64,000 nucleotides of DNA from Fragum whitleyi (Eukaryota; Mollusca; Bivalvia; Cardiida; Cardiidae), in assembly GCA_948146395.1 (NCBI GenBank), contig OX411556.1:30703056-30767055 (forward strand). Reading direction: 5' to 3'. Made by a program: the position numbers and the translations under genes. The notes under the pieces were generated by a model that ran no database searches, was not told the origin of the DNA, and saw nothing but the letters and a program-made list of their open reading frames with translations. How positions within the stretch are numbered: the stretch's first letter is position 1; the number at the start of each line of letters is the position of its first letter. Below, piece after piece: positions 1-64,000 of the stretch.

Positions 1-182
1 AGGTCACATGAAACTTGTTTAGAAAAGGATAGGAATTTATGGAGCAATCAAAGAAATAGAGTTATTTTTTTCTTTGAAAAATTTAATGATCATTTAATGA
101 TCTTTCAAGTATTTAATTTTGCTAAGGGAGAAGTCAAAGAGACGAAGGTGAGCGATATAGGACCATCATGGTCCTCTTGTTT
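1..182 (+). mobile_element. 3' end of a pearl-like (HINE-type) element
   Basis: Matches 22920-23100: GAGACGAAGGTGAGCGATAT, then the hairpin GGACCATCATGGTCC and terminal CTCTTGTT. The rest lies before the window. Confidence 0.7.
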
Positions 183-1508
183 ATCAAAGGTATAGATGAG
201 AGTGGGTAAAGCAAATCTAAAATAATTATTTCTCACCGGAATCATATGTTGTGGGTAGTCATTTGAATCATCTCAGTGAGACAATTCCAATGAGTTCCAC
301 AACATATGGGTCATGCAATCATTTTGAAGAGTATAGTCTAAAATACCCCCTCTATCTGTAGATTTGTGTTTACTGTAAAACATGAATTCACTGTTATTTT
401 TTACCAGTAAATTAGATTATTTTTATTTGTTCAATTTTTAAGTCATTTGGTTCTTGATTAAGACTTTTAAAATGTTTATATTTAAACCACTATCTATTTC
501 TTGTCATTGAAATGCTTTGTTTTGATAAAATCACAAGCTACTACGTATACTGTAAAAGTTTAATGGTACTTTAACAATATTTGGTTCAATCAATTACAAA
601 TCAAGCACAAAGTAAATTCCTCATAAGCGTTTTGGAAGTTTCAATTTATTGCTCATCTTAATAAGGGCAGGATGAGCCAATATGATAAGAAAGGCTCACT
701 ATGGGAACCCTTTAAAATCTCTTAAAACCTTTGATTTTGTTCAAATCTTTTAAAACATATTATATACTTGCAAAATCTTTGAAAGCCTTTTTTCATTAGA
801 AAACCTATATCATTGAGGTAAAGTATATTTATAGTGAGCATTTAAGGTAGTGAACCCATAATAGTTTTTGAAAATTTGGAACTCTTGATCTTTCACTATG
901 TTAACTGAGGTTTCCTACTGAAATCATTTGAAAACCTCATTAAACACTGTTAAATTTATGTATTCCATAATGCAGCAAAACTATTTTGGGTCCACTACCT
1001 TAACATCTTTGGTCTTAAAGTTTCTATATTTGTTCACTTCTTACTAAAAGTAAGCATTGGTGATCGAAATACAGAAACTTAAAAGAACAATGTTTGTATT
1101 AATTTTTGCTTGACTTGTAATATATGTTATGTTTCACAAGTTGGCTTTAAATGTTGTCAGTTTATTAGTTAATTGGAATTGTGATTTGCTAGTGCTAACA
1201 AGTTTTCATCCTAGAAATAGTTATGCTTCATATCTTTCATACAACTTTTTCAGAAATTTTCAGTTCAGGTGCTGACTTAATTATCAAAGTGCTTGATAGA
1301 AGGAACCTAGAAATTTATCGCAAAGCTTTTGTAAAAGGCTATGTTTTTTCTAAAGCAACTAAGAATGATTTTGCGCATGTATAGCAGAGCAATCTTTTCA
1401 ATTCATGGGTACAACTCTTAATACACTTGTAATTTCAAATTGTGCCCCTTTTTCAACTAAGATGTTTTTATTCCCTATCCAAGACCCTATCACTCAAGCA
1501 TCTGCAAT
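183..1508. other. PARD3 intron sequence, no gene seen
   Basis: Holds a palindrome around 240-310 (CATATGTTGTGG/CCACAACATATG) and a GTAGTGG-type palindromic element at 843-1012. No exon or RNA gene recognised. Confidence 0.6.
843..1012. mobile_element. palindromic MITE, GGTAGTGG family
   Basis: Long inverted repeat beginning TTAAGGTAGTGAACCC and ending GGGTCCACTACCTTAA, with a GAGGTTTCCTA/TAGGAAACCTC-type centre. Other copies: 12199, 13683, 17326, 54010, 60271, 63045. Confidence 0.8.
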
Positions 1509-3035
1509 TTTTAGCTCGACTATTCTAAGAATAGGGGGGCTATTCCAGTCACCCGGGCGTGGGCGTCGGCGTAATGCTTTGGTTAAGTTTTTACGTGCAA
1601 ATGTTTAAAATCTCTGTTTCTATTAAAGCTATTGCTTTGAAACTTTGCACATGCTTCTGTGACCATAATATCAGCATCTAGACAAAGATTCATTACTCTG
1701 ATATTGAATTAAGTGGAATTTTAACCCTTTTCGGACTTAGAAATCTTGGTTAAGTTTTTATGTGCAAATGTTGTTTATCTGTAATATTTCTGTTTCTTTA
1801 AAAGCAATTGCTTTGAAACTTTACACATGCTTCTGTGGCTATAATATCAGCATCTAGACAAAGATTCATTACTCTGATATTGAATTTAGTGGAAATTTAA
1901 CCCTTTTTGGACTTAGTAATTCTTGGTTAAGTTTTTACGTGCAAATGTTGTATTTCTGTAATATCTCTATTTCTAATAAAGCTATTGCTTTGAAATTTTG
2001 TACATGCTTCTGTGACCATGATATCAGCCTCTTGACACAGATTCAATACTCTGATATTGAATTTAGTGGAATTTTAACCCTTTTCGGACTTAGAATATCT
2101 TGGTTAAGTTTTTATGTGCAAATGTTGTTTATCTGTAATATCTCTATTTCTAATAAAGCTATTGCTTTGAAACTTTGCACATGCTTCTGTGACCATGATA
2201 TCAGCCTCTTGACAAAGATTCAATACTCTGATTTTGAATTTAGTGGAATTTTAACCCTTTTGGGACTTAGAAATCTTGGTTAAGTTTTTACGTGCAAATG
2301 TTGTATATCAGTTGTAGCTCTATTTCAACCTAGGCTTTTGCTTGGAAACTCTACACATGCTTCTGTGACCATGATATCAGCCACTTGACAAAGATTTATT
2401 ACTCTGATATTGAGTTTAGTTGAATTTTAACCTTTTTCAGACTCAGAAATTCTTGGTTAAGTTTTTACAGGCAAATGTTTTACATCAGTTATATCTCTAA
2501 TTCTATGAAAGCTATTGCGTTCAAACTTTGCACATGCTTCAATGATCATAACAACAGCCTCTTGATAAAGATTCAATTCTCTGGTATAGAATTTAGTGGA
2601 TTTTCAACCCTTTTTGGACTTAGAAATTCTTGGTTAAGTTTTTACATGCAAATATTGTATTTCTGTAATATTTCTATTTCTAATATAGCTGTTGCTTGGA
2701 AACTTAACACATGCTTTTTTTACCATAATATTAGCCCACAGAAAAAGATTCATTACTCTGATATTGAATCTAGTGGAATTTTAACCCTTTTCGGCCTTAA
2801 AAATCTAGGTTATTTTTTTTTGTGCAACTGTTTTATGTTAGTTGTATCTCTGTTCCTACTAAAGCTATTGCTTTGAAACTCTGCACATGCTTCTGTGACC
2901 ATAATATCAGCCTTTTGACAAAGATTCTTTTCTCTTGACTTTCATTTTATTGAATTTCCAATGTCGATATTGATTTGCTGTTACCATCCAGCACTAGGAA
3001 TAGTCGAGCTTCGCTGTCCTCCGACAGCTCTTGTT
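1509..3035 (+). mobile_element. pearl-like (HINE-type) element with ~170-bp tandem core
   Basis: Starts TTTTTAGCTCGACTATTC and ends GAATAGTCGAGC plus a GCTGTC/GACAGC hairpin and CTCTTGTT. GCTCGACTATTC and GAATAGTCGAGC are exact subterminal inverted repeats. The core repeats a unit with GGTTAAGTTTTTACGTGCAA about eight times. It has no coding capacity; ORFs inside are chance. Closely similar copy at 29540-30900. Confidence 0.8.
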
Positions 3036-4596
3036 TACAGTGCTCATGGTTTCATTATTATAGTTAATAACACTCTGAAATTTACATTGATTCCACTCAA
3101 AACCATTCTAAATCTCTCACTCATTGTTCAATTCAATCATTCAATCACTTACTCAAACCATACAAAATTACTAAAAAGATAAAATCAACAACTACATTCA
3201 AAGTAAATAAAGGAAGAGAAAAATCACAATTTCACTGGCATAGTTGAAATTTTAAGTGTCAGATAGGTCCTTGAAGAGATAGGAAGCTATTTTTAGAACT
3301 TGTATGCATATGTTATTAAAGGGAGGTAATAAATATTGCTAATTTTGTTCAACCTAAACAAAATTAGCGGTATTGGATTACCACCTTTGAATTTCACTCA
3401 AAACTCACTTCACATACTCATTCAATTTTGTTCCAAAATCATTTCAGAATCAGTCATCTTGTCAATTTCACGATGTTTCTCACTTCATGTATTTCATAGT
3501 TGATATATCAGTGGATCAGTGAAATACTATTGTAAGTGCCTGTAGATATATAGGCACTTACAATAGTATTGCACTGACCCATCACTATTTTCATCTTTCA
3601 TGTTAAACATTCCTTAATCATTTGTTTCATCATTTTTCCATGTAATTTGATCTTCAGAACCATTGTAATATTGGACAATAAAAATTCATTTAATCTTAGA
3701 TTTAAGACAGAGTAGAATGTGGTTACAGTTCTTCATTATAAGGTTTCAATAAGTTTGATAATTGTGATAAGAATTGAGGATTGTAATTAGGTGAGCCCTC
3801 GTTTGCTAGATTGCTCATTGTAGAATAAACATAATTCCAAGTAGTTGTTGATGATATTTCAGGTTCAATGAGTGTGATGTTCATAAGTAATAATCTTTCA
3901 GCACTTCAATTTTAATACAATTCTGCTAAGATTTTGATATAGCATGGTAAGAGTTAAAGTGCCAACACTACAGAGGCTGTTGTTAATGCCCTCAAAATCG
4001 TGAATTGATGCTATTTTTGCATTAAAAGAAAAACTTGAATATTAATTCAAATAGAGATTGCTAAATAATTCATAGAAATGATTTTAAACTAGTAACGAAC
4101 ATATCAATTCACTGGAAACATAGGGATATTCATCACAAAGTCACTATTGTTATACCGACATTACTTAGTAAATTTATAACGCAACTAAATTTGTTGTGGG
4201 AATAAGTTCCACATCTTTATTGATGCATTTTAAGAATAAAAGACATGAATAATTGTACACATTTTACTCATTAATTATGCGCTCTTGAAAATCAAACCTT
4301 TATAGTATTTTAAACAAAAAATTAATTCATATATTGGCACAGACAATATTGCAGAAAGAAGTTGATATTATTGAAAGTGATCAATGTGTATTAAGGACCC
4401 AGAACAAGGATAATTAAGTGAAAAAAGCAGAGTGTAAATGGCACATGAATTTGCTTATCAATACATGTTTCTTCCATTGAAGCCTTACTTTCGTTCATAC
4501 CTATGACAACCCGAAAAACATACATTATATAATGATCAAAATTGCCTGTAATTATATTATGTATTTCATTAAAATTATATTGTCTTTCTTCCTCAG
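3036..4596. other. PARD3 intron sequence
   Basis: Contains a 60-bp palindrome near 3528-3590 (AGTGCCTGTAGATATATAGG). A short GCTAATTTTG/CAAAATTAGC inverted repeat lies at 3337-3368. Otherwise unique AT-rich sequence with no coding evidence. Confidence 0.6.
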
Positions 4597-4821
4597 CTGG
4601 TATTCGAGGTCCGGCCCCACCTTCCAACCTGAAACGATTCAGTTCATTAGAAAACCTCTCAAAAATGCACATGGAGGCTGATAGTAACAACGCAAGTTTT
4701 GATGATGATGATATTGGACCTCAACAACCGAGGATGGTTCGTAGACGGGGAGGGAATGAAAGTTTTCGAGCTGCTGTTGATAGATCATACGACCCAGTGC
4801 CCCACCTTGATATGGAAACTC
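4597..4821 (+). CDS. PARD3: PARD3 exon: aPKC-binding/phosphorylation region
   Basis: Acceptor TTCCTCAG ends at 4596; donor GTAAGT starts at 4822. The exon opens with two bases finishing a codon and ends with one base of the next. It encodes PPSNLKRFSSLENLSKM, matching the Par-3 CR3 segment in which aPKC phosphorylates a serine of the SSSLESL motif, then RGGNESFRAAVDRSYD, the most conserved block in this half of the protein. Between them an acidic DDDD stretch replaces less conserved vertebrate sequence. Upstream coding in the same frame (from 4542) is intron read-through. Confidence 0.93.
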
Positions 4822-7800
4822 GTAAGTCCTATGGTTATCTCAATCTAAGTATTAAAGGCTTTCAAAACATTTATCTAGCGCTTTTTCAATGTGCTATCCT
4901 TTACCCTTGAATACCACAGAAAACATTCTGAATCTCTTAAAATACAAAGTATTGTTTTGAGTAATTTTGTAGGCACTTCACGTGATATTTCCAGGGACCC
5001 GTTTTACTAAACTTCTTACGAAAAAATTAATTGTAAGTCAAAATCACAAATCGTACCTGGTGTTCTCATTCATTGGTAGATTCTGCCTTGCAATATCTCA
5101 TTGGAATTGTCTTTAAAAAATGATTCCAATGAGATGATGCATGGCAGATTTCCATATTTAGTTACTACTATAGAAGCTTCTTTAATTTTGGATTTGCACA
5201 AAAAATGATACTAAGATGTTAAGTAAATCAGGCCGGAGACTCCCAATCAATGAGTCTATAAGATTGTAAATAAGGAGTCTGAAACTTGCATCCTTTGTTG
5301 AATTTACATCATTGAATTAAGCTCTATAACAATGATGTCATAAAGAACTGGAATTTTTGGCTAGACTGTATCATTACTAATCCTGAAGCTGACAGATATC
5401 AGCTTTTCTTTATACTTTGTACTACCTTTAAATACACAGTGTGATAATTATTATTGTGAATACAATGTACATAAATATGTGTCCTTTTGTTTTTGCCAAA
5501 AAAAGTTGTCCTTATATGAGTCAGATAGAGATTTTTCAGGACTTCTTCTTTGAAATTATTGTTGTTTCCTACCTCTTAGCGATGGCTCAGCGCAAAAATC
5601 TGTAACTGCCTATAAACATAATTATGCTGTATATTTTCCTTCCTTTATCCCCTAATAGAAAAATCTGAAGACTGTAATAAGGATCTGCGGTTGCGGCGGA
5701 GTCGATCTGGTAATATCTTGGTCCCATCTTTGTCTTTCTTGAAATTTCGGCATGATGTCTGCAAGTCGCTTGATTTGATTTTTGGTCAGTCCCTGCAAGG
5801 TAGTGAATTTAGTTCCTCGTGTTCAGTTTTTCGACAAATCTAGTTTTGTTGTATTAACATCCCTATTCACAACCATTGCATGATGTTTTTCCAACATTAG
5901 TTATGTTCTATTTTGTTCTGTTTCATCAATGACCAGCAACATATCTTGGGTGTATCTGATTTTTTCCCCTTTTGGAATACATGTTTGAACAAATGAAGAG
6001 GTTCTTAACCCTTTGCTGTTTAATCCCTGCTTTTTACGTGCCTGTCATTTTATGATTAAGAAAACGTTGTGAAAAAAGAAGAAATTGCTTCTGACAAGCA
6101 ATTTCTTCTTTTTCCACACTATTATCTACCCTACTGAATGGTCATTTTTCTAATTAAATGCACTTAGAATTTTCGTCTGCATCACCTTTGGATTTGGACA
6201 GGTCAAAATTGTGTAAAACGGGAAATGGTTAATATAAAATTGAGTAATTTATTAGTCGACCAAGATAGCTTGATTTGGAATGTTTACAGTTACTTAATGT
6301 TTATTAGCCTACTAGCATGTTTACTTTGTTATTATTGTTTTGCATGCTGTTAATGAAGTTTCCTTATTACCTAATGATTATAAGATCATATATGGCTTGA
6401 TGTGATCACTGATTTGTTGTGATCACTGATTTGATGTGTTCACAGATTTGATGTGCTCAAATAAATATAATTTGATGGCTTAGTGTAACATGGTTATAAC
6501 TGCCTATATTTTTATAGGCCGTTCAAACTCTTTACATTAAGTTGTCGAAATATTGTATAGAGATCAAAGAGGATAACTCTAGATGCATTTTGTGTGAATT
6601 GTGCTGTTTTTTTGCCTTGTTTTTTGTATCCTCTATTTGCACCTACCTGCGGAGTTTAGCCATATGTTGGTTGTGACATATGGTTTGTTTCCAAGGATAA
6701 CTGAGTTTCGAGCTCCATTTTGTTCCAAGGTATTACTGTAACCTCCATCTCATCATAGTCATAGTTGTAGGGAAACATTTTATCATATCTTGCCGATTTT
6801 CACTTGAAAATGTAGAAATAGGTACTTCATTCAGGAGTGACACATAACATCGAGGGGAATAAATGTTATACTTTGTACTTTGTCTGCATTTTCCTTCTTT
6901 TTTGCCTTGAAGTTTTACCCACAATCTGGAAGTTGGTATCCACATGCTGTGCTCTTGTTTAAATTATAGATGTCTTTTACAGATCTCAATTATTAATTGC
7001 ATGGTTGTTTTGAGGAATATTGTTTCGGTGCAATTTTAATTTCAATAAATTTTTAAACATTTTTTACTACATTATTGTCCTTTGAAAAACAATCTTGCAC
7101 AAGTATGATCTTAAAGATTTCAAGTTGAATCCAACAAGCATGTACAATATGGGTTTTTGTCTAGCCTGCTTGTCTTAATGACAGCTCAGTGTGCATGTGT
7201 TGATGCTTCAGTTTGTCTGTCCATCAATCACTCAATCCATCCCTCAATCTGTACTGTTTTGACTGTTGGACAATTACTCCTCCATTAAATGATTGTTTTG
7301 GAATACTTGACACAATTGTTGTTGTTGTTAATCTAAAACCTCGTAACTACAGCTTTGATCAAGCTGCAGTTATGAGATTTTAGAATAACATTGATGTTAT
7401 TCTCCTTTGAATATCTCCCAAGGTCAAGATCACAACTCAAGGTCAAACATTTAAATGTGGGTTAAATAGCAGTAACTGTTGTCCTGTGACAACCACCTAG
7501 TATGTCAGTATTAATGAAATATTTAAATTTAAACCCAAATCGTACCTGTGCATACCCAAAATGTATTGCCCTCTATTTCCAGCTTTATGCCCTCTCCATG
7601 ATATGGCTACGGGCATACAGACTTACCTCTGTCCGTGTGTGAGTACATAGATGTATGTAGGTGTGTGCATGTGCCATTGTTGACTGGAACATAGATTGTA
7701 CCTTTGATAATCGTAGACCTATGTGAGATAGCAGCTGGTGGCTAGGAAAGGATGTGGTGATTGTCCTGGTGAGAGAAATACCAGGAATCCATTGTTAGGT

Positions 7801-10800
7801 GCTCCAGCCGCCGCGATATAACTGAAAAATGTTGAAAGCAGTGTTAAACTCCATTTAATCATTCAATAGATTGTACATTTATGGACGAATTTCAAATTAA
7901 TTTGGAATAGATATTCCCTTAGATGAGTACTAGTGTAACACTAAGAGTTTGTCCATATAAGCCCAACGCCAAAGTCATGGCTGAAGGTTAAATGGATCAC
8001 AGAAAGAAAATCAAGTATTTATGGGGGGCATCAATTTCTGTGACATATTTCTAGTAATGCTTATTTATTGCATACTAAGACCTTATTTTATTGTATCATG
8101 CTTTCATGTGCTTTATTTGTTTTCATGTGAGTAGAAAAAGCCAAGATTTCTGCAGGTATAAAATATTACACTATATAGTAGATTCAGAGAAAAAAGTCTC
8201 TCTCTTGTCTGTCTTTAACTGTCCTTCACCTTGCCTTGTGTTCAGGATGAGAAGACAGTGTGAACTGTTTGCAAATTATACCCAGTTTTGCACCCACACT
8301 TAGGTGCAAAGCTTGGTATAATTTACAAACAATTTGTACTGTTTCATCATCCTGAAAACAGAACAGGTCTACTATCAACCTGAGGGAGGGTCTTGTCTTT
8401 TTATGCCCCTGCGTTGATACAATCTGGGGCATAATATTTTACTGTTGTCCATCTGTCATTCTGTAGAGTGTCTGTATAACTGCTTGGAACTAAATGAAAA
8501 CCTGCAATTGCAAAGATTTAAGTAATAATGTTCATGTTTGGCATTATTGTATATCTGACCAGTATATATGTAGAGGGCTTGGGAGAAAAAATCTAGTATG
8601 TGTCTATACAGTGTATAGACACATACTATGCTTTTGCTCTATGCCCTCTGTATATCTTATTATATGAAGGTCAAGGTCATCTGACAAGGTATTGGTCATC
8701 CAACTAATACATTGAGGGCTTGAGAGCAAAAACCTAGTATGTGTATAGACACATACTATGCTTTTGCATAAAGCCCTCTGTATACCTGCTGATTTCAAGG
8801 TCAAGGTCATCTGACAAGGTCGTGGTCCTCCTGGTCGAAGGTTGAATTTGTGAAAAGTTATTTTCTGAAAGCATTTTTGCTTTGCAAACATATCAATGGT
8901 CATCTAGAAAGGTCATGGTCATCCAACAAGCTCAAATTTGTGAAAAAATTGTTATCTGGGAGCATAATTGTTTCACAAACACATCTTGTAATCAACCTGC
9001 TCCACACTGTGACTGTTCTTATCTGAAGTTCTGCATGTGTTCTGGTGATTGGGCAATCTGGATCAAACTTTGCAAGACTGCAAGACTGTACTAAGTGTAT
9101 GTACATTGATATTGTAAGGATAGATAGAACCCTTATATTTTGTGTTGTAAATTTTTTGATGCATGAAACTTGCCCTGCGTTCAGGATGACAAAAGGGTGA
9201 ACTCTTTGCAAACTATACCCCACTTTGCAGGTGCACTTTCATACAAAGTGGCATATAATTTGCAAACAGTTTTGCACCCTTTTGTCATCCTTAATGCAGG
9301 GCTGGCTGATTTTACTTTATTTGATCTAGTTAGACTTTGATGAAATGGGGATGAAAAAGATATGGTGCATTTTTATTACCCACTAGGAATCTGCAATTAT
9401 TATGGATTCATTCACGTTTGACTATTGGCATAGTAGAAATTCTTTGTCCAGAGCAAAACTCTGACACCATATGTCAGAATTACGTAGAACTTGATAATTA
9501 TATTCATTGCATGAATATGGAGTACATAGCAAAATTACTGAAACCTTGCCTAATTCTGTGCCACCAGTCTACAAGAAGTTATATATGACCAATTATCCTG
9601 TGACAAATTTGTCACTCTAGTTGAGAATATATTGATGGTTCAGCATGAACCAGTTGTAACTGCCTATATAGGCAGTTACAATTGTTTTGCGCTGAATCAA
9701 GGTTTTGAGCCTCTGCGCGACATTTCAAACGCGAAATTTCAAACGATTTAATGTTTGGCATTATGACTAGAAATTGAGCAGCGGTACAATCACACAGTTG
9801 GTTAGGAATATTCTGCAATTTACTTCAGAGACAAAAGGTCTGTACCTGTCTGTTGGATGCATAGTAGTCCTTTCATTGCTTGATCAACAGGCTGATCTTA
9901 GTCTAAACTGTTGTCATGCTTAATAAATACATTGGTCAATTTCATCTAAATCAAAGTGCTGAAAGCACTGGATGCTCTAGTTGTGGGTTCATGTCTCATG
10001 AAAATAATAATCTTTGTTGAAAAGACATATCAGGTGGTATAGTTTAAAATTAGAATGCACATATGTGCAGGCTGTTCTTTGTCTATGCTACCTACCAAAG
10101 CAGGAATTTTTGTGCACAGTCATATGAAATAATTGGAACTGCCACTCAAAGGCTCATATTGATGGCTCAGTGAGACACAGTTGTAACCACCTATATGTTT
10201 CGTTCTGAGCCATCTATATGTCTTTGAAACATTTCATCCCACATATTGATGCACCCGGGAAATATATTTGAGAAAATCATTCGATTGTCTTTCAAAAGTT
10301 TGGGGGTGTATAAATGTTTCAGGGGTTTGCATGTGGTTATTAATATGAGACCCAACTTGCAAAAAAGGACCATCTGGGAACTCTGTAAAATAAATATTTG
10401 AAATAAAGATTGGATCTAGCATAGGTCAAATAGAGGGTTGCGATTCCAAAAATCAGCTTTATAAGAAGGTAGAGCAATCTTTCTAAATTCACGTAATCAG
10501 CTTAGATCTAAAGGTTTTGACCCTTGTCATCTCTGTCGGGCTTAAGGGTCAACATTGTACACACTATCAAGATGTTCCTTTTTTGCATGATGGGTCACAT
10601 ATGTATTGGTACAGGGTGGATGTAGATAAATTTAGATTTAGTTTCTGTTTAGATTCTATACTTTTTAGCTCACCTGAGCACGAAGTGCTCAAGGTGAGCT
10701 TTTGGGGTTATGTGATGTCCGTCGTGCGTCGTCCGGTGTCCATCGTCTGTCGTCAACATTTACCTTGTGGACACTCTAGAGGCCATATTTTTAGCCCAAT

Positions 10801-13800
10801 CAACCTGAAAATTAGTCAGAATGATTATCTGGATGATATCTCGGACAAGTTCAAAATTGGGTCAAGTGGGGTAGAAAACTAGGTCAAAGGGTCAAATCTT
10901 AGAAAAACCTTTTGGACACTCTAGAGGCCATATTTTTAGCCCAATCAACCTTAAAATTGGTCAGAATGATTATCCTGATGAAATCTTGGACAAGTTCGAA
11001 ATTGGGTCATGTGGGGTCTAAAACTAGGTCACAGGGTCAAATCTTAGTAAAAACCTTGTGGAGACTCTAGAGGCCATACTTTTAGCCCAATCAACCTTAA
11101 AATTGGTCAGAATGATAATCTTGATGAAATCATGGACAAGTTTGAAATTGGGTCAAGTGGGGTAGAAAACTAGGTCACAGGGTCAAATCTTAGAAAAACC
11201 TTTTGGACACTCTAGAGGCCATATTTTTAGCCCAATCAACCTGAAAATTTCTCAGAATGATAATCTTGATGAAATCTCGGACAAGTTCGAAATTGGGTCA
11301 AGTGGGGTCAAAAACTAGGTCACAGGGTCAAATCTTAGAAAAACCTTGTGGACACTCTAGAGGCCATATTTTTAGCCCAATCAACCTGAAAATTTCTCAG
11401 AATGATTATCCTTATGAAATCTCGGACAAGTTCGGAATTGGGTCATGTGGGGTCAAAAACTAGGTCACAGTGTCAAATCTTAGAAAAACCTTGTGGACAC
11501 TCTAGAGGCCATATTTTTAGCCCAATCAACCTGAAAATAGGTCAAAATGGTTATCTTGATGAAATCTCAGACAAGTACAAAATTGAGTCAAGTGGGGTCA
11601 AAAACTAGGTCACAGGGTCAAATCTTAGAAAAAAACTTTTGGACACTCTAGAAGCCTTTTTTTGAGCCCAATCAACCTAAAAATTGGTCAGAATGATTAC
11701 ATTGATGAAAGATCTGACAAATTTGAAATTGGGTCAAGTGGGGTCAAGAACTAGGTCATGGGGTCAAATCTTAGAAAAACCTTGTAGACACTCTAGAGGC
11801 CATATTTTTAGCCCAATCAATCTGAAAATTGGTCAGAATGATTATCTTGATGAAATCTCAGACAAGTTCGAAATTGGGTCAAGTGGGGTAAAAAACTAGG
11901 TCACAGGGTCAAATCTTAGAAAAACTTTTTTAGATTGTTAATTCAGGTGAGTGATTAAGGGCCACCATGGCCCTCTTGTTATATCTTTTCAATTCTATGT
12001 TCAATATATAAAATCGCGCGCAAAGTGTATTGTTTTACTTTGTCTTTCTCTTGAAAAATTTGTCTGAGATGAATACTTTGAAGCTTCCAAAGAAATGCTG
12101 TTTATGTTTGGTATAGCTGATAACATCAGGAAATCAACAAGTTGATTGATTTTGAAATGATTTCAGAATGGTTGGGAGGAGAAAGTTTTGAGTGATTTAT
12201 GGTAGTGAATCTGTAATAGTTCCGCAATGTTTCGAAAGTAATGAACTTTAATGGTGTCAACTTAGGTTTCCTATTGATTTTCATTAGGAAACCTCAGTCA
12301 ACATTGTGAAAGTTCATGAGTGCCGAAATGTTGTGGAACTTTAACAACCCCACTACCTTAATTGCTAAAGATTTGGTTTGGCCTACAGCATCACATCTTG
12401 TAGGATGTCTTTATTGATCTGTCATATCACATATATAGTATTGTTGATTTATTTGAATGATACTACATGTATTGTTGTGTATTGGCAATATTAGAGACTA
12501 TTTCAATATTATTGCTTGTATTATTGCCATTATAATTGATTGATTTGACTCAGCTCTTGACAGTTTGTGGTAGAATTCAAATGAGATTTTGTGAGCAAAA
12601 ATTTGACTAAATGGAAACTTATGGACCAAAGTGTCATAAATGAAGCTTGTATAAAATTAAATTGACTCGCAGAATTGCTTATCTGGAATACCAGGTAGTG
12701 CCAGGTCTCATTGTCAGTATAGGCTATATAAATTATTTGATGTGTCAATAGATACTTTTGATTGACATCAGGGCCCAAGGTTATAAAACTTTTCTCAGGG
12801 TCAGGCTCAATTTTCTCAAATTTCAAATTAAAATAAATGTATAAAAATAAAAGATAATATTAATAAGTTGTTACTTATAACAACTTATTAATATCATCTC
12901 TTTTTTTATTCATTAAAATGAGTTATAAAACAGAATTACGGCTTTAATCTTAAATTGAAATTTGAGAAAATTTGATATTCCATCAATAATCAAGAAATTT
13001 GTTTTCTAAATACAGTGGAGGAGGAAGGGAGTGAAGGAGGGTCCACAGGTCATGACCCGTCTAACTCAGCAAGGTCGTCCGTCAGTGATACTGTGTTCTC
13101 CGACGATAAGAAGAAAGGGGGAAAGAAGAATAAAGAGGCAAGAAGATCTGGTGGACTTCTTAAAGGTTTCTTCAAGTACGTTTTCAATATTTATGATACT
13201 GCTTTATTCGAATAGTCAGTTAGTCAGTTGGTATATTATACTATCGGCTTAATATAAGGATATTTCTCTGACCAGTTGTTAAGAATCTTGAACAACTTTG
13301 TAAGACTCAACTGCAGAAGAAGGTATTCAGAAGTTTAAGTATATTAGTTACATAAAATCTGTGTTTTCGAGGATCAAAATATGCTGAGTTGTCTTCTAAA
13401 AGAGGGGATGCATTATACAGAAATAACCAGATGTTCAAAATAGCCACGGACTATAAGACATAATTTTGCATAACAATCTGAAAGTGATTACCAAAATGAA
13501 TAAACATGGAAGACCTCATTGATTTTGTGGTGTTATTTTAAGACATTTGATGTGTTTTGCCCACCAATATTATTTACTATGATTTGTGAAATTATAGATT
13601 GACTTTCCAACAAGCATACTTAGTGCATAAGTAAGTGCAAGTGTTAAGTAGTTTTACTCATTAAATGGTTACTCATCTGGTCTTAAGGTAGTGGATCCAT
13701 TATAGTTCTGTCACATTTTTGGACACATAATCTTTCACAATGTTGACCGAGGTTTCCTAATGAAAATCATTAGGAAACCTTGGTTAACACTGTTAAAGTG

Positions 13801-16800
13801 CATTACTTCCAAAAGGGTGCAAAACTATTAGGGGGTCCACTACCGTAAGATAAATTGCAATTTAAGTTTGATCACATAACATTAGTTTCTTTTTTTTCAG
13901 TTTAACACATTCAATTGGTAATTCTAAATATGATATGCTTAACTTTTTGCCAATAGTATATTTTGCCGTCAGAGAATTCAGGAAATTGAATGTTAGCCTG
14001 ATGAATGCCTGCTTGAAATTTTTATATAGATGGTAGCATTATATCCAAATTTAGAATTACTTTGTTAGCCCTTCATGGGTTTTCCCCAGCCAAGGGTTTA
14101 TCTTAACTTTGGGAGTACTTTGTTGACGAAGAAAAGTTAACTTACAAAGATGCCTTTAATATATTAGATCCTGTTTTTAATATAGGACATAAATGCTGTT
14201 TCAACAAATCAAACAAATTAGCATGAAAAAGTTCTTATAAAGTCCCATCCAAAAACCATTAAGCAAAATTCAGATTGTTTGACAATTGGTTAATGAGTTG
14301 ACAATCTTCATCTCATTAAATGCATCATTGAATCTGAGGATCTTTTTCTAGTCATCCACTGAGAGCTACAGATAGAGGGTATATTTTGGACTTTACATTA
14401 AAACATCTTTATTATTCTTAGTCAAACCCTCTGTTGTTGGTACTCGTTGGAATTGGCTCATCATCACGATTCAAATGATTACCCACAACCTAGGGTTTGA
14501 TAGAAAAATGAATATTTTAGACTGGTTTTACCCCCTTTTATATGTACTTCTGGCCTCTAGTTTATCCACTATGAGGTGGCTGATGGCGTCACATTCATTC
14601 ATTGTTATATTTGTGTTTGAAGTTTTAGGAAAGGTAGAAAGACCCCAGTCGAAGACATTGGTAAAGCAGACAGAATGGATGGTAAAAAAGATTCATCAGA
14701 ACACCGTGATCACGTGGAACATAATACAGGGTTGTGGAAACAGGCAGAGGCAGAACAAGAAAGGTATTATATTTATATTGAATATTTGCATATATCTAAC
14801 ATAATTCATTATTTATACCATTTTATGCATACATATAAAGTATAACTGTTCTCAGAAATATATTATTATTAAAAAAACAAAGGATAACAGAAAAAATGAA
14901 GCATTGAAAATGGCAAAGTTTGTAAATTTACAAACTTTATTTAAGCCTAAAATAAACAAGATAGCTTAACATTTGGTCTGGAAAAGTTACATTGACCCAC
15001 TGTTTAAATCATGACATTGATGTAGTATGGGAGGGGGTTTATTTAAGGACTCAAAATTTCTGAAAATCAGCTAAATAATGGTAGATATAGACATCCAAAG
15101 ATGGGGAAGAGGTTATAATAGAGCAAGGGGCTCTCAAATATAATTTTCCGGTATGTTTGTTTAGGTCTCAAGATCAATACAGAAGAATGCAGGAACAGTA
15201 TATGATGGATCAACAGAGACAACATCAACAACAACAACCATTTCAAAATCATCATCAGCAGCAACAACAGCCATTTAACCCTTTTCCATACAAACCTCCA
15301 GAACCTCACAGTATGGGTCACTCAGCACCAGTTGTGAGTACTAGGGACATGCAGAGAGGTGGGTTGTTTTGCAATATCTTTGCAATATCTTTGCAAGGTC
15401 CTTGGTTTGCTTCCTGACAGTGGCACTCATCCTTTCCAACTTTTGTCTTCCACCAATGGGTTGATAATCGTTGACCTATTAGCAGCTAGAGGCCAGGAAA
15501 TAGAGGATAATCGTTTGTTTCAGTGTAAGATCGATTTATATTTCATTGAGTGAACAACAAAAGCTTTATTTGGCAGAGCCACGAGTGAAAAATATAGCCT
15601 TTGTTGCTCACTAAATGAAATATTTATCAATCTTGCTCGAAAAACAAACGATTATTCTAGTTTTTATTTCAAAAATGAGAGAAAATGTGAAATTTCTAGG
15701 ACATATTTTCGTAAAGCGCTTCATTTTGCACGTGATTGCTATGCAACTTTCATTGTGACGTCACTAATTTTGCCCCACATTGATGACGTCATTCAGGATG
15801 AAATGCACAAAAGAAGGGTATAAGTTTTTGATAATTTCACTGCTTTTGCGGTGAGATTATCAAGTGATAATCTACCGTTATTTATCGATAAAACCACCAA
15901 AAAGCATTAAAGAAGGATTGATAATGGTACCCTATTAGCAGCTAGAATCCAGAAAAGGATGTAACTATGGTAGTACTAGCTTGAGTAGTACCTGGAATCC
16001 ATTGTTAGGTCCTCTAACCTGTGCAAGATTGTTAAAAGCAGCATAAAACCCCATTCAATTCATTAATGATTTGCAATATAGCTGGTATTGAATATGGTGG
16101 TCATGAAATACCTAGAACTTACTGAACAAGTCATTCATACTCAAATGAAAAGAAATCTGTGTTTTAGATGATGTATCCTTTCACCATCATCCCCCATAAC
16201 AACTAAACATATTCTTGGGGCGTCACTCATATTGGTATGTGCTACGGTAGCGACTATAATAAAACGAAAAATAGATGATGAATTATGTGAATTAAGGATT
16301 AATTAGAAGACAAATTGGACAGCTAGATGTATGTTGTCTTAGTCAGTTTGTCTGTTCCTCTTTCTATCCCTGTTTGGCTTTTGAAATAGCACGATTGTTT
16401 TCCATGACGAGTAGATTGGTTTTTTGAAAGAAATTACAGATAATGTCAAGGTCACAGCTCAAGGTCAAATATGAGCCTGTGGCATTCGGAATACCACTCG
16501 GCCAATCTCACGATCAACCTCTAATGTATATAGACGGACTATTTTTAAAAATTACGGGAAAACCTTGGAAAAACTTGATGACGTCAGTTAAAACGGCGTA
16601 AGCCCTCTAAACTGTGAGTGAAAACATTTGACGTCACCAACGCTACTCATTTAAGTCAATGACGTGAACTCATCATATCCTAATATAAATATCTTAAATT
16701 CGTCATTCTCAAAAATTAAGATTTTTCAGCTGTTATTTACTGTAAAAGATATAAATCTACAGTGCTAGTTTTTCTTACACTGTTTCCGCCTAACAAAATG

Positions 16801-19800
16801 CATGATTTTGTTACATTCCCATCCGCCTTACATACATCTGAGGTTTGTTGCAGTTTACGGAATTAGCCGAGTGATGTTCCAAATGGAGCCTGTGGGTAAC
16901 ATTTCCGACAATATGAAACATGCATCAGGAGCATACAAGCAGCAGCCAAGCCAGTTTAACAATGAAATTAGATTATTCCCGGTCTGTCTACAGATATTTT
17001 GAGATCTTATCTATCTAAACAATGCAAAGTAAAGACTCTGGACAGACTGTGCAGAATGCACAGGCTGTCCAGTCTTTGCTTGGCACACCTGTAAAAGTAT
17101 TGGAATTGTCCCCCACAGGCTCATATTTGAATACTTGCTCAACAGCAGTGGTCTCGCTTGGGACAACCACTTAGTTGTAGTAGACGATTTAAATTCTAGT
17201 TTTTTAGCGAGGCTGTTTTCAGAGAAAGCCTAAGGAATTGCTATAGCCTTGTCTTTATTCTCATTAGTTTTTGTCGTTGTCGTCACTGTGTGCAAACTTT
17301 GACATTTTGTGATAACTAGTTATACTTAAGGTAGTGGAACCGTAATAGTTCAACAACATTTTGGAACTCATAAACTTTCACAATGTTGACCGAGGTTTCG
17401 TTATGAAAATCATTAGGAAACATCGGTTAACACTGTTAAAGTTCATTACTTCGGAAATGTTCCAGAACTATTACAGGTGCACTACCTTAACACTTTGCTG
17501 TTTAATCCCTGCTTTTTACGTGCCTGTGATTTTATGATTGAGAAAACATTGTGAAAAAAGAGGAAATTGCTTCTGACAAGCAATTCTTCTTTTTCCACAC
17601 TATTTTCTACCCTACTGAATGGTTATTTTTCAAATTAAATCCACATTAAATTTTCGTCTGCAAAACCTTTGAATTTGGACAAGTCCAAGTTTTTTTAAAA
17701 CGGGAAAGGGTTACGGCATTCATTCGAAACTTTCAAAAGAGCAATTTATACTATTAAAAGAGGATAACTGTTGATGGATTTAGTGTGAATAATGCCCCTT
17801 TTTTACGTAGATCTTTTATCCACTATCCAGCGCCTAATAGCCAGGCATCAATTGATCGTGGCCTTGTTTTAGAATAATGATACTCAGCTATTTTGTAAAA
17901 TATTAACAATTATTACAATCTGTTTACAATAAATAGTAGCATTCCATGCCAAAAATGCTGTAACATTGGTTCATTTGGTAAGGTCATATTGTATCATTAT
18001 CCAGCTTGTTACGAAAAGACAGTGCTATAGCAAAATTGACATCAGTCAGAGCAATGTTAAATGTTTTGCACAATTTTAAACGTATCAGATATTTGCATAA
18101 ATTTTGCCAAAAATACCGTATAATTATCTTAAATGTAATAAACAGGTTATAATAATGTTAACAAAGGCCAGAAATTGACAGTGGTCTTACCCCGAAATAG
18201 TGGTCTTACCCCTAAATCTGCCCTCTGGGGGAAGCCTCTGGGGCTGAATCACTTTTTAGCCCTTATCAGCCGTCTAATTACCTCTATTAACATTTTGATG
18301 TCACATTAACAGTAAGAAAGATACATTGTTTAACACCCATGCAATATCAAAAGGTTCAACATGGTTATTTCATTCAATGTACATTATTAATGACTAACAA
18401 AATTGACTTGTCAATGCTTTTTGGTCGCAGTGGTCAAAAGTTAATATCACTCCTAAGTTTTGTATGACAACCGTTTCTTTGTTTTTAAATCTAAGCCATT
18501 TGACTCAGAAACAAGAAACTTATCACAACTATTGCCAACAACTTTAAATTAACTTTCTTTTTTCCCATAAGATGGACCATTGAGTCGTGCAGAGAAAATT
18601 CAGCAGTTACGTGCAGACCACCAGCGACGTCATCAAGAACGTCAGGGACTGTATCCGTCTGAGGACAGGGAGGAGGAATATGAGAGACAAATACAGGAGG
18701 AGGAGCGAAAGGTAACCATGGAAACAAAATTTAAACTGGAAAATCTTAAAATTGAAGGAAAAGAAAATAAATGGCACTCAGTATATGGGTGAGCTTTTTA
18801 AATTACAATGTACATTTTTGACTGATGATGGTTTTCATTTATATTCACAGACACAAATGGTATTTGACTAGAAAGGTCAAGGTCATCTGTCTAGGTCAAA
18901 TTTCTCATAGATATGTGGTTTTAACCTTATCTAGAAAAAGAAGTATGAAGTAGTCTTTACAGGCTTTGAAGATGTCCTTAAAATACCTTGAACTTGATGT
19001 TTGTCTTTAGAATTCCAAAACAGAATATTAACTTTCTATTTGCGAGAAATAAAGCAGCTTTTAGCTTGTCAAAAGCTTCCTGTTGCTTCATTTCTGGTAG
19101 ATGTAAAGTTTGTCTGAAACATAATGGCTATCTTATGCATTCATAGTATTGTGAGCCCTAGAATTTACAGTTTTTTTCTTTCAAAAACTTTAAAAAAAAA
19201 AGTTGAATTCCCATTCCACTTTTTAGTATTATCAATGTTTGTTCTGAAGAAGTTTGGTTTTCATCATACCCTAATTTAATGTGTTTATGATAATGTCTAA
19301 CTTTACTTATGCAGGGGTGTGGAAATATGACTTTTCTCCACTTGTCCATGGACAAGTAAAAGTCAATTTTCTACTTGTCCAGGATCAATATGAACTTGCC
19401 CACAAAAAATGAAATGTTAATATTGAGAAAGCATTGTTTTAATGAAGAAAATGCTGTAATTCAGCATTTTCTTCATTAAAGACAATGTTTTCTCCCCTTT
19501 CATACAAACAAAAAATGTCTAACGCCTAGATCTTTTAAGTACTGTGTCAAGATTTGCTCTGGTATTTACTTGTCCACAGACAAGTGGCCTAGAAGAATGT
19601 ACTTGCCCGCAAGTGGAAATGCCCGTGTCAGACAAGTCGGGCATGGGAATTCCACACCCCTGACTTATGATTTATGTTTTGAGCAGTCAGTGCAAGACTA
19701 TTGTAAGTGCCCATAAATAGATGGGCACTTATGATAGTTTTGCATTGACCCATGGATTTGTCTTGGTTTTCTTTCAATGAGATGTAGTTTTAGCTTGCAA

Positions 19801-22800
19801 CCTATATTATTGATTAACTGCATGCTGGTGATTGGTTAGCTAGATACAATTGTATATTTGACCCATCAAATCAAAAGGGACCACCTGGGAACTCTGTGGA
19901 ATGAATAATTGGCAAAAGGATTTGATCAAGCATAGGTCAACTAGAAGGCGGATTTCGGAAATAATTTCATATGAAGGTAGAAAGTTTATTCAACATTCAG
20001 AAATTTTATCATTTACAAAAAGTTTTGACCCTGGTCAGTCTGCACAGATCGTGCAGTCTGAACATGGTTAACATTGTACACACCTCCCAGATGGTTCCTT
20101 TCTGTGTGACAGGTCACATATGTATATCTGTGTTACTTGCCCTTCACATATACTCATGTACCTTAAATTGGAAAATCTTCCCAAAGATTGTGGTTCAAGC
20201 AATAATAGGACTGCCTAAATAGGTTTAGGCAAATATGTTCAATAGGAGTCCAGAAAAGTTTCAAGATCATATTTTGAAAATAAATATTTACTGACAATAA
20301 ATGCATTCAGTGTTTTTAGCACTCTGATTTAAATGCAATTTTGCAGAGGTTGTTTTTCAGCATGACAAAGGTTAATAGCATGCAATTCTTATTATTCTGA
20401 TAGGTACAATGTATTTTTCTCAATTTCTGTTTATATGTGATGTAGCTATTACCTGCAACTTGTATCAATTATTAACTGCATGATGGTGATTGGCTAGCTA
20501 GATACATTTGTCTGGAAAATCTACTTCTTCAGTAGATGATAAAATAACTTGAAAGGTCTACCACATTCCGCAAATAACTGGCTTTTTCTGCCTATCCTCT
20601 CTAAGCTGAATTTATATCAATCAAGAATTTACAGAGTTACGGCAAAATATCAAAAAAATTGTGTCATGTTATTACCCGTTAATCTGCAGAATTTGTAAAG
20701 TAGTGAACTTTTTGGGGTTCCTTTGATAAAAGCAATTATTTACTAACATTCTGAATTATTGCCAGCATGAGATAATGACTTTTTGAAAATTTGTCATCTG
20801 AAATTGTAAGAACTCGCTACTTCTCAAAGGCTACAGTATGTTACTTTTGAATTTGGACCATTCTATTAGCTTCCATGACATTCAAGCGCTGGAGACAATA
20901 AAGATTTTGAAAATGTTATACAGGGGTGTGAAATTTCCATGCCTGACTTGTCATAGGCTTTTCCACTTGCCGGAAAGTACATTTTTAGCTCGGCTGTTTT
21001 CGGAGAAAACCCGAGGTATTGCTATAGCCTCCATGTGGTCGTCATTGTCGTCGTCGTGCGAAAGCTTTGACATTTTGTTATATCTCTTGTTCTACTGTAG
21101 GCATTCACTTGAAACTTGGCACACATGTTCACCATCAAAAGAGCAACCTATATTATCAAGGGGGATAACTCTAGATTCATTTTGTACAAATTATGCCCCT
21201 TTTTCGACTTAGATTTTTTCCCACCATCCAGCACTCAACAGCCGAGCGTAGGCCCCCGTAGGCGGTGCTCTTGTTCTAAGATACTTGGTTGTGGACATGT
21301 AGATACCAGGGCTAATCTTGGGGCAGAACTTAATGGATCTAGGAGAGTATTCATCCAAATGCTTGTATCAGGGCAAAAACATTGTTTTCAGTGAAAAAAA
21401 TGCTAGGTTATAGAATTATATTTGCTGAAAACTATGTTTTTTAGCTCACCTGAGCACATCGTGCTCAAGGTGAGCTTTTGTGATCATTGAATGTCCGTTG
21501 TGCGTCGTGTGTCGTCTGTCGTCCGTCGTCCGGCGTCAACAATCTTAGTGTTTACACTCTAGAGGCCACAAATATTACACAATCTTCATGAAACTTGGTC
21601 AGATTGTTGGCCAGGTCACAAGGATGAACCCTATCCAAAATGGGAAGAATCCATGCCATATCAAGGGAAAAGGGGCCTTAAAGACAATTTTCTTGTTTAC
21701 ACTCTAGAGGCCACAAATATGGCCCAATCTTCATGAAACTTGGTCAGATTGTTGGCCAGGTCACAAGGATGAACCCTATTGAAAATGGAAAGGATCCATG
21801 CCATATCAAGGGAAAAGGGGCCTAAAAGACAATTTTCTTGTTTATGCTCTAGAGGCCACAAATATGGCCCAATCTTCATGAAACTTGGTCAGGATATTTG
21901 TCAGGTCACAAGGATGAACCCTTTTGAAAATGGGAAGGATCCATGCCATATCATAGGAAAAGGGGCCTTAATGACATTTATCTTGTTTACGCTCAAGAGG
22001 CCACAAATATGGCCCAATCTTCATGAAACTTGGTCAGATTTTTGGCCAGGTCACAAGGATTACACCCTATTGAAAATGGGAAGAATCCATGCCATATCAA
22101 GGGAAAAGGGGCCTAAAAGATAATTTTCTTGTTGACACTCTAGAGGCCACAAATATGGCCCAATCTTCATGAAACTTGGTCAGAATGTTGGCCAGGTCAC
22201 AAGGATGAACCCTATTGAAAATGGAAAGGATCCATGCCATATCAAGGGAAAAAGGGCCTTAAAGACAATTTTCTTATTTATGCTCTAGAGGCCACAAATG
22301 TGGCCCAATCTTCATGAAACATGGTCAGGATGTTTGTCAGGTCACAAGGATGAACCCTTTTGAAAATGGGAAGGATCCATGCCATATCAAGGGAAAAGGG
22401 GCCTTGGAGAAAATGTTCTTGTTTACACTCTTGAGGCCACACATATGGCCCAATCTTCATGAAACTTGGTCAGAATGTTGACCAGGTCACAAGGATGAAG
22501 CCTATTGAAAAGGGGAAAGATCCATGCCATGTCAAGGGAAAAGGGGCCTTAATGCCAATTTTCTTGTTTACACTCTAGAGGCCACAAATATGGCCCATTC
22601 TTCATGAAACTTGAAAAGAATGTTTGCCAGGTTACCCGGAGGAACCCTATTCAAAATCGGCAGGATCTATGCCATATCACAGGAAAAGGGGCCTTAATGC
22701 CAATTTTCTTGTTTACACCCTGGAGGCCACTAATATGGCCATATCTTCATGAAACTTGGTCAGAATGTTGGTCAGGTCGCAAGAATGAACCCTATTGAAA

Positions 22801-25800
22801 AAGGGAAGGATACATGCAATATTAAGGGAAAAGGGGCCTGACAATTTATGTTTACACTCTAGTCTCTAGAGGCCACAAATTTGGTTCAATAGTCATGAAA
22901 CTTTGGCAGAATGTTGGCCAGGTCATATGAAACTGGTTTAGAAAAGGCTAGAAACTTATGCAGGGATCATAGGAATAGAAAAATGTCTTTCTTTGAATAA
23001 TCTATTGGTCATTTAATGATCTTTAAAGCATTTAATTTTGCTAAGGGAGGACTCAAAGAGACGAAGGTGAGCGATATAGGACCATCATGGTCCTCTTGTT
23101 TAATTGTATTTATCAATTCATCTTTTGCAGACAAGTTTGTTTTGATCCTGGACAAGTGGGAAATCAACTTCTACTTGTCCATGGACAAGTACAGAAAATT
23201 CTTATTCACACACCCGTTACAAGATTGTATGAATTTCCTTATGGAATCTTGAAATGAGATGGATTTCATTGTTTTGCATTATGTATTTACAGTCTGTAAG
23301 AGGCATGTTAGAAATGAACTTATAAACTAAAGTCAAACCTTTTCCTAGATTAATCATCTTTAAATGAAGACATTCTAAAAAAATTTACCAAAAATTTATG
23401 TTTAATTGATTTACAAATTCCTTTCAATTCTGTAAAGGTGCTGAAAATCATTAATTTGCAAAATGAGCAGGGCAACTGGTCGGCTTGTATGAAATGATGT
23501 ACAATGTACCGTTATGGTATGGGAAACAACAGTTGAACAAGGGGAGATATACCAGCTACAATGATATAACTGCAATACATTAGAAAGCATCAATGCCAAA
23601 TAATCAATACAAAATAAAAGCTGCAATTAATTTAGTGTTACAAATTCTTGGTGACGTAATTGCAAATTCATTGGGATCATCAAAACTCCATTGCAAATTC
23701 ATTGGGATCATCAAATTTTCAGTCCCTTATCATTTGCATTACAGTTCTAGGGAGATAAGTAAGGCTCAAATCTTTTGGAAAAAGAGAATATGATCACAAA
23801 ATTCCAAATTTATTTAACAAGTCATTTATAAACAGAACTGATATAAATGAGGCATGTATAATTTGATATCTTGTTCATAATATGACCCTACTTTTTGTGA
23901 TATATCAACAATATTCATTGATCAAAACGCCGCTTGACACATAGATACGGTTATAACCAGAATACCTTGGAGCAGGTTTGACTGTTTGTAGATAGTGTTC
24001 TAACATTATTAACCCTCTACACATATATACCCCTCTTTGCTTTTTCTAACCCAAACAGGCAACTACAAGATTCACTCCTGACGAATATTTCTTACAGAAA
24101 TACGGGCAAAGTGCAATTCCTAGTCAAATCGAGCCAGGGCAGAGGTCTATGGGACCGTCTCGGAACTTGATGGAAAGGTATTCTATTTTAGTTTTATAAT
24201 TTCTTTTTGTAGGAAATTTGAACCAATGTAATCATTTCTGCATGTGTTCTTTACATTTTCACTGTAGCTGGAATGAGTAAAAGAATGAATGAATGACAGT
24301 TTTAGAGTATTAATGAGTATATTTCTTTATAGTATGACCTACGTTGCAGGAGTGAAATGAACCCTTTGAATATTTTTTGTATTACACAGGTGTTATAACC
24401 CTAGTGGAATGAGTATGCAAATGAGCTCAGATTGAAAAACAACATTTTATTTTTGTTATGAAAATGATGTCATACAACACATTTGATGACCTCATTGCAC
24501 AAACGGTGTTAATATGTTAAATAACTGGAATCGATAAATATCTGGAATTTCTTCGTATTATCACTTAAAAACCCAGGTCAAATTATTTATAGAATACCAA
24601 ATTTGTGCTACTAAAATACCGAATTTATTAAATGAGTCATCTAAAACAGATAAAAACTCCGTACAGCCTCGTTTTTATCTGTTAATAGATGACTTGTTTA
24701 ATGAATTAAGTATTCGATAACCATTCATTTGATATCCTCTATATGAAAGATGCAAAATTGTTCACATATTCATCAATCTGTATGCCATTTGTTGAATAAG
24801 CAAATGGTAGATCAGGTGAAATATTGTTGTTGTACTGGTGTGAGAAACATCAGAAAACCATGAGTAGGTGCACCAGCTTTTGTTATATAACTGCAATAAT
24901 TTTGAAAGTGGAGTTAAACCCTATAGAAACAAACAATTTCTATTTGTTAGTCAAAAAACTACTATTTCCCTACTTCTTCAAAACTATTACATTATTTTGT
25001 CATTTCTCGTTTATCACCGTGTTTTACAAATACATGTACATCTTTATTACTTAATTTTTTTTCACATGAAAATCTTTTCTTTGTGAAATTACCATTTCTG
25101 TTTCATATTTTTCTGTGATCAGACCTTTCAAAGACTTGCTTCAATTCACCCAGTTATGGTATTTTTATTTGCACCTTTTTGTATAGTAGTTTTAGAACCT
25201 CTTAACTCCCCTGAATCACAAATTAACTGACAGGTGTTTCTTCCTTGTTTGTGAAGATGTATTGTATCTAATTGAAGTTTATTTAAGATATGAAGAGGAT
25301 TTGTTTTCAATTTGTGGAGGTAGGAAATTAAAAACCAATTGACACTCTTGGAATAAAAGTACAAGGATTGTTCATCAGCCCTTTTATAAAACAATTCATT
25401 AAAATTTTGAGGTAGTTTCATCTTTTGATCATTTCCAAACTAGGAATTGATAATAAATCTGTATAAAAAAAAAACTAGACAAGGTGCAATTTTTCAACAT
25501 GGTTTAACAATTTATGTCAAATATATAGGTTCTATATATTGGTGCCTAAAACAACTTTTTTAGCTCACCTGAGCACGAAGTGCTCAAGGTGAGCTATTGG
25601 GATCGTAGAATGTCCGTCGTCAGTCGTCCGTCATGCATCGTGCGTCGTCCACAATTTCTTTAAAAAAACTTCTCCTCCTAAACCAGTGGGCCAATCTTGA
25701 TGAAACTTGGCAGGGATGCTCCTTGGGTCAAGCTCTACCAAAGTTGTACAATTAAATGAAATCCACCCTTAACTTTCCCTTTACCCTTAACAAAAAGGGT

Positions 25801-28800
25801 GAAAATATGAAAATCTTTAAAAATCTTCTTCTCTGAAACAAGAAGGCAGACAGCGTTCATATTTTGTATGTAGCATCATCTAGTGGACCTCTACCAAGTT
25901 TGTTCATATCAAGACCCTGGGGTCATGTTTGGGCTTTGCCCTGGCCCAACCCTTTTTACATAGAATCAAAGAGCGAAAATCTTTAAAAATCGTCTTTCTC
26001 TGTAACCAGATGGCAGACAGCTTAAATATTTGGTGTGTAGCATCACCTAGTGGGCCTCTACCAAGTTTGTACATATCAAGACCCTTGGGTCATATTTGGG
26101 CTTTGCACAGGTGCATCCCTTTATCTCTTATGAGCACAAAGGGTAAAAAAATGAAAATATTCAAAAATCTTCTTCTATGAAACCAGAAGGCAGACAGCTT
26201 TCATATTTGGTATGTAGCATCATCTAGTGGACCTCTACCAAGTTTGTTCATATCAAGACCCTTGGGTCATATTTGGGCTCCATCCGGGCACAACCCTTTT
26301 TACATAGAATCAAAGAGTGAAAATCTTTTAAAATCTTCTGTAATTGAAACCAGAGGGCACACTGCTTTCATATTTGGTATGTAGCATCATCTTGTGGGCC
26401 CCTACCAAGTTTGTTCATATCAAGACCCTTGGGTCATATTTGGGCTCCACCCGGGCGCATCCCTTTCAGCTCATCTGAGCACGATGGGTGAAAATGGGAA
26501 AACCTTCAAAAATCTTCTGCTCTGAAACCAGAAGGCAGACAGCTTTCATATTTAGAATGTAGCATCATCTTATGGACCTCTTCCCAGTTTGTTCATATCA
26601 AGACCCTGGGGTCACTTTTGGCGTCCACCCGGGTGCATCCCTTTTTACATAGAATCAAAGAGCAAAAAGGCATATCTGTTTTGCTCTTCGCTGAAAACTT
26701 CCACGGTATTGATCTTAGGCAATTATCTTCTTTTTGACATCTGCCTATCTAATTAATGTGATGTCCCAGGGGTCATAGAGACTCAGGTGAGCGATCTAGG
26801 ACCATCTTGGTCCCCTTGTCAAATGTATAAGGATAACATAATGCTAACAGAAATGAGATGTAAACATCTAGATTGAAACAATTTTAAATGAGATATTAAT
26901 TTTCTTAATTGACGTTATGATTTATAAAAGCTTTTTTTTTTAAAATACACTATAGGTTAGATTAGATGGTCCTGTTTGGTAACATTTGTATGGATTGAAT
27001 TTGGGGAAATGGTGTTGGGCTTTCACTTTTTAGCTCACCTGAGCACAATGTGCTCAAGGTGAGCAATTGTGATTGTACAATGTATGGCGTCCGTCGTGCA
27101 TTGTGCGTCATCCACAATTTCTTTTAAAAAACATCTTCTCCTAAACCGGTGGTTCAATTTTTATGAAACTTAGTAGGGATGTTCCTTGGATTAAGCTCTA
27201 CCAAAGTTGTTCAAATAAATAAAATCCACCCTTAACTTTTCCTTTACCCTTAACAAAAAGGATGAAATTAGGGAAATCTTCAAAAATCTTCTTCTCTGAA
27301 ACCAAAAGGCAGACAGCTTTCATATTCGGTCTATAGCATCATCCAGTGGACCCCTACCAAGTTTGTTCATATCAAGGCTGTGGGGTCATATTTGGGCTTC
27401 ACCCGGGCGCAAGCGTGCAACCCTTTTTACATAGAATCAAAGAGCGAAAAATCTTTAAAAATCTTCTCACCTGAAACCAAAAGGCAGACAGCTTTCATAT
27501 TTGGTATGTAGCATCACCTAGTGGGCCTCTACCAAGTTTGTTCATATCAAGACCCTGGGGTCATATTTGGGCTCCACCTGGGTGCAACCCTTTTTAGATA
27601 GAATCAAAGAGGGAAAATCTTTTTAAATCTTCTTTTCTGAAACCAGTAGGCACACAGCTTTCATATTTGGTATGTAGCATCATCTAGTTGGCCCCTACCA
27701 AGTGTGTTCATATCAAGATCCAGGGGTCATATTTTGGGCTCCACCAGGGCGCATCCCTTTTAGCTTATCTGAGCACAATGGATGAAAATAGGAAAACCTT
27801 CAAAAATGTTCTCTTCTGAAACCAGAAGGCAGACAGCTTTTCTATTTAGTTTGTAGTATCAAGTAATAGACCTCTACCAAGTTTATTCATATCAAGACCC
27901 TGGGGTCACATTTGGGCTCCACCCGGATGCATCCCGTTTTACTTAGAATCAAAGAGCAAAAAGGCATATCTATCTTGCTCTTGGCTGAAATCATTCCATG
28001 GTATTGATCTAATGAAGAAATTATCTCCTTTTTGACATCTGCTTATGTGATCTCCCAGGGGTCAAAGACACGCAGGTGAGCGATCTAGGACCATCATGGT
28101 CCTCTGGTTTTTAAAAAGTTTTATATATAAGAGACAAGAGGGATTACAATTGAGCCTCCGCGTGACATTTCCAAAAAATTGAAACATGCGAGGAGCAAAA
28201 GAACAGCAGCATAGCCAGAAACACAATGTAATCAGACGATTCACCATCTTTCTAAAAAAAAACTTTGATGCCTTTTCTATCTAAGATCAAAGTGAAGAAT
28301 CTTGGTAGACTGTGCAGATGCACAGACTGGCCAGAGTCTATGCTTGGCACATTTTTAAATCATCGGAAATGTTGCGCACAATGCTCAATTTTAATGGTAA
28401 ATACCTTGGAAATTTTCTTGTTCAGTATCTAAAAGGCAGGAGTTGAATTGTCTCACTCACATCAAGGCCAAAGATTCATAATGCTTTCTGCTAGATTATT
28501 TAGTTATCTTGGTTGATCACCACAAGGTTATTTCACTTCAAACCATTTGAATTACCAGACTATTAAACTCTCCTTTAGTTCATCAGTACCATATTTATTT
28601 GACATCATCTAAGCAGGGCACTCTCTTTATATAAAATATTGATATTTTTTCAATGAAATGAAATTAAAGCTATATTTTCACTTGTTGCTTTGTCACTCAT
28701 GAAAATATAGCATTTGTTGTTCATTGAATAAACAACAAAAGCCACATGTTCATTCCTGGCTCTGATAATTTAGCTTTTGTTGTTGACTAGATCCTCTTTA

Positions 28801-31800
28801 TGATATAAACAGAGACCTGTTAATTGCCCATAGTACTCCGCACACTTGGTGTTGGCGAATTAAGTCTGCCAGAGGTGACATTGGTATTGACCTCTAATGA
28901 GTTCAGTATCAGATAGTCTGAATTTTCACAAATGCATCTTGTTATAAAGAGTTTTTCTCAAAATGTGATATTTCATTATTTGCAAGACGAAAATTAACTT
29001 TTAAGATGTTTATGATTGAGAATTTATTAATAAGTAAAATCTGACAGAGGGTGAATTTGTCACAATTTTATCATATAGAGTGAGCATTATGCTTATACAT
29101 GTATAGTGATTGGACACTGTTTTTACTATGAATAGTACAAGGAGTTTGTGATAATTCACAAGTCTGATGATTAAGTGAAAATGTCAAACTTTCCTTTGGT
29201 CGTTCCATCCAAAGACCGATTTTTTTTTTGTCTTGAGCATATCTCAAAAATTATGCAAGCTAGAATCATGAAATTTCACGGGTGGATAGATCTCACTTAG
29301 GAGAAGTGCAGCAGTGTGCACAAGAACCATGACTTTACTCATCATATTATGTGAGTCATTGCCCTTTGTTGTTTGACAAAGAATAGGCTATTGACCTGCT
29401 CTTAATGGGGGCATAAATGTTTTACAAACATCTCTTGTTATCATAAGATTTTGGAAACTCAAAAGACTGATAATGTCAAAATGATTGTGTGTCAAAGGCA
29501 AACATGGTAGACCCTGATCAAAGATTTCTTTAGGAGCAGTTTTTAGCTCGACTATTCGAAGAATAGGGGGGCTATTCCAGTCACCCGGGCGTCGGCGTCA
29601 GCATCGGCGTCGGCGTAATGCTTTGGTTAAGTTTTTACGTGCAAGTGTTTAAAATCTCTGTTTCTATAAAAGCTATTGCTTTGAAACTTTGCACATGCTT
29701 CTGTGACCATAATATCAGCATCTAGACAAAGATTCATTACTCTGATATTGAATTTAGTGGAATTTTAACCCTTTTCGGACTTAGAAATCTTGGTTAAGTT
29801 TTTACGTGCGAATGTTGTTTATCTGAAATATTTCTGTTTCTATAAAAGCAATTGCTTTGAAACTTTACAAATGCTTCTGTGACCATAATATCAGCCTCTT
29901 GACAAAGATTCATTACTCTGATATTGAATTTAATAGAATTTTAACTCTTTTCGGACTTAGAAAATCTTGGTTAAGTTTATGTGCAAATGTTGTATTACTG
30001 TAATATCTCTATTTCTACTAAAGCTATTGCTTTGAAACTTTGCACATGCTTTTGTGACCATAATATCAGCCTCTAGACAAAGATTCAATACTCTGATTTT
30101 GAATTAAGTGGAATTTTAACCCTTTTCGGACTTAGAAATCTTGGTTAAGTTTTTACATGCAAATGTTGTACATCAGTTATAGCTCTATTTCTACATAGGC
30201 TTTTGCTTGGAAACTCTACACATGCTTCAGTTACCATGATATCAGCCTCTTGACAAAGATTTATTACTCTGATATTGAATTTAGTGGAATTTTAACCTTT
30301 TTCAGACTCAGAAAATCTTTGTTAAGTTTTTACGTGCAAATGTTGTACATCAGTTATATCTCTAATTCTATTAAAGCTTTCGCTTTCAAACTTTGAACAT
30401 GCTTCAATGATCATAACAACAGCTTCTTAATAAGGATTCAATTCTCTGGTATAGAATTTAGTGTATTTATAACCCTCTATGGACTTAGAAATTCTTGGTT
30501 AAGTTTTTACGTGCAAATGTTGTATTTCTGTAATATCTCTATTTCTACTACAGCTGTTGCTTGGAAAATTTACACATGCTTCTTTTACCATAATATTAGC
30601 CCACAGAAAAAGATTCATTACTCTGATATTTAATTTAGTGGAATTTTAACCCTTTTCGGCCTTAAAAATCTTGGTTATGTTTTTATGTGCAACTGTTTTA
30701 TGTTAGTTGTATCTCTGTTCCTACTAAAGCTATTGCTTTGAAACTCTGCGCATGCTTCTGTGACCATAATATCAGCCACTAGACAAAGATTCTTTTCTCT
30801 TGACTTTCATTTTATTGAATTTCCAATGTCGATATTGATTTGCTGTTACTATCCAGCACTAGGAATAGTCGAGCTTCGCTGTCCTCCGACAGCTCTTGTT
30901 ATGACTTTCGTCGCCGGAGTGAAAAAAAACTGTTGATTATTTTTGATATTACATGAGTGTTATTACACTAGTGGAATAACTTTGCAATGAGATAAAAACA
31001 ATGGACAATGTTATATTTTTGCTATGAAAATGACATCATAACGGATCTACTGATGTCATTTTGCAAAGGGTGTTCTATGTTTTTGGGGCATAACATGACT
31101 CGATTATTATCATAATTTGCTTGTTTTATCACCAAACTTCTGATCACATAATGAAAAAAATAATAAATTTGTGCTCATAAAATGCCCAATTTATTAAACT
31201 CGTCATCTAAAACAGATAAAAAGTCAGGGCAGCCTTTTTTTCTGTTCATTGATGACGCATTAATAAATTCAGTATTCAAAGACCACTCGTTCAATAATAT
31301 TATCCTCGATTTACTTGGTCTATGATGTTTGTTTGGTTCTATGTATCAGGGTACTTGAAGAAATACGGTACATGAGTTTTATATTTGAGCCTGTGCTACT
31401 ATTTCCAACAATTTCAAATGTTGCTGAAGTATGAACATGAAGCATCCTTGGCAGCCACATAGTGCAATCAGAAGATTGTTTGACATTCTAAAGATACTTT
31501 GAGATATTATATTTTCTACAAAGCGCAAAGTCAAGATTATGGTCAGACTGTGCAGATGCACAGGCTGGCCAAAGTCTTTATTTCACACACGTTTGAAAAT
31601 GTTGGAAATGTAACATACAGGCTCATTCAATTTATTATTGAAAAGGCCTTATGTGATCTTCAAATAAGAATGTTTCTGTCTTTATTCAGACCTAACAGTA
31701 GAGGGGCCATGGTGGATCCTATGATGGCGGGGACCAGCAATTACAGAGACTATCAGGATATGCAATATGTTGGGAACCGACATGTCAGTGACTCAAGTAT

Positions 31801-32356
31801 TTCACACAACAATATCAATCGTCCTCCCTCGCGGAATCAAGTGTACCCAACAGAGCCGAACTATCACGGTCAAAACATGTACAATTCACATCCACCACCT
31901 CATGTGCTCCCTCATGGCCCCACGCCCTCTCGTGATCACATACATTCAGTGACGTCACACCGTCAATCATCGTCATTTGATGGTGATAGCCGTGTTAATG
32001 TTCAAAGCTATGCCAATCATTCAAACTATGCAAATTATAATCAAGTGCATCGAGGACCCACGCCTTCAAGGGAGATAAATCAGCGTGGACCAACTCCGTC
32101 AAGAGATTTATATATCGCAGAAAAACGCCATTACAGTGAAGACTCAGCTTTTCGTGCTATGGACATGAATAATGGAAAAGTGATCAATAATTATTCACAC
32201 AATCGTGATTATATGACTAGATCAGATGGTCGACCACCAGGTGGTGGGAATTATGGGAATTCAAATCAAGGGTACAGGGAACCAGTGTTTTCATCAGTAG
32301 CAGGGACACGGCCTGTAAAGTCATTATCGACACAACCAAATTCTGCAAAAGTTTGA
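4597..32356 (+). CDS. PARD3: PARD3 (Par-3/Bazooka) polarity protein, 3' half, seven coding exons
   Basis: Scaffold of the Par3-Par6-aPKC complex that sets apical-basal polarity and junction position. Exons 4597-4821, 13016-13175, 14629-14763, 15165-15358, 18572-18711, 24059-24177 and 31690-32356 have AG/GT borders, and their phases (1,2,2,1,0,2) match at every junction, giving 546 codons including TGA. Recognition rests on three things: FSSLENL followed by RGGNESFRAAVDRSYD (human: SSSLESL and GRGCNESFRAAIDKSYD), METLEEE formed exactly across the first junction (human METLEED), and later the basic LLKGFFK segment and a charged coiled-coil-like region. Exon one carries the aPKC-binding and phosphorylation region. 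The N-terminal oligomerisation domain and PDZ domains are missing and must lie upstream of base 1. The C-terminal tail is low-complexity and poorly conserved, as is usual for Par-3. I am confident of the family; exon edges are by eye, and further alternative exons are possible in the long introns. Confidence 0.92.
4994..5234. mobile_element. palindromic MITE, CCCGTTTTACTAAAC family
   Basis: Begins GGGACCCGTTTTACTAAAC and ends GATGTTAAGTAAATCAGGCC, with a TCTCATTGGAAT/ATTCCAATGAGA centre. Other copies at 40028, 48990 and 56005. Confidence 0.75.
5659..5709 (+). CDS. PARD3: candidate 51-nt alternative (cassette) exon of PARD3
   Basis: A strong pyrimidine tract (5632-5654) and TAATAG acceptor precede 5659, and donor GTAATA starts at 5710. 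The length is a multiple of three, and it enters and leaves in phase 1, so it can be included or skipped between the exons at 4597 and 13016 without shifting the frame. It would add KSEDCNKDLRLRRSRS, a basic insert with possible phosphorylation sites next to the aPKC region. There is no stop codon in frame. I infer an alternative exon from splice signals and phase only; no homologous exon is known to me. Confidence 0.45.
6002..6235. mobile_element. palindromic element, CTGTTTAATCCCTGC family
   Basis: TTAACCCTTTGCTGTTTAAT to a GGGAAATGGTTAA end, with a perfect central AGAAGAAATTGCTT/AAGCAATTTCTTCT hairpin. A second copy at 17484-17712 is about 90% alike by eye. Confidence 0.65.
7700..7850 (+). 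mobile_element. SINE 3' part (mollusc tRNA-derived type)
   Basis: GCTCCAGCCGCCGCGATATA, then ACTGAAAAATGTTGAAAGCA and TTAAACTCC resembles the conserved 3' part of bivalve SINEs. Related tails occur at 15935-16060 and, on the minus strand, 48600-48832. Confidence 0.5.
8231..8367. mobile_element. palindromic MITE, GGATGACAAA family
   Basis: TTCAGGATGA ... CTTTGCA-type inverted halves around AACTGTTTGCAAATTATACC. This copy and eight others share the centre GCACTTGCGTGCAAAG. Confidence 0.75.
9171..9304. mobile_element. palindromic MITE, GGATGACAAA family
   Basis: CCTGCGTTCAGGATGACAAA to TTTTGTCATCCTTAATGCAG; the two halves are nearly perfect inverted repeats. Confidence 0.8.
9633..9701. repeat. 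palindrome, GTAACTGCCTATA family
   Basis: GTTGTAACTGCCTATATAGG runs into CAGTTACAAT, a perfect stem. Copies at 32563 and 38688. Confidence 0.75.
10663..11980 (+). mobile_element. pearl-like (HINE-type) element, 145-bp tandem core x8
   Basis: 5' end TTTTTAGCTCACCTGAGCAC with a GTGCTCAAGGTGAGC partner; the 3' end has CAGGTGAGTG, the hairpin GGGCCACCATGGCCC and CTCTTGTT. The core unit holds GACACTCTAGAGGCCATATT and CAATCAACCTGAAAATTGG, at about 145-147 bp steps from 10764. Short ORFs here repeat the same peptide and are not genes. Confidence 0.85.
12199..12361. mobile_element. palindromic MITE, GGTAGTGG family
   Basis: GGTAGTGAATCTGTAATAG to CACTACCTTA, with a TTTCCTATTGATTTTCATTA centre. Confidence 0.78.
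12770..12975. mobile_element. palindromic element with ATAAGTTGTTA centre
   Basis: GGTTATAAAACTTTTCTCAG ... TTAATAAGTTGTTACTTATA centre ... AATTTGAGAAAATTT. A second copy is at 33862-34102. It ends about 40 bp before a PARD3 exon (13016). Confidence 0.65.
13016..13175 (+). CDS. PARD3: PARD3 exon: acidic then basic segment
   Basis: Acceptor TACAG ends at 13015 and donor GTACGT starts at 13176. With the last base of the preceding exon it restores L in METLEEEG, matching human METLEED and so confirming the junction. It goes on through a Ser-rich stretch (SARSSVSDTVFSDD) to KKKGGKKNKEARRSGGLLKG and FFK, corresponding to the vertebrate Lys-rich region ending GMLKGLGDMF. It ends after two bases of a lysine codon. 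Confidence 0.92.
13683..13848. mobile_element. palindromic MITE, GGTAGTGG family
   Basis: TTAAGGTAGTGGATCC to GGGTCCACTACCGTAA, with a perfect AATGAAAATCATT centre. Confidence 0.82.
14629..14763 (+). CDS. PARD3: PARD3 exon: charged region
   Basis: Acceptor TTTTAG ends at 14628; donor GTATTA (weak) starts at 14764. Joined in phase it reads KGRKTPVEDIGKADRMDGKK and then HRDHVEHNTGLWKQAEAEQER, comparable in position and charge with vertebrate FGKHRKDDKIEKTGK followed by the Glu/Arg-rich helix. The open frame that spans this interval from 14475 is a different, wrong frame; the true frame is fixed by both neighbouring exons. Confidence 0.85.
15165..15358 (+). CDS. PARD3: PARD3 exon: Gln-rich low-complexity segment
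   Basis: Acceptor TTGTTTAG ends at 15164; donor GTGGGT starts at 15359. Encodes SQDQYRRMQEQYMMDQQRQ, then a Gln/His/Phe/Pro-rich stretch (CAA/CAG-rich DNA 15205-15290) and PYKPPEPHSMGHSAPVVST. Ends after one base of a codon. The Gln repeats are likely length-variable between alleles. Confidence 0.87.
15420..16880. other. PARD3 intron: palindromic and SINE-derived fragments
   Basis: A CAACAAAAGC/GCTTTTGTTG-type palindrome (15490-15660), a SINE-like tail (15935-16060) and CAAGGTCACAGCTCAAGGTC repeat pieces (16440-16480). No exon found. Confidence 0.5.
16884..17124. mobile_element. palindromic MITE, TGAGCCTGTG family
   Basis: GGAGCCTGTGGGTAACATTT ... GACAGACTGTGCAGAATGCA centre ... CCCACAGGCTCA. 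Other copies: 28151, 31386, 33207, 39742, 52016, 57805, 61190. Confidence 0.78.
17200..17875 (+). mobile_element. pearl-like element interrupted by two palindromic elements
   Basis: TTTTTAGCGAGGCTGTTTTC to about 17325, then a GGTAGTGG MITE (17326-17490) and a CTGTTTAATCCCTGC element (17484-17712). The element then resumes with GGCATTCATTCGAAAC and ends CCTTGTTTT. The intact relative is 20986-21273. Confidence 0.6.
17326..17490. mobile_element. palindromic MITE, GGTAGTGG family
   Basis: CTTAAGGTAGTGGAACCGTA to GTGCACTACCTTAA. Confidence 0.8.
18572..18711 (+). CDS. PARD3: PARD3 exon: C-terminal coiled-coil-like segment
   Basis: Acceptor CCATAAG ends at 18571; donor GTAACC starts at 18712; the exon ends in phase 0. 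Encodes GPLSRAEKIQQLRADHQRR, then HQERQGLYPSEDREEEYERQ and IQEEERK. This parallels vertebrate Par-3 [20 protein letters not shown], a charged helix near the C-terminus. The in-frame ORF runs past the donor into intron. Confidence 0.9.
19316..19675. mobile_element. palindromic element, CAGGGGTGTGGAA family
   Basis: Ends CAGGGGTGTGGAAATATGAC and GGGAATTCCACACCCCTGA are inverted; CCACTTGTCCATGGACAAGT and CTTGTCCACAGACAAGTGG are further pairs; centre GAAAATGCTGTAATTCAGCA. Fragmented copies at 20922-23215 and 63845-64000. Confidence 0.75.
19680..20985. other. PARD3 intron: repeat fragments only
   Basis: GTGCCCATAAATAGATGGGC palindrome (19705-19755) and unique AT-rich sequence. No coding evidence despite several short open frames. 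Confidence 0.55.
20986..21273 (+). mobile_element. short pearl-like (HINE-type) element
   Basis: TTTTTAGCTCGGCTGTTTTC start; AACAGCCGAGC near the end is the exact inverted match of GCTCGGCTGTT; terminal CTCTTGTT after a GCCCCCGTAGGC hairpin. Core not tandem. Confidence 0.72.
21438..23101 (+). mobile_element. pearl-like (HINE-type) element, 146-bp tandem core x~10
   Basis: TTTTAGCTCACCTGAGCAC start and GGTGAGCGATATAGGACCAT-CATGGTCC-CTCTTGTT end. Core unit holds ACACTCTAGAGGCCACAAAT and CAATCTTCATGAAACTTGG, repeating at about 146 bp from 21541 to 22900. The core sequence differs from that at 10663 although the ends agree. Confidence 0.85.
24059..24177 (+). CDS. PARD3: PARD3 exon: ATTRFTPDEYF segment
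   Basis: Acceptor CCAAACAG ends at 24058; donor GTATTC starts at 24178. Encodes ATTRFTPDEYFLQKYGQSAI then PSQIEPGQRSMGPSRNLMER in phase 0, leaving two bases of an Arg codon. I found no clear vertebrate match for this block; it is placed by phase agreement with both neighbours and an unbroken frame. Confidence 0.82.
24388..24740. mobile_element. palindromic element, AATGATGTCATA family
   Basis: GGTGTTATAACCCTAGTGGA, ATGAAAATGATGTCATAC and GAGTCATCTAAAACAGATAA are shared with 30955-31300 and 62644-62975; the halves are imperfect inverted repeats. Confidence 0.6.
25557..26819 (+). mobile_element. pearl-like (HINE-type) element, ~210-bp tandem core
   Basis: TTTTTAGCTCACCTGAGCAC start; CAGGTGAGCGATCTAGGACC end. 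Core unit: GAAACCAGAAGGCAGACAGC, GTAGCATCATCTAGTGGACC, TTTGTTCATATCAAGACCC, about five copies. Confidence 0.83.
27027..28109 (+). mobile_element. pearl-like (HINE-type) element, ~210-bp tandem core, second copy
   Basis: Same ends and same core as 25557-26819, about 200 bp downstream in the same orientation; four core units. Confidence 0.83.
28151..28388. mobile_element. palindromic MITE, TGAGCCTGTG family
   Basis: TGAGCCTCCGCGTGACATTT to GCGCACAATGCTCA; centre GACTGTGCAGATGCACAG. Confidence 0.72.
28390..29539. other. PARD3 intron, nothing recognised
   Basis: AT-rich, one CAACAAAAGC palindrome near 28690-28790 and a fragment of an interspersed repeat near 29200-29440. No coding signal. Confidence 0.5.
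29540..30900 (+). mobile_element. pearl-like (HINE-type) element, near copy of 1509-3035
   Basis: TTTTTAGCTCGACTATTCGA start, GAATAGTCGAGC and CTCTTGTT end. Core units of about 170 bp as in the first copy, one unit fewer. Confidence 0.82.
30955..31300. mobile_element. palindromic element, AATGATGTCATA family
   Basis: GAAAATGACATCATAACGG, CTGATGTCATTTTGCAAAGG and CGTCATCTAAAACAGATAAA mark the copy. Confidence 0.58.
31386..31625. mobile_element. palindromic MITE, TGAGCCTGTG family, next to the last PARD3 exon
   Basis: TTGAGCCTGTGCTACTATTT to ACATACAGGCTCA; ends 64 bp before the terminal exon acceptor, so it sits in or beside the branch-point region. Confidence 0.75.
31690..32356 (+). CDS. PARD3: PARD3 terminal exon, stop codon and Pro/Ser/Asn-rich tail
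   Basis: Acceptor TTTATTCAG ends at 31689 and the frame runs to TGA at 32354-32356. About 221 residues, rich in Asn, Ser, His, Tyr and Pro, apparently disordered. Three copies of GPTPSR(D/E) are visible (HGPTPSRDHIH, HRGPTPSREIN, QRGPTPSRDLY). The C-terminus is TQPNSAKV. The open frame upstream of 31690 (from 31499) is within a palindromic repeat and is not coding. Confidence 0.9.
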
Positions 32357-33210
32357 CTATAGGCCAACAGTGACAGACACAAATCTACTTGACATACAGT
32401 TATGATAAGTCTGTGACCAAAGATTTTACCTAAAGCTCAGACAGGGATAATTTTTGGTTGAGATATTGAGAGATTCTCTCATTTTTCTGACAGAAATCTC
32501 ATTGAAACTTGTTTAATGTGAGAAAAATCTCAAAGCAAAATGGGATTTAGTGAAGGTTTTTGTTGGCTCCGTGTAAATCAGTTGTAACTGCCTATAATTA
32601 TATAGGCAGTTACAACTGTTTTTGCGCTGAGCCATAGATTTGTTAAAATTTCTCACAAAAATTCTTAATTTCTCATTAGATTCAGCTAAATGAGATATTT
32701 TTGCACATGCTATTCTTAGCCAGAATTATCCCTGCTTATATTAAGCTGTAAGTAAGACTTTTTAGTCACTCACTGACATCAAGCATTTTTTGATTTGTAA
32801 GCTGTGGTTCTTTGGATTTGAGCAGGTCTTGAAAAAATTTTCATTGTAATACACCATCCAAAGTGGTGGTAAATCGGTATCATGTTCCCCGTCTGTCTGT
32901 CCGTCTGTCCATGTCTGTGCATCCAATTCTTGTAAACACAAGTTCTCCTTCGATTATGAATGAATTTGCATGAAACTTTAACAGAATGTTCCTGATCATA
33001 TGACCATGTGCATATTGTCATGATTTTGCGATAAAATGCTGCATTGAGGAAAAGGGGGTCTCCTTGCAAATTTTCCTGTAGCGCTGTATATTGTGACTCT
33101 TGGACTCTTGTTTTGAATTAGGTTAACAGTCTCGAAAATGTTTAAACTTTGAGAGTAAAGCAATTGATGCATGAACAATATTATTTACAATAAAACAAGT
33201 ACAATATGAG
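32357..33210 (+). other. PARD3: PARD3 3' UTR (probable)
   Basis: Follows the stop codon. The first AATAAA I see is at 33189-33194, suggesting cleavage near 33210. The UTR contains a palindromic GTAACTGCCTATA element (32563-32637) and a GTCTGTCTGTCC-containing interspersed repeat (about 32810-33110), so a shorter UTR using a variant signal is possible. Confidence 0.45.
32563..32637. repeat. palindrome, GTAACTGCCTATA family, in the PARD3 3' UTR
   Basis: CAGTTGTAACTGCCTATAAT and its mirror TATAGGCAGTTACAACTG form a perfect 19-bp stem. Confidence 0.8.
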
Positions 33211-34318
33211 CCTGTGTGTTTGCCTCTCACGAACATTTCAAATTGTTGGAAATGTCAAATACAGGCTCATATGCTGATCAAACTTCAATATCATCCACAC
33301 ACCAGCAATAATGTTGTAAATACCATTTATTGGCAATGTTATTGACAGTGTATAGATAGATATATGTACTTAATGTTTTGTATGAAAAAAATATCTAACA
33401 AGGTTGTGGAATTGATAATTGTAGAGGCGGAGTTAGATATTTTTTCATACAATACACTAAGTACCGGTATGTATTACATTTATCTTACAACCTCTATTTG
33501 CCTTGTTTTTCATCGATGTTTCAAACAGAAATGCAAGTTTCTAAAAATAACTGCAATATGTAATTGTTCAAAAAATAAATATCCATCTGATATCATAAAA
33601 ATGGGATGTTAGTACAAGGATATGGGTATAGTTATAAGATAAAATTCAAAGAATGACAAATCTATACATTCATTAACATTGTCAATGATATTGTATGGGC
33701 CCCTGAAGAGATTTGAAGTCTGTCACTGTTTGTGTACCAGTCCTATAAAAGTGTTCACTTTAATCATGAGTACTAATCTATATACATATAGGAGAACTGT
33801 ATGAGCCTGTGTGTGATATTTCAACAATTTTATAGGGGTACAAAGTAAAGACTTGGATCCATCAGGGCCTGAGGTTATAAAACTTCTTTCAGGCTCAACT
33901 GAGAATTTTCTCAAATTTAAATAAATGTCTGAAAATAGAAGATAATATCAATAAGTTGTTATTTATATAAACTTATTAATAATATCTTTTATGTTAATAC
34001 AATAAATTGAGAATTAAAACAGAATTACGGCTTTAATCTCGAATTAGAATTTGAGAAAATTTTGAATTGAGAATGAGAAAAGTTTTATGACCGGGGTCTT
34101 TACCTTGCCCTCTGTAGACAGCTATTGACTCAAAAATTTCTTAAATTTGTGATAAAATATTGTATTAAGCAACCATTCCCATAAGAAACTGCTTTTTTGG
34201 TGGTCCTGAAAGTGGTTGCTTAACACAAGATTTACTGTTTATCTGATTCCATGTGATTCTTTATCGTATATACCGTATTTCACCCAATAAAAGCACCCCC
34301 CAATAGTAGCACCCCTAC
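33211..34318. other. intergenic, palindromic fragments
   Basis: Short TGAGCCTGTG palindrome at 33207-33270, partial copy near 33803, and a GGTTATAAAACTT element at 33862-34102. No gene seen. Confidence 0.55.
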
Positions 34319-34319
34319 A

Positions 34320-36359
34320 TTTTTAGCTCACCTGAGCACAACGTGCTTATGTGAGCTATTGTGATCACCTTTTGTCCGGCGTCCGGCCGGCGTCCGGCGT
34401 CAGTCGTCCGGCGTCCGTCAACAATTTCTTTAAATGACATCTACTCCTAAACTACTGGGCCAATTTTAACCAAACTTGGCAGAATTGTTCCTTAGGTGAT
34501 CCCCTTTAAGAATTGCTAAAAGAATTGAAATCGGTGAAAAACTCTGGTTGCTATGGCAACATAAGTTAGAAATTTAAGAAAATCTTTAAAATTCTTCTTC
34601 TCCTGAACAAGCAGCCCTACAGCCTTGAAATTTGGCATGGATGATCAGCTCATAGACCCCAATAAAAATTGCTAAAATCATATCTGTTGGGCAACCAGGT
34701 GCGGAGCACCAGGTGGGAGGGGGTAGTACTTTGGGTAAATTTTGTAATCTTTAACCTTCTTCTTCTTCTGAATAAGAAGCCCTACAGCCTTCAAATTTGG
34801 CATGGAGGATCAGCTCATAGACCTTAATAAAAATTGCTAAAATCATATCTGTTGGGCCACCAGGTGCGGAGCACCAGGGGGGAGGGGGTAGTACTTTGGG
34901 TAAATTTTGTAATCTTTAACCTTCTTCTTCTGAATAAGAAGCCCTACAGCCTTCAAATTTGGCATGGAGGATCAGCTCATAGACCTTAATAAAAAATAGC
35001 TAAAATCATATTTGTTGGGCTGCCAGGTGCGGAGCACCAGGTGGGAGGGGGGTAGTACTCTTGTGAAAATTTTGTAATCTTTAACCTTCTTCTTCTTCTG
35101 AACCAGGAGCCCAAAAGATTTGAATATTGGCATGAGTGATCAGCATATGGACCTTTATAAAAATAGCCAAAATCATGACTGTAGATTCACCAGGTGCGGA
35201 GCACCAGGGGGGAGGGGGTAGTACTTTTGTGAAAATTTTGTAATCTTTAACCTTCTTCTTCTTCTGAACCAGGAGCCCGACAGATTTCAATATTGGCATG
35301 GATGATCAGCATATGGACCTTTATAAAAATAGCTAAAATCATGACTGTAGATTCACCAGGTGCATAGCACCAGGGGGGAGAGGGTAGTACTTTTGTGAAA
35401 ATTTTGTAATCTTTAACCTTCTTCTTCTGAACCACAAGCCCTACAGACTTGAAAATTGGCATGGAGGATCAGCTCATAGACCTTAATAAAAATAGCTAAA
35501 ATCATGACTGTAATGCCACCAGGTGCGGAGCACCAGGGGGGAGGGGGTAGTACTTTTGTGAAAATTTTGTAACTTTAACCTTCATCTTTAACGAACCAGT
35601 AGCCCTACAGACTTCAATATTGGCATGGAGGATAAGCATATGGATCTAAAATAAAATAGCTAAAATCATGAATGTAGGGCCACCAGATGCGGAGCATTAG
35701 GGGGGAGGGGGAAATACTTTGGATCAATTTTGAAATCTTTAACATTATTCTTTTCCTGGATCAGGAACCCTACAGACTTGAAAATTGTCATGGGTGATCA
35801 ATATATTGACCTTAATAAAAATAGCTAAAATGATGACTGTTGGGTCACCAGGTGCTGAGTGTCTTGGAGAGGGGGTAGTACTTTGGATAATTTTTGAAAT
35901 CTTTAAACTTCTTCTAATGAACCAGAAGTCCTACAGACTTGAAAATTGGTGTGGATGATCAGCATTTGGACATTTATTGAATTAGCTCAAGTCATGACTG
36001 TAGATTTACCAGGTGCAGAGCATCTTGGGGGAGGGGGTGCTTTGTTTAGAATTTTGAATCCCTACAGCCTTTATATTTGACATGGATTGATCAACTCATT
36101 AAGGAAAACTTTAAAAGTCTCAGACTCAGCCTGTATATCTGGCATAGATTAGCTGATCACAGACCTTTTATGAAAAAAAGCTTAAATAAATAATGACCAG
36201 GGGAGGAGCAGAGGGGGGGGGGGGGGGGGGGAAAGGATTATTTCAAATCTTATCTGATTGAAAAAAGTGAAAATCTCTTTTTCTGTGGTTGCATGGACAT
36301 ACCTAGGTAATGAAGCTTTTTTCTCAGGTGAGCGACCCAGGGCCAACGGCCCTCTTGTT
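34320..36359 (+). mobile_element. pearl-like (HINE-type) element, ~165-bp tandem core x~9
   Basis: TTTTAGCTCACCTGAGCAC start; CAGGTGAGCGACCCAGGGCC end with a GGGCCAACGGCCC hairpin and CTCTTGTT. Core unit includes CCAGGTGCGGAGCACCAG and TTTTGTAATCTTTAACCTTC. A poly-G run (about 36208-36230) lies inside. Confidence 0.84.
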
Positions 36360-36925
36360 TACTAAGAAAACCCACTTCAAATGCCTACATTTTAAGAACT
36401 TATCAGGACTCTTTCTCTAATTTGATGTGGCTTTCCTCTAAGCAATTTATTTATATGATTGTTTAGAGGAAATTTACCTAAAATTAAAGGGAAAAGGGCC
36501 CAAAAGACATAAGTTAAATGATTTTTTAAATCAGAAAACATACTTAAAAAAATCTCCCTGGTCATGTTATGTATAGCCCCAGAGAGTGTTTATTAGGAGA
36601 AATATGGTATTCAATTTTGAAGTTCACGAAAGGAAGTCATTTGATTCGCTATGTTGGAACAGAAATCTTGGCTGTTGGTATGACATTGGTTGTGTTTCAA
36701 TTGTCCTTTTTGTGAAAGAAAGATAACATTTGGTCATATCTATGCTAGTATAAAAGACATTTACTTGAAACTTGAAATTTTAATATTTGTTCAGTAAAGA
36801 TGTAAGATTAATCCATTATATCAAGGGAAAAACTCATAAAGAAATCTTTCTTAAAACCCAATAAAATATGTTACCAGTTCATTGTAATGCAAATGTAATA
36901 TAAATAGAATATAATAATAATTTTA

Positions 36926-36990
36926 GGGTTCAGTGCAAGACTGTACTAAGTGTATATGCAATCACTTAGTACAGTCTTGCACTGAACCCT
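36926..36990. repeat. palindrome, AGACTGTACTAAGTG family
   Basis: GGGTTCAGTGCAAGACTGTA runs into the perfect mirror TACAGTCTTGCACTGAACCC: a 30-bp stem with almost no loop. Confidence 0.88.
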
Positions 36991-37942
36991 CAAGAATTTA
37001 TTTGTTATTCTCTTATTTAGCTTGGTTGTTTCAAAGTGCCTTTCAACAGCCCAATGAAGGGATACAAATTAATTCTAAACATGAACTTCTTGTTTGATTT
37101 TTTATGCTCACATTTAATGTTACTAGCGCATGCATGAAATGTTTTACAAATTCACTTGCCAAGATGTTGAAATCATCACTTATAGTGAATTGAATAAAAT
37201 AAAAACAAAGAAATATTATTTGTAAGAATTTTTAATAGTCTGGAAATTTCATACGGCTTTTAACTTACTTGTTTAAGAGGTGAAGAGGATATATTTTTAA
37301 TCCATAGAGGTATGAAACAAAAAATGTGGTTATGCACATAATGCATATGTGAAGTAGGTTAATTACCTTTTGATTAGGTATATAGTTTCATACCTCTACG
37401 AAGAAAAAATCTCCTCAATGGTAAAGAAGATAATGTTTAAGAAATCATAAGTGTTATGAATTTTAGACTGTGTGCGACATTTCCAACAATTCCAAATGTG
37501 TGTCAAGCAACAACTTTTGCCATATATGACCTGAGTCTTTGCTGAGCGATTTTTAGATAGCTGAGGTCTAACAGTATCTTGGTCATTGAAGCTTATAATT
37601 GCACTGTGTTACTTTCTATGCTGCCAAATGTCTTCACAAAGAGCATTTGTCAAATCGATTGAAATGTCATGTACAATTTGTAATTTTGACTTACAAAATG
37701 AATTGATTTTTTCGTAAGAAGTTTACTGAAACAGTCCCCTGCTTCCTTAATTATAACTATTTATCTTTTGGTTGTGAGACATGGGTTGTTGCATATAGTG
37801 TGATATTTAATTCTATATATTCCATGTGATAATTGCATGAATGGTGTCTAGTGAACCCTTATCCTGCTGAATAACAAAAAATGTGAGTTGCCACTCATTT
37901 TGAAAATTAAATTATTTAGCTTTTGTGGTTTCAAAAAATATG

Positions 37943-37974
<32 letters not shown>

Positions 37975-39741
37975 AGGTGGTATAGACACAACTGAGACTG
38001 CACATATGTGCTGGCTGATGTTTGTCTATAGCTCTTTCCCAAGCAGGAAATAATTCCAGGTTTGGCAAGACAAGGGTTAATGTTTCAGAAATGGTATCCT
38101 GCTATGTACCTTTCTTAACCCTTGTCATGCTGAACCTGAAATATTCCTGCTTTGACTGGAGGTATAGACAAAGATCAGCCTGAACCTATGTGCAGTCTGA
38201 TCTTAGTCAACACCACCTGTCTGTCCCCTTTCAAGACAAAGTTGTTAATCAATTTAATCTTCAAAATAAAGATTGCCTTACACCTTTGCATTCTGGGGCT
38301 TTTAGTACTTTGATATGAGTGCAATTCTGAAAGAGGATTTTAATTCAGCATGACAAGGGTAAAACATTTGTGTATGTTTTATCATCTTGAACGCACAAAA
38401 GTATTATAATCTAGTGTCATTCTAGGGTTTTTCTTATATGAATAATGGTTGTGGAAAAATTTTTTTTTAGATGAAGTTAAGTATTTCAAGCTTTATTTAT
38501 GAATTTCAGTTCTTCTAACAACAATTTTGAGATCATATTTCTTTCAAGCTTTGTTTGATATTTCAGACAAACTAACTTGAGGGTGTCAAAGATTTGGCTT
38601 GAACCCTTGTAGAAACCTTATTTCTGTGGGAAAATTTATCAGAATTTGGCAATGATAGGAAAACCAAACAAACTATTTGGTTTTCGGTGGCTGAGTAGGA
38701 AATAGCTGTAACTGCCTTTGTACTTATAGGTAGTTACAACTGTTTCACGCTGAGTCACCGATTTACTGAAATCCTTGAGCTCCCATTGAAATTCAATGTC
38801 GGAAGTAAATAGGTTTGGCAATTATTGCCTAGATTCTTGTTGCTTGGTTTCTAGTAATCTGATTCGATTTGTAATCATTCTTATAAAATTAACTTCTTGC
38901 TAAAGATTTATTTGATGATATACCTATTAATTTCCAGGAATTTTGATTGTGAGTGCATGGTTGTTGAACTGCGTTGTGATATTTGTACATTTATAACCAA
39001 ATTATTGTTAATTGTATACATGTATAACATACAGAGCTATGAAAAGAGGGACTGTTTTCGATTTCAAAATATCTGTCACATTATTGTGGGTACTCTTTGG
39101 AAAAGTCTCATGGAGACAATTTCAATATGTGTCCACAATAATGTGTTTATGCCCGGAATCAATAATATCAGGGCCTATTGTTTACTGTTGTCCTCCATCC
39201 ATCTTTCTCTATTTGTCTGTTAAACTTAACCAAAAAGCTTAACATTGGCAATTATTTCCATCCTTTTCCCTATACAAGATCTCACCGATAAGCATCTCGT
39301 TGGTGTCCTGCTAAAATCTCATAACTATAGCTTATTTAAAGCTGTAGTTACGAGGTTTTGGTATAAAATCGACGATCCGCTGGTACCAAGGTCAAGGTCA
39401 TGTGTCAAGGTCATCTTTCATGGTCAGAGTTCTGACAATATTGCTTTTTTGGTGGCATTTGTGTTTCACAAACACATATTGTTTGTATAGAAAAAGCAAA
39501 AAATCTTGTCATCAATCCATGATTCTATGAGGTTGTTACGATATTATTTACATGTTGATATGAGGAAGAGATTATTCTTATACATGTATTACAATGGTTT
39601 GATTCTAAAACTTCATCAATACAGCAATGATCAAAGCTGTAGGTAAGACGTTTTAGAAAGAAGCATATATAACTTGTAGGGTGTTAAAAACTTTGTTAAT
39701 AGGACAGAGAACACAGATTTCATTTATTGGGAGCTTAGAAA

Positions 39742-39980
39742 ATGAGCCTGTGCATGACATTTCCAACAATTTCATATGTGCTCAAAGCCAAGCCTCTGGG
39801 CAGCCTGTGCATCCGCACAGTCTTCCCAGAGTCTTGGCTGTGCACCTTATAGATAGGTAAGGCCTCAAAGTAGCTGTTAACAGCTGGGAAATCTTTTAAT
39901 TAACTTTGTGTCAAAAAAGGATTTTTAAGGTTTGCAACATACCCACATGAAAAATTGTTGAAATGTCACGCACAGGCTCA
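39742..39980. mobile_element. palindromic MITE, TGAGCCTGTG family
   Basis: ATGAGCCTGTGCATGACATT to TCACGCACAGGCTCAT; centre CTGTGCATCCGCACAG. Confidence 0.8.
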
Positions 39981-40027
39981 TATCCAACAAGCATATTGTT
40001 TAGGGTACAAGTATATTGTTAGATATC

Positions 40028-40272
40028 AGGGGCCCGTTTTACTAAACATCTTACGATCATTTTTTGCGTAAGTCCAAAATTAAAACTACTTCTACAGTTA
40101 TAGTTCAATATGGAATTCTGCCGCGCAACATCTCATTGGAATCGTCTTTTAAAGACAATTTCAATGAGATATTGCAAGGTAGAATCCATAAATGAATGAA
40201 AACACCAGATACGATTATTGATTTTGACTTACGATTAATTTTGTCGTAAGATGTTTAGTAAAACGGACCCCC
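40028..40272. mobile_element. palindromic MITE, CCCGTTTTACTAAAC family
   Basis: GGGGCCCGTTTTACTAAACA to TGTTTAGTAAAACGGACCCC; ACATCTTACGA/TCGTAAGATGT confirm the inverted ends. Confidence 0.85.
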
Positions 40273-40318
40273 GGACATCTGTTTAACACAATCTTCACTT
40301 CTTCTGAGTACATGTCGT

Positions 40319-40391
40319 GGGTTTGGTGCAAGACTGTAGTAAGTGTATATACAATGTATATACACTTACTACCGTCTTGCACCGAACCCTC
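40319..40391. repeat. palindrome, AGACTGTACTAAGTG family
   Basis: GGGTTTGGTGCAAGACTGTA and ACCGTCTTGCACCGAACCCT around ATACAATGTATA. Confidence 0.85.
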
Positions 40392-41082
40392 GATATGCTG
40401 ATTTCAAGATCACGGTCCAAGGTGCAGATTTAGGGATGAGGACCAGGGGTAAGGTTGAATTTGTCAATGGAAGAGCAAAATGTCTTTGAGATTATTCCAA
40501 GCTGCACCTAAGACATTTTACTCAACCCCCTGCCCCCAATCCGAAACCTCCTTGGACATATCATTAGAAAATTGTGATCCGTCACATGTAAGGGACCATC
40601 TTGGAAAATAAATATCTAAAAAGAGATTTGGTCTGGCATTTGTGAACCAGAAACCACATTTCGTAAAATTCTCATACAGAAAAGTAGAATGATCATTCTA
40701 ATTGCAGAAAATCAGCAAAGTTGAAAAAAAGTTTAAACCCTAGTCAACCTGTGTAGTCTACGCAGCGTGACAGGGATCAGACACTTTCTGCATTACCCAG
40801 ATTGTCCCTTTTGGAGTGATGGGTCTCAATTACATTTTTGATAACCCCTGAGAAGAAATTCTGGATCCATTCATGAAGGTCAAGATCATATAATCTAGGT
40901 TGCTTTTTCTCAAAATATTATTTTCAGGGACATAAGTGTTTCAATAGAACAACCGTGGTTATTTTAAGGAGTAAAGGAGAAAGAGCTTATTCATCAGCAT
41001 CAAATATCATATAAAAATCATCACAGTCAATGTATTGATAATATCATACAAGAAAATAGGAAATTGGAACTTGTTAATTTAG

Positions 41083-41215
41083 CGTTGGGTTTAGGATGAC
41101 AAAATGGTGCAAGCTGTTTACTAATTGTACCCAACTTTGCTAATGCACTTGTGTACAAAGCGGGGTGTAATTTGCTAATAGTTTGCACCGTTTTGTCATT
41201 TTGAACACAGAGCTG
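41083..41215. mobile_element. palindromic MITE, GGATGACAAA family
   Basis: GGTTTAGGATGACAAAATGG to GCACCGTTTTGTCATTTTGA. Confidence 0.8.
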
Positions 41216-41368
41216 GTTTTCTATTCAAAAAACAATTTATCAAAACATTCCATGTTTCCTGCATTCTCAGAAAACTACCCCCTGACTGTGTGTTACTTCT
41301 GACTTATGATATCGTATCTTATTTATCATCCATGCAAGTACAGCCTTAGTTTATCTAAGGTTCAAGAG

Positions 41369-41497
41369 CCTTGTACTTAGGATGACAAGATGGTTAAAAC
41401 TGTTTGCAAATTTAATCCCACTTTGCACATGCAGTTGCGTGCAAAGTGGGGTATAATTTGCAAACAGTTTGCACAGTTTTACATCCTGAACACAGGT
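41369..41497. mobile_element. palindromic MITE, GGATGACAAA family
   Basis: CTTGTACTTAGGATGACAAG to ACATCCTGAACACAGG; centre GCACATGCAGTTGCGTGCA. Confidence 0.8.
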
Positions 41498-41760
41498 TAG
41501 ATTTCAATGTTTAAAAAAATCATTTCATAGAAAAAAATCAAGATATTAAATGAAAAATCAGTGATTTTGATTTTCAGTGCCAAGAGATTATCGGTGTTTG
41601 TAACTGTGCAAGCACGTCGTCGATGTTCTACTTAAATCTTGTAAATACAGCTTGTTTAAAACTGTAGTTACGAGGTTTTGGTAGAAAATCGACGAGATTG
41701 TACAATTTTGAAGCACTGAGCCTTTCTCTTTATTTGATTCACACCATAGTAATTCAAGCT

Positions 41761-41893
41761 ACCTTGCATTCAGGATGAAATCTTTGGCAAATGTTTTTGA
41801 AATGACACCTCGTTTTGTGAGTGCATTACGTTAAAAGTGTGGTACCAATTGTAGATCGTTTGCAAACGTTTTTGCATACTGAACGTAGGGCTG
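41761..41893. mobile_element. palindromic MITE, GGATGACAAA family (diverged)
   Basis: ACCTTGCATTCAGGATGAAA to ACTGAACGTAGGGCTGG; third copy of this family within 0.8 kb. Confidence 0.68.
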
Positions 41894-42552
41894 GTTTTCG
41901 TATGGTCTTTCTAACTCGGAATGTGTTGGTAAAATGTTTAAGCAGTATATGAGAAGCTTGGATTTATTTATTCTTTGTCAGTTTGACTTTTGTTATTTAC
42001 CATCTTTTATTGTAGACAGACTGACAAATTTTATATTTTTGTATAGCCATTGGATAATCTATATTTTAAGATTAAATAGTTTAATCTTGTATTCTCTTTT
42101 TCCCTTCTTTCGATTATCAATATTTCTAAGGTCCACATGCACGAGACTTTGATTCGCCGCCGAATCATCTTCTGTGGCTGTCCGACGGTCCTGACATCAG
42201 TATGTCCATCCGTATGTACGTCTCTGTAAGTTGACTTATTGTACACACACGTCCTACTACAATTGTAGTTTGATTTTAATGAAAATTTCAGAATTACCCT
42301 TGTCAACTGACCCTGCACAGTGGCGGAAATCCCATCGTGGTTCAGAGAGAGGGGGGGGGGGTCGAACGAAGCCCTAAATTTATTTTCATGCAGAATTTCA
42401 AATAACCATTCTCCTGCTGTTCAAGACATTTTCAATTTGTGAACATATATTTGCAAGACAGTATAAACTAAGATCAGCCTGCACATTTGTAAATGAGCGT
42501 TGGCGCCTACCCAGCGATGCTCTTATTTTTCGACGAGTCTCCGTCAACGGTT

Positions 42553-42558
42553 TTTATT
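42553..42558 (-). terminator. poly(A) signal of the sulfotransferase-like gene
   Basis: AATAAA on the minus strand (TTTATT on plus) begins 23 nt after the stop codon. A very short 3' UTR is implied if it is used. Confidence 0.4.
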
Positions 42559-42580
42559 CAGCTTGAAAAGGTCAGTCATT

Positions 42581-43870
42581 CTATTTTTTCAAGTCCATAT
42601 TTTCGAAACGGAATGGTTCTCCCAACATCGGCAATCCAAATCTTTTCATAATAACATTTGCCCTTTGGACGTCTTGTAAATTAACAGTGCGTCTTTTTTG
42701 GTTGTCAACGTTTGTTTGTTCAAGTACACTGCCTTTTTGTGAATCCTGTTCAAACGCACTTAGAGCTTCATCAATGTATTTTTCCTCGATATCTAAATAC
42801 TTAAACACTTTGGCCAGAACTGTTCGTTTTTCGGCCATCATATCTTCATACAAAACTGGTAGTATTTCATTTCCCTGATTAATAAATTTCTTTACCAAAT
42901 GAATGCACATACACCAAGCGTATGTGAACATCTCTACGGAATTAAAATCTTCACATCTGAATTTAACGGGTACTACTTCAAGATCAAAGCAAAAGTAGTA
43001 ATGCATCACACGGCGAAAGAATGGTACAAAATTCGAAAACCGGTCGTTATCTATTAGTCCCAAAGCCACGTTTTGAGCTGTCTCGTTTGTCATAAGGCCA
43101 AGAAAGGAAGAAACCGTTTTAATGCTGTTTCTATACCCGAACATAAACTTCATATGTGGGACGAATTTGGACAGCACATGAATGTGCTTAGAAGCACAAG
43201 AACGTGTCTTTATACAGTATCTTTGAATCCCTGGCGTAGGCTTGCATAAGATTATCACCGCGGCTACAAGAAGATCTTCATATTGCTGCGTTGTGAGACA
43301 GCCTTGTCGTGTAAGGTGCCCTATATTCGTTAAAGCATCTGGTTCTGACAACAATAAAGTGCCTGGTACCCTTTCAAGAGCTTGACCAAGTAACGTCGAT
43401 CCACACCTGCCTGTATTAGCGACGTAACAAACGTCGCGGGGTTGTGGTATTTCTTTTGAAACTTTGTGGAGTGATGCAAGAGGCATGACTACGACATTTA
43501 CAGCGTGTTTGAATTGGGATATGTACAAGAAAGCGTCTGTGGTCGAGCTGTAGATATCAATATTTTCAGGAACTTCTACAAATACGGCATCCGTTTTGGT
43601 GACGCAATACAGCGATACGTTGTGACGTAAAACGTAATTTGGAGACGTGTACGTTTGGTGCACGCCGATGAAATCGGATGGAGAAACGACGTCAATTAGA
43701 ACAAGCTTTCGTTTCCAGACAATCTTCATCACGTGGCAGCTGACGTCATATCTGGATTTCAGAGGATAAGTATAACGTTGTACGATCAGAACAAACTTTC
43801 GAACTATGGTGTAAGTAATGAAGATGAATATTGATCGTATGTATCTTATCAAATCTCTAAATACGGACAT
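42581..43870 (-). CDS. sulfotransferase-like type II membrane protein, 429 aa
   Basis: Predicted Golgi-type PAPS-dependent sulfotransferase of unknown acceptor. Visible features: a short cytoplasmic N-terminus; one hydrophobic segment at about residues 13-30 (signal anchor); the 5'-phosphosulfate loop NTGRCGSTLL at 152-161; the 3'-phosphate motif YRNSIKTVSSF at 246-256, with Arg247 and Ser254/255 in the expected places; and YEDM at 341-344, the usual YEDL position. Length is typical of carbohydrate-type sulfotransferases. The frame is a single uninterrupted exon with stop TAG (42581-42583). ATG at 43868-43870 is the first in frame after a good acceptor (TTTCTTTTTGCAG ending at 43890), so the 5' UTR is probably spliced. 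It lies tail to tail with PARD3 about 10 kb away. It could belong to a lineage-expanded mollusc sulfotransferase-like family; the exact subfamily is not resolved. Confidence 0.82.
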   Translation of the reverse strand: MSVFRDLIRYIRSIFIFITYTIVRKFVLIVQRYTYPLKSRYDVSCHVMKIVWKRKLVLIDVVSPSDFIGVHQTYTSPNYVLRHNVSLYCVTKTDAVFVEVPENIDIYSSTTDAFLYISQFKHAVNVVVMPLASLHKVSKEIPQPRDVCYVANTGRCGSTLLGQALERVPGTLLLSEPDALTNIGHLTRQGCLTTQQYEDLLVAAVIILCKPTPGIQRYCIKTRSCASKHIHVLSKFVPHMKFMFGYRNSIKTVSSFLGLMTNETAQNVALGLIDNDRFSNFVPFFRRVMHYYFCFDLEVVPVKFRCEDFNSVEMFTYAWCMCIHLVKKFINQGNEILPVLYEDMMAEKRTVLAKVFKYLDIEEKYIDEALSAFEQDSQKGSVLEQTNVDNQKRRTVNLQDVQRANVIMKRFGLPMLGEPFRFENMDLKK

Positions 43871-43891
43871 GTTTATGGACTAGCTCAATCT
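43871..43891 (-). other. 5' UTR splice acceptor of the sulfotransferase-like gene
   Basis: On the minus strand a pyrimidine run followed by TTTTTGCAG ends at 43890, then 19 nt of leader precede the ATG. This suggests a non-coding first exon at higher coordinates, which I could not place. Confidence 0.5.
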
Positions 43892-43899
43892 GCAAAAAG

Positions 43900-45055
43900 A
43901 AAAAATGGTAAAACTTGAACAGGGTTTTATTCTCATTCTTAATCAACGAAATGGGGTCCAAAGTACACAATAATAAGTATCTTAGGGGTTCTTTCTTAAG
44001 ATGTGGGAGCCCCTGAAACTGATGTAGACGATTTCTTTACAGCAATAAGCGTTTTGATTGGTCAATAAATTTTGTGTTGGACAGCAGCGATCTGTTAATT
44101 CAATCATGCCATTTTTTATTGTTTTTATTATTCAAAAAAATTATAAAATCCAAATTTCTTAAAGGTAAAGGACTACGCTTAAGTTCAAGAGAAGAGCTAT
44201 CGACAATGGCTTCAAGATGATCGTCATTTCGCAACGTAACCCCTGTATCTTGATTCCACAACGAAATCCTAAAACAACTAATACCTTTAGATGCCAGGAT
44301 CATAGGATTAAAGTGAAAACTAATGAATTATTTAAGTCTAACCCCCATCTGTAGCTATATATTGTTTCGAAAGAAATGTCATCTAAGTTTGGCTATTTGC
44401 TTGTATTCCTAGTAAGTTAAATGCAACGAAGAAAATAAGTAGGTTAAATCCAACGCAGAAAATTATTAAGTTAAATGCAACGAAGAAAATTAGTAAGTTA
44501 AATGTAACGAAGAAAATTAAAATCCACGTACCTTACTTTCTCTATATTTGAACGTCGTAGCTACATGTATAGGCCATCTTTATATGATGTATACAATAAA
44601 AGTAAATTATAGAGAGCTCATTCCCAAAAGATATTCAGTCGCACGAACAGGTTACTAAGGTGGCATATTAACTAAAATTAATTACTATAGATACGAAATA
44701 TTCATATTATAGGGGTAATTTGAAAAATAGCGAGATAGGATACAGTGGCAGATCCAGAGGGAGTCCGGAGATTCAAACGAACCCCCGCTGTAGCCTGCTC
44801 CAGGTCGACTCTTTTTTTTCTATTTTCGGATATTCTGTATATGGGATAATTAATTTGATCACCAATATGCTTTATTTTGGACAAAAAAATATCGGGACAA
44901 CCTCTTTCTGACATTTTCTATTGTCTGAAGCATCAGTCTTAAAATTTGTCTATGTTATGGAAAGGAAAAGAATCTTAGAATAGCTAATAACGTTGCGACC
45001 TAGCCAGTTTGCTACGTGCAGCTCGCAGACTGACTAGGATTTAAACTGTTCATTC
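43900..45055. other. intergenic upstream of the sulfotransferase-like gene
   Basis: Should hold its promoter and first exon, which I could not identify. A short tandem repeat of TAAGTTAAATGCAACGAAGA units lies at 44413-44520. Confidence 0.5.
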
Positions 45056-45057
45056 CC

Positions 45058-46139
45058 TAAGGGTGAGCAAATAGCCGCCGCTTCGTCTACTCGTCCGTTC
45101 GTTCGTCCGTAACTCCTTCCGTCCGTCCGTCCCCAGCGATTTCTCCATAACCCTTGGGCCAAATCAAATGAAACTTGACATGTGGACTTCCTATGATATA
45201 ATGTTGATGCATCTGTCTCGGTTTTTGGATTTGAGGCCTCGTCACGGGAAAAGGGGACTTAGGGTAAAGTACAGTTTTTCTCAAATTTCTCCTGGTCAAA
45301 TGGTCAGAATTTAATGAAATTTCATATTTGAGCAGCAAATCAAATGCCCTTTGATATAAACAATTTGAAATTTTTGTACAAAAAATGTATCATCGAAAAA
45401 AGGGCCAAATGTTTGTTACCTTTGCCTTGGCTTGTAAAATAGTTATTTTTTCATTTCTCCTTGTCTTATGTTCAGAATTTGATGAAATTTCACATTTGAG
45501 TAGCAAATCAGATGGCATTTACCATAAACTATTTGATTTGTGTCTAAAAATATGTCATGCAAAAAGGGGGTTTAATGTTTGTTACCTTTATGTTAGCTCT
45601 CTGTGTCTCATGTTACAGTACTATCTACATAACCCTTTGGCCTTATCAAATAAAACTTGCCATGTGAACTCTCTTTGATACAATGCTGATGTGTCTTTCC
45701 CGGTTTAGATTTGTGGCATCGTCACGGGAAAATGGAATTAGGGTAAAATGCAATTTTTCTCTCATTTCTCCTAGTCTAGAGATCAAAATTTACTGAAATT
45801 TCATATTTGAGTTGCAAATTAGATGCCCTTTACTATAAACAATTTTGAAATTTTTATTTTATATCATGGGAAAAGGGAGCCTAAATGTTTGTTACCCTTT
45901 TCTTTCATTTCTCCTGGTTTTATGTTCAAAATTTGATGAAATTTCACATTTGAGTAGCAAATCAGATGCCCTTGACCATAAACTATTTGAAAATTTCGCC
46001 TGATGGGTCACATTTCCCATTAGAAAATCCCAAAAGCTATAGAAGCAACCAACAACAAACTTTTTCCATCGATGGCATACATTTTTTTGTGACAATGCCT
46101 TATTCGGGGAGCATAATCCGTCATTGACGGCTCTTGTTT
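45058..46139 (+). mobile_element. pearl-like element, GTCCGTCCGT type
   Basis: GGGTGAGCAAATAGCCGCCG start, a GTCCGTCCGTCC run, core blocks with GAAATTTCACATTTGAGTAG four times, and terminal hairpin CCGTCATTGACGG with CTCTTGTTT. It shares the 3' architecture of the other pearl-like elements. Confidence 0.6.
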
Positions 46140-48590
46140 ATCTTTCTATTAGTTCAAATTGTGTTTGAATATACTTTTAAAGTATTCCTGTCATATCGTG
46201 GCTCCTGGAGCACCATACCATAGACTCCGGACTCCTGGTATTCCTCTCATGAGTACAATTAATAACATCGTGAAATTCACAAGGGAGATTATTTTGAAAT
46301 GATTTCGGAATAAAATTGGATGATATTGGGGAGCGAGATTTGAGTTAAAATTAAGTGTAGGCAATATGATATCGTTAATTTTGTCCAAATCTACATTGTT
46401 TTCAGTTTGTGTGTCTTCTTGGACCAATTACATGTAGTCGCTTTAAAATCCTCTTTAGCCAATAAGATCTTGGAATAACCTTTTAAAAACTTTTTAATAA
46501 AATATTTATCGTATTGAACAATATCGAAGCGTTTTCAAACGATTTTGGAGCGTTTATGAGTTATAGGAGTGAGTGTTTTGAATGAGTGAATGGAGCACTG
46601 AGTGAGAGATGTAGAATGGTTTTGATCGACGTAAATGCCAATTTCACTATGTTACTTACTGTAACATCCGTTCCGAGCCTCAACCTGCTAATCCAATAAA
46701 TGGTTTACGGTTTTTAAAAAAAATTGTCCGTGCTGAATTTTGTCTTTCTCAATTGCTAATATTTATGCTCAATGATTAACATGTTTTAAATGTGTGTGTA
46801 AGTTTGGTTTTGTGTTTGTGTGTTCTCATTGTTAATGGAAATTGATTTTCTTACTGTTTTAACATTCTTTAAATAAAAATATTATTATTATTATCATTAT
46901 TATTATTTTATGTAACCCGCCCCAAACACTGCTGGGAGACAGTGTTTGCTAACAATAGTTCAAGATTTTGTCATGCGGCAGAAAATGACATCATCCTATT
47001 ACTACATCAGAGCTACAAACAGATGGGTTATTTTGGATTTCAAATTCAAAAAAATCAACAAAACTTTCACTAATCCTTTATTGTGGGATCTTATTGGAGT
47101 CGTCTTGTTAAGACGATTCAAATGAGTACCCACAACATAGTTCCTCATTGAGAAATAAAGATTTTACAATGGCATTACCCCCTCTTATCTTGACCTCTAC
47201 TACATGTATGCTGGACCCAATGTAAAGACTACAGTTCTTTGACATTTACACCCAAATTGGACAAAGTAATGTTACCGGACTTTTGCTCACATTAAGTGGA
47301 CAAAAAGACGTAGAACGTGAATATGCGAAGATAAGCCCATCCTCGGCGTTGTTTAAAAATTAAACGTCCGATAATTTCGAAACAAGAATGATAATATTTT
47401 GATTATCTAAAGTTAAAATTTTAAGATATTCAATCTATACAATCATTAAAGAAAACTATAACAATTCTACAAAAGAAGATAAAAACTGTATCATACATTT
47501 AAAAACACACGCTCAAAATTGTACCGCTACGCCTCTAGCGCGAAATGGATATCAAAATTAAAACAATATTGTCCGCTTATAGATATAATAAAAAATCAGT
47601 TGAAGATCAAAAGATAAAAATTGACAGGTGACTTATTGATTCAAAGGTAAAAGATCACGCGGCGATCGAAGACGAGTATCAACAAATTGTAAAATGACGC
47701 AATTTTTCCAATTAAAAAATCAAATCGCTCATCAATCTAATACGTCTTTTCCTCAATTAGCAAAAACAATTAAACAAACGCACCTTCCTGTAAACTTGGA
47801 CAGTTTCAGTCCTTAGGCGCAAAACACCTTTTTAAACGTTTTTACTATTTTACGAACGTCCCCAAGATTTTACGGTGGAAAAAACATCGAGAGAGCATTG
47901 TGACAAAAAAAAAAAAAAAAAAGAAAGAAAAGCCTTCTCCTTAAATAACACTTTCGCCGATCAAAATAAAGATATATTTATGATTAATAAATAAATCAAT
48001 AGATAAATAAATTTCGGCCATAAGGGATCCAAATGATACAGTTCCTTGTCAAAGTTTTCGCTCTGAGCAGTCTCACAAGGTTTTGATTTTTTCTCTTTTG
48101 ACAGAATAACGTAAATGGTCCAATCTACCCAACTGTATGTTCTTGTTTTAATGTAATTACTTGATGGGATAGGTTCTATGGGTGTCTAATGATATCATGG
48201 GAGGTGTGTGTGTGAGGGCGTGGGGGATGTGATATTCAGGTGTCAGCTTGTCGGTCCATCTGTCCGTCGTAAGATTTTTCTTGTCCGCTCAATTTCTCGG
48301 CTATTAATGTACGGATTTCAACTTCACATAAATCATCAGTATCAGTCGAATATGTACATATATATAATACTCATATAGGCGATCTCTCCTTTTCACACAA
48401 TATTTTGTATCTATCTAATATGGAGTTTTCCATCTCAAATATACCCATTTTCCTTGTTGTCACCAACCTCTTCGAATTCAGACCAGTCTAAAACATGGAA
48501 AATGGGGGTCCAAACGGTTACGGGATTGTCTGATGAGTCTGGTCTTGTCATATTACGAACTAGCTTAAGTAACTTGAGATCCGTGCACGT
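46140..48590. other. intergenic, no gene found
   Basis: ATT microsatellite (46876-46908), TCTTATTGGAGTCG/GACGATTCAAATGAG palindrome (47087-47130), poly(A) at 47907-47923. No convincing ORF. Confidence 0.5.
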
Positions 48591-48599
48591 GAAAACGAT

Positions 48600-48832
48600 T
48601 CACTTTTTTTCGAACTGGTTTTTACGCCGCTTTCAACAATCTTTCAGTTGTACCGCAGCGGCTGGAGCACGTTACGATAGATTTCTGTTTTTTCTCACAC
48701 CAGTACTACCATTACACCCTTTCCAAACCTCCAGTCGGAAAGAATGAGTGCCGCCGCCGGAAATCGAACCCTATACCTTTTGAATGACCGTTGACATAAC
48801 AGTTATATACCAGGGCTCACTAACTAACAAGC
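48600..48832 (-). mobile_element. tRNA-derived SINE
   Basis: On the minus strand the head has a TTAGTTAGTGAGCCCTGG stretch (A-box position) and GGGTTCGATTTCCGGC, a good B box (GGTTCGANNCC). The body then runs to GCTCCAGCCGCTGCGGTACA and ACTGAAAGATTGTTGAAAGC, the same 3' domain as at 7700. Oriented opposite to the hairpin cluster. Confidence 0.65.
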
Positions 48833-48989
48833 TAATTGAGACTGTGGGTGACATGGCCAACAATTTCGTGCACTGATTGAGCAACCTCAACAGCCATTAT
48901 AAAATTCTTCGATTCCTTGTAGACACAAGATGAGTCAGAAAGTTTGATGTCAGTGAGTGTGTAGTCAAAAATCTGGCCGGACAGTGCAG

Positions 48990-49221
48990 ATGTTTTACCA
49001 AACATCTTACGATCATTTTTGCGTGGGTCCAAATTCAAAGTTGGTTAGTAACTAAATATGGAATTCTGTCATGCATTATCTCATTGGAATCATCTTCTAA
49101 AGACGATTCCTAAGAGATATTGCAAGACAGAATATAAAAATGAATGAAAACACCAGTTACGATTCGTGATTTTGACTTACGATAATTTTGTTCGTTAGAA
49201 TTTTAGTAAACGGGCCCCCAG
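48990..49221. mobile_element. palindromic MITE, CCCGTTTTACTAAAC family
   Basis: GATGTTTTACCAAACATCTT to TTTAGTAAACGGGCCCCCAG; centre TTCTAAAGACGATTCC. Confidence 0.75.
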
Positions 49222-50253
49222 GTTTACGTTGCAAACATGTGAAATTGTTGGAAATACAATATATCACGCGCATGCTCATTTGTCTTTCGAAAGAGACGTT
49301 AAGCCGAACCTCGCCTATCTGTGCTTTACATCAAGGACGATAGAGAACCTGGCGGATCTCAGTAATAGCTTTGTCCTGCATCCTTGCGCCCCCCCCCCCC
49401 CCCCCCTAACAACTACCATACGTTGCTTTGGACAATGCTTCGGGTTTACATGATAAAAGAGAATAACATGATAGTGTCTTAAAATATCAATGTTCTTTGG
49501 TCAGGTTGGGAGAATTTATCATGATGGGGATTTGCCGAGTCATGATAATTTCTTACCTCCGATACTAGATTACATTGATATTTTAAGACAGTTAGGTCTA
49601 CATATTATTCTTTATTTATCAAGTTATAATTTTTCAGTGCTTAACAATCACAAAACCATAAAAATCAAAGAAATTGAGGCCAAAAAGGTTTTGTTTTATT
49701 TCATAAATATGTAAATTGTTTCTAAAATAGAAGTGCCTGATATCATGTGATATCAGGGCAAGATAGGCTTCATTGCATGATAAATAAACGAAATCACAGA
49801 CACAATGACCGATCCGGGGCAACATTTCCTGGTGATACTCACTAACTTAATGTTCATTTTTTTCTACAATCCACACTTCGTTGAAATAAGACTAGGGTTT
49901 TTTTTTTCATTGTGAAAAACTAGGCTCGTAATTAGGATTTTTTTTTCTATTTTTTTTTACCTTAACTTTTAATCCTGCATGATAAATGTAATTTCATTTG
50001 CAATTTCTTGGACACGAAAAGAGACAATACATTTCATTAGTTCGAAGAACCCCGATGTTGTGTCAGAAATGTATCAGATAACTGTTTTCCTCGAACGCTT
50101 CAACATTTCTGTAATGGAAGCACGAAATTATATGACATTTTTTTCACTTAAAACCTGTGGCTGATAAGAATATCGAAACTACAACCTTATTCACGGGGAA
50201 TTGTCAATTGAAAAATATATCGATAAAATTCATATTCGTGAAAAATTATTATA

Positions 50254-50306
<53 letters not shown>

Positions 50307-51040
50307 ATTTACTTATATAATATTGAGAACTCAGTGTTTTCTTGTTTTTTATTCTACTTTTTATAACTTTTTCTAATAGTTTTCGACATCAATGTAACTT
50401 TTTTCATTGTAAAACTATCAGTTTTTTATTTACTACAAATATCCATAATGATGTCGTTATCTTTAGCCGTAAAAATAGTGATGTAGTAGTAGAACAATAG
50501 AAAAGTATCATTAAGAATGATATAATCAGTAGAAGTAAATTATTGAGCTCACGCAAAGTTACAAGTTTATGCCAGTTTTAGAAAAAAAAAAGATGATTGC
50601 TGTTTTATTTAGGTTAAAACTCTTTGAACATTTGTTACCTGTTCAGTAATAAAAATCAAGGAAATTTTATTGTTGTTTTTGGAAAATCCATCAAAACTCG
50701 TTCAGTAAAGAAAATATTACTACAAAAATGTACTCGTAAAGGTTATTGGCCCTTCTATTCTTTTGCACTAAACAAGTTAAGAAAATTTGACAAATAATAA
50801 AAAAACACTTTCTAATCTTTTGCCATTTATTCTAATTCATAATTATTAAAATAGTACTAGCAAAATGGCTGCTAATCAAATAATTATAATATAATTTGGA
50901 TTTGTTTATTAAAAGGGGCGTGGCAAATTAGAACAGTAGGGATGTGTTAAATTAGTTAAAACAATTAAGAAAAGGGATTGGACAATTAAGGTTTTCCGCT
51001 TCCCGTTATGATTTTATCTATCATTTGGGGTGGATGGGCC
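49222..51040. other. intergenic, no gene found
   Basis: Poly-C run (about 49388-49407), ATT microsatellite (50254-50305), otherwise AT-rich unique sequence leading to the TATA box at 51045. Confidence 0.5.
50254..50305. repeat. (ATT)n microsatellite
   Basis: About 17 uninterrupted ATT units. Confidence 0.95.
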
Positions 51041-51044
51041 TGGG

Positions 51045-51080
51045 TATATAAAGATCCATATGTCACTGGATGGGTATCAC
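51045..51080 (+). promoter_or_regulatory. candidate TATA-box promoter of the hairpin cluster
   Basis: TATATAAAG at 51045-51053 in a GC-richer context (GGGCCTGGG before it), with an initiator-like TCACTTT near 51077, about 310 nt before the first hairpin and on the same strand. Position and match to the core consensus are seen; its use is inference. Confidence 0.33.
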
Positions 51081-51389
51081 TTTGTATTTGTTGTGTCTTG
51101 GTCAACATGTGAAATTTGGTGAATTCTTGAATTTTCGGATTAAATCGATGGATTAAAATGGGTAAATAAAGATCTTGGATGATATTAATTTTATAAATGT
51201 TGAGCAACATGTGCGTTTTAATCTTATCTCAATTGTGGGCAAAAACGTTACAGGTATTTATATGAAAATCAAAGTCTTTAACCTATTAATTTTTCATACT
51301 TCTTACTTCTAAAATTTCACGACTAACTAAGATACCTGTATATCCTGGAATAAAATTCAGGAAAATGTTAATGTTCCCGTAGCTTTCGA

Positions 51390-51450
51390 ATGTGTAAGTT
51401 GGTTAGGTCCCGGGATTAAAAGAGAACCCGGTTCTTTTTCAACTTTCGCA
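51390..51450 (+). ncRNA. miR-1990-like hairpin 1 (G subfamily)
   Basis: 5' arm from 51393: GTAAGTTGGTTAGGTCCCGGG; the 3' arm ends CAACTTTCGCA. AAGTTG/CAACTT and CCGGG/CCCGG pairs. First unit of the array; carries G after the seed as in miR-1990 itself. Confidence 0.65.
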
Positions 51451-51552
51451 TTTTGGCTACCATTTTATAGTCACATATCTAAAAAGCTCTATTCGCACTA
51501 TGCAGATATTTGATAACGATACAAGCAAGGAGTTACGTATATGAATTAAAAC

Positions 51553-51614
51553 GTGTGTAAGTTGCTTGGGTCCCGAGTTGAAACAGTATCTCGGAACTAG
51601 GTTAACTTTCGCAT
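51553..51614 (+). ncRNA. miR-1990-like hairpin 2 (G subfamily)
   Basis: 5' arm from 51556: GTAAGTTGCTTGGGTCCCGAG; 3' arm CTCGGAACTAGGTTAACTTTC. AAGTT/AACTT and CCCGAG-type pairing close a loop of about 13 nt. Confidence 0.68.
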
Positions 51615-51751
51615 GTTGGCTGCCATCTCCAGGCTATCTGTTTGGAAAATTATTAAAACGGCGGATAAAGAAAACTGTTTAGAACGTGGTTTTATTTTTA
51701 CACAGCTCGAGGTTTATATTTATGTTTCGTAAAATGTTCTTACAGTTTGAG

Positions 51752-51813
51752 GAATGTAAGTTGTGTGGGTCCCGGGGTGAAATAAAGTCGCGTAACCTTA
51801 CCAAATTACGTAA
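51752..51813 (+). ncRNA. miR-1990-like hairpin 3 (weak 3' arm)
   Basis: 5' arm from 51755: GTAAGTTGTGTGGGTCCCGGG. The 3' side (to about 51813) has diverged and pairs only partly (CCAAATTACG against TGTAAGTT), so processing is doubtful. Confidence 0.5.
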
Positions 51814-51904
51814 TTTGGCTGCCATTCCCAAATGACTACAGAAAGGCCACTCCTGTTGTTCAAGATTCACAGAAAGAAGTTAAATCGATATACGGGTAGT
51901 CTGC

Positions 51905-51967
51905 GGGGTGTAAGTTGCCTGGGTCCCGGGTTTGAAATCTATCTCGGTGCTCGGATAACTTTCGCTT
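51905..51967 (+). ncRNA. miR-1990-like hairpin 4 (G subfamily)
   Basis: 5' arm from 51909: GTAAGTTGCCTGGGTCCCGGG, one of the two closest copies to canonical miR-1990. The 3' arm CTCGGTGCTCGGATAACTTTC ends near 51963. Confidence 0.7.
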
Positions 51968-52015
51968 CGACGCTACAGTTCCAACAGAAATCGAATGACA
52001 TCGAACTGAAATAAG

Positions 52016-52250
52016 TGAGCCTGTGCGTGGCATTTCCAACAATTTCAAATGTGTGCAAAGCAAAGACTCTGGCCAGTCTGTGCATCCGCACAGTCTGACC
52101 TAGTCTTCACTACGCGATTTATAGATAGATAAGGTCTTAAAGTATCTGTAGACAGTTTGACAATTTTCTAGTAATAATATGTAACTACGTAGGCGTAGTA
52201 TTTGCACCTCACGCAGCTGCCAAATTGTTGAAAATGTCACACACAAGCCC
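52016..52250. mobile_element. palindromic MITE, TGAGCCTGTG family, inside the hairpin array
   Basis: TGAGCCTGTGCGTGGCATTT to TGTCACACACAAGCCC; centre CTGTGCATCCGCACAG. Between hairpins 4 and 5. Confidence 0.78.
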
Positions 52251-53101
52251 TAACTAATATCTTATCCGCGCACGAAACAGATGGAATTTTTCATATCATT
52301 AGTGAGTATAGTATTAACCCTAGTCAGACTGCAAGAATTGCACAGGCTGGCCAGCATCGACATCTTTTACGTTTTCAAGAAATCCTTCCAAAAAGAAGAA
52401 CTCTACCTGGCCTGCTATGCTTTGTTTCTTATATGATTTGAATTTAACTTTCGTCTGTCAAAAATGAGCAATCTTATACGAAAATACCTACATGAACAAA
52501 GTGTTAATAATTCTCTATGTTTGTATGTTAGAGTACAAAATGGTTGCAGTGTATGTCGTAAACTGACAAATCCTTTATTGTCGTGTTTAAAAAAGATATC
52601 AACTCAAAAGAAATGAGGACATTATTTTTTGAAATCATTGAGAAATGAAACTTAAAAAACTTATTACAGTGGGACTTAGGTTTTCAGTTTCATACTTTCA
52701 CAAGTTAGAAAAATATTTTCACGTGATTAGGATTTTCGTTTCATACTACATTAACTGAAAATTATTCAATTCATCTCTAACATAGCAGTTTTTGTTCAAG
52801 AGTGCTAAATCAAATTCCATGATTTGCAATTCATGACCACCGCACTAAAAGGTACAAGTAAGGACTAACAGTGTCGGTTCCGATCAGAAGCCACATGCTT
52901 AATACTTAATTGAATTTGAATGTTTCGTTGTTTGAGATTTCTGAATCCCGACAGAATATAGTCTTTATTGCCTAACTTTATTTATTTTTTCATTTTTCAA
53001 ACGGTGATGTTTGAAAGTTGTGATATAGGACACTGTGTTAACATGCTATTTTCGATACAGGTTTTCTACCCAAAGGAAAGAGAAGGTTTCGTTGTAGCCC
53101 C

Positions 53102-53166
53102 CAGGTTGTAAGTTGCTTGGGTCCCGGGTTTTCAGATCTTTCCCGGAACTATGTCAGCTTACGCTC
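53102..53166 (+). ncRNA. miR-1990-like hairpin 5 (G subfamily)
   Basis: 5' arm from 53107: GTAAGTTGCTTGGGTCCCGGG; 3' arm CCCGGAACTATGTCAGCTTAC. The 3' arm resembles the CGGGACUACGUCAACUU type of 3p product that I recall for this family. Separated from unit 4 by a palindromic element and about 850 nt of other sequence. Confidence 0.72.
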
Positions 53167-53250
53167 TGTGGCTGCTATATTGAAGGCCTTTCACGTTTTG
53201 GAATGTAGAAGGTGGTTAACTTTTGTTGGTATGTTTCAATGAACGCGTTT

Positions 53251-53380
53251 GCCATGAGTTCGGGATGACAAAATGGTACAAACTGTTTTCAAATAATACC
53301 CCGCTTTGCACGCGCACTTGCGTGCAAAGCGGGGTATTATAGCGCAAACAGTGTGCACCTTTTTTCATTCCGAACCCAGG
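53251..53380. mobile_element. palindromic MITE, GGATGACAAA family, inside the hairpin array
   Basis: GAGTTCGGGATGACAAAATG to TTCATTCCGAACCCAGG; centre GCACGCGCACTTGCGTGC. Confidence 0.82.
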
Positions 53381-53594
53381 ATTTGTAATTTGCGAGTTTT
53401 GACCAGAAAGTCATACTTGATTCTTTCAATGGTCCAGATATTCGTCGCGAGTACTGGTGAATTTTCCAGGGAGCAGAATCGAGAGAGATTAAACTCTGTT
53501 GCAATCAAGTTGTAAGAACTTTTTTCCCAATCGATGTAAAATGAATATTTTAGTTATATGTCCCCTAATAATGGTTGTGTACAATGTCCGTCTA

Positions 53595-53728
53595 GCCGTG
53601 CGTTCAGAATGACCAAACTGTGCAAACTGTTTACAAAATGTACCCCGCTTTGTCCTTGCACCCGTGTGCAAAGCTATGTTAAATTTGCAAACAGTTTTCA
53701 CCGCTTTGGCATTCTGAACGCAGGGCAG
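53595..53728. mobile_element. palindromic MITE, GGATGACAAA family, inside the hairpin array
   Basis: GCCGTGCGTTCAGAATGACC to GGCATTCTGAACGCAGGGC. Confidence 0.78.
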
Positions 53729-53771
53729 GAAAATACGCATAGATGTTTTTTGCAGGGAAAAAACTCAGGCT

Positions 53772-53841
53772 CACAATGTGTAAGTTACCTAGGTCCCAGG
53801 CTTTTGAAAGATCCGCGGGCTTTTGTAACTTGTTAATTGTG
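53772..53841 (+). ncRNA. miR-1990-like hairpin 6 (first A-subfamily unit)
   Basis: 5' arm from 53779: GTAAGTTACCTAGGTCCCAGG; 3' arm CCGCGGGCTTTTGTAACTTG. The base of the stem extends to CACAAT/ATTGTG, giving one of the longest stems in the array. Confidence 0.75.
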
Positions 53842-54009
53842 AACTGATTATAAATTTACACATAGAACTACAAAAGGAAAGAAATCAACGAATTCAATTC
53901 CATCTATTAGGGCTGACTGACATATCTTCAAAAACAAGTGATACTACTCAACGGCACGCACGAAGATGTCTGGTGAAGTTGTATGATATCACGCAATTAT
54001 TAAATGAAC

Positions 54010-54178
54010 CTTAAGGTAGTAGACCCGTATAATATTTCCGCAATATTTCGGACTACACATTCTTTGACAATATTAACCGAGGTTTCCTAATGAAAATCAT
54101 TAGGAAACCTCGGTTTACACTGTTAAAGTTCATTTCTTCCGAGATGTTTCAAAACTATTATTGGTCCACTGCCTTAAT
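54010..54178. mobile_element. palindromic MITE, GGTAGTGG family, inside the hairpin array
   Basis: CTTAAGGTAGTAGACCCGTA to GGTCCACTGCCTTAA; centre CCTAATGAAAATCATTAGG. Between hairpins 6 and 7. Confidence 0.82.
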
Positions 54179-54292
54179 AGATATTGTCCTAGATCTATAC
54201 GATTGTGATCACATTACAATAAAATCTATTATGCGTACAAAGACGACGCCCGAATCATAAGGAGGAATCATGACAATTCAATCTAAAAAGTT

Positions 54293-54359
54293 TGATGTGT
54301 AAGTTACATTGGTCCCAGGCTACACATCTAGACCGCGGACTCTTGTAACTTAAAAATTG
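54293..54359 (+). ncRNA. miR-1990-like hairpin 7
   Basis: 5' arm from 54298: GTAAGTTACATTGGTCCCAGG; 3' arm CCGCGGACTCTTGTAACTTA, ending at 54352. A palindromic element at 54010-54178 separates it from unit 6. Confidence 0.75.
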
Positions 54360-54504
54360 ACAAAATCCAACGAAGATTAGGAAAAATTGAGTATTGTAGA
54401 CTATAAAACAATTTCTTCAAAATGCAGCTGTGTTATAAAACAGCGAATGAAGAAGATTGCTGGAGTTAAACGAGTTGGAGTTAACAAGATGTTTATATGG
54501 GGGT

Positions 54505-54569
54505 CGATGTGTAAGTTACCTTGGTCCCAGGTTATGTCAATACTGCGGACTTTCGTAACTTAAATATTG
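54505..54569 (+). ncRNA. miR-1990-like hairpin 8
   Basis: Consensus A-subfamily 5' arm from 54510 (GTAAGTTACCTTGGTCCC); 3' GTAACTTA at 54555-54562; loop ATGTCAAT. Confidence 0.77.
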
Positions 54570-54707
54570 CCAGTATTCGACAGTTTGGACGAGGAAGTAG
54601 ATGTCGAACAATGCATATTCTTTCTAGTTTGACCAGCAAGGTTAACAGCGGCCGACGAATGTTCGAGTGATATGAATAAAAGTTAATTACAAGATGTCGT
54701 TACAGAT

Positions 54708-54772
54708 CAATGTGTAAGTTACCTTGGTCCCAGGTTAAATCAATACCGCGGACTTTTGTAACTTAAACGTTG
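54708..54772 (+). ncRNA. miR-1990-like hairpin 9
   Basis: Consensus 5' arm from 54713; 3' GTAACTTA at 54758-54765. CAATGT before the seed pairs with AACGTTG after the 3' arm, extending the basal stem. Confidence 0.78.
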
Positions 54773-54905
54773 CCAATATATTACAGTTTGAACGAGAAAT
54801 CAGGTAAAGATGCAATTTCTTTTATTTCACCAATACGGTTTTACAGCGACCGAGGCATGTTCGAGTGAAAGGAGTCGAAGTTTACTACAAGATGTTCCTA
54901 CAGAT

Positions 54906-54970
54906 CAATGTGTAAGTTACCTTGGTCCCAGGTTATACTAATTCCGCGGACTTTTGTAACTTAAACGTTG
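54906..54970 (+). ncRNA. miR-1990-like hairpin 10
   Basis: Consensus 5' arm from 54911; 3' GTAACTTA at 54956-54963. Its spacer shares a GTTCGAGTGAAAGGAGT-type block with units 8-12. Confidence 0.78.
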
Positions 54971-55106
54971 CTATTACTAGTATACGACACTTGAACGAAA
55001 ACAAGTCTAGTACAATGGATTTTCCTTCTGATTACACCATTTAGATTTTACAGCCCCCGAAAAAAAGTTCGAGTTAAAGGAGTTAAGTACAAGATGTCTA
55101 ACGGAT

Positions 55107-55172
55107 CAATTTGTAAGTTATCTTGGTCCCAGGTTTATATGAATACCACGGACTTCTGTAACTTAAACATTG
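55107..55172 (+). ncRNA. miR-1990-like hairpin 11
   Basis: 5' arm from 55112: GTAAGTTATCTTGGTCCCAGG; 3' arm CCACGGACTTCTGTAACTTA, ending at 55165. The T at seed+3 is shared with units 13, 16, 25 and 31. Confidence 0.75.
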
Positions 55173-55303
55173 GCAGAATACAACAATATGGATAAGGAAT
55201 GTGTGACTTGAAATGCATTTCATTTTGGATGTCATGACTGAGATATTAGGCAGCGACCGAGTAATGTTCGAATTAAAATATTCCACAAGATAGTAATACA
55301 AAT

Positions 55304-55367
55304 CGACGTGTAAGTTACCTTGGTCCCAGGTTATATAAAACCGCGGACTTTTGTAACTTTAATGTTG
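55304..55367 (+). ncRNA. miR-1990-like hairpin 12
   Basis: Consensus 5' arm from 55309; 3' arm ends GTAACTTT at 55353-55360, losing the last pair of the core stem. Confidence 0.73.
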
Positions 55368-55446
55368 CCGGAAACAGCAATATGAACGGAGGGTGAGCAA
55401 TACGGGTACCTTCTTCACTAAAGTTTTGTGAGATGTCTCTGTGGAT

Positions 55447-55512
55447 CAATGTGTATGTTATCTTGGTCCCAGGTTTATATGAATGCCGCGGACTTTTGTA
55501 ACTTAAACGTTG
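55447..55512 (+). ncRNA. miR-1990-like hairpin 13, seed variant
   Basis: The 5' arm from 55452 reads GTATGTTATCTTGGTCCC, an A-to-T change inside the seed; the 3' arm (GTAACTTA 55498-55505) is intact. If processed it would have a different target range. Confidence 0.66.
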
Positions 55513-55650
55513 CCTTTATACAACAATATGAGCGGAGGAAGAACAATGTGTTTTTGTCGTATTTCATCACTAGATTACAGACAACAAGCGAGGAAGTTTG
55601 ACATAAAAGAGGTGGAGTATTCAACAATATACATTTGTAGTTAATGGATC

Positions 55651-55708
55651 GATGTGTAATTTTCCATTGCCCCATATTAATATACCACGGGCTTTTGTAA
55701 TTTTGTAA
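55651..55708 (+). pseudogene. decayed miR-1990-like hairpin 14
   Basis: Recognised by position and by ACCACGGGCTTTTGTAATTT on the 3' side. The 5' side (GTAATTTTCCATTGCCCC from 55656) has lost the seed and GGTCCC, so it is probably not processed. Confidence 0.55.
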
Positions 55709-55837
55709 TAAGCGGATGACAACAAGATCATAAATAAGTACAATGGATTAATGATTTTACCAAGTTAGTTTTAGTCAACTATTGAGGAATGACCAAGTCA
55801 TAGAAGTTTGAGTTTACCAGATGATTTCTACATGGTT

Positions 55838-55902
55838 CAATGTGTAAGTTATTTTGGTCCCAGGTTACATGAATACCGCGGACTATTGTAACTTTAACAT
55901 TG
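55838..55902 (+). ncRNA. miR-1990-like hairpin 15 with duplicated 3' arm
   Basis: 5' arm from 55843: GTAAGTTATTTTGGTCCCAGG; 3' arm CCGCGGACTATTGTAACTTT. A 35-bp block holding the 3' arm (55871-55905) is repeated exactly at 55906-55940, offering two alternative pairing partners. Confidence 0.68.
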
Positions 55903-55940
55903 GCAGAATACCGCGGACTATTGTAACTTTAACATTGGCA
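55871..55940 (+). repeat. 35-bp tandem duplication of a hairpin 3' arm
   Basis: Two exact copies of the block GAATACCGCGGACTATTGTA plus 15 following bases. Only the 3' arm is duplicated, not the seed arm. Confidence 0.85.
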
Positions 55941-56004
55941 GAATACAACAATATTAGAAAAGAAACTTCATCTCAACAGTTTAAGAAGGCGACCAATAAG
56001 ATAC

Positions 56005-56249
56005 AGGGGCCTGTCTTACTAGACATCTTACGACCATTCTTTGCACAAGTCAAAAACTTTAGTGGATTCAACAGTAGTTAATAAATATGGAACTCTGTCA
56101 TGCATCATATCATTGGAATCGTCTTGTAAAGACGATTCCAATGAGATACTGCAAGGCAGCATCTAACTTTAATTGAAACACCAGAAACGATTTGTGATTT
56201 TGACTTACGATTATTTTTTTGTTAGAGGTTTAGTAAAAAGGGTCCTTGG
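56005..56249. mobile_element. palindromic MITE, CCCGTTTTACTAAAC family, inside the hairpin array
   Basis: GGGGCCTGTCTTACTAGACA to GGTTTAGTAAAAAGGGTCC; between hairpins 15 and 16. Removing its ~245 bp leaves a ~197-bp unit spacing. Confidence 0.82.
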
Positions 56250-56279
56250 AGTCGAAGTTAACAAGATTGCCATGCGAGC

Positions 56280-56343
56280 CGATTTGTAAGTTATCTTGGT
56301 CCAAGGTAATTATATACCGCGGACTTTCGTAACCTAGATATTG
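56280..56343 (+). ncRNA. miR-1990-like hairpin 16
   Basis: 5' arm from 56285: GTAAGTTATCTTGGTCCAAGG (C to A in GGTCCC); 3' arm CCGCGGACTTTCGTAACCTA. Preceded by a palindromic element insertion at 56005-56249. Confidence 0.68.
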
Positions 56344-56464
56344 TCAGAATACAACAATATTAGCGAAGAAACTGCGATGTTATTCGGGTATCATCCCACC
56401 AGTTTCAGACAGATGACGATTAAGATACAGGAGTTGCAGTTTACAAAAATATCAAAGTACTAGT

Positions 56465-56528
56465 CGATTTGTAAGTTACCTTGGTCCCAGGTTATTATAT
56501 ACCGCGGACTTTCGTAATTTAAATATTG
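56465..56528 (+). ncRNA. miR-1990-like hairpin 17
   Basis: Consensus 5' arm from 56470; 3' arm CCGCGGACTTTCGTAATTTA. First of seven units at a strict 186-187 bp spacing. Confidence 0.74.
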
Positions 56529-56650
56529 GCAGAAAACAACAATATTGGCGAAGAAACTACGATGTAATTCGGATATCATCCCACCAGTTTCAGACAGGGG
56601 TCGAAGAAGATACAGGGATTGAAGTTAACAAAGAATTGTAAAGTGCAGGT

Positions 56651-56714
56651 CGATTTGTAAGTTACCTTGGTCCCAGGTTATTATATACCGCGGACTTTCG
56701 TAACTTAGATATTG
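56651..56714 (+). ncRNA. miR-1990-like hairpin 18
   Basis: Consensus 5' arm from 56656; 3' GTAACTTA at 56700-56707. Near-duplicate of unit 21, 559 bp away. Confidence 0.77.
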
Positions 56715-56836
56715 GCAGAATACATCAATTCTGGGGAAGAAACTACGATGTTATTTGAATATCATCACACCAGTTTCAGAGAGGGGTCGAAGGAAATTCA
56801 GAAGTTGAAGTTTACAAAGAATAGTAAAGTGCAGGT

Positions 56837-56900
56837 CGATTTGTAAGTTACCTTGGTCCCAGGTTATTATATACCGCGGACTTTCGTAACTTAAATATTG
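56837..56900 (+). ncRNA. miR-1990-like hairpin 19
   Basis: Consensus 5' arm from 56842; 3' GTAACTTA at 56886-56893. Near-duplicate of unit 22. Confidence 0.77.
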
Positions 56901-57023
56901 GCAGAAAACAACAATATTGGCGAAGAAACTACGATGTAATCCGGATATCATCCCACCAGTTTCAGACGGAGGTTGAAGAAGGTTCAGAAGTTGGAGTTTA
57001 CAAAAAAATATTTAAGTGCGGGT

Positions 57024-57087
57024 CGATTTGTAAGTTACCTAGGTCCCAGGTTATTATATACCGCAGACTTTCGAAACTTAAATATTG
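57024..57087 (+). ncRNA. miR-1990-like hairpin 20
   Basis: 5' arm from 57029: GTAAGTTACCTAGGTCCCAGG; 3' arm CCGCAGACTTTCGAAACTTA, which weakens one pair of the terminal stem. Near-duplicate of unit 23. Confidence 0.72.
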
Positions 57088-57209
57088 GCAGAATACAACA
57101 ATATTGGCCAAGAAACTACGATGTAATTTGGATATCATCCCACCAGTTTCAGACAGGGGTCGAAGAAGATACAGGGATTGAAGTTAACAAAGAATTGTAA
57201 AGTGCAGGT

Positions 57210-57273
57210 CGATTTGTAAGTTACCTTGGTCCCAGGTTATTATATACCGCGGACTTTCGTAACTTAGATATTG
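57210..57273 (+). ncRNA. miR-1990-like hairpin 21
   Basis: Consensus 5' arm from 57215; 3' GTAACTTA at 57259-57266. First unit of the second 559-bp block. Confidence 0.77.
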
Positions 57274-57395
57274 GCAGATTACATCAATTTTGGTGAAGAA
57301 ACTACGATGTTATTTGAATATCATCACACCAGTTTCAGAGAGGGGTCGAAGGAAATTCAGAAGTTGAAGTTTACAAAGAATAGTAAAGTGCAGGT

Positions 57396-57459
57396 CGATT
57401 TGTAAGTTACCTTGGTCCCAGGTTATTATATACCGCGGACTTTCGTAACTTAAATATTG
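57396..57459 (+). ncRNA. miR-1990-like hairpin 22
   Basis: Consensus 5' arm from 57401; 3' GTAACTTA at 57445-57452. Identical to unit 19 over the hairpin. Confidence 0.77.
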
Positions 57460-57582
57460 GCAGAAAACAACAATATTGGCGAAGAAACTACGATGTAATC
57501 CGGATATCATCCCACCAGTTTCAGACGGAGGTCGAAGAAGGTTCAGAAGTTGGAGTTTACAAAAAAATATTTAAGTGCGGGT

Positions 57583-57646
57583 CGATTTGTAAGTTACCTT
57601 GGTCCCAGGTTATTATATACCGCAGACTTTCGAAACTTAAATATTG
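57583..57646 (+). ncRNA. miR-1990-like hairpin 23
   Basis: Consensus 5' arm from 57588; 3' arm ends GAAACTTA at 57632-57639, as in unit 20. Confidence 0.73.
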
Positions 57647-57759
57647 GCAGAATACAACAATATTGGCCAAGAAACTACGATGTAATTTGGATATCATCCC
57701 ACCAGTTTCAGACAGGGGTCGAAGAAGGTACAGGAGTTGGAGTTTACAAATAACCATGC

Positions 57760-58057
57760 GCGTTGATGTGGTCCCGGGTTGTTATATGACTACCGCGTAC
57801 TATTTGAGCCTGTGTGTGACATTTCCAACAATTTGAAACGTTCGTGAGGTACAAACAGTGAGTAGCGTTGACATACAGGTACTGTTTAATATAAAGTTAC
57901 CTGATGGTCTACACATACTTTGAGACCTTATCTATCGAATAAACTAATAGTGAAGAGACTGGTCAGACTGTGCAGATGCACAGGCTTGTCAGAGTCTTTT
58001 CTTTGCGCATATTTGAAATGGTAGGAAATCTCACGCACAGGCTCATTTAACTTTAAC
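57760..58057 (+). pseudogene. miR-1990-like hairpin 24, split by a palindromic transposon
   Basis: GTGGTCCCGGGTTGTTATA and TACCGCGTACTATT (to 57805) are the remains of the 5' arm, loop and start of the 3' arm. A 241-bp TGAGCCTGTG element (57805-58045) follows, then TTTAACTTTAACAT, the end of the 3' arm. The seed GTAAGTT is also lost. Dead unit. Confidence 0.65.
57805..58045. mobile_element. palindromic MITE, TGAGCCTGTG family, inserted in hairpin 24
   Basis: TGAGCCTGTGTGTGACATTT to TCACGCACAGGCTCA; flanked by CTATT and TTTAACTTT, the two halves of a hairpin 3' arm. Confidence 0.85.
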
Positions 58058-58171
58058 ATAGATGAAACAAAACACAATAACAGGGACGAATAATATACGA
58101 GGGTTCAATACAGCGACCGGGGGATGTTCGATTTAAAGGAGATGGGCCATTTACACGATGCCAAAACGGAT

Positions 58172-58236
58172 CGATGTGTAAGTTATCTTGGTCCCAGGTT
58201 TTATCAATACCGCGGACTTTTGTAACTTAAGCATTG
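58172..58236 (+). ncRNA. miR-1990-like hairpin 25
   Basis: 5' arm from 58177: GTAAGTTATCTTGGTCCCAGG; 3' GTAACTTA at 58222-58229. Confidence 0.76.
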
Positions 58237-58367
58237 GCCAAGAACAATAATGTGGACAAAAAATGTGTGACTTGAAATAGTTTTCATTTTGGATGTCATG
58301 ACTGAGATATTAGGCAGCGACCGAGTAATGTTTGAGTTTAAGTTTGCCACAGGATTGTATTACGGAT

Positions 58368-58432
58368 CGACGTGTAAGTTACCTTGGTCCCAGGTTTTAT
58401 TAATACCGCGGACTTATGTAACTTAAACATTG
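58368..58432 (+). ncRNA. miR-1990-like hairpin 26
   Basis: Consensus 5' arm from 58373; 3' arm CCGCGGACTTATGTAACTTA, ending at 58425. The spacer before it resembles that before unit 12 (GGCAGCGACCGAGTAATGTT). Confidence 0.77.
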
Positions 58433-58644
58433 GCAGAATACAATGAGATAAGCGAGGACTATATCACGTTGCTGGTTATAAAACAGATTGTACCCGTTTG
58501 ATCAATGTTTCATACAGAGATCGCAGAATGTGCGAGTTACAAGATATAGAGTTCACTAAGTGTATAAAGGGATTTGTATTCTCAGACAGTGACAAAAGAT
58601 TGGAAAAAAGGTCTTGGACTTAACAAGAAGTTTTCGTACGAATC

Positions 58645-58705
58645 GATATGCAAGCTATCTCGGTCTCAAATTGCTAAGTACCGCAGACTTCTTCATTGAC
58701 ATTAT
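58645..58705 (+). pseudogene. decayed miR-1990-like hairpin 27
   Basis: GCAAGCTATCTCGGTCTCAA and TACCGCAGACTTCTTCATTG correspond to the two arms, but seed, GGTCCC and GTAACTTA have all changed. Confidence 0.5.
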
Positions 58706-58820
58706 TCAATACATGTATTTGCTTTTAAGGAACCTGTTTGAGAAGGATTGGCATGGAAGAAGAGACAGCCAGTTCGCCATTGAACGGAGACCAAACAACC
58801 ATGCCAAAGCGTATAAACGC

Positions 58821-58886
58821 CGGCGTGTAAGTTACCTTGGTCCCAGGCTGCTTTAATTGCCGCGGATTACCGTAACTTAAACATTG
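58821..58886 (+). ncRNA. miR-1990-like hairpin 28
   Basis: Consensus 5' arm from 58826; 3' arm CCGCGGATTACCGTAACTTA, ending at 58879. Loop GCTGCTTTAATTG. Confidence 0.76.
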
Positions 58887-59040
58887 GCTATATTCAACCG
58901 ATATGGTTACGAGGAAATACTGAACTTATGGTGGACCAATACAAATTTGTAGTAGAAGGTTTCTCCAAAATAAGATTATACTTCTTATACTTCTTCCAAT
59001 TTCAACGGAAGATACCAATGGCAAGTTGATTTAGAAATAA

Positions 59041-59101
59041 CAATGTGTAAGATTGGTCCCAGGTTGTTGTGATTTCCGCGGACTACTTTAACTCATACGT
59101 T
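59041..59101 (+). ncRNA. miR-1990-like hairpin 29, deletion in 5' arm
   Basis: From 59046 reads GTAAGATTGGTCCCAGG: the TTACC after the seed is deleted. The 3' arm CCGCGGACTACTTTAACTCA is also changed. CAATGT/ACGTTG basal pairs remain. Probably not functional. Confidence 0.5.
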
Positions 59102-59225
59102 GATTCAGGTTCACGGGTCACCTTCAATGCGTACAGAGACTTCTCAATACCACATACTACAGAAATATTCGGATGGAATGATGGAAAAAGGGATTTGTCA
59201 TCAAATGGCTCCGAAGCTTCTGTAA

Positions 59226-59379
59226 CAACGTGTAAGTTACCTATGTCACAGGCTATCATTAAGCACCACAGACTTCTCGAGGGTTTAGCGCAAGACTGTA
59301 CTAGGTGTATATACATTGTATATACACTTAGTACAGTCTAGCACTTGCACTGAGCTTTCTTTCTGTAACTTAAACATTG
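59226..59379 (+). pseudogene. miR-1990-like hairpin 30, split by a palindromic transposon
   Basis: 5' arm from 59231: GTAAGTTACCTATGTCACAGG; the 3' arm starts CACCACAGACTTCT and resumes as TTCTGTAACTTA at 59361-59372 after about 79 bp of inserted palindrome (59279-59357). Confidence 0.65.
59279..59357. mobile_element. palindrome, AGACTGTACTAAGTG family, inserted in hairpin 30
   Basis: GAGGGTTTAGCGCAAGACTG to GTCTAGCACTTGCACTGAGC around ATACATTGTATA. Confidence 0.82.
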
Positions 59380-59491
59380 TTATTTCCAGCAAAACGGCCC
59401 AAAACTTGACTTGATAAAACAGAGCGGTAGAAGAGAGGAAGTTTCAACATACAAGGAATGGATACATTTGGAATAAGTGAACCTCGATAAG

Positions 59492-59556
59492 TAATGTGTA
59501 AGTTATCTAGATCCCAGGCTATAGAAAGACCGCAGCCTTTTATAACTTAAACATTC
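59492..59556 (+). ncRNA. miR-1990-like hairpin 31
   Basis: 5' arm from 59497: GTAAGTTATCTAGATCCCAGG; 3' arm CCGCAGCCTTTTATAACTTA, ending at 59549. Diverged but still pairs at both ends. Confidence 0.65.
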
Positions 59557-59650
59557 AAATCGAAGTCTACGGAAAAAAATTGTCAAGTTTTACCTTTAAT
59601 ATTGAAATGTGCAAGGACGAAATCAACAATATGAAATGACATTCATTGAG

Positions 59651-59716
59651 CAGTGTGTAAGTTACACTGGTCCCAGGCTATATTCACGACCGAGGACTTT
59701 TGTAACTTAAACATTG
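59651..59716 (+). ncRNA. miR-1990-like hairpin 32 (last clear unit)
   Basis: 5' arm from 59656: GTAAGTTACACTGGTCCCAGG; 3' arm CGAGGACTTTTGTAACTTA, ending at 59709. Confidence 0.74.
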
Positions 59717-59933
59717 AAACAGAATCCATCGATTAAACAACTACATTTTCAGATTTTGTTTACAGCTTTGAGGAAGGAATTGAAGCCTCGATATGAAACT
59801 TTGAAATTCCATCATTGAAGTCGAGGTCTTGTGCTCTAGAATTTTTTTCTTCCTATTGGAAAAAGGCCTCAAGTTTAAAAATCTACGACTATTTATTTCT
59901 TTAAATCACAGACAGCGTGTAACGTTTCCGATA

Positions 59934-59985
59934 GGAGTAATTTACCTTGTCACAGGCTGCATTTATAGTAAATGAAACAGTTAAA
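59934..59985 (+). pseudogene. possible remnant of a further hairpin unit
   Basis: GAGTAATTTACCTTGTCACAGGCTGC resembles a 5' arm in part (written here only to show the TTTACCTTGTCACAGG core); no 3' arm is recognisable. Confidence 0.3.
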
Positions 59986-60270
59986 TCAACAAACTACATG
60001 TATTGATGTCAACGTCTTCATGAACCAATTTTCAAATTGCAAGTAATAACCGTTGGCTTCGAGAACGTTTTAAGGACTCATTTGGGCATTTTTTGAAAAT
60101 TGACAATTTATTATAAACAAAATTCAAAACCATCAGGGTAACCGTTTATCTTTAGTTTTGTTAGACGCATGCAGTAATAGATCTTGTCCCTGGTTGAAAA
60201 GTACATACAAGTGTCTCTTATCATCTAATAATTCCAGCTGTGATTGTGACGATGTGCTTTTTTTTTTTAC

Positions 60271-60436
60271 TTAAGGTAGTGGACATGTAATAGTTCCACA
60301 ACATTTTGTAGGTAATGAACTTTTACAGTATGAACCAAACTTTCCTAATGATTTTTCATTCAGAAACCTCGGTCAACATTGTGAAAGCTCATGAGTTCCC
60401 AAATGTTGCAGAATTATTATGGTTCCACTACCTTAA
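60271..60436. mobile_element. palindromic MITE, GGTAGTGG family
   Basis: CTTAAGGTAGTGGACATGTA to GGTTCCACTACCTTAA. Confidence 0.82.
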
Positions 60437-61189
60437 TTCTTTCCGTCTTTTCAATTTTCGAATTGTCCAGATTAATTAGACAACAATGTAAGGATTTTGG
60501 ATTAGAGGTTGAACTTTTCCGCATATGAGAGCTTAGAATGAATAAGTATATTGAAATAATTTTTTTTGTTGGGTCCATCGAAATTGTTCAATTCTGATTG
60601 GATGAAAAATTGGTTTCATTTAATCAATAAAAAGCAATTTTGAGTATGCATCTTTTTTGTAAGCTTAAACACAAAATAGTCCAATCAGATATCAGTTTCT
60701 TTTTTGACAAATCTTTACATTTTTGCTTCCTTATATCAAATTAAAAGATTTGAAGAGAATATTTGTTGACTTCATCGAGGAATGAAACCAAAAACCTAAT
60801 ATTACTCATGTAGGAATCCGGTACGCACATTCATAAATAGTCAATAGATTTTTAGTTTCATACCCCGATGAAAATAACATGTATTCTTTTCAATTTTTTA
60901 AATAAATTTCATTATAGAGAGTACAATGAACTACCGATTCCGGAGCGAAATTATGAAATGATTTTTTTTTAAATATTGCAGAAAAAGGGTCAATTTTTGT
61001 TTGACAACAACAACAAAATTATCAAAATACATGTTCATTAATGTCTTATTATTCATATCATAACAAACAAAAGACAAGACTTTGATGCAAGTATTGAACA
61101 AGACGCATACTTAACAATAATGTTTAGAAAATATCAAGAAAAGAGAAAAATAGATCATGCAAATTGGTCCAAAAATATTCAACATAAAA

Positions 61190-61696
61190 TGAGCCTGTGC
61201 ATGACATTTACAGCAATTTTACACAGATGCAAAGTAAAGTCTCTGGCTAGTCTGTGCATCCGCACAGTCTGGCCAGGGTCTTTACTCTGTGTTCTGTATA
61301 TAGATAAGGCCTTAACTCCTCATTATGCAGTAAGCAAAGGACCAACTTATTTGTCACCCGAACATGTCCAGATTTTGTTGTTTTACAGCCTAGCTACAAT
61401 TAGAAACCAGCTCCTATGTTCCGCCTGACTAGATGTTGCATGCCGTTTTCAAATTAAACCCCCTTTGCGCATGCACATGCGTGCAAAATGGATTTAATTT
61501 TGAAATGGTCTGCAATATCTTGTCAGCCGGAACATAGAGCTGGTTTCTTATTGTGGCCCGGCTGAAAAACAGGACCAGTTTTGGTGACAAATAAGTAGGC
61601 CCAAAGATTCCTAGGCATTGTGTTGTCATTCAGGCTGCTAAATGTAGGTGCCATAAGAACATTCTAAGTTGTTGGAAATCTTACGCCCCGACTCAA
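61190..61696. mobile_element. TGAGCCTGTG MITE with a second palindromic element nested in it
   Basis: Left half ATGAGCCTGTGCATGACATT to about 61335; inner palindrome GGACCAACTTATTTGTCACC ... GGTGACAAATAAGTAGGCCC (61336-61608); then right-end sequence GTTGGAAATCTTACGCCCCG to ACTCA. Confidence 0.62.
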
Positions 61697-63044
61697 ATCA
61701 TGTCTGTCATGCCATCAAAAAGCAGTTGTTAAAGAGAATGGTCTCTTCATACACATTTTGTTTACAAACAAAAAACATTACTTTGATTGAATATAATATT
61801 TTTAAATGAATTTCTCAATAATGATATGTTCTTAAAACTCAAAAGAATCATTGCAATGAGATGATTCTAATGAGTTTTAACCACAACAAATACAATGACA
61901 TTTATTTTCAGTAAAAATCTATCTATTATTTAAGATATTTTAATTTAAAGAAGTAGAGTTTGAAAACAGTCACTCAATACAAATGGTCGCTTAATAGACA
62001 TGGTCGCTTGAGCAAGATTGACTGTTTTTGATTGCTCGTCATGACCCTTGACCTTGGACAAAGCTAACATACTCAAATTTTGACATCATGTGTTTCAAAA
62101 AATATATATCAGAGGTTTGGAAATACATGTTTCCTTCAATTGTTCCTAGACAAGTAAAAGATGATATTCTACTTATCCAAGATCAAAATGAAAATGACCA
62201 CTACGGAAAGAAATGATAAATTTGAAAAACAATCATTTTAAATTTTAAAGTACTTTGCTTAATGGACAGAAAACATGAACAAATTGCTTGCCATAAGCAA
62301 TTGCTTCATTTTCCAAGATGTTTTTCCACGTATTTGCTTAAGGGGATATCAACAGAATGATTGCGTAGAATTTGGTTCTTGCTTTCAGATGAATTATTGA
62401 GATTTCTTGGTAGAAATCTCTTGATAAATCACTTACATACCAGTCAAATTATCTAAATGATAAACTCACTATTTTCATAGATTACAACCTGCTTTCATTT
62501 ATTCCACACTACCAAATATCAACTTAACTGATTAGAAGAAGTCATAACATGCTATAACATTCATGTAATTTGTTATTTAATTTCTGATGTGACCGACGTT
62601 GCAAAGGTCAAATAACTGCTTTGAAGATTTCTAATATTATACAGGTGTTATCACATTTGTGAAATAACTATGCAAATTAGCATAGAGTGTTTAGCAATGC
62701 TATTTTGTTCCTGTGGAAATGATGTCATAATGGGTATTTATGATGTCATTTCACAAGTGGTGGTAAAATGTTTTTGTTTCAAGGCAAATTTGAAAAAAAT
62801 GAAATTAGAATTTCAATAATTTTCTTGATCTATCGCAAAACTTTCCATGCCAATAGTGAGTACATAAAATACCAAATTAATTTAAACCAATCATTTAAAA
62901 TATACAAAAACTTGCCATTGCTTGTTTTCACACATTATAAATGAATGACTTGTTCAATAAATTTGGTATTTCATGACAACTGTGACATAAAAGTGTGCTT
63001 TCAGATAATGTCCAAAAATTTCCCCATTTCTTCATTTGATCTTT
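61697..63044. other. intergenic, no gene found
   Basis: GAATCATTGCAATGAGATGATTC palindrome (61846-61870), CAGGGGTGTG-type fragment (about 62115-62345), AATGATGTCATA element (62644-62975). Confidence 0.5.
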
Positions 63045-63198
63045 TTAAGTAGTGAATCTGTAATATTTCCACAATATTTCCAAATTCTTGATCTTTCCCA
63101 ATTATAAACCAAAGAATGCTAATGAAACCTCAGTTAACTCTGTTAGAATTTATGACTTCCAATAGACTAAAGAACTATTATTGATCCACTTCCTTAAA
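63045..63198. mobile_element. palindromic MITE, GGTAGTGG family (diverged)
   Basis: TTTAAGTAGTGAATCTGTAA to TTGATCCACTTCCTTAA. Confidence 0.72.
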
Positions 63199-63545
63199 GA
63201 AATAAATATTGTTTTACAAAAAGATCATCTTATCATTCATCCTTCATCCTATAAACAAAGCCAATATTTCACATTTGAGGCTAAGTAATGAATCTATAGG
63301 TTTTGTTGCTTACTCAGCAAAAGCAAAAAAGAAACTCAACAATTATTAGCTAAATATGCAAGTCAATATAACAAAATGATGGTCAAGTGCCTTGACCGAA
63401 GACATGTCAAACATTCTGAAATATTGAAACATCATTTACATGCAAAAAATCATGGTCTCAGTTAAGAAAACATTGTATGGATACTTAGTACAGTCTTGCA
63501 GACACAAATATTGTAAGTAATATTATTTGATGATTCAAGTTATCT

Positions 63546-63680
63546 TCCCTGCATTCCAGATGACAAAATGGTACAAACTGTTTTCAAATTATACCCTGCT
63601 TTGCATGTTCACTTGCATGCAAAAGCAGGGTATAATTTGCAAACAGCTTGCACCATTTTGAAATCCTGAACGCAGGGCAG
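63546..63680. mobile_element. palindromic MITE, GGATGACAAA family
   Basis: CCCTGCATTCCAGATGACAA to AAATCCTGAACGCAGGG; centre GCATGTTCACTTGCATGC. Confidence 0.8.
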
Positions 63681-63842
63681 ATTATGATTATCAGTGTTCT
63701 TGATTCATGGTAAAGTGTTTCAAACTATTTCAAACGTTGTATGGCCATCTTGTTATGTACTGGTTAATGGCTGTGAATGACACACCAACTCCTGACAAGT
63801 TGACCATTGGACTAAATCCTTACTGGATGACCAAAATGTTGT

Positions 63843-64000
63843 ATCAGGGGTTTGAGAATCCCATGCCCGATTTGTCAGACATGGGCATTTCCACTTGCGG
63901 GCAAGTACATTTTTCTAGGCCACTTGTCCATGGACAAGTAAATGCCATAGCAAATTTTTAAACAGTATTAACAAGATCTTGGATAAAAGTCATCCAAATG
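63843..64000. mobile_element. CAGGGGTGTG palindromic element, cut by window end
   Basis: ATCAGGGGTTTGAGAATCCC, CATTTCCACTTGCGGGCAAG and GGCCACTTGTCCATGGACAA match the copy at 19316-19675 in inverted order. Confidence 0.7.

Follow-up and report, generated by a model that had tools for sequence, protein, structure and literature searches.

A probable miR-1990-derived, tandemly amplified microRNA cluster in a mollusc genome

Large clusters of a single microRNA family have been described in vertebrates and in a spider. In the part of PMC10569791 available to us, Xenopus laevis mir-427 has 33 precursors over 55 kb and zebrafish mir-430 more than 2000, and the part of PMC4987109 available to us gives spider mir-3791 34 copies in Parasteatoda and single copies in two relatives. 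Copy numbers that the initial annotation of the present locus called rare outside recently expanded families thus have precedents; for miR-1990 itself, no comparable large cluster was found in the literature searched. miR-1990 (RF03684) is a mollusc microRNA family, whose 3p arm is the more abundant in published Biomphalaria reads and for which a mantle-high 3p product has been published in Pinctada.

Here we describe an array of miR-1990-like hairpins in a 64-kb stretch of DNA (the window), which, judged from its sequence, is very probably a microRNA cluster that derives from miR-1990, grew by tandem amplification and is under purifying selection. The 32 same-strand units initially reported are recovered as 32 traces on one strand at 51387-59717, though these are unequal, 27 aligning in both arms and five being relics. 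The features are as follows, with the analyses that support a unit named in brackets.

51387..59717, + strand: the entire hairpin array with its 32 unit traces, whose starts lie a median of 196 nt apart
51387..51970, + strand: subfamily A units 1-4, with 5p starts at 51394, 51557, 51756 and 51910
53101..53169, + strand: subfamily A unit 5, the array's best Rfam mir-1990 match (36.1 bits, E 1.8e-5)
53773..53840, + strand: subfamily B unit 6 (alignment, covariance model, folding)
54292..54360, + strand: subfamily B unit 7 (alignment, covariance model, folding)
54504..54570, + strand: subfamily B unit 8 (alignment, covariance model, folding)
54707..54773, + strand: subfamily B unit 9, with 21 of 21 counted pairs formed
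54905..54971, + strand: subfamily B unit 10 (alignment, covariance model)
55106..55173, + strand: subfamily B unit 11 (alignment, covariance model, folding)
55303..55368, + strand: subfamily B unit 12 (alignment, covariance model, folding)
55446..55513, + strand: subfamily B unit 13, with changed seed GTATGTT, the sole case among the 27 aligned units
55649..55712, + strand: relic unit 14, seed altered, without a stable hairpin
55837..55903, + strand: subfamily B unit 15, whose 3p arm recurs at 55911 through a 35-nt tandem duplication
56279..56344, + strand: subfamily B unit 16 (alignment, covariance model, folding)
56464..57647, + strand: units 17-23, with 5p starts at 56471, 56657, 56843, 57030, 57216, 57402 and 57589
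57762..57809, + strand: relic unit 24, with a substituted seed and a 3p arm divided by the inverted-repeat element listed next
57808..58049, - strand: element with inverted ends, sitting in the 3p arm of unit 24, with ATTT on both sides
58171..58237, + strand: subfamily B unit 25 (alignment, covariance model)
58367..58433, + strand: subfamily B unit 26 (alignment, covariance model, folding)
58642..58708 (ends approximate), + strand: relic unit 27, decayed in both arms
58820..58887, + strand: subfamily B unit 28 (alignment, covariance model, folding)
59040..59103, + strand: relic unit 29, 5p arm shortened
59225..59379, + strand: relic unit 30, with a palindromic insert at about 59287-59346 breaking up its 3p arm
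59491..59557, + strand: subfamily B unit 31, weak fold
59650..59717, + strand: subfamily B unit 32 (alignment, covariance model)

The row of GTAAGTT-N5-GGTCCC motifs noted initially is genuine. Specifically, the GTAAGTTNNNNNGGTCCC pattern (GTAAGTT-N5-GGTCCC), allowing at most two mismatches, matches the 64-kb window 28 times, always on the + strand and between 51394 and 59674, against a mean of 0.75 and a largest count of 3 in 100 shuffles. The 3' arm described at the same time holds for the 22 aligned units from 53773 on, whereas the first five (51394-53108) carry a different one. A covariance model trained on the 27 aligned units plus the genome's ordinary miR-1990 gene, described below, finds 30 + strand places in the array, namely the training units and those at 59040, 57762 and 55649 (E 7.9e-9, 0.0029 and 0.0065, respectively); it also matches 27 - strand places in the same units with lower scores, because the complement of a hairpin also matches. 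There may be a 33rd trace at 59937, with mismatches at 7 of 21 positions and no hairpin. Units 17-23 form a 186-nt tandem block that holds a recent 559-nt three-unit duplication, possibly an assembly artefact, and an inverted relative of the 57808..58049 element lies at 52012-52248. By sequence, the array resembles a large cluster of the mir-430/427 kind in that a single locus holds tens of predicted precursors from the same family.

The Rfam mir-1990 model (RF03684) matches the array at 19 + strand and 2 - strand places at E <=10, eight of them at E <0.1 and two at E <0.001, the best reaching 36.1 bits (E 1.8e-5). In the same search an unrelated family matched a palindrome at E 4.8e-4, so the weaker RF03684 matches alone prove nothing. 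No array unit reaches the RF03684 gathering score of 63 bits in this search, and we therefore term the array miR-1990-derived rather than an Rfam-grade member. The genome is taken as molluscan from its protein relatives, of which those with names are mainly gastropods. Outside the array, this 1.22-Gb genome was found to hold one ordinary miR-1990 gene on another chromosome (contig C9), whose 5p arm is identical to published bgl-miR-1990-5p, which scores 62.6 bits with RF03684, 0.4 bit short of the gathering score, and which is followed on the same strand, about 3.2 kb downstream, by mir-1986. The seed GUAAGUU (nt 2-8) of bgl-miR-1990-5p is exact in 26 of the 27 aligned array units. In an unrooted tree, the C9 gene and subfamily A (the first five units) split from all others with support 100/99, and units 1-4 group with this canonical gene; C9 is a long branch, and its exact placement is unsure. 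Between the C9 gene and unit 54714, both partners have changed in six stem pairs, with pairing kept. The tree and these double changes point to common descent with the genome's own miR-1990 gene and, together with the RF03684 matches and the C9 5p identity, back the kinship proposed in the initial annotation. By its name, cte-miR-1990c is presumably an annelid member of miR-1990.

When each trace was folded against dinucleotide shuffles, 25 of 32 gave stable hairpins, with energies reached by at most 5 of 300 shuffles. Folds are weak at 59498 (12 of 300 shuffles as stable) and poor at 51756 (71 of 300), and the remaining five traces (55656, 57759, 58650, 59046 and 59232) are the relics. The matching changes reported at the stem base recur: each pair in columns 2-7/64-69 is changed on both sides in at least one sequence, with pair 6-65 unformed in 10 of 26 distinct rows. 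Such both-side changes occur in some sequence at 9 of the 21 stem pairs, none of 500 shuffles reaches any of five measures of covariation, and 91.6% of cells are paired in the true register as against 28.5-46.8% when it is slid. The array thus presents stable hairpins with a guide in one arm and a structure kept in evolution, as a microRNA gene does. On the other hand, many subfamily B units have a short basal stem, of about 4-6 pairs, below the guide 5' end, which is less than in a textbook Drosha substrate, and in a 120-nt context several units fold otherwise (for example 55113, 55844, 57030 and 57589).

Comparison of duplicated units separates arms from spacers. In four pooled whole-period duplicate pairs, two of which share unit 54714, differences amount to 114/445 in the spacer, 9/43 in the loop, 7/88 in the 3p arm and 0/88 in the 5p arm (5p versus spacer, Fisher p 1.0e-10). 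Neighbours within the 186-nt block differ at 136/789 spacer and 4/154 5p positions (p 1.8e-7), the loop of this young block being as conserved as the arms (1/70). Outside the pool, the 5p arm differs at 0/22 positions in 54511/54912 and at 1/22 in 55113/55453, where the spacer differs at 29/73. Across 22 older units, a set that includes relic 59232, drops three relics and six young units and has a wrong 3p anchor for unit 51910, identity is 0.28-0.32 outside the hairpin, about chance, and 0.99 in the seed. A search with the 3p arm only (<=6/27 mismatches), which is only partly independent of the 5p motif because the 3p arm pairs with the 5p arm, finds 24 places, 21 of them with an exact seed upstream; the other three are 55486 with one seed mismatch, the duplicated arm at 55911 and the relic at 59076. 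Arms are thus conserved above loop and flanks, as in microRNA genes, except for the loop in the young 186-nt block.

These counts bear on the second inference of the initial annotation, a satellite born from a microRNA gene, in which a tandem repeat captured a single copy of miR-1990 and amplified it, most units being functionless. The 186-nt block and its 559-nt higher-order duplication do resemble satellite growth, and five of the 32 units are relics. A neutral satellite, however, should diverge evenly across the unit, and neither the pooled pairs nor the 22 older units do so; the three newest pairs (5p 1/66, spacer 4/342) show no such difference because they are too young to tell. Because spacers diverged and arms did not, the other initial inference, an amplified gene cluster, is favoured, and a satellite appears improbable. 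Taken together, the array is very probably under purifying selection and not a plain satellite.

MITE-like palindromes are common in this stretch, also within the array, as would suit a transposable or dispersed MITE-like hairpin repeat that resembles miR-1990 by chance. Against this, one subfamily B unit searched against the 1.22-Gb genome as DNA finds 20 of 20 matches in the array, in a search that skips very common words and left subfamily A units and C9 unreported, so that distant copies could be missed; in addition, the exact 5p pattern with AGG occurs at 20 genome places, 19 in the array and one at the C9 gene. Within the limits of the search tool, the dispersed non-microRNA repeat named beforehand as a counter-reading is not borne out, and the 20 of 20 matches make it exceedingly unlikely.

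A viral or phage origin was rejected, since the exact pattern occurs at 2 places in the viral contigs scanned, no more than a rough chance estimate for a collection of that size. At one of them (L013), a stem-loop between two open frames resembling phage structural genes reaches 36.7 bits in the array model and 24.3 bits in Rfam mir-1990, so a good score can also come from a chance hairpin that was selected by pattern. Contig C7 carries a 66-bp satellite of about 17 copies (L014 2079-3204) with a 5p-like stretch, which was considered as a possible second array or decoy. With the array model it scores 14.1 bits at best, GTAAGTT is present in 7 of 17 units, its upstream flank is conserved at 0.84, about equal to the motif (0.85 and 0.91), and matches of such length are expected by chance in the genome on a rough estimate; given the low score, conserved flank and chance matches, we claim it as neither. 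The genome pattern search for places of this type lists its first matches, with the exact ones leading and apparently complete; its one-mismatch counts of 1692 and 384 are, to within a rounding of three, not above those of a reversed control (1689 and 1773).

Along the guide, variation falls at nt 9-11 and 13, and nt 1-8, 14-19 and 21-22 are almost invariant. This profile is biased upward because its units were picked by the 5p motif; the duplicate-pair counts are independent of that choice. At nt 12, 24 of 25 distinct rows have T and the C9 gene has G, and either A or G occurs at nt 20, so neither the centre nor the 3' half is uniform. Position 19 is C nearly throughout, though unpaired in most subfamily B hairpins. 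All 27 aligned array units begin the 5p arm with T, the weaker duplex end lies at the 5p arm in 26 of 27 (with arm ends chosen by the analyst), and one identical 22-mer occurs in 12 of 27. Another small-RNA source, a hairpin siRNA or piRNA cluster, would accord with many similar one-strand hairpins amid mobile elements and with the short basal stems. We consider it very unlikely, as the 5p arm has guide-like conservation with fixed ends and a free centre, the duplex is bulged with a loop of 11-14 nt in most aligned units, and the array is kin to a known microRNA. Selection on a seed and a 3' half that pair to partner RNAs around an open centre, the geometry of a decoy or of target-directed microRNA decay, is a speculative reading to which we give a small chance.

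No host gene or promoter was identified around the array. Pfam searches of 19 open frames in the window and the next 10 kb (9 at E 0.001, 10 at E 0.1) gave three matches, all under the curated cut-off, namely sulfotransferase PF13469 (E 1.2e-4, 22.9 bits against a cut-off of 27), Spec3 (E 0.013) and DUF4468 (E 0.066), and thus no host gene; a search of solved structures with one open frame gave no match. A peptide repeat was rejected because the units are not spaced in multiples of three and open frames do not run on from one unit to the next. GTAAGTT looks like a 5' splice site, but CAG stands eight bases before it in few units and most, by eye, lack it, and a splice-site array was also rejected. 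The TATATAAA seen by eye at 51045, upstream of the first unit, is no evidence in such AT-rich DNA.

For the amplified cluster, we propose that a miR-1990 copy moved to a second chromosome, where a segment of roughly 190 nt went through repeated rounds of local tandem duplication. Near-identical recent duplicates beside broken relics show that units are born and die. The units would share one long primary transcript or a few of them and be processed by Drosha and Dicer, and the arm mainly loaded would be 5p, UGUAAGUU-N5-GGUCCC(A/G)GG, with a predicted guide 5' end at the T of TGTAAGTT. Given the identical 22-mer in 12 of 27 units, such a cluster would supply, at a large dose, a guide that has the miR-1990-5p seed and a constrained 3' half. 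If expressed, the array would be an extreme copy-number amplification of a mollusc microRNA gene, for which the surviving parent gene offers an internal control, and would add one more animal lineage with a single family at tens of copies, raising the question of what demands such dosage. The copies show directly where along the guide selection acts to conserve, in the seed and the 3' half and not in the centre. Were the open-centre reading true, they would form a natural saturation test of guide function and imply one or more dedicated partner transcripts co-evolving with a high-dose guide.

The array shares with miR-1990 (RF03684) the seed GUAAGUU, the GGUCCC(A/G)GG block and the hairpin register. 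It differs in having about 27 tandem hairpins where a single C9 gene was found, a 5' nucleotide U instead of A, a changed guide centre and 3p arm (CCGCGGACT in subfamily B, CCCGGGACT in C9) and family scores that all stay under the Rfam threshold; it keeps 5p and lets 3p change, in contrast to the 3p prominence in the Biomphalaria and Pinctada reads. With mir-427 and mir-430, as far as the available parts of PMC10569791 and PMC10417697 describe them, it shares the amplification of one family at one locus, yet the family is unrelated, the frog locus uses both strands whereas the array occupies one strand in 8.3 kb, and those parts describe a role in clearing maternal RNA for the vertebrate family. 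With spider mir-3791, as portrayed in the available part of PMC4987109, it shares a lineage-specific expansion in an invertebrate, again of an unrelated family, of which 13 of the 34 Parasteatoda copies lie within 50 kb.

The array is a row of related hairpin units derived from miR-1990, lying on one strand and under constraint. The initial annotation had claimed 32 same-strand units, and 32 traces of one stem-loop unit, each named here by its 5p start, are indeed found at 51387-59717 on the + strand. Specifically, GTAAGTT-N5-GGTCCC, with at most two mismatches, matches 28 times in the window against 0.75 expected and a maximum of 3 in 100 shuffles, and the start-to-start distance of units has a median of 196 nt (range 143-1198 nt; 154-276 nt in 25 of 31). 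Twenty-seven units are alignable in both arms (alignment A1), with 14-21 of 21 counted pairs formed. Folding of every unit bore out the stem-loop in 25 of 32, each more stable than 295 or more of its 300 dinucleotide shuffles; two units (51756 and 59498) fold weakly, and five are relics. Folding energy is lower on the + strand in 28 of 32 units, the exceptions being 55656, 58650, 59232 and 59498.

In the MAFFT alignment, which was made without fitting to structure, standard pairs occupy 91.6% of pair cells, and for 9 of 21 stem pairs at least one sequence differs at both partners. No shuffle out of 500 attains the real value in any of five covariation measures, a test that can be inflated by relatedness of the units. 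Sliding the partners by 1-3 columns lowers pairing to 28.5-46.8%, a comparison in which the counted structure, being drawn from unit folds, has an advantage. The RNAalifold consensus contains 16 pairs, of which seven are changed on both sides.

Conservation is concentrated in the 5p arm, the presumed guide. For the 22 older units, mean pairwise identity reaches 0.99 over the seed and 0.91 over guide nt 14-22, against 0.59 over nt 9-13; the 3p arm stands at 0.68 and the sequence flanking the hairpin on either side at 0.28-0.32. A per-position profile of 25 distinct rows shows a change within nt 1-8 in a single row, and at most one deviating row at each of nt 14-19 and 21-22; T occupies nt 12 in 24 rows, nt 20 is either A or G, and nt 9-11 and 13 are variable. 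Because the profiled units had been found through the 5p motif, two further conservation tests were run. In the first, which used unit pairs alignable across the whole period, four pooled pairs differ at 0/88 positions in the 5p arm, 7/88 in the 3p arm, 9/43 in the loop, 17/71 in the basal stem and 114/445 in the spacer (p 1.0e-10 for 5p against spacer and 1.4e-4 for 3p against spacer); two computed pairs outside the pool have 0/22 and 1/22 differences in the 5p arm. Neighbours in the younger 186-nt block differ at 4/154 (5p), 14/154 (3p), 1/70 (loop), 8/126 (basal stem) and 136/789 (spacer) positions, so that the whole hairpin is conserved there relative to the spacer, and the three newest pairs show no difference between 5p arm (1/66) and spacer (4/342). 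A search with the 3p arm only, at up to six mismatches, returned 24 places, with an exact seed upstream in 21 and a one-mismatch seed in one; of the remaining two, one is a duplicated copy of the 3p arm and the other a relic whose 5p arm is shortened. In relic units 57759 and 59232, a 3p arm split by an insert coincides with a damaged 5p arm, the damage affecting the seed in the former and the nt 14-19 block in the latter, whose seed remains exact. The end-stability rule favours the 5p arm as guide in 26 of 27 array units. As read from sequence, this conservation pattern is the footprint that a loaded 5p guide would leave.

Genome-wide (38 contigs, 1.22 Gb), exact GTAAGTT-N5-GGTCCCAGG has one match outside the array, on contig C9, and the reversed control also gives one. 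The 5p arm at this C9 locus, AGTAAGTTGATGGGGTCCCAGG, is identical to Biomphalaria miR-1990-5p as published (PMC7328434), and the gene scores 62.6 bits against Rfam mir-1990 (RF03684; gathering score 63). Approximately 3.2 kb downstream on the shared strand lies a mir-1986 hairpin (RF03753; locus L011 1416-1478, -; 51.2 bits, gathering 50). The C9 locus is the ordinary miR-1990 gene of this genome, and the pair suggests an ordinary two-gene microRNA cluster. In an unrooted tree, subfamily A (the first five units, 51394-53108) and the C9 gene split at 100/99 from the other 24 rows, which include relics 55656 and 59046; the majority of the remaining forks lack resolution and C9 is a long branch. 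Six stem pairs are changed on both sides between C9 and unit 54714 with pairing kept. We infer a succession from the canonical gene to subfamily A and then to subfamily B, the 22 aligned units from 53773 on.

A DNA search with a 91-base query from unit 54714, which reaches close relatives only, returned 20 matches. All fall inside the array and correspond to 20 of the 22 units of subfamily B, with subfamily A and C9 absent. Without its last three letters, the pattern GTAAGTT-N5-GGTCCCAGG has 41 exact matches among those listed, of which 24 lie in the array, one is C9 and 16 are elsewhere; these 16 do not exceed what a rough estimate gives by chance for 13 fixed letters, and the loci holding 14 of them never score above 14.1 bits with the array model, a covariance model built from 27 array units and the C9 gene. 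On contig C7, a satellite of ~17 copies of 66 bp (L014 2079-3204) includes a stretch that resembles the 5p arm but forms no good hairpin; in 7 of its 17 units the opposite strand would offer the array guide a seed site, and the likeness to the guide may be chance. A stem-loop between two open frames of a viral-collection contig (L013 240-320) scores 36.7 bits with the array model, probably by chance.

Units 55113 and 55310 are duplicated as a block at 58178 and 58374, and a 559-nt segment of three units is repeated. These duplications, together with mobile-element insertion and decay, show that units are still being born and lost, and the newest repeat could partly be an assembly effect. Two inverted copies of one ~240-nt element with inverted ends occupy 52012-52248 and 57808-58049, and a relative recognised by eye sits on C9, in the interval from mir-1990 to mir-1986. 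Palindromic stretches 54004-54180 and 60268-60440 look like one family. A sulfotransferase-like frame (42584-43879, -) and an unnamed protein end (31700-32353, +) have best relatives at 59% and 62% identity, respectively, and this neighbourhood may have been kept in a second species.

Repeat features of the window.
54004-54180, MITE-like palindromic stretch in or beside the array
60268-60440, same type
56090-56165, same type
53245-53385, same type
53590-53732, same type
59280-59352, same type
1606-2935, other tandem repeat (the seven have units of 145-178 nt)
10762-11925, other tandem repeat
21549-22925, other tandem repeat
25794-26668, other tandem repeat
27270-27956, other tandem repeat
29650-30800, other tandem repeat
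34581-36038, other tandem repeat

We propose, as the most likely mechanism, that one or more primary transcripts along the + strand would release many pre-miRNAs, whose 5p arm would direct Argonaute to AACUUAC(A) sites with assistance from nt 14-19; transcription, processing, arm choice and dosage are predictions from the DNA. In oyster gill, Cgi-Mir-1990 has the highest values among the table rows examined (PMC7488030), and the mantle of the pearl oyster shows high miR-1990c-3p (PMC6627748); these values indicate that the parent miR-1990 family, as distinct from the array, is active in bivalves.

No mention of a miR-1990 array was found in the accessible portions of the literature searched. 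In published accounts, mir-427 of X. laevis has 33 copies in 55 kb and zebrafish mir-430 more than 2000 (PMC10569791), miR-430 is organised in tandem in fishes (PMC10417697), and spider mir-3791 has 34 copies, 13 of them within 50 kb (PMC4987109). A large single-family cluster is therefore of a known kind, and, as far as searched, the miR-1990 family and the mollusc lineage are new for such clusters. The array packs ~27 hairpins of a single strand into 8.3 kb and is denser than the figures quoted in these sources for frog mir-427 and spider mir-3791.
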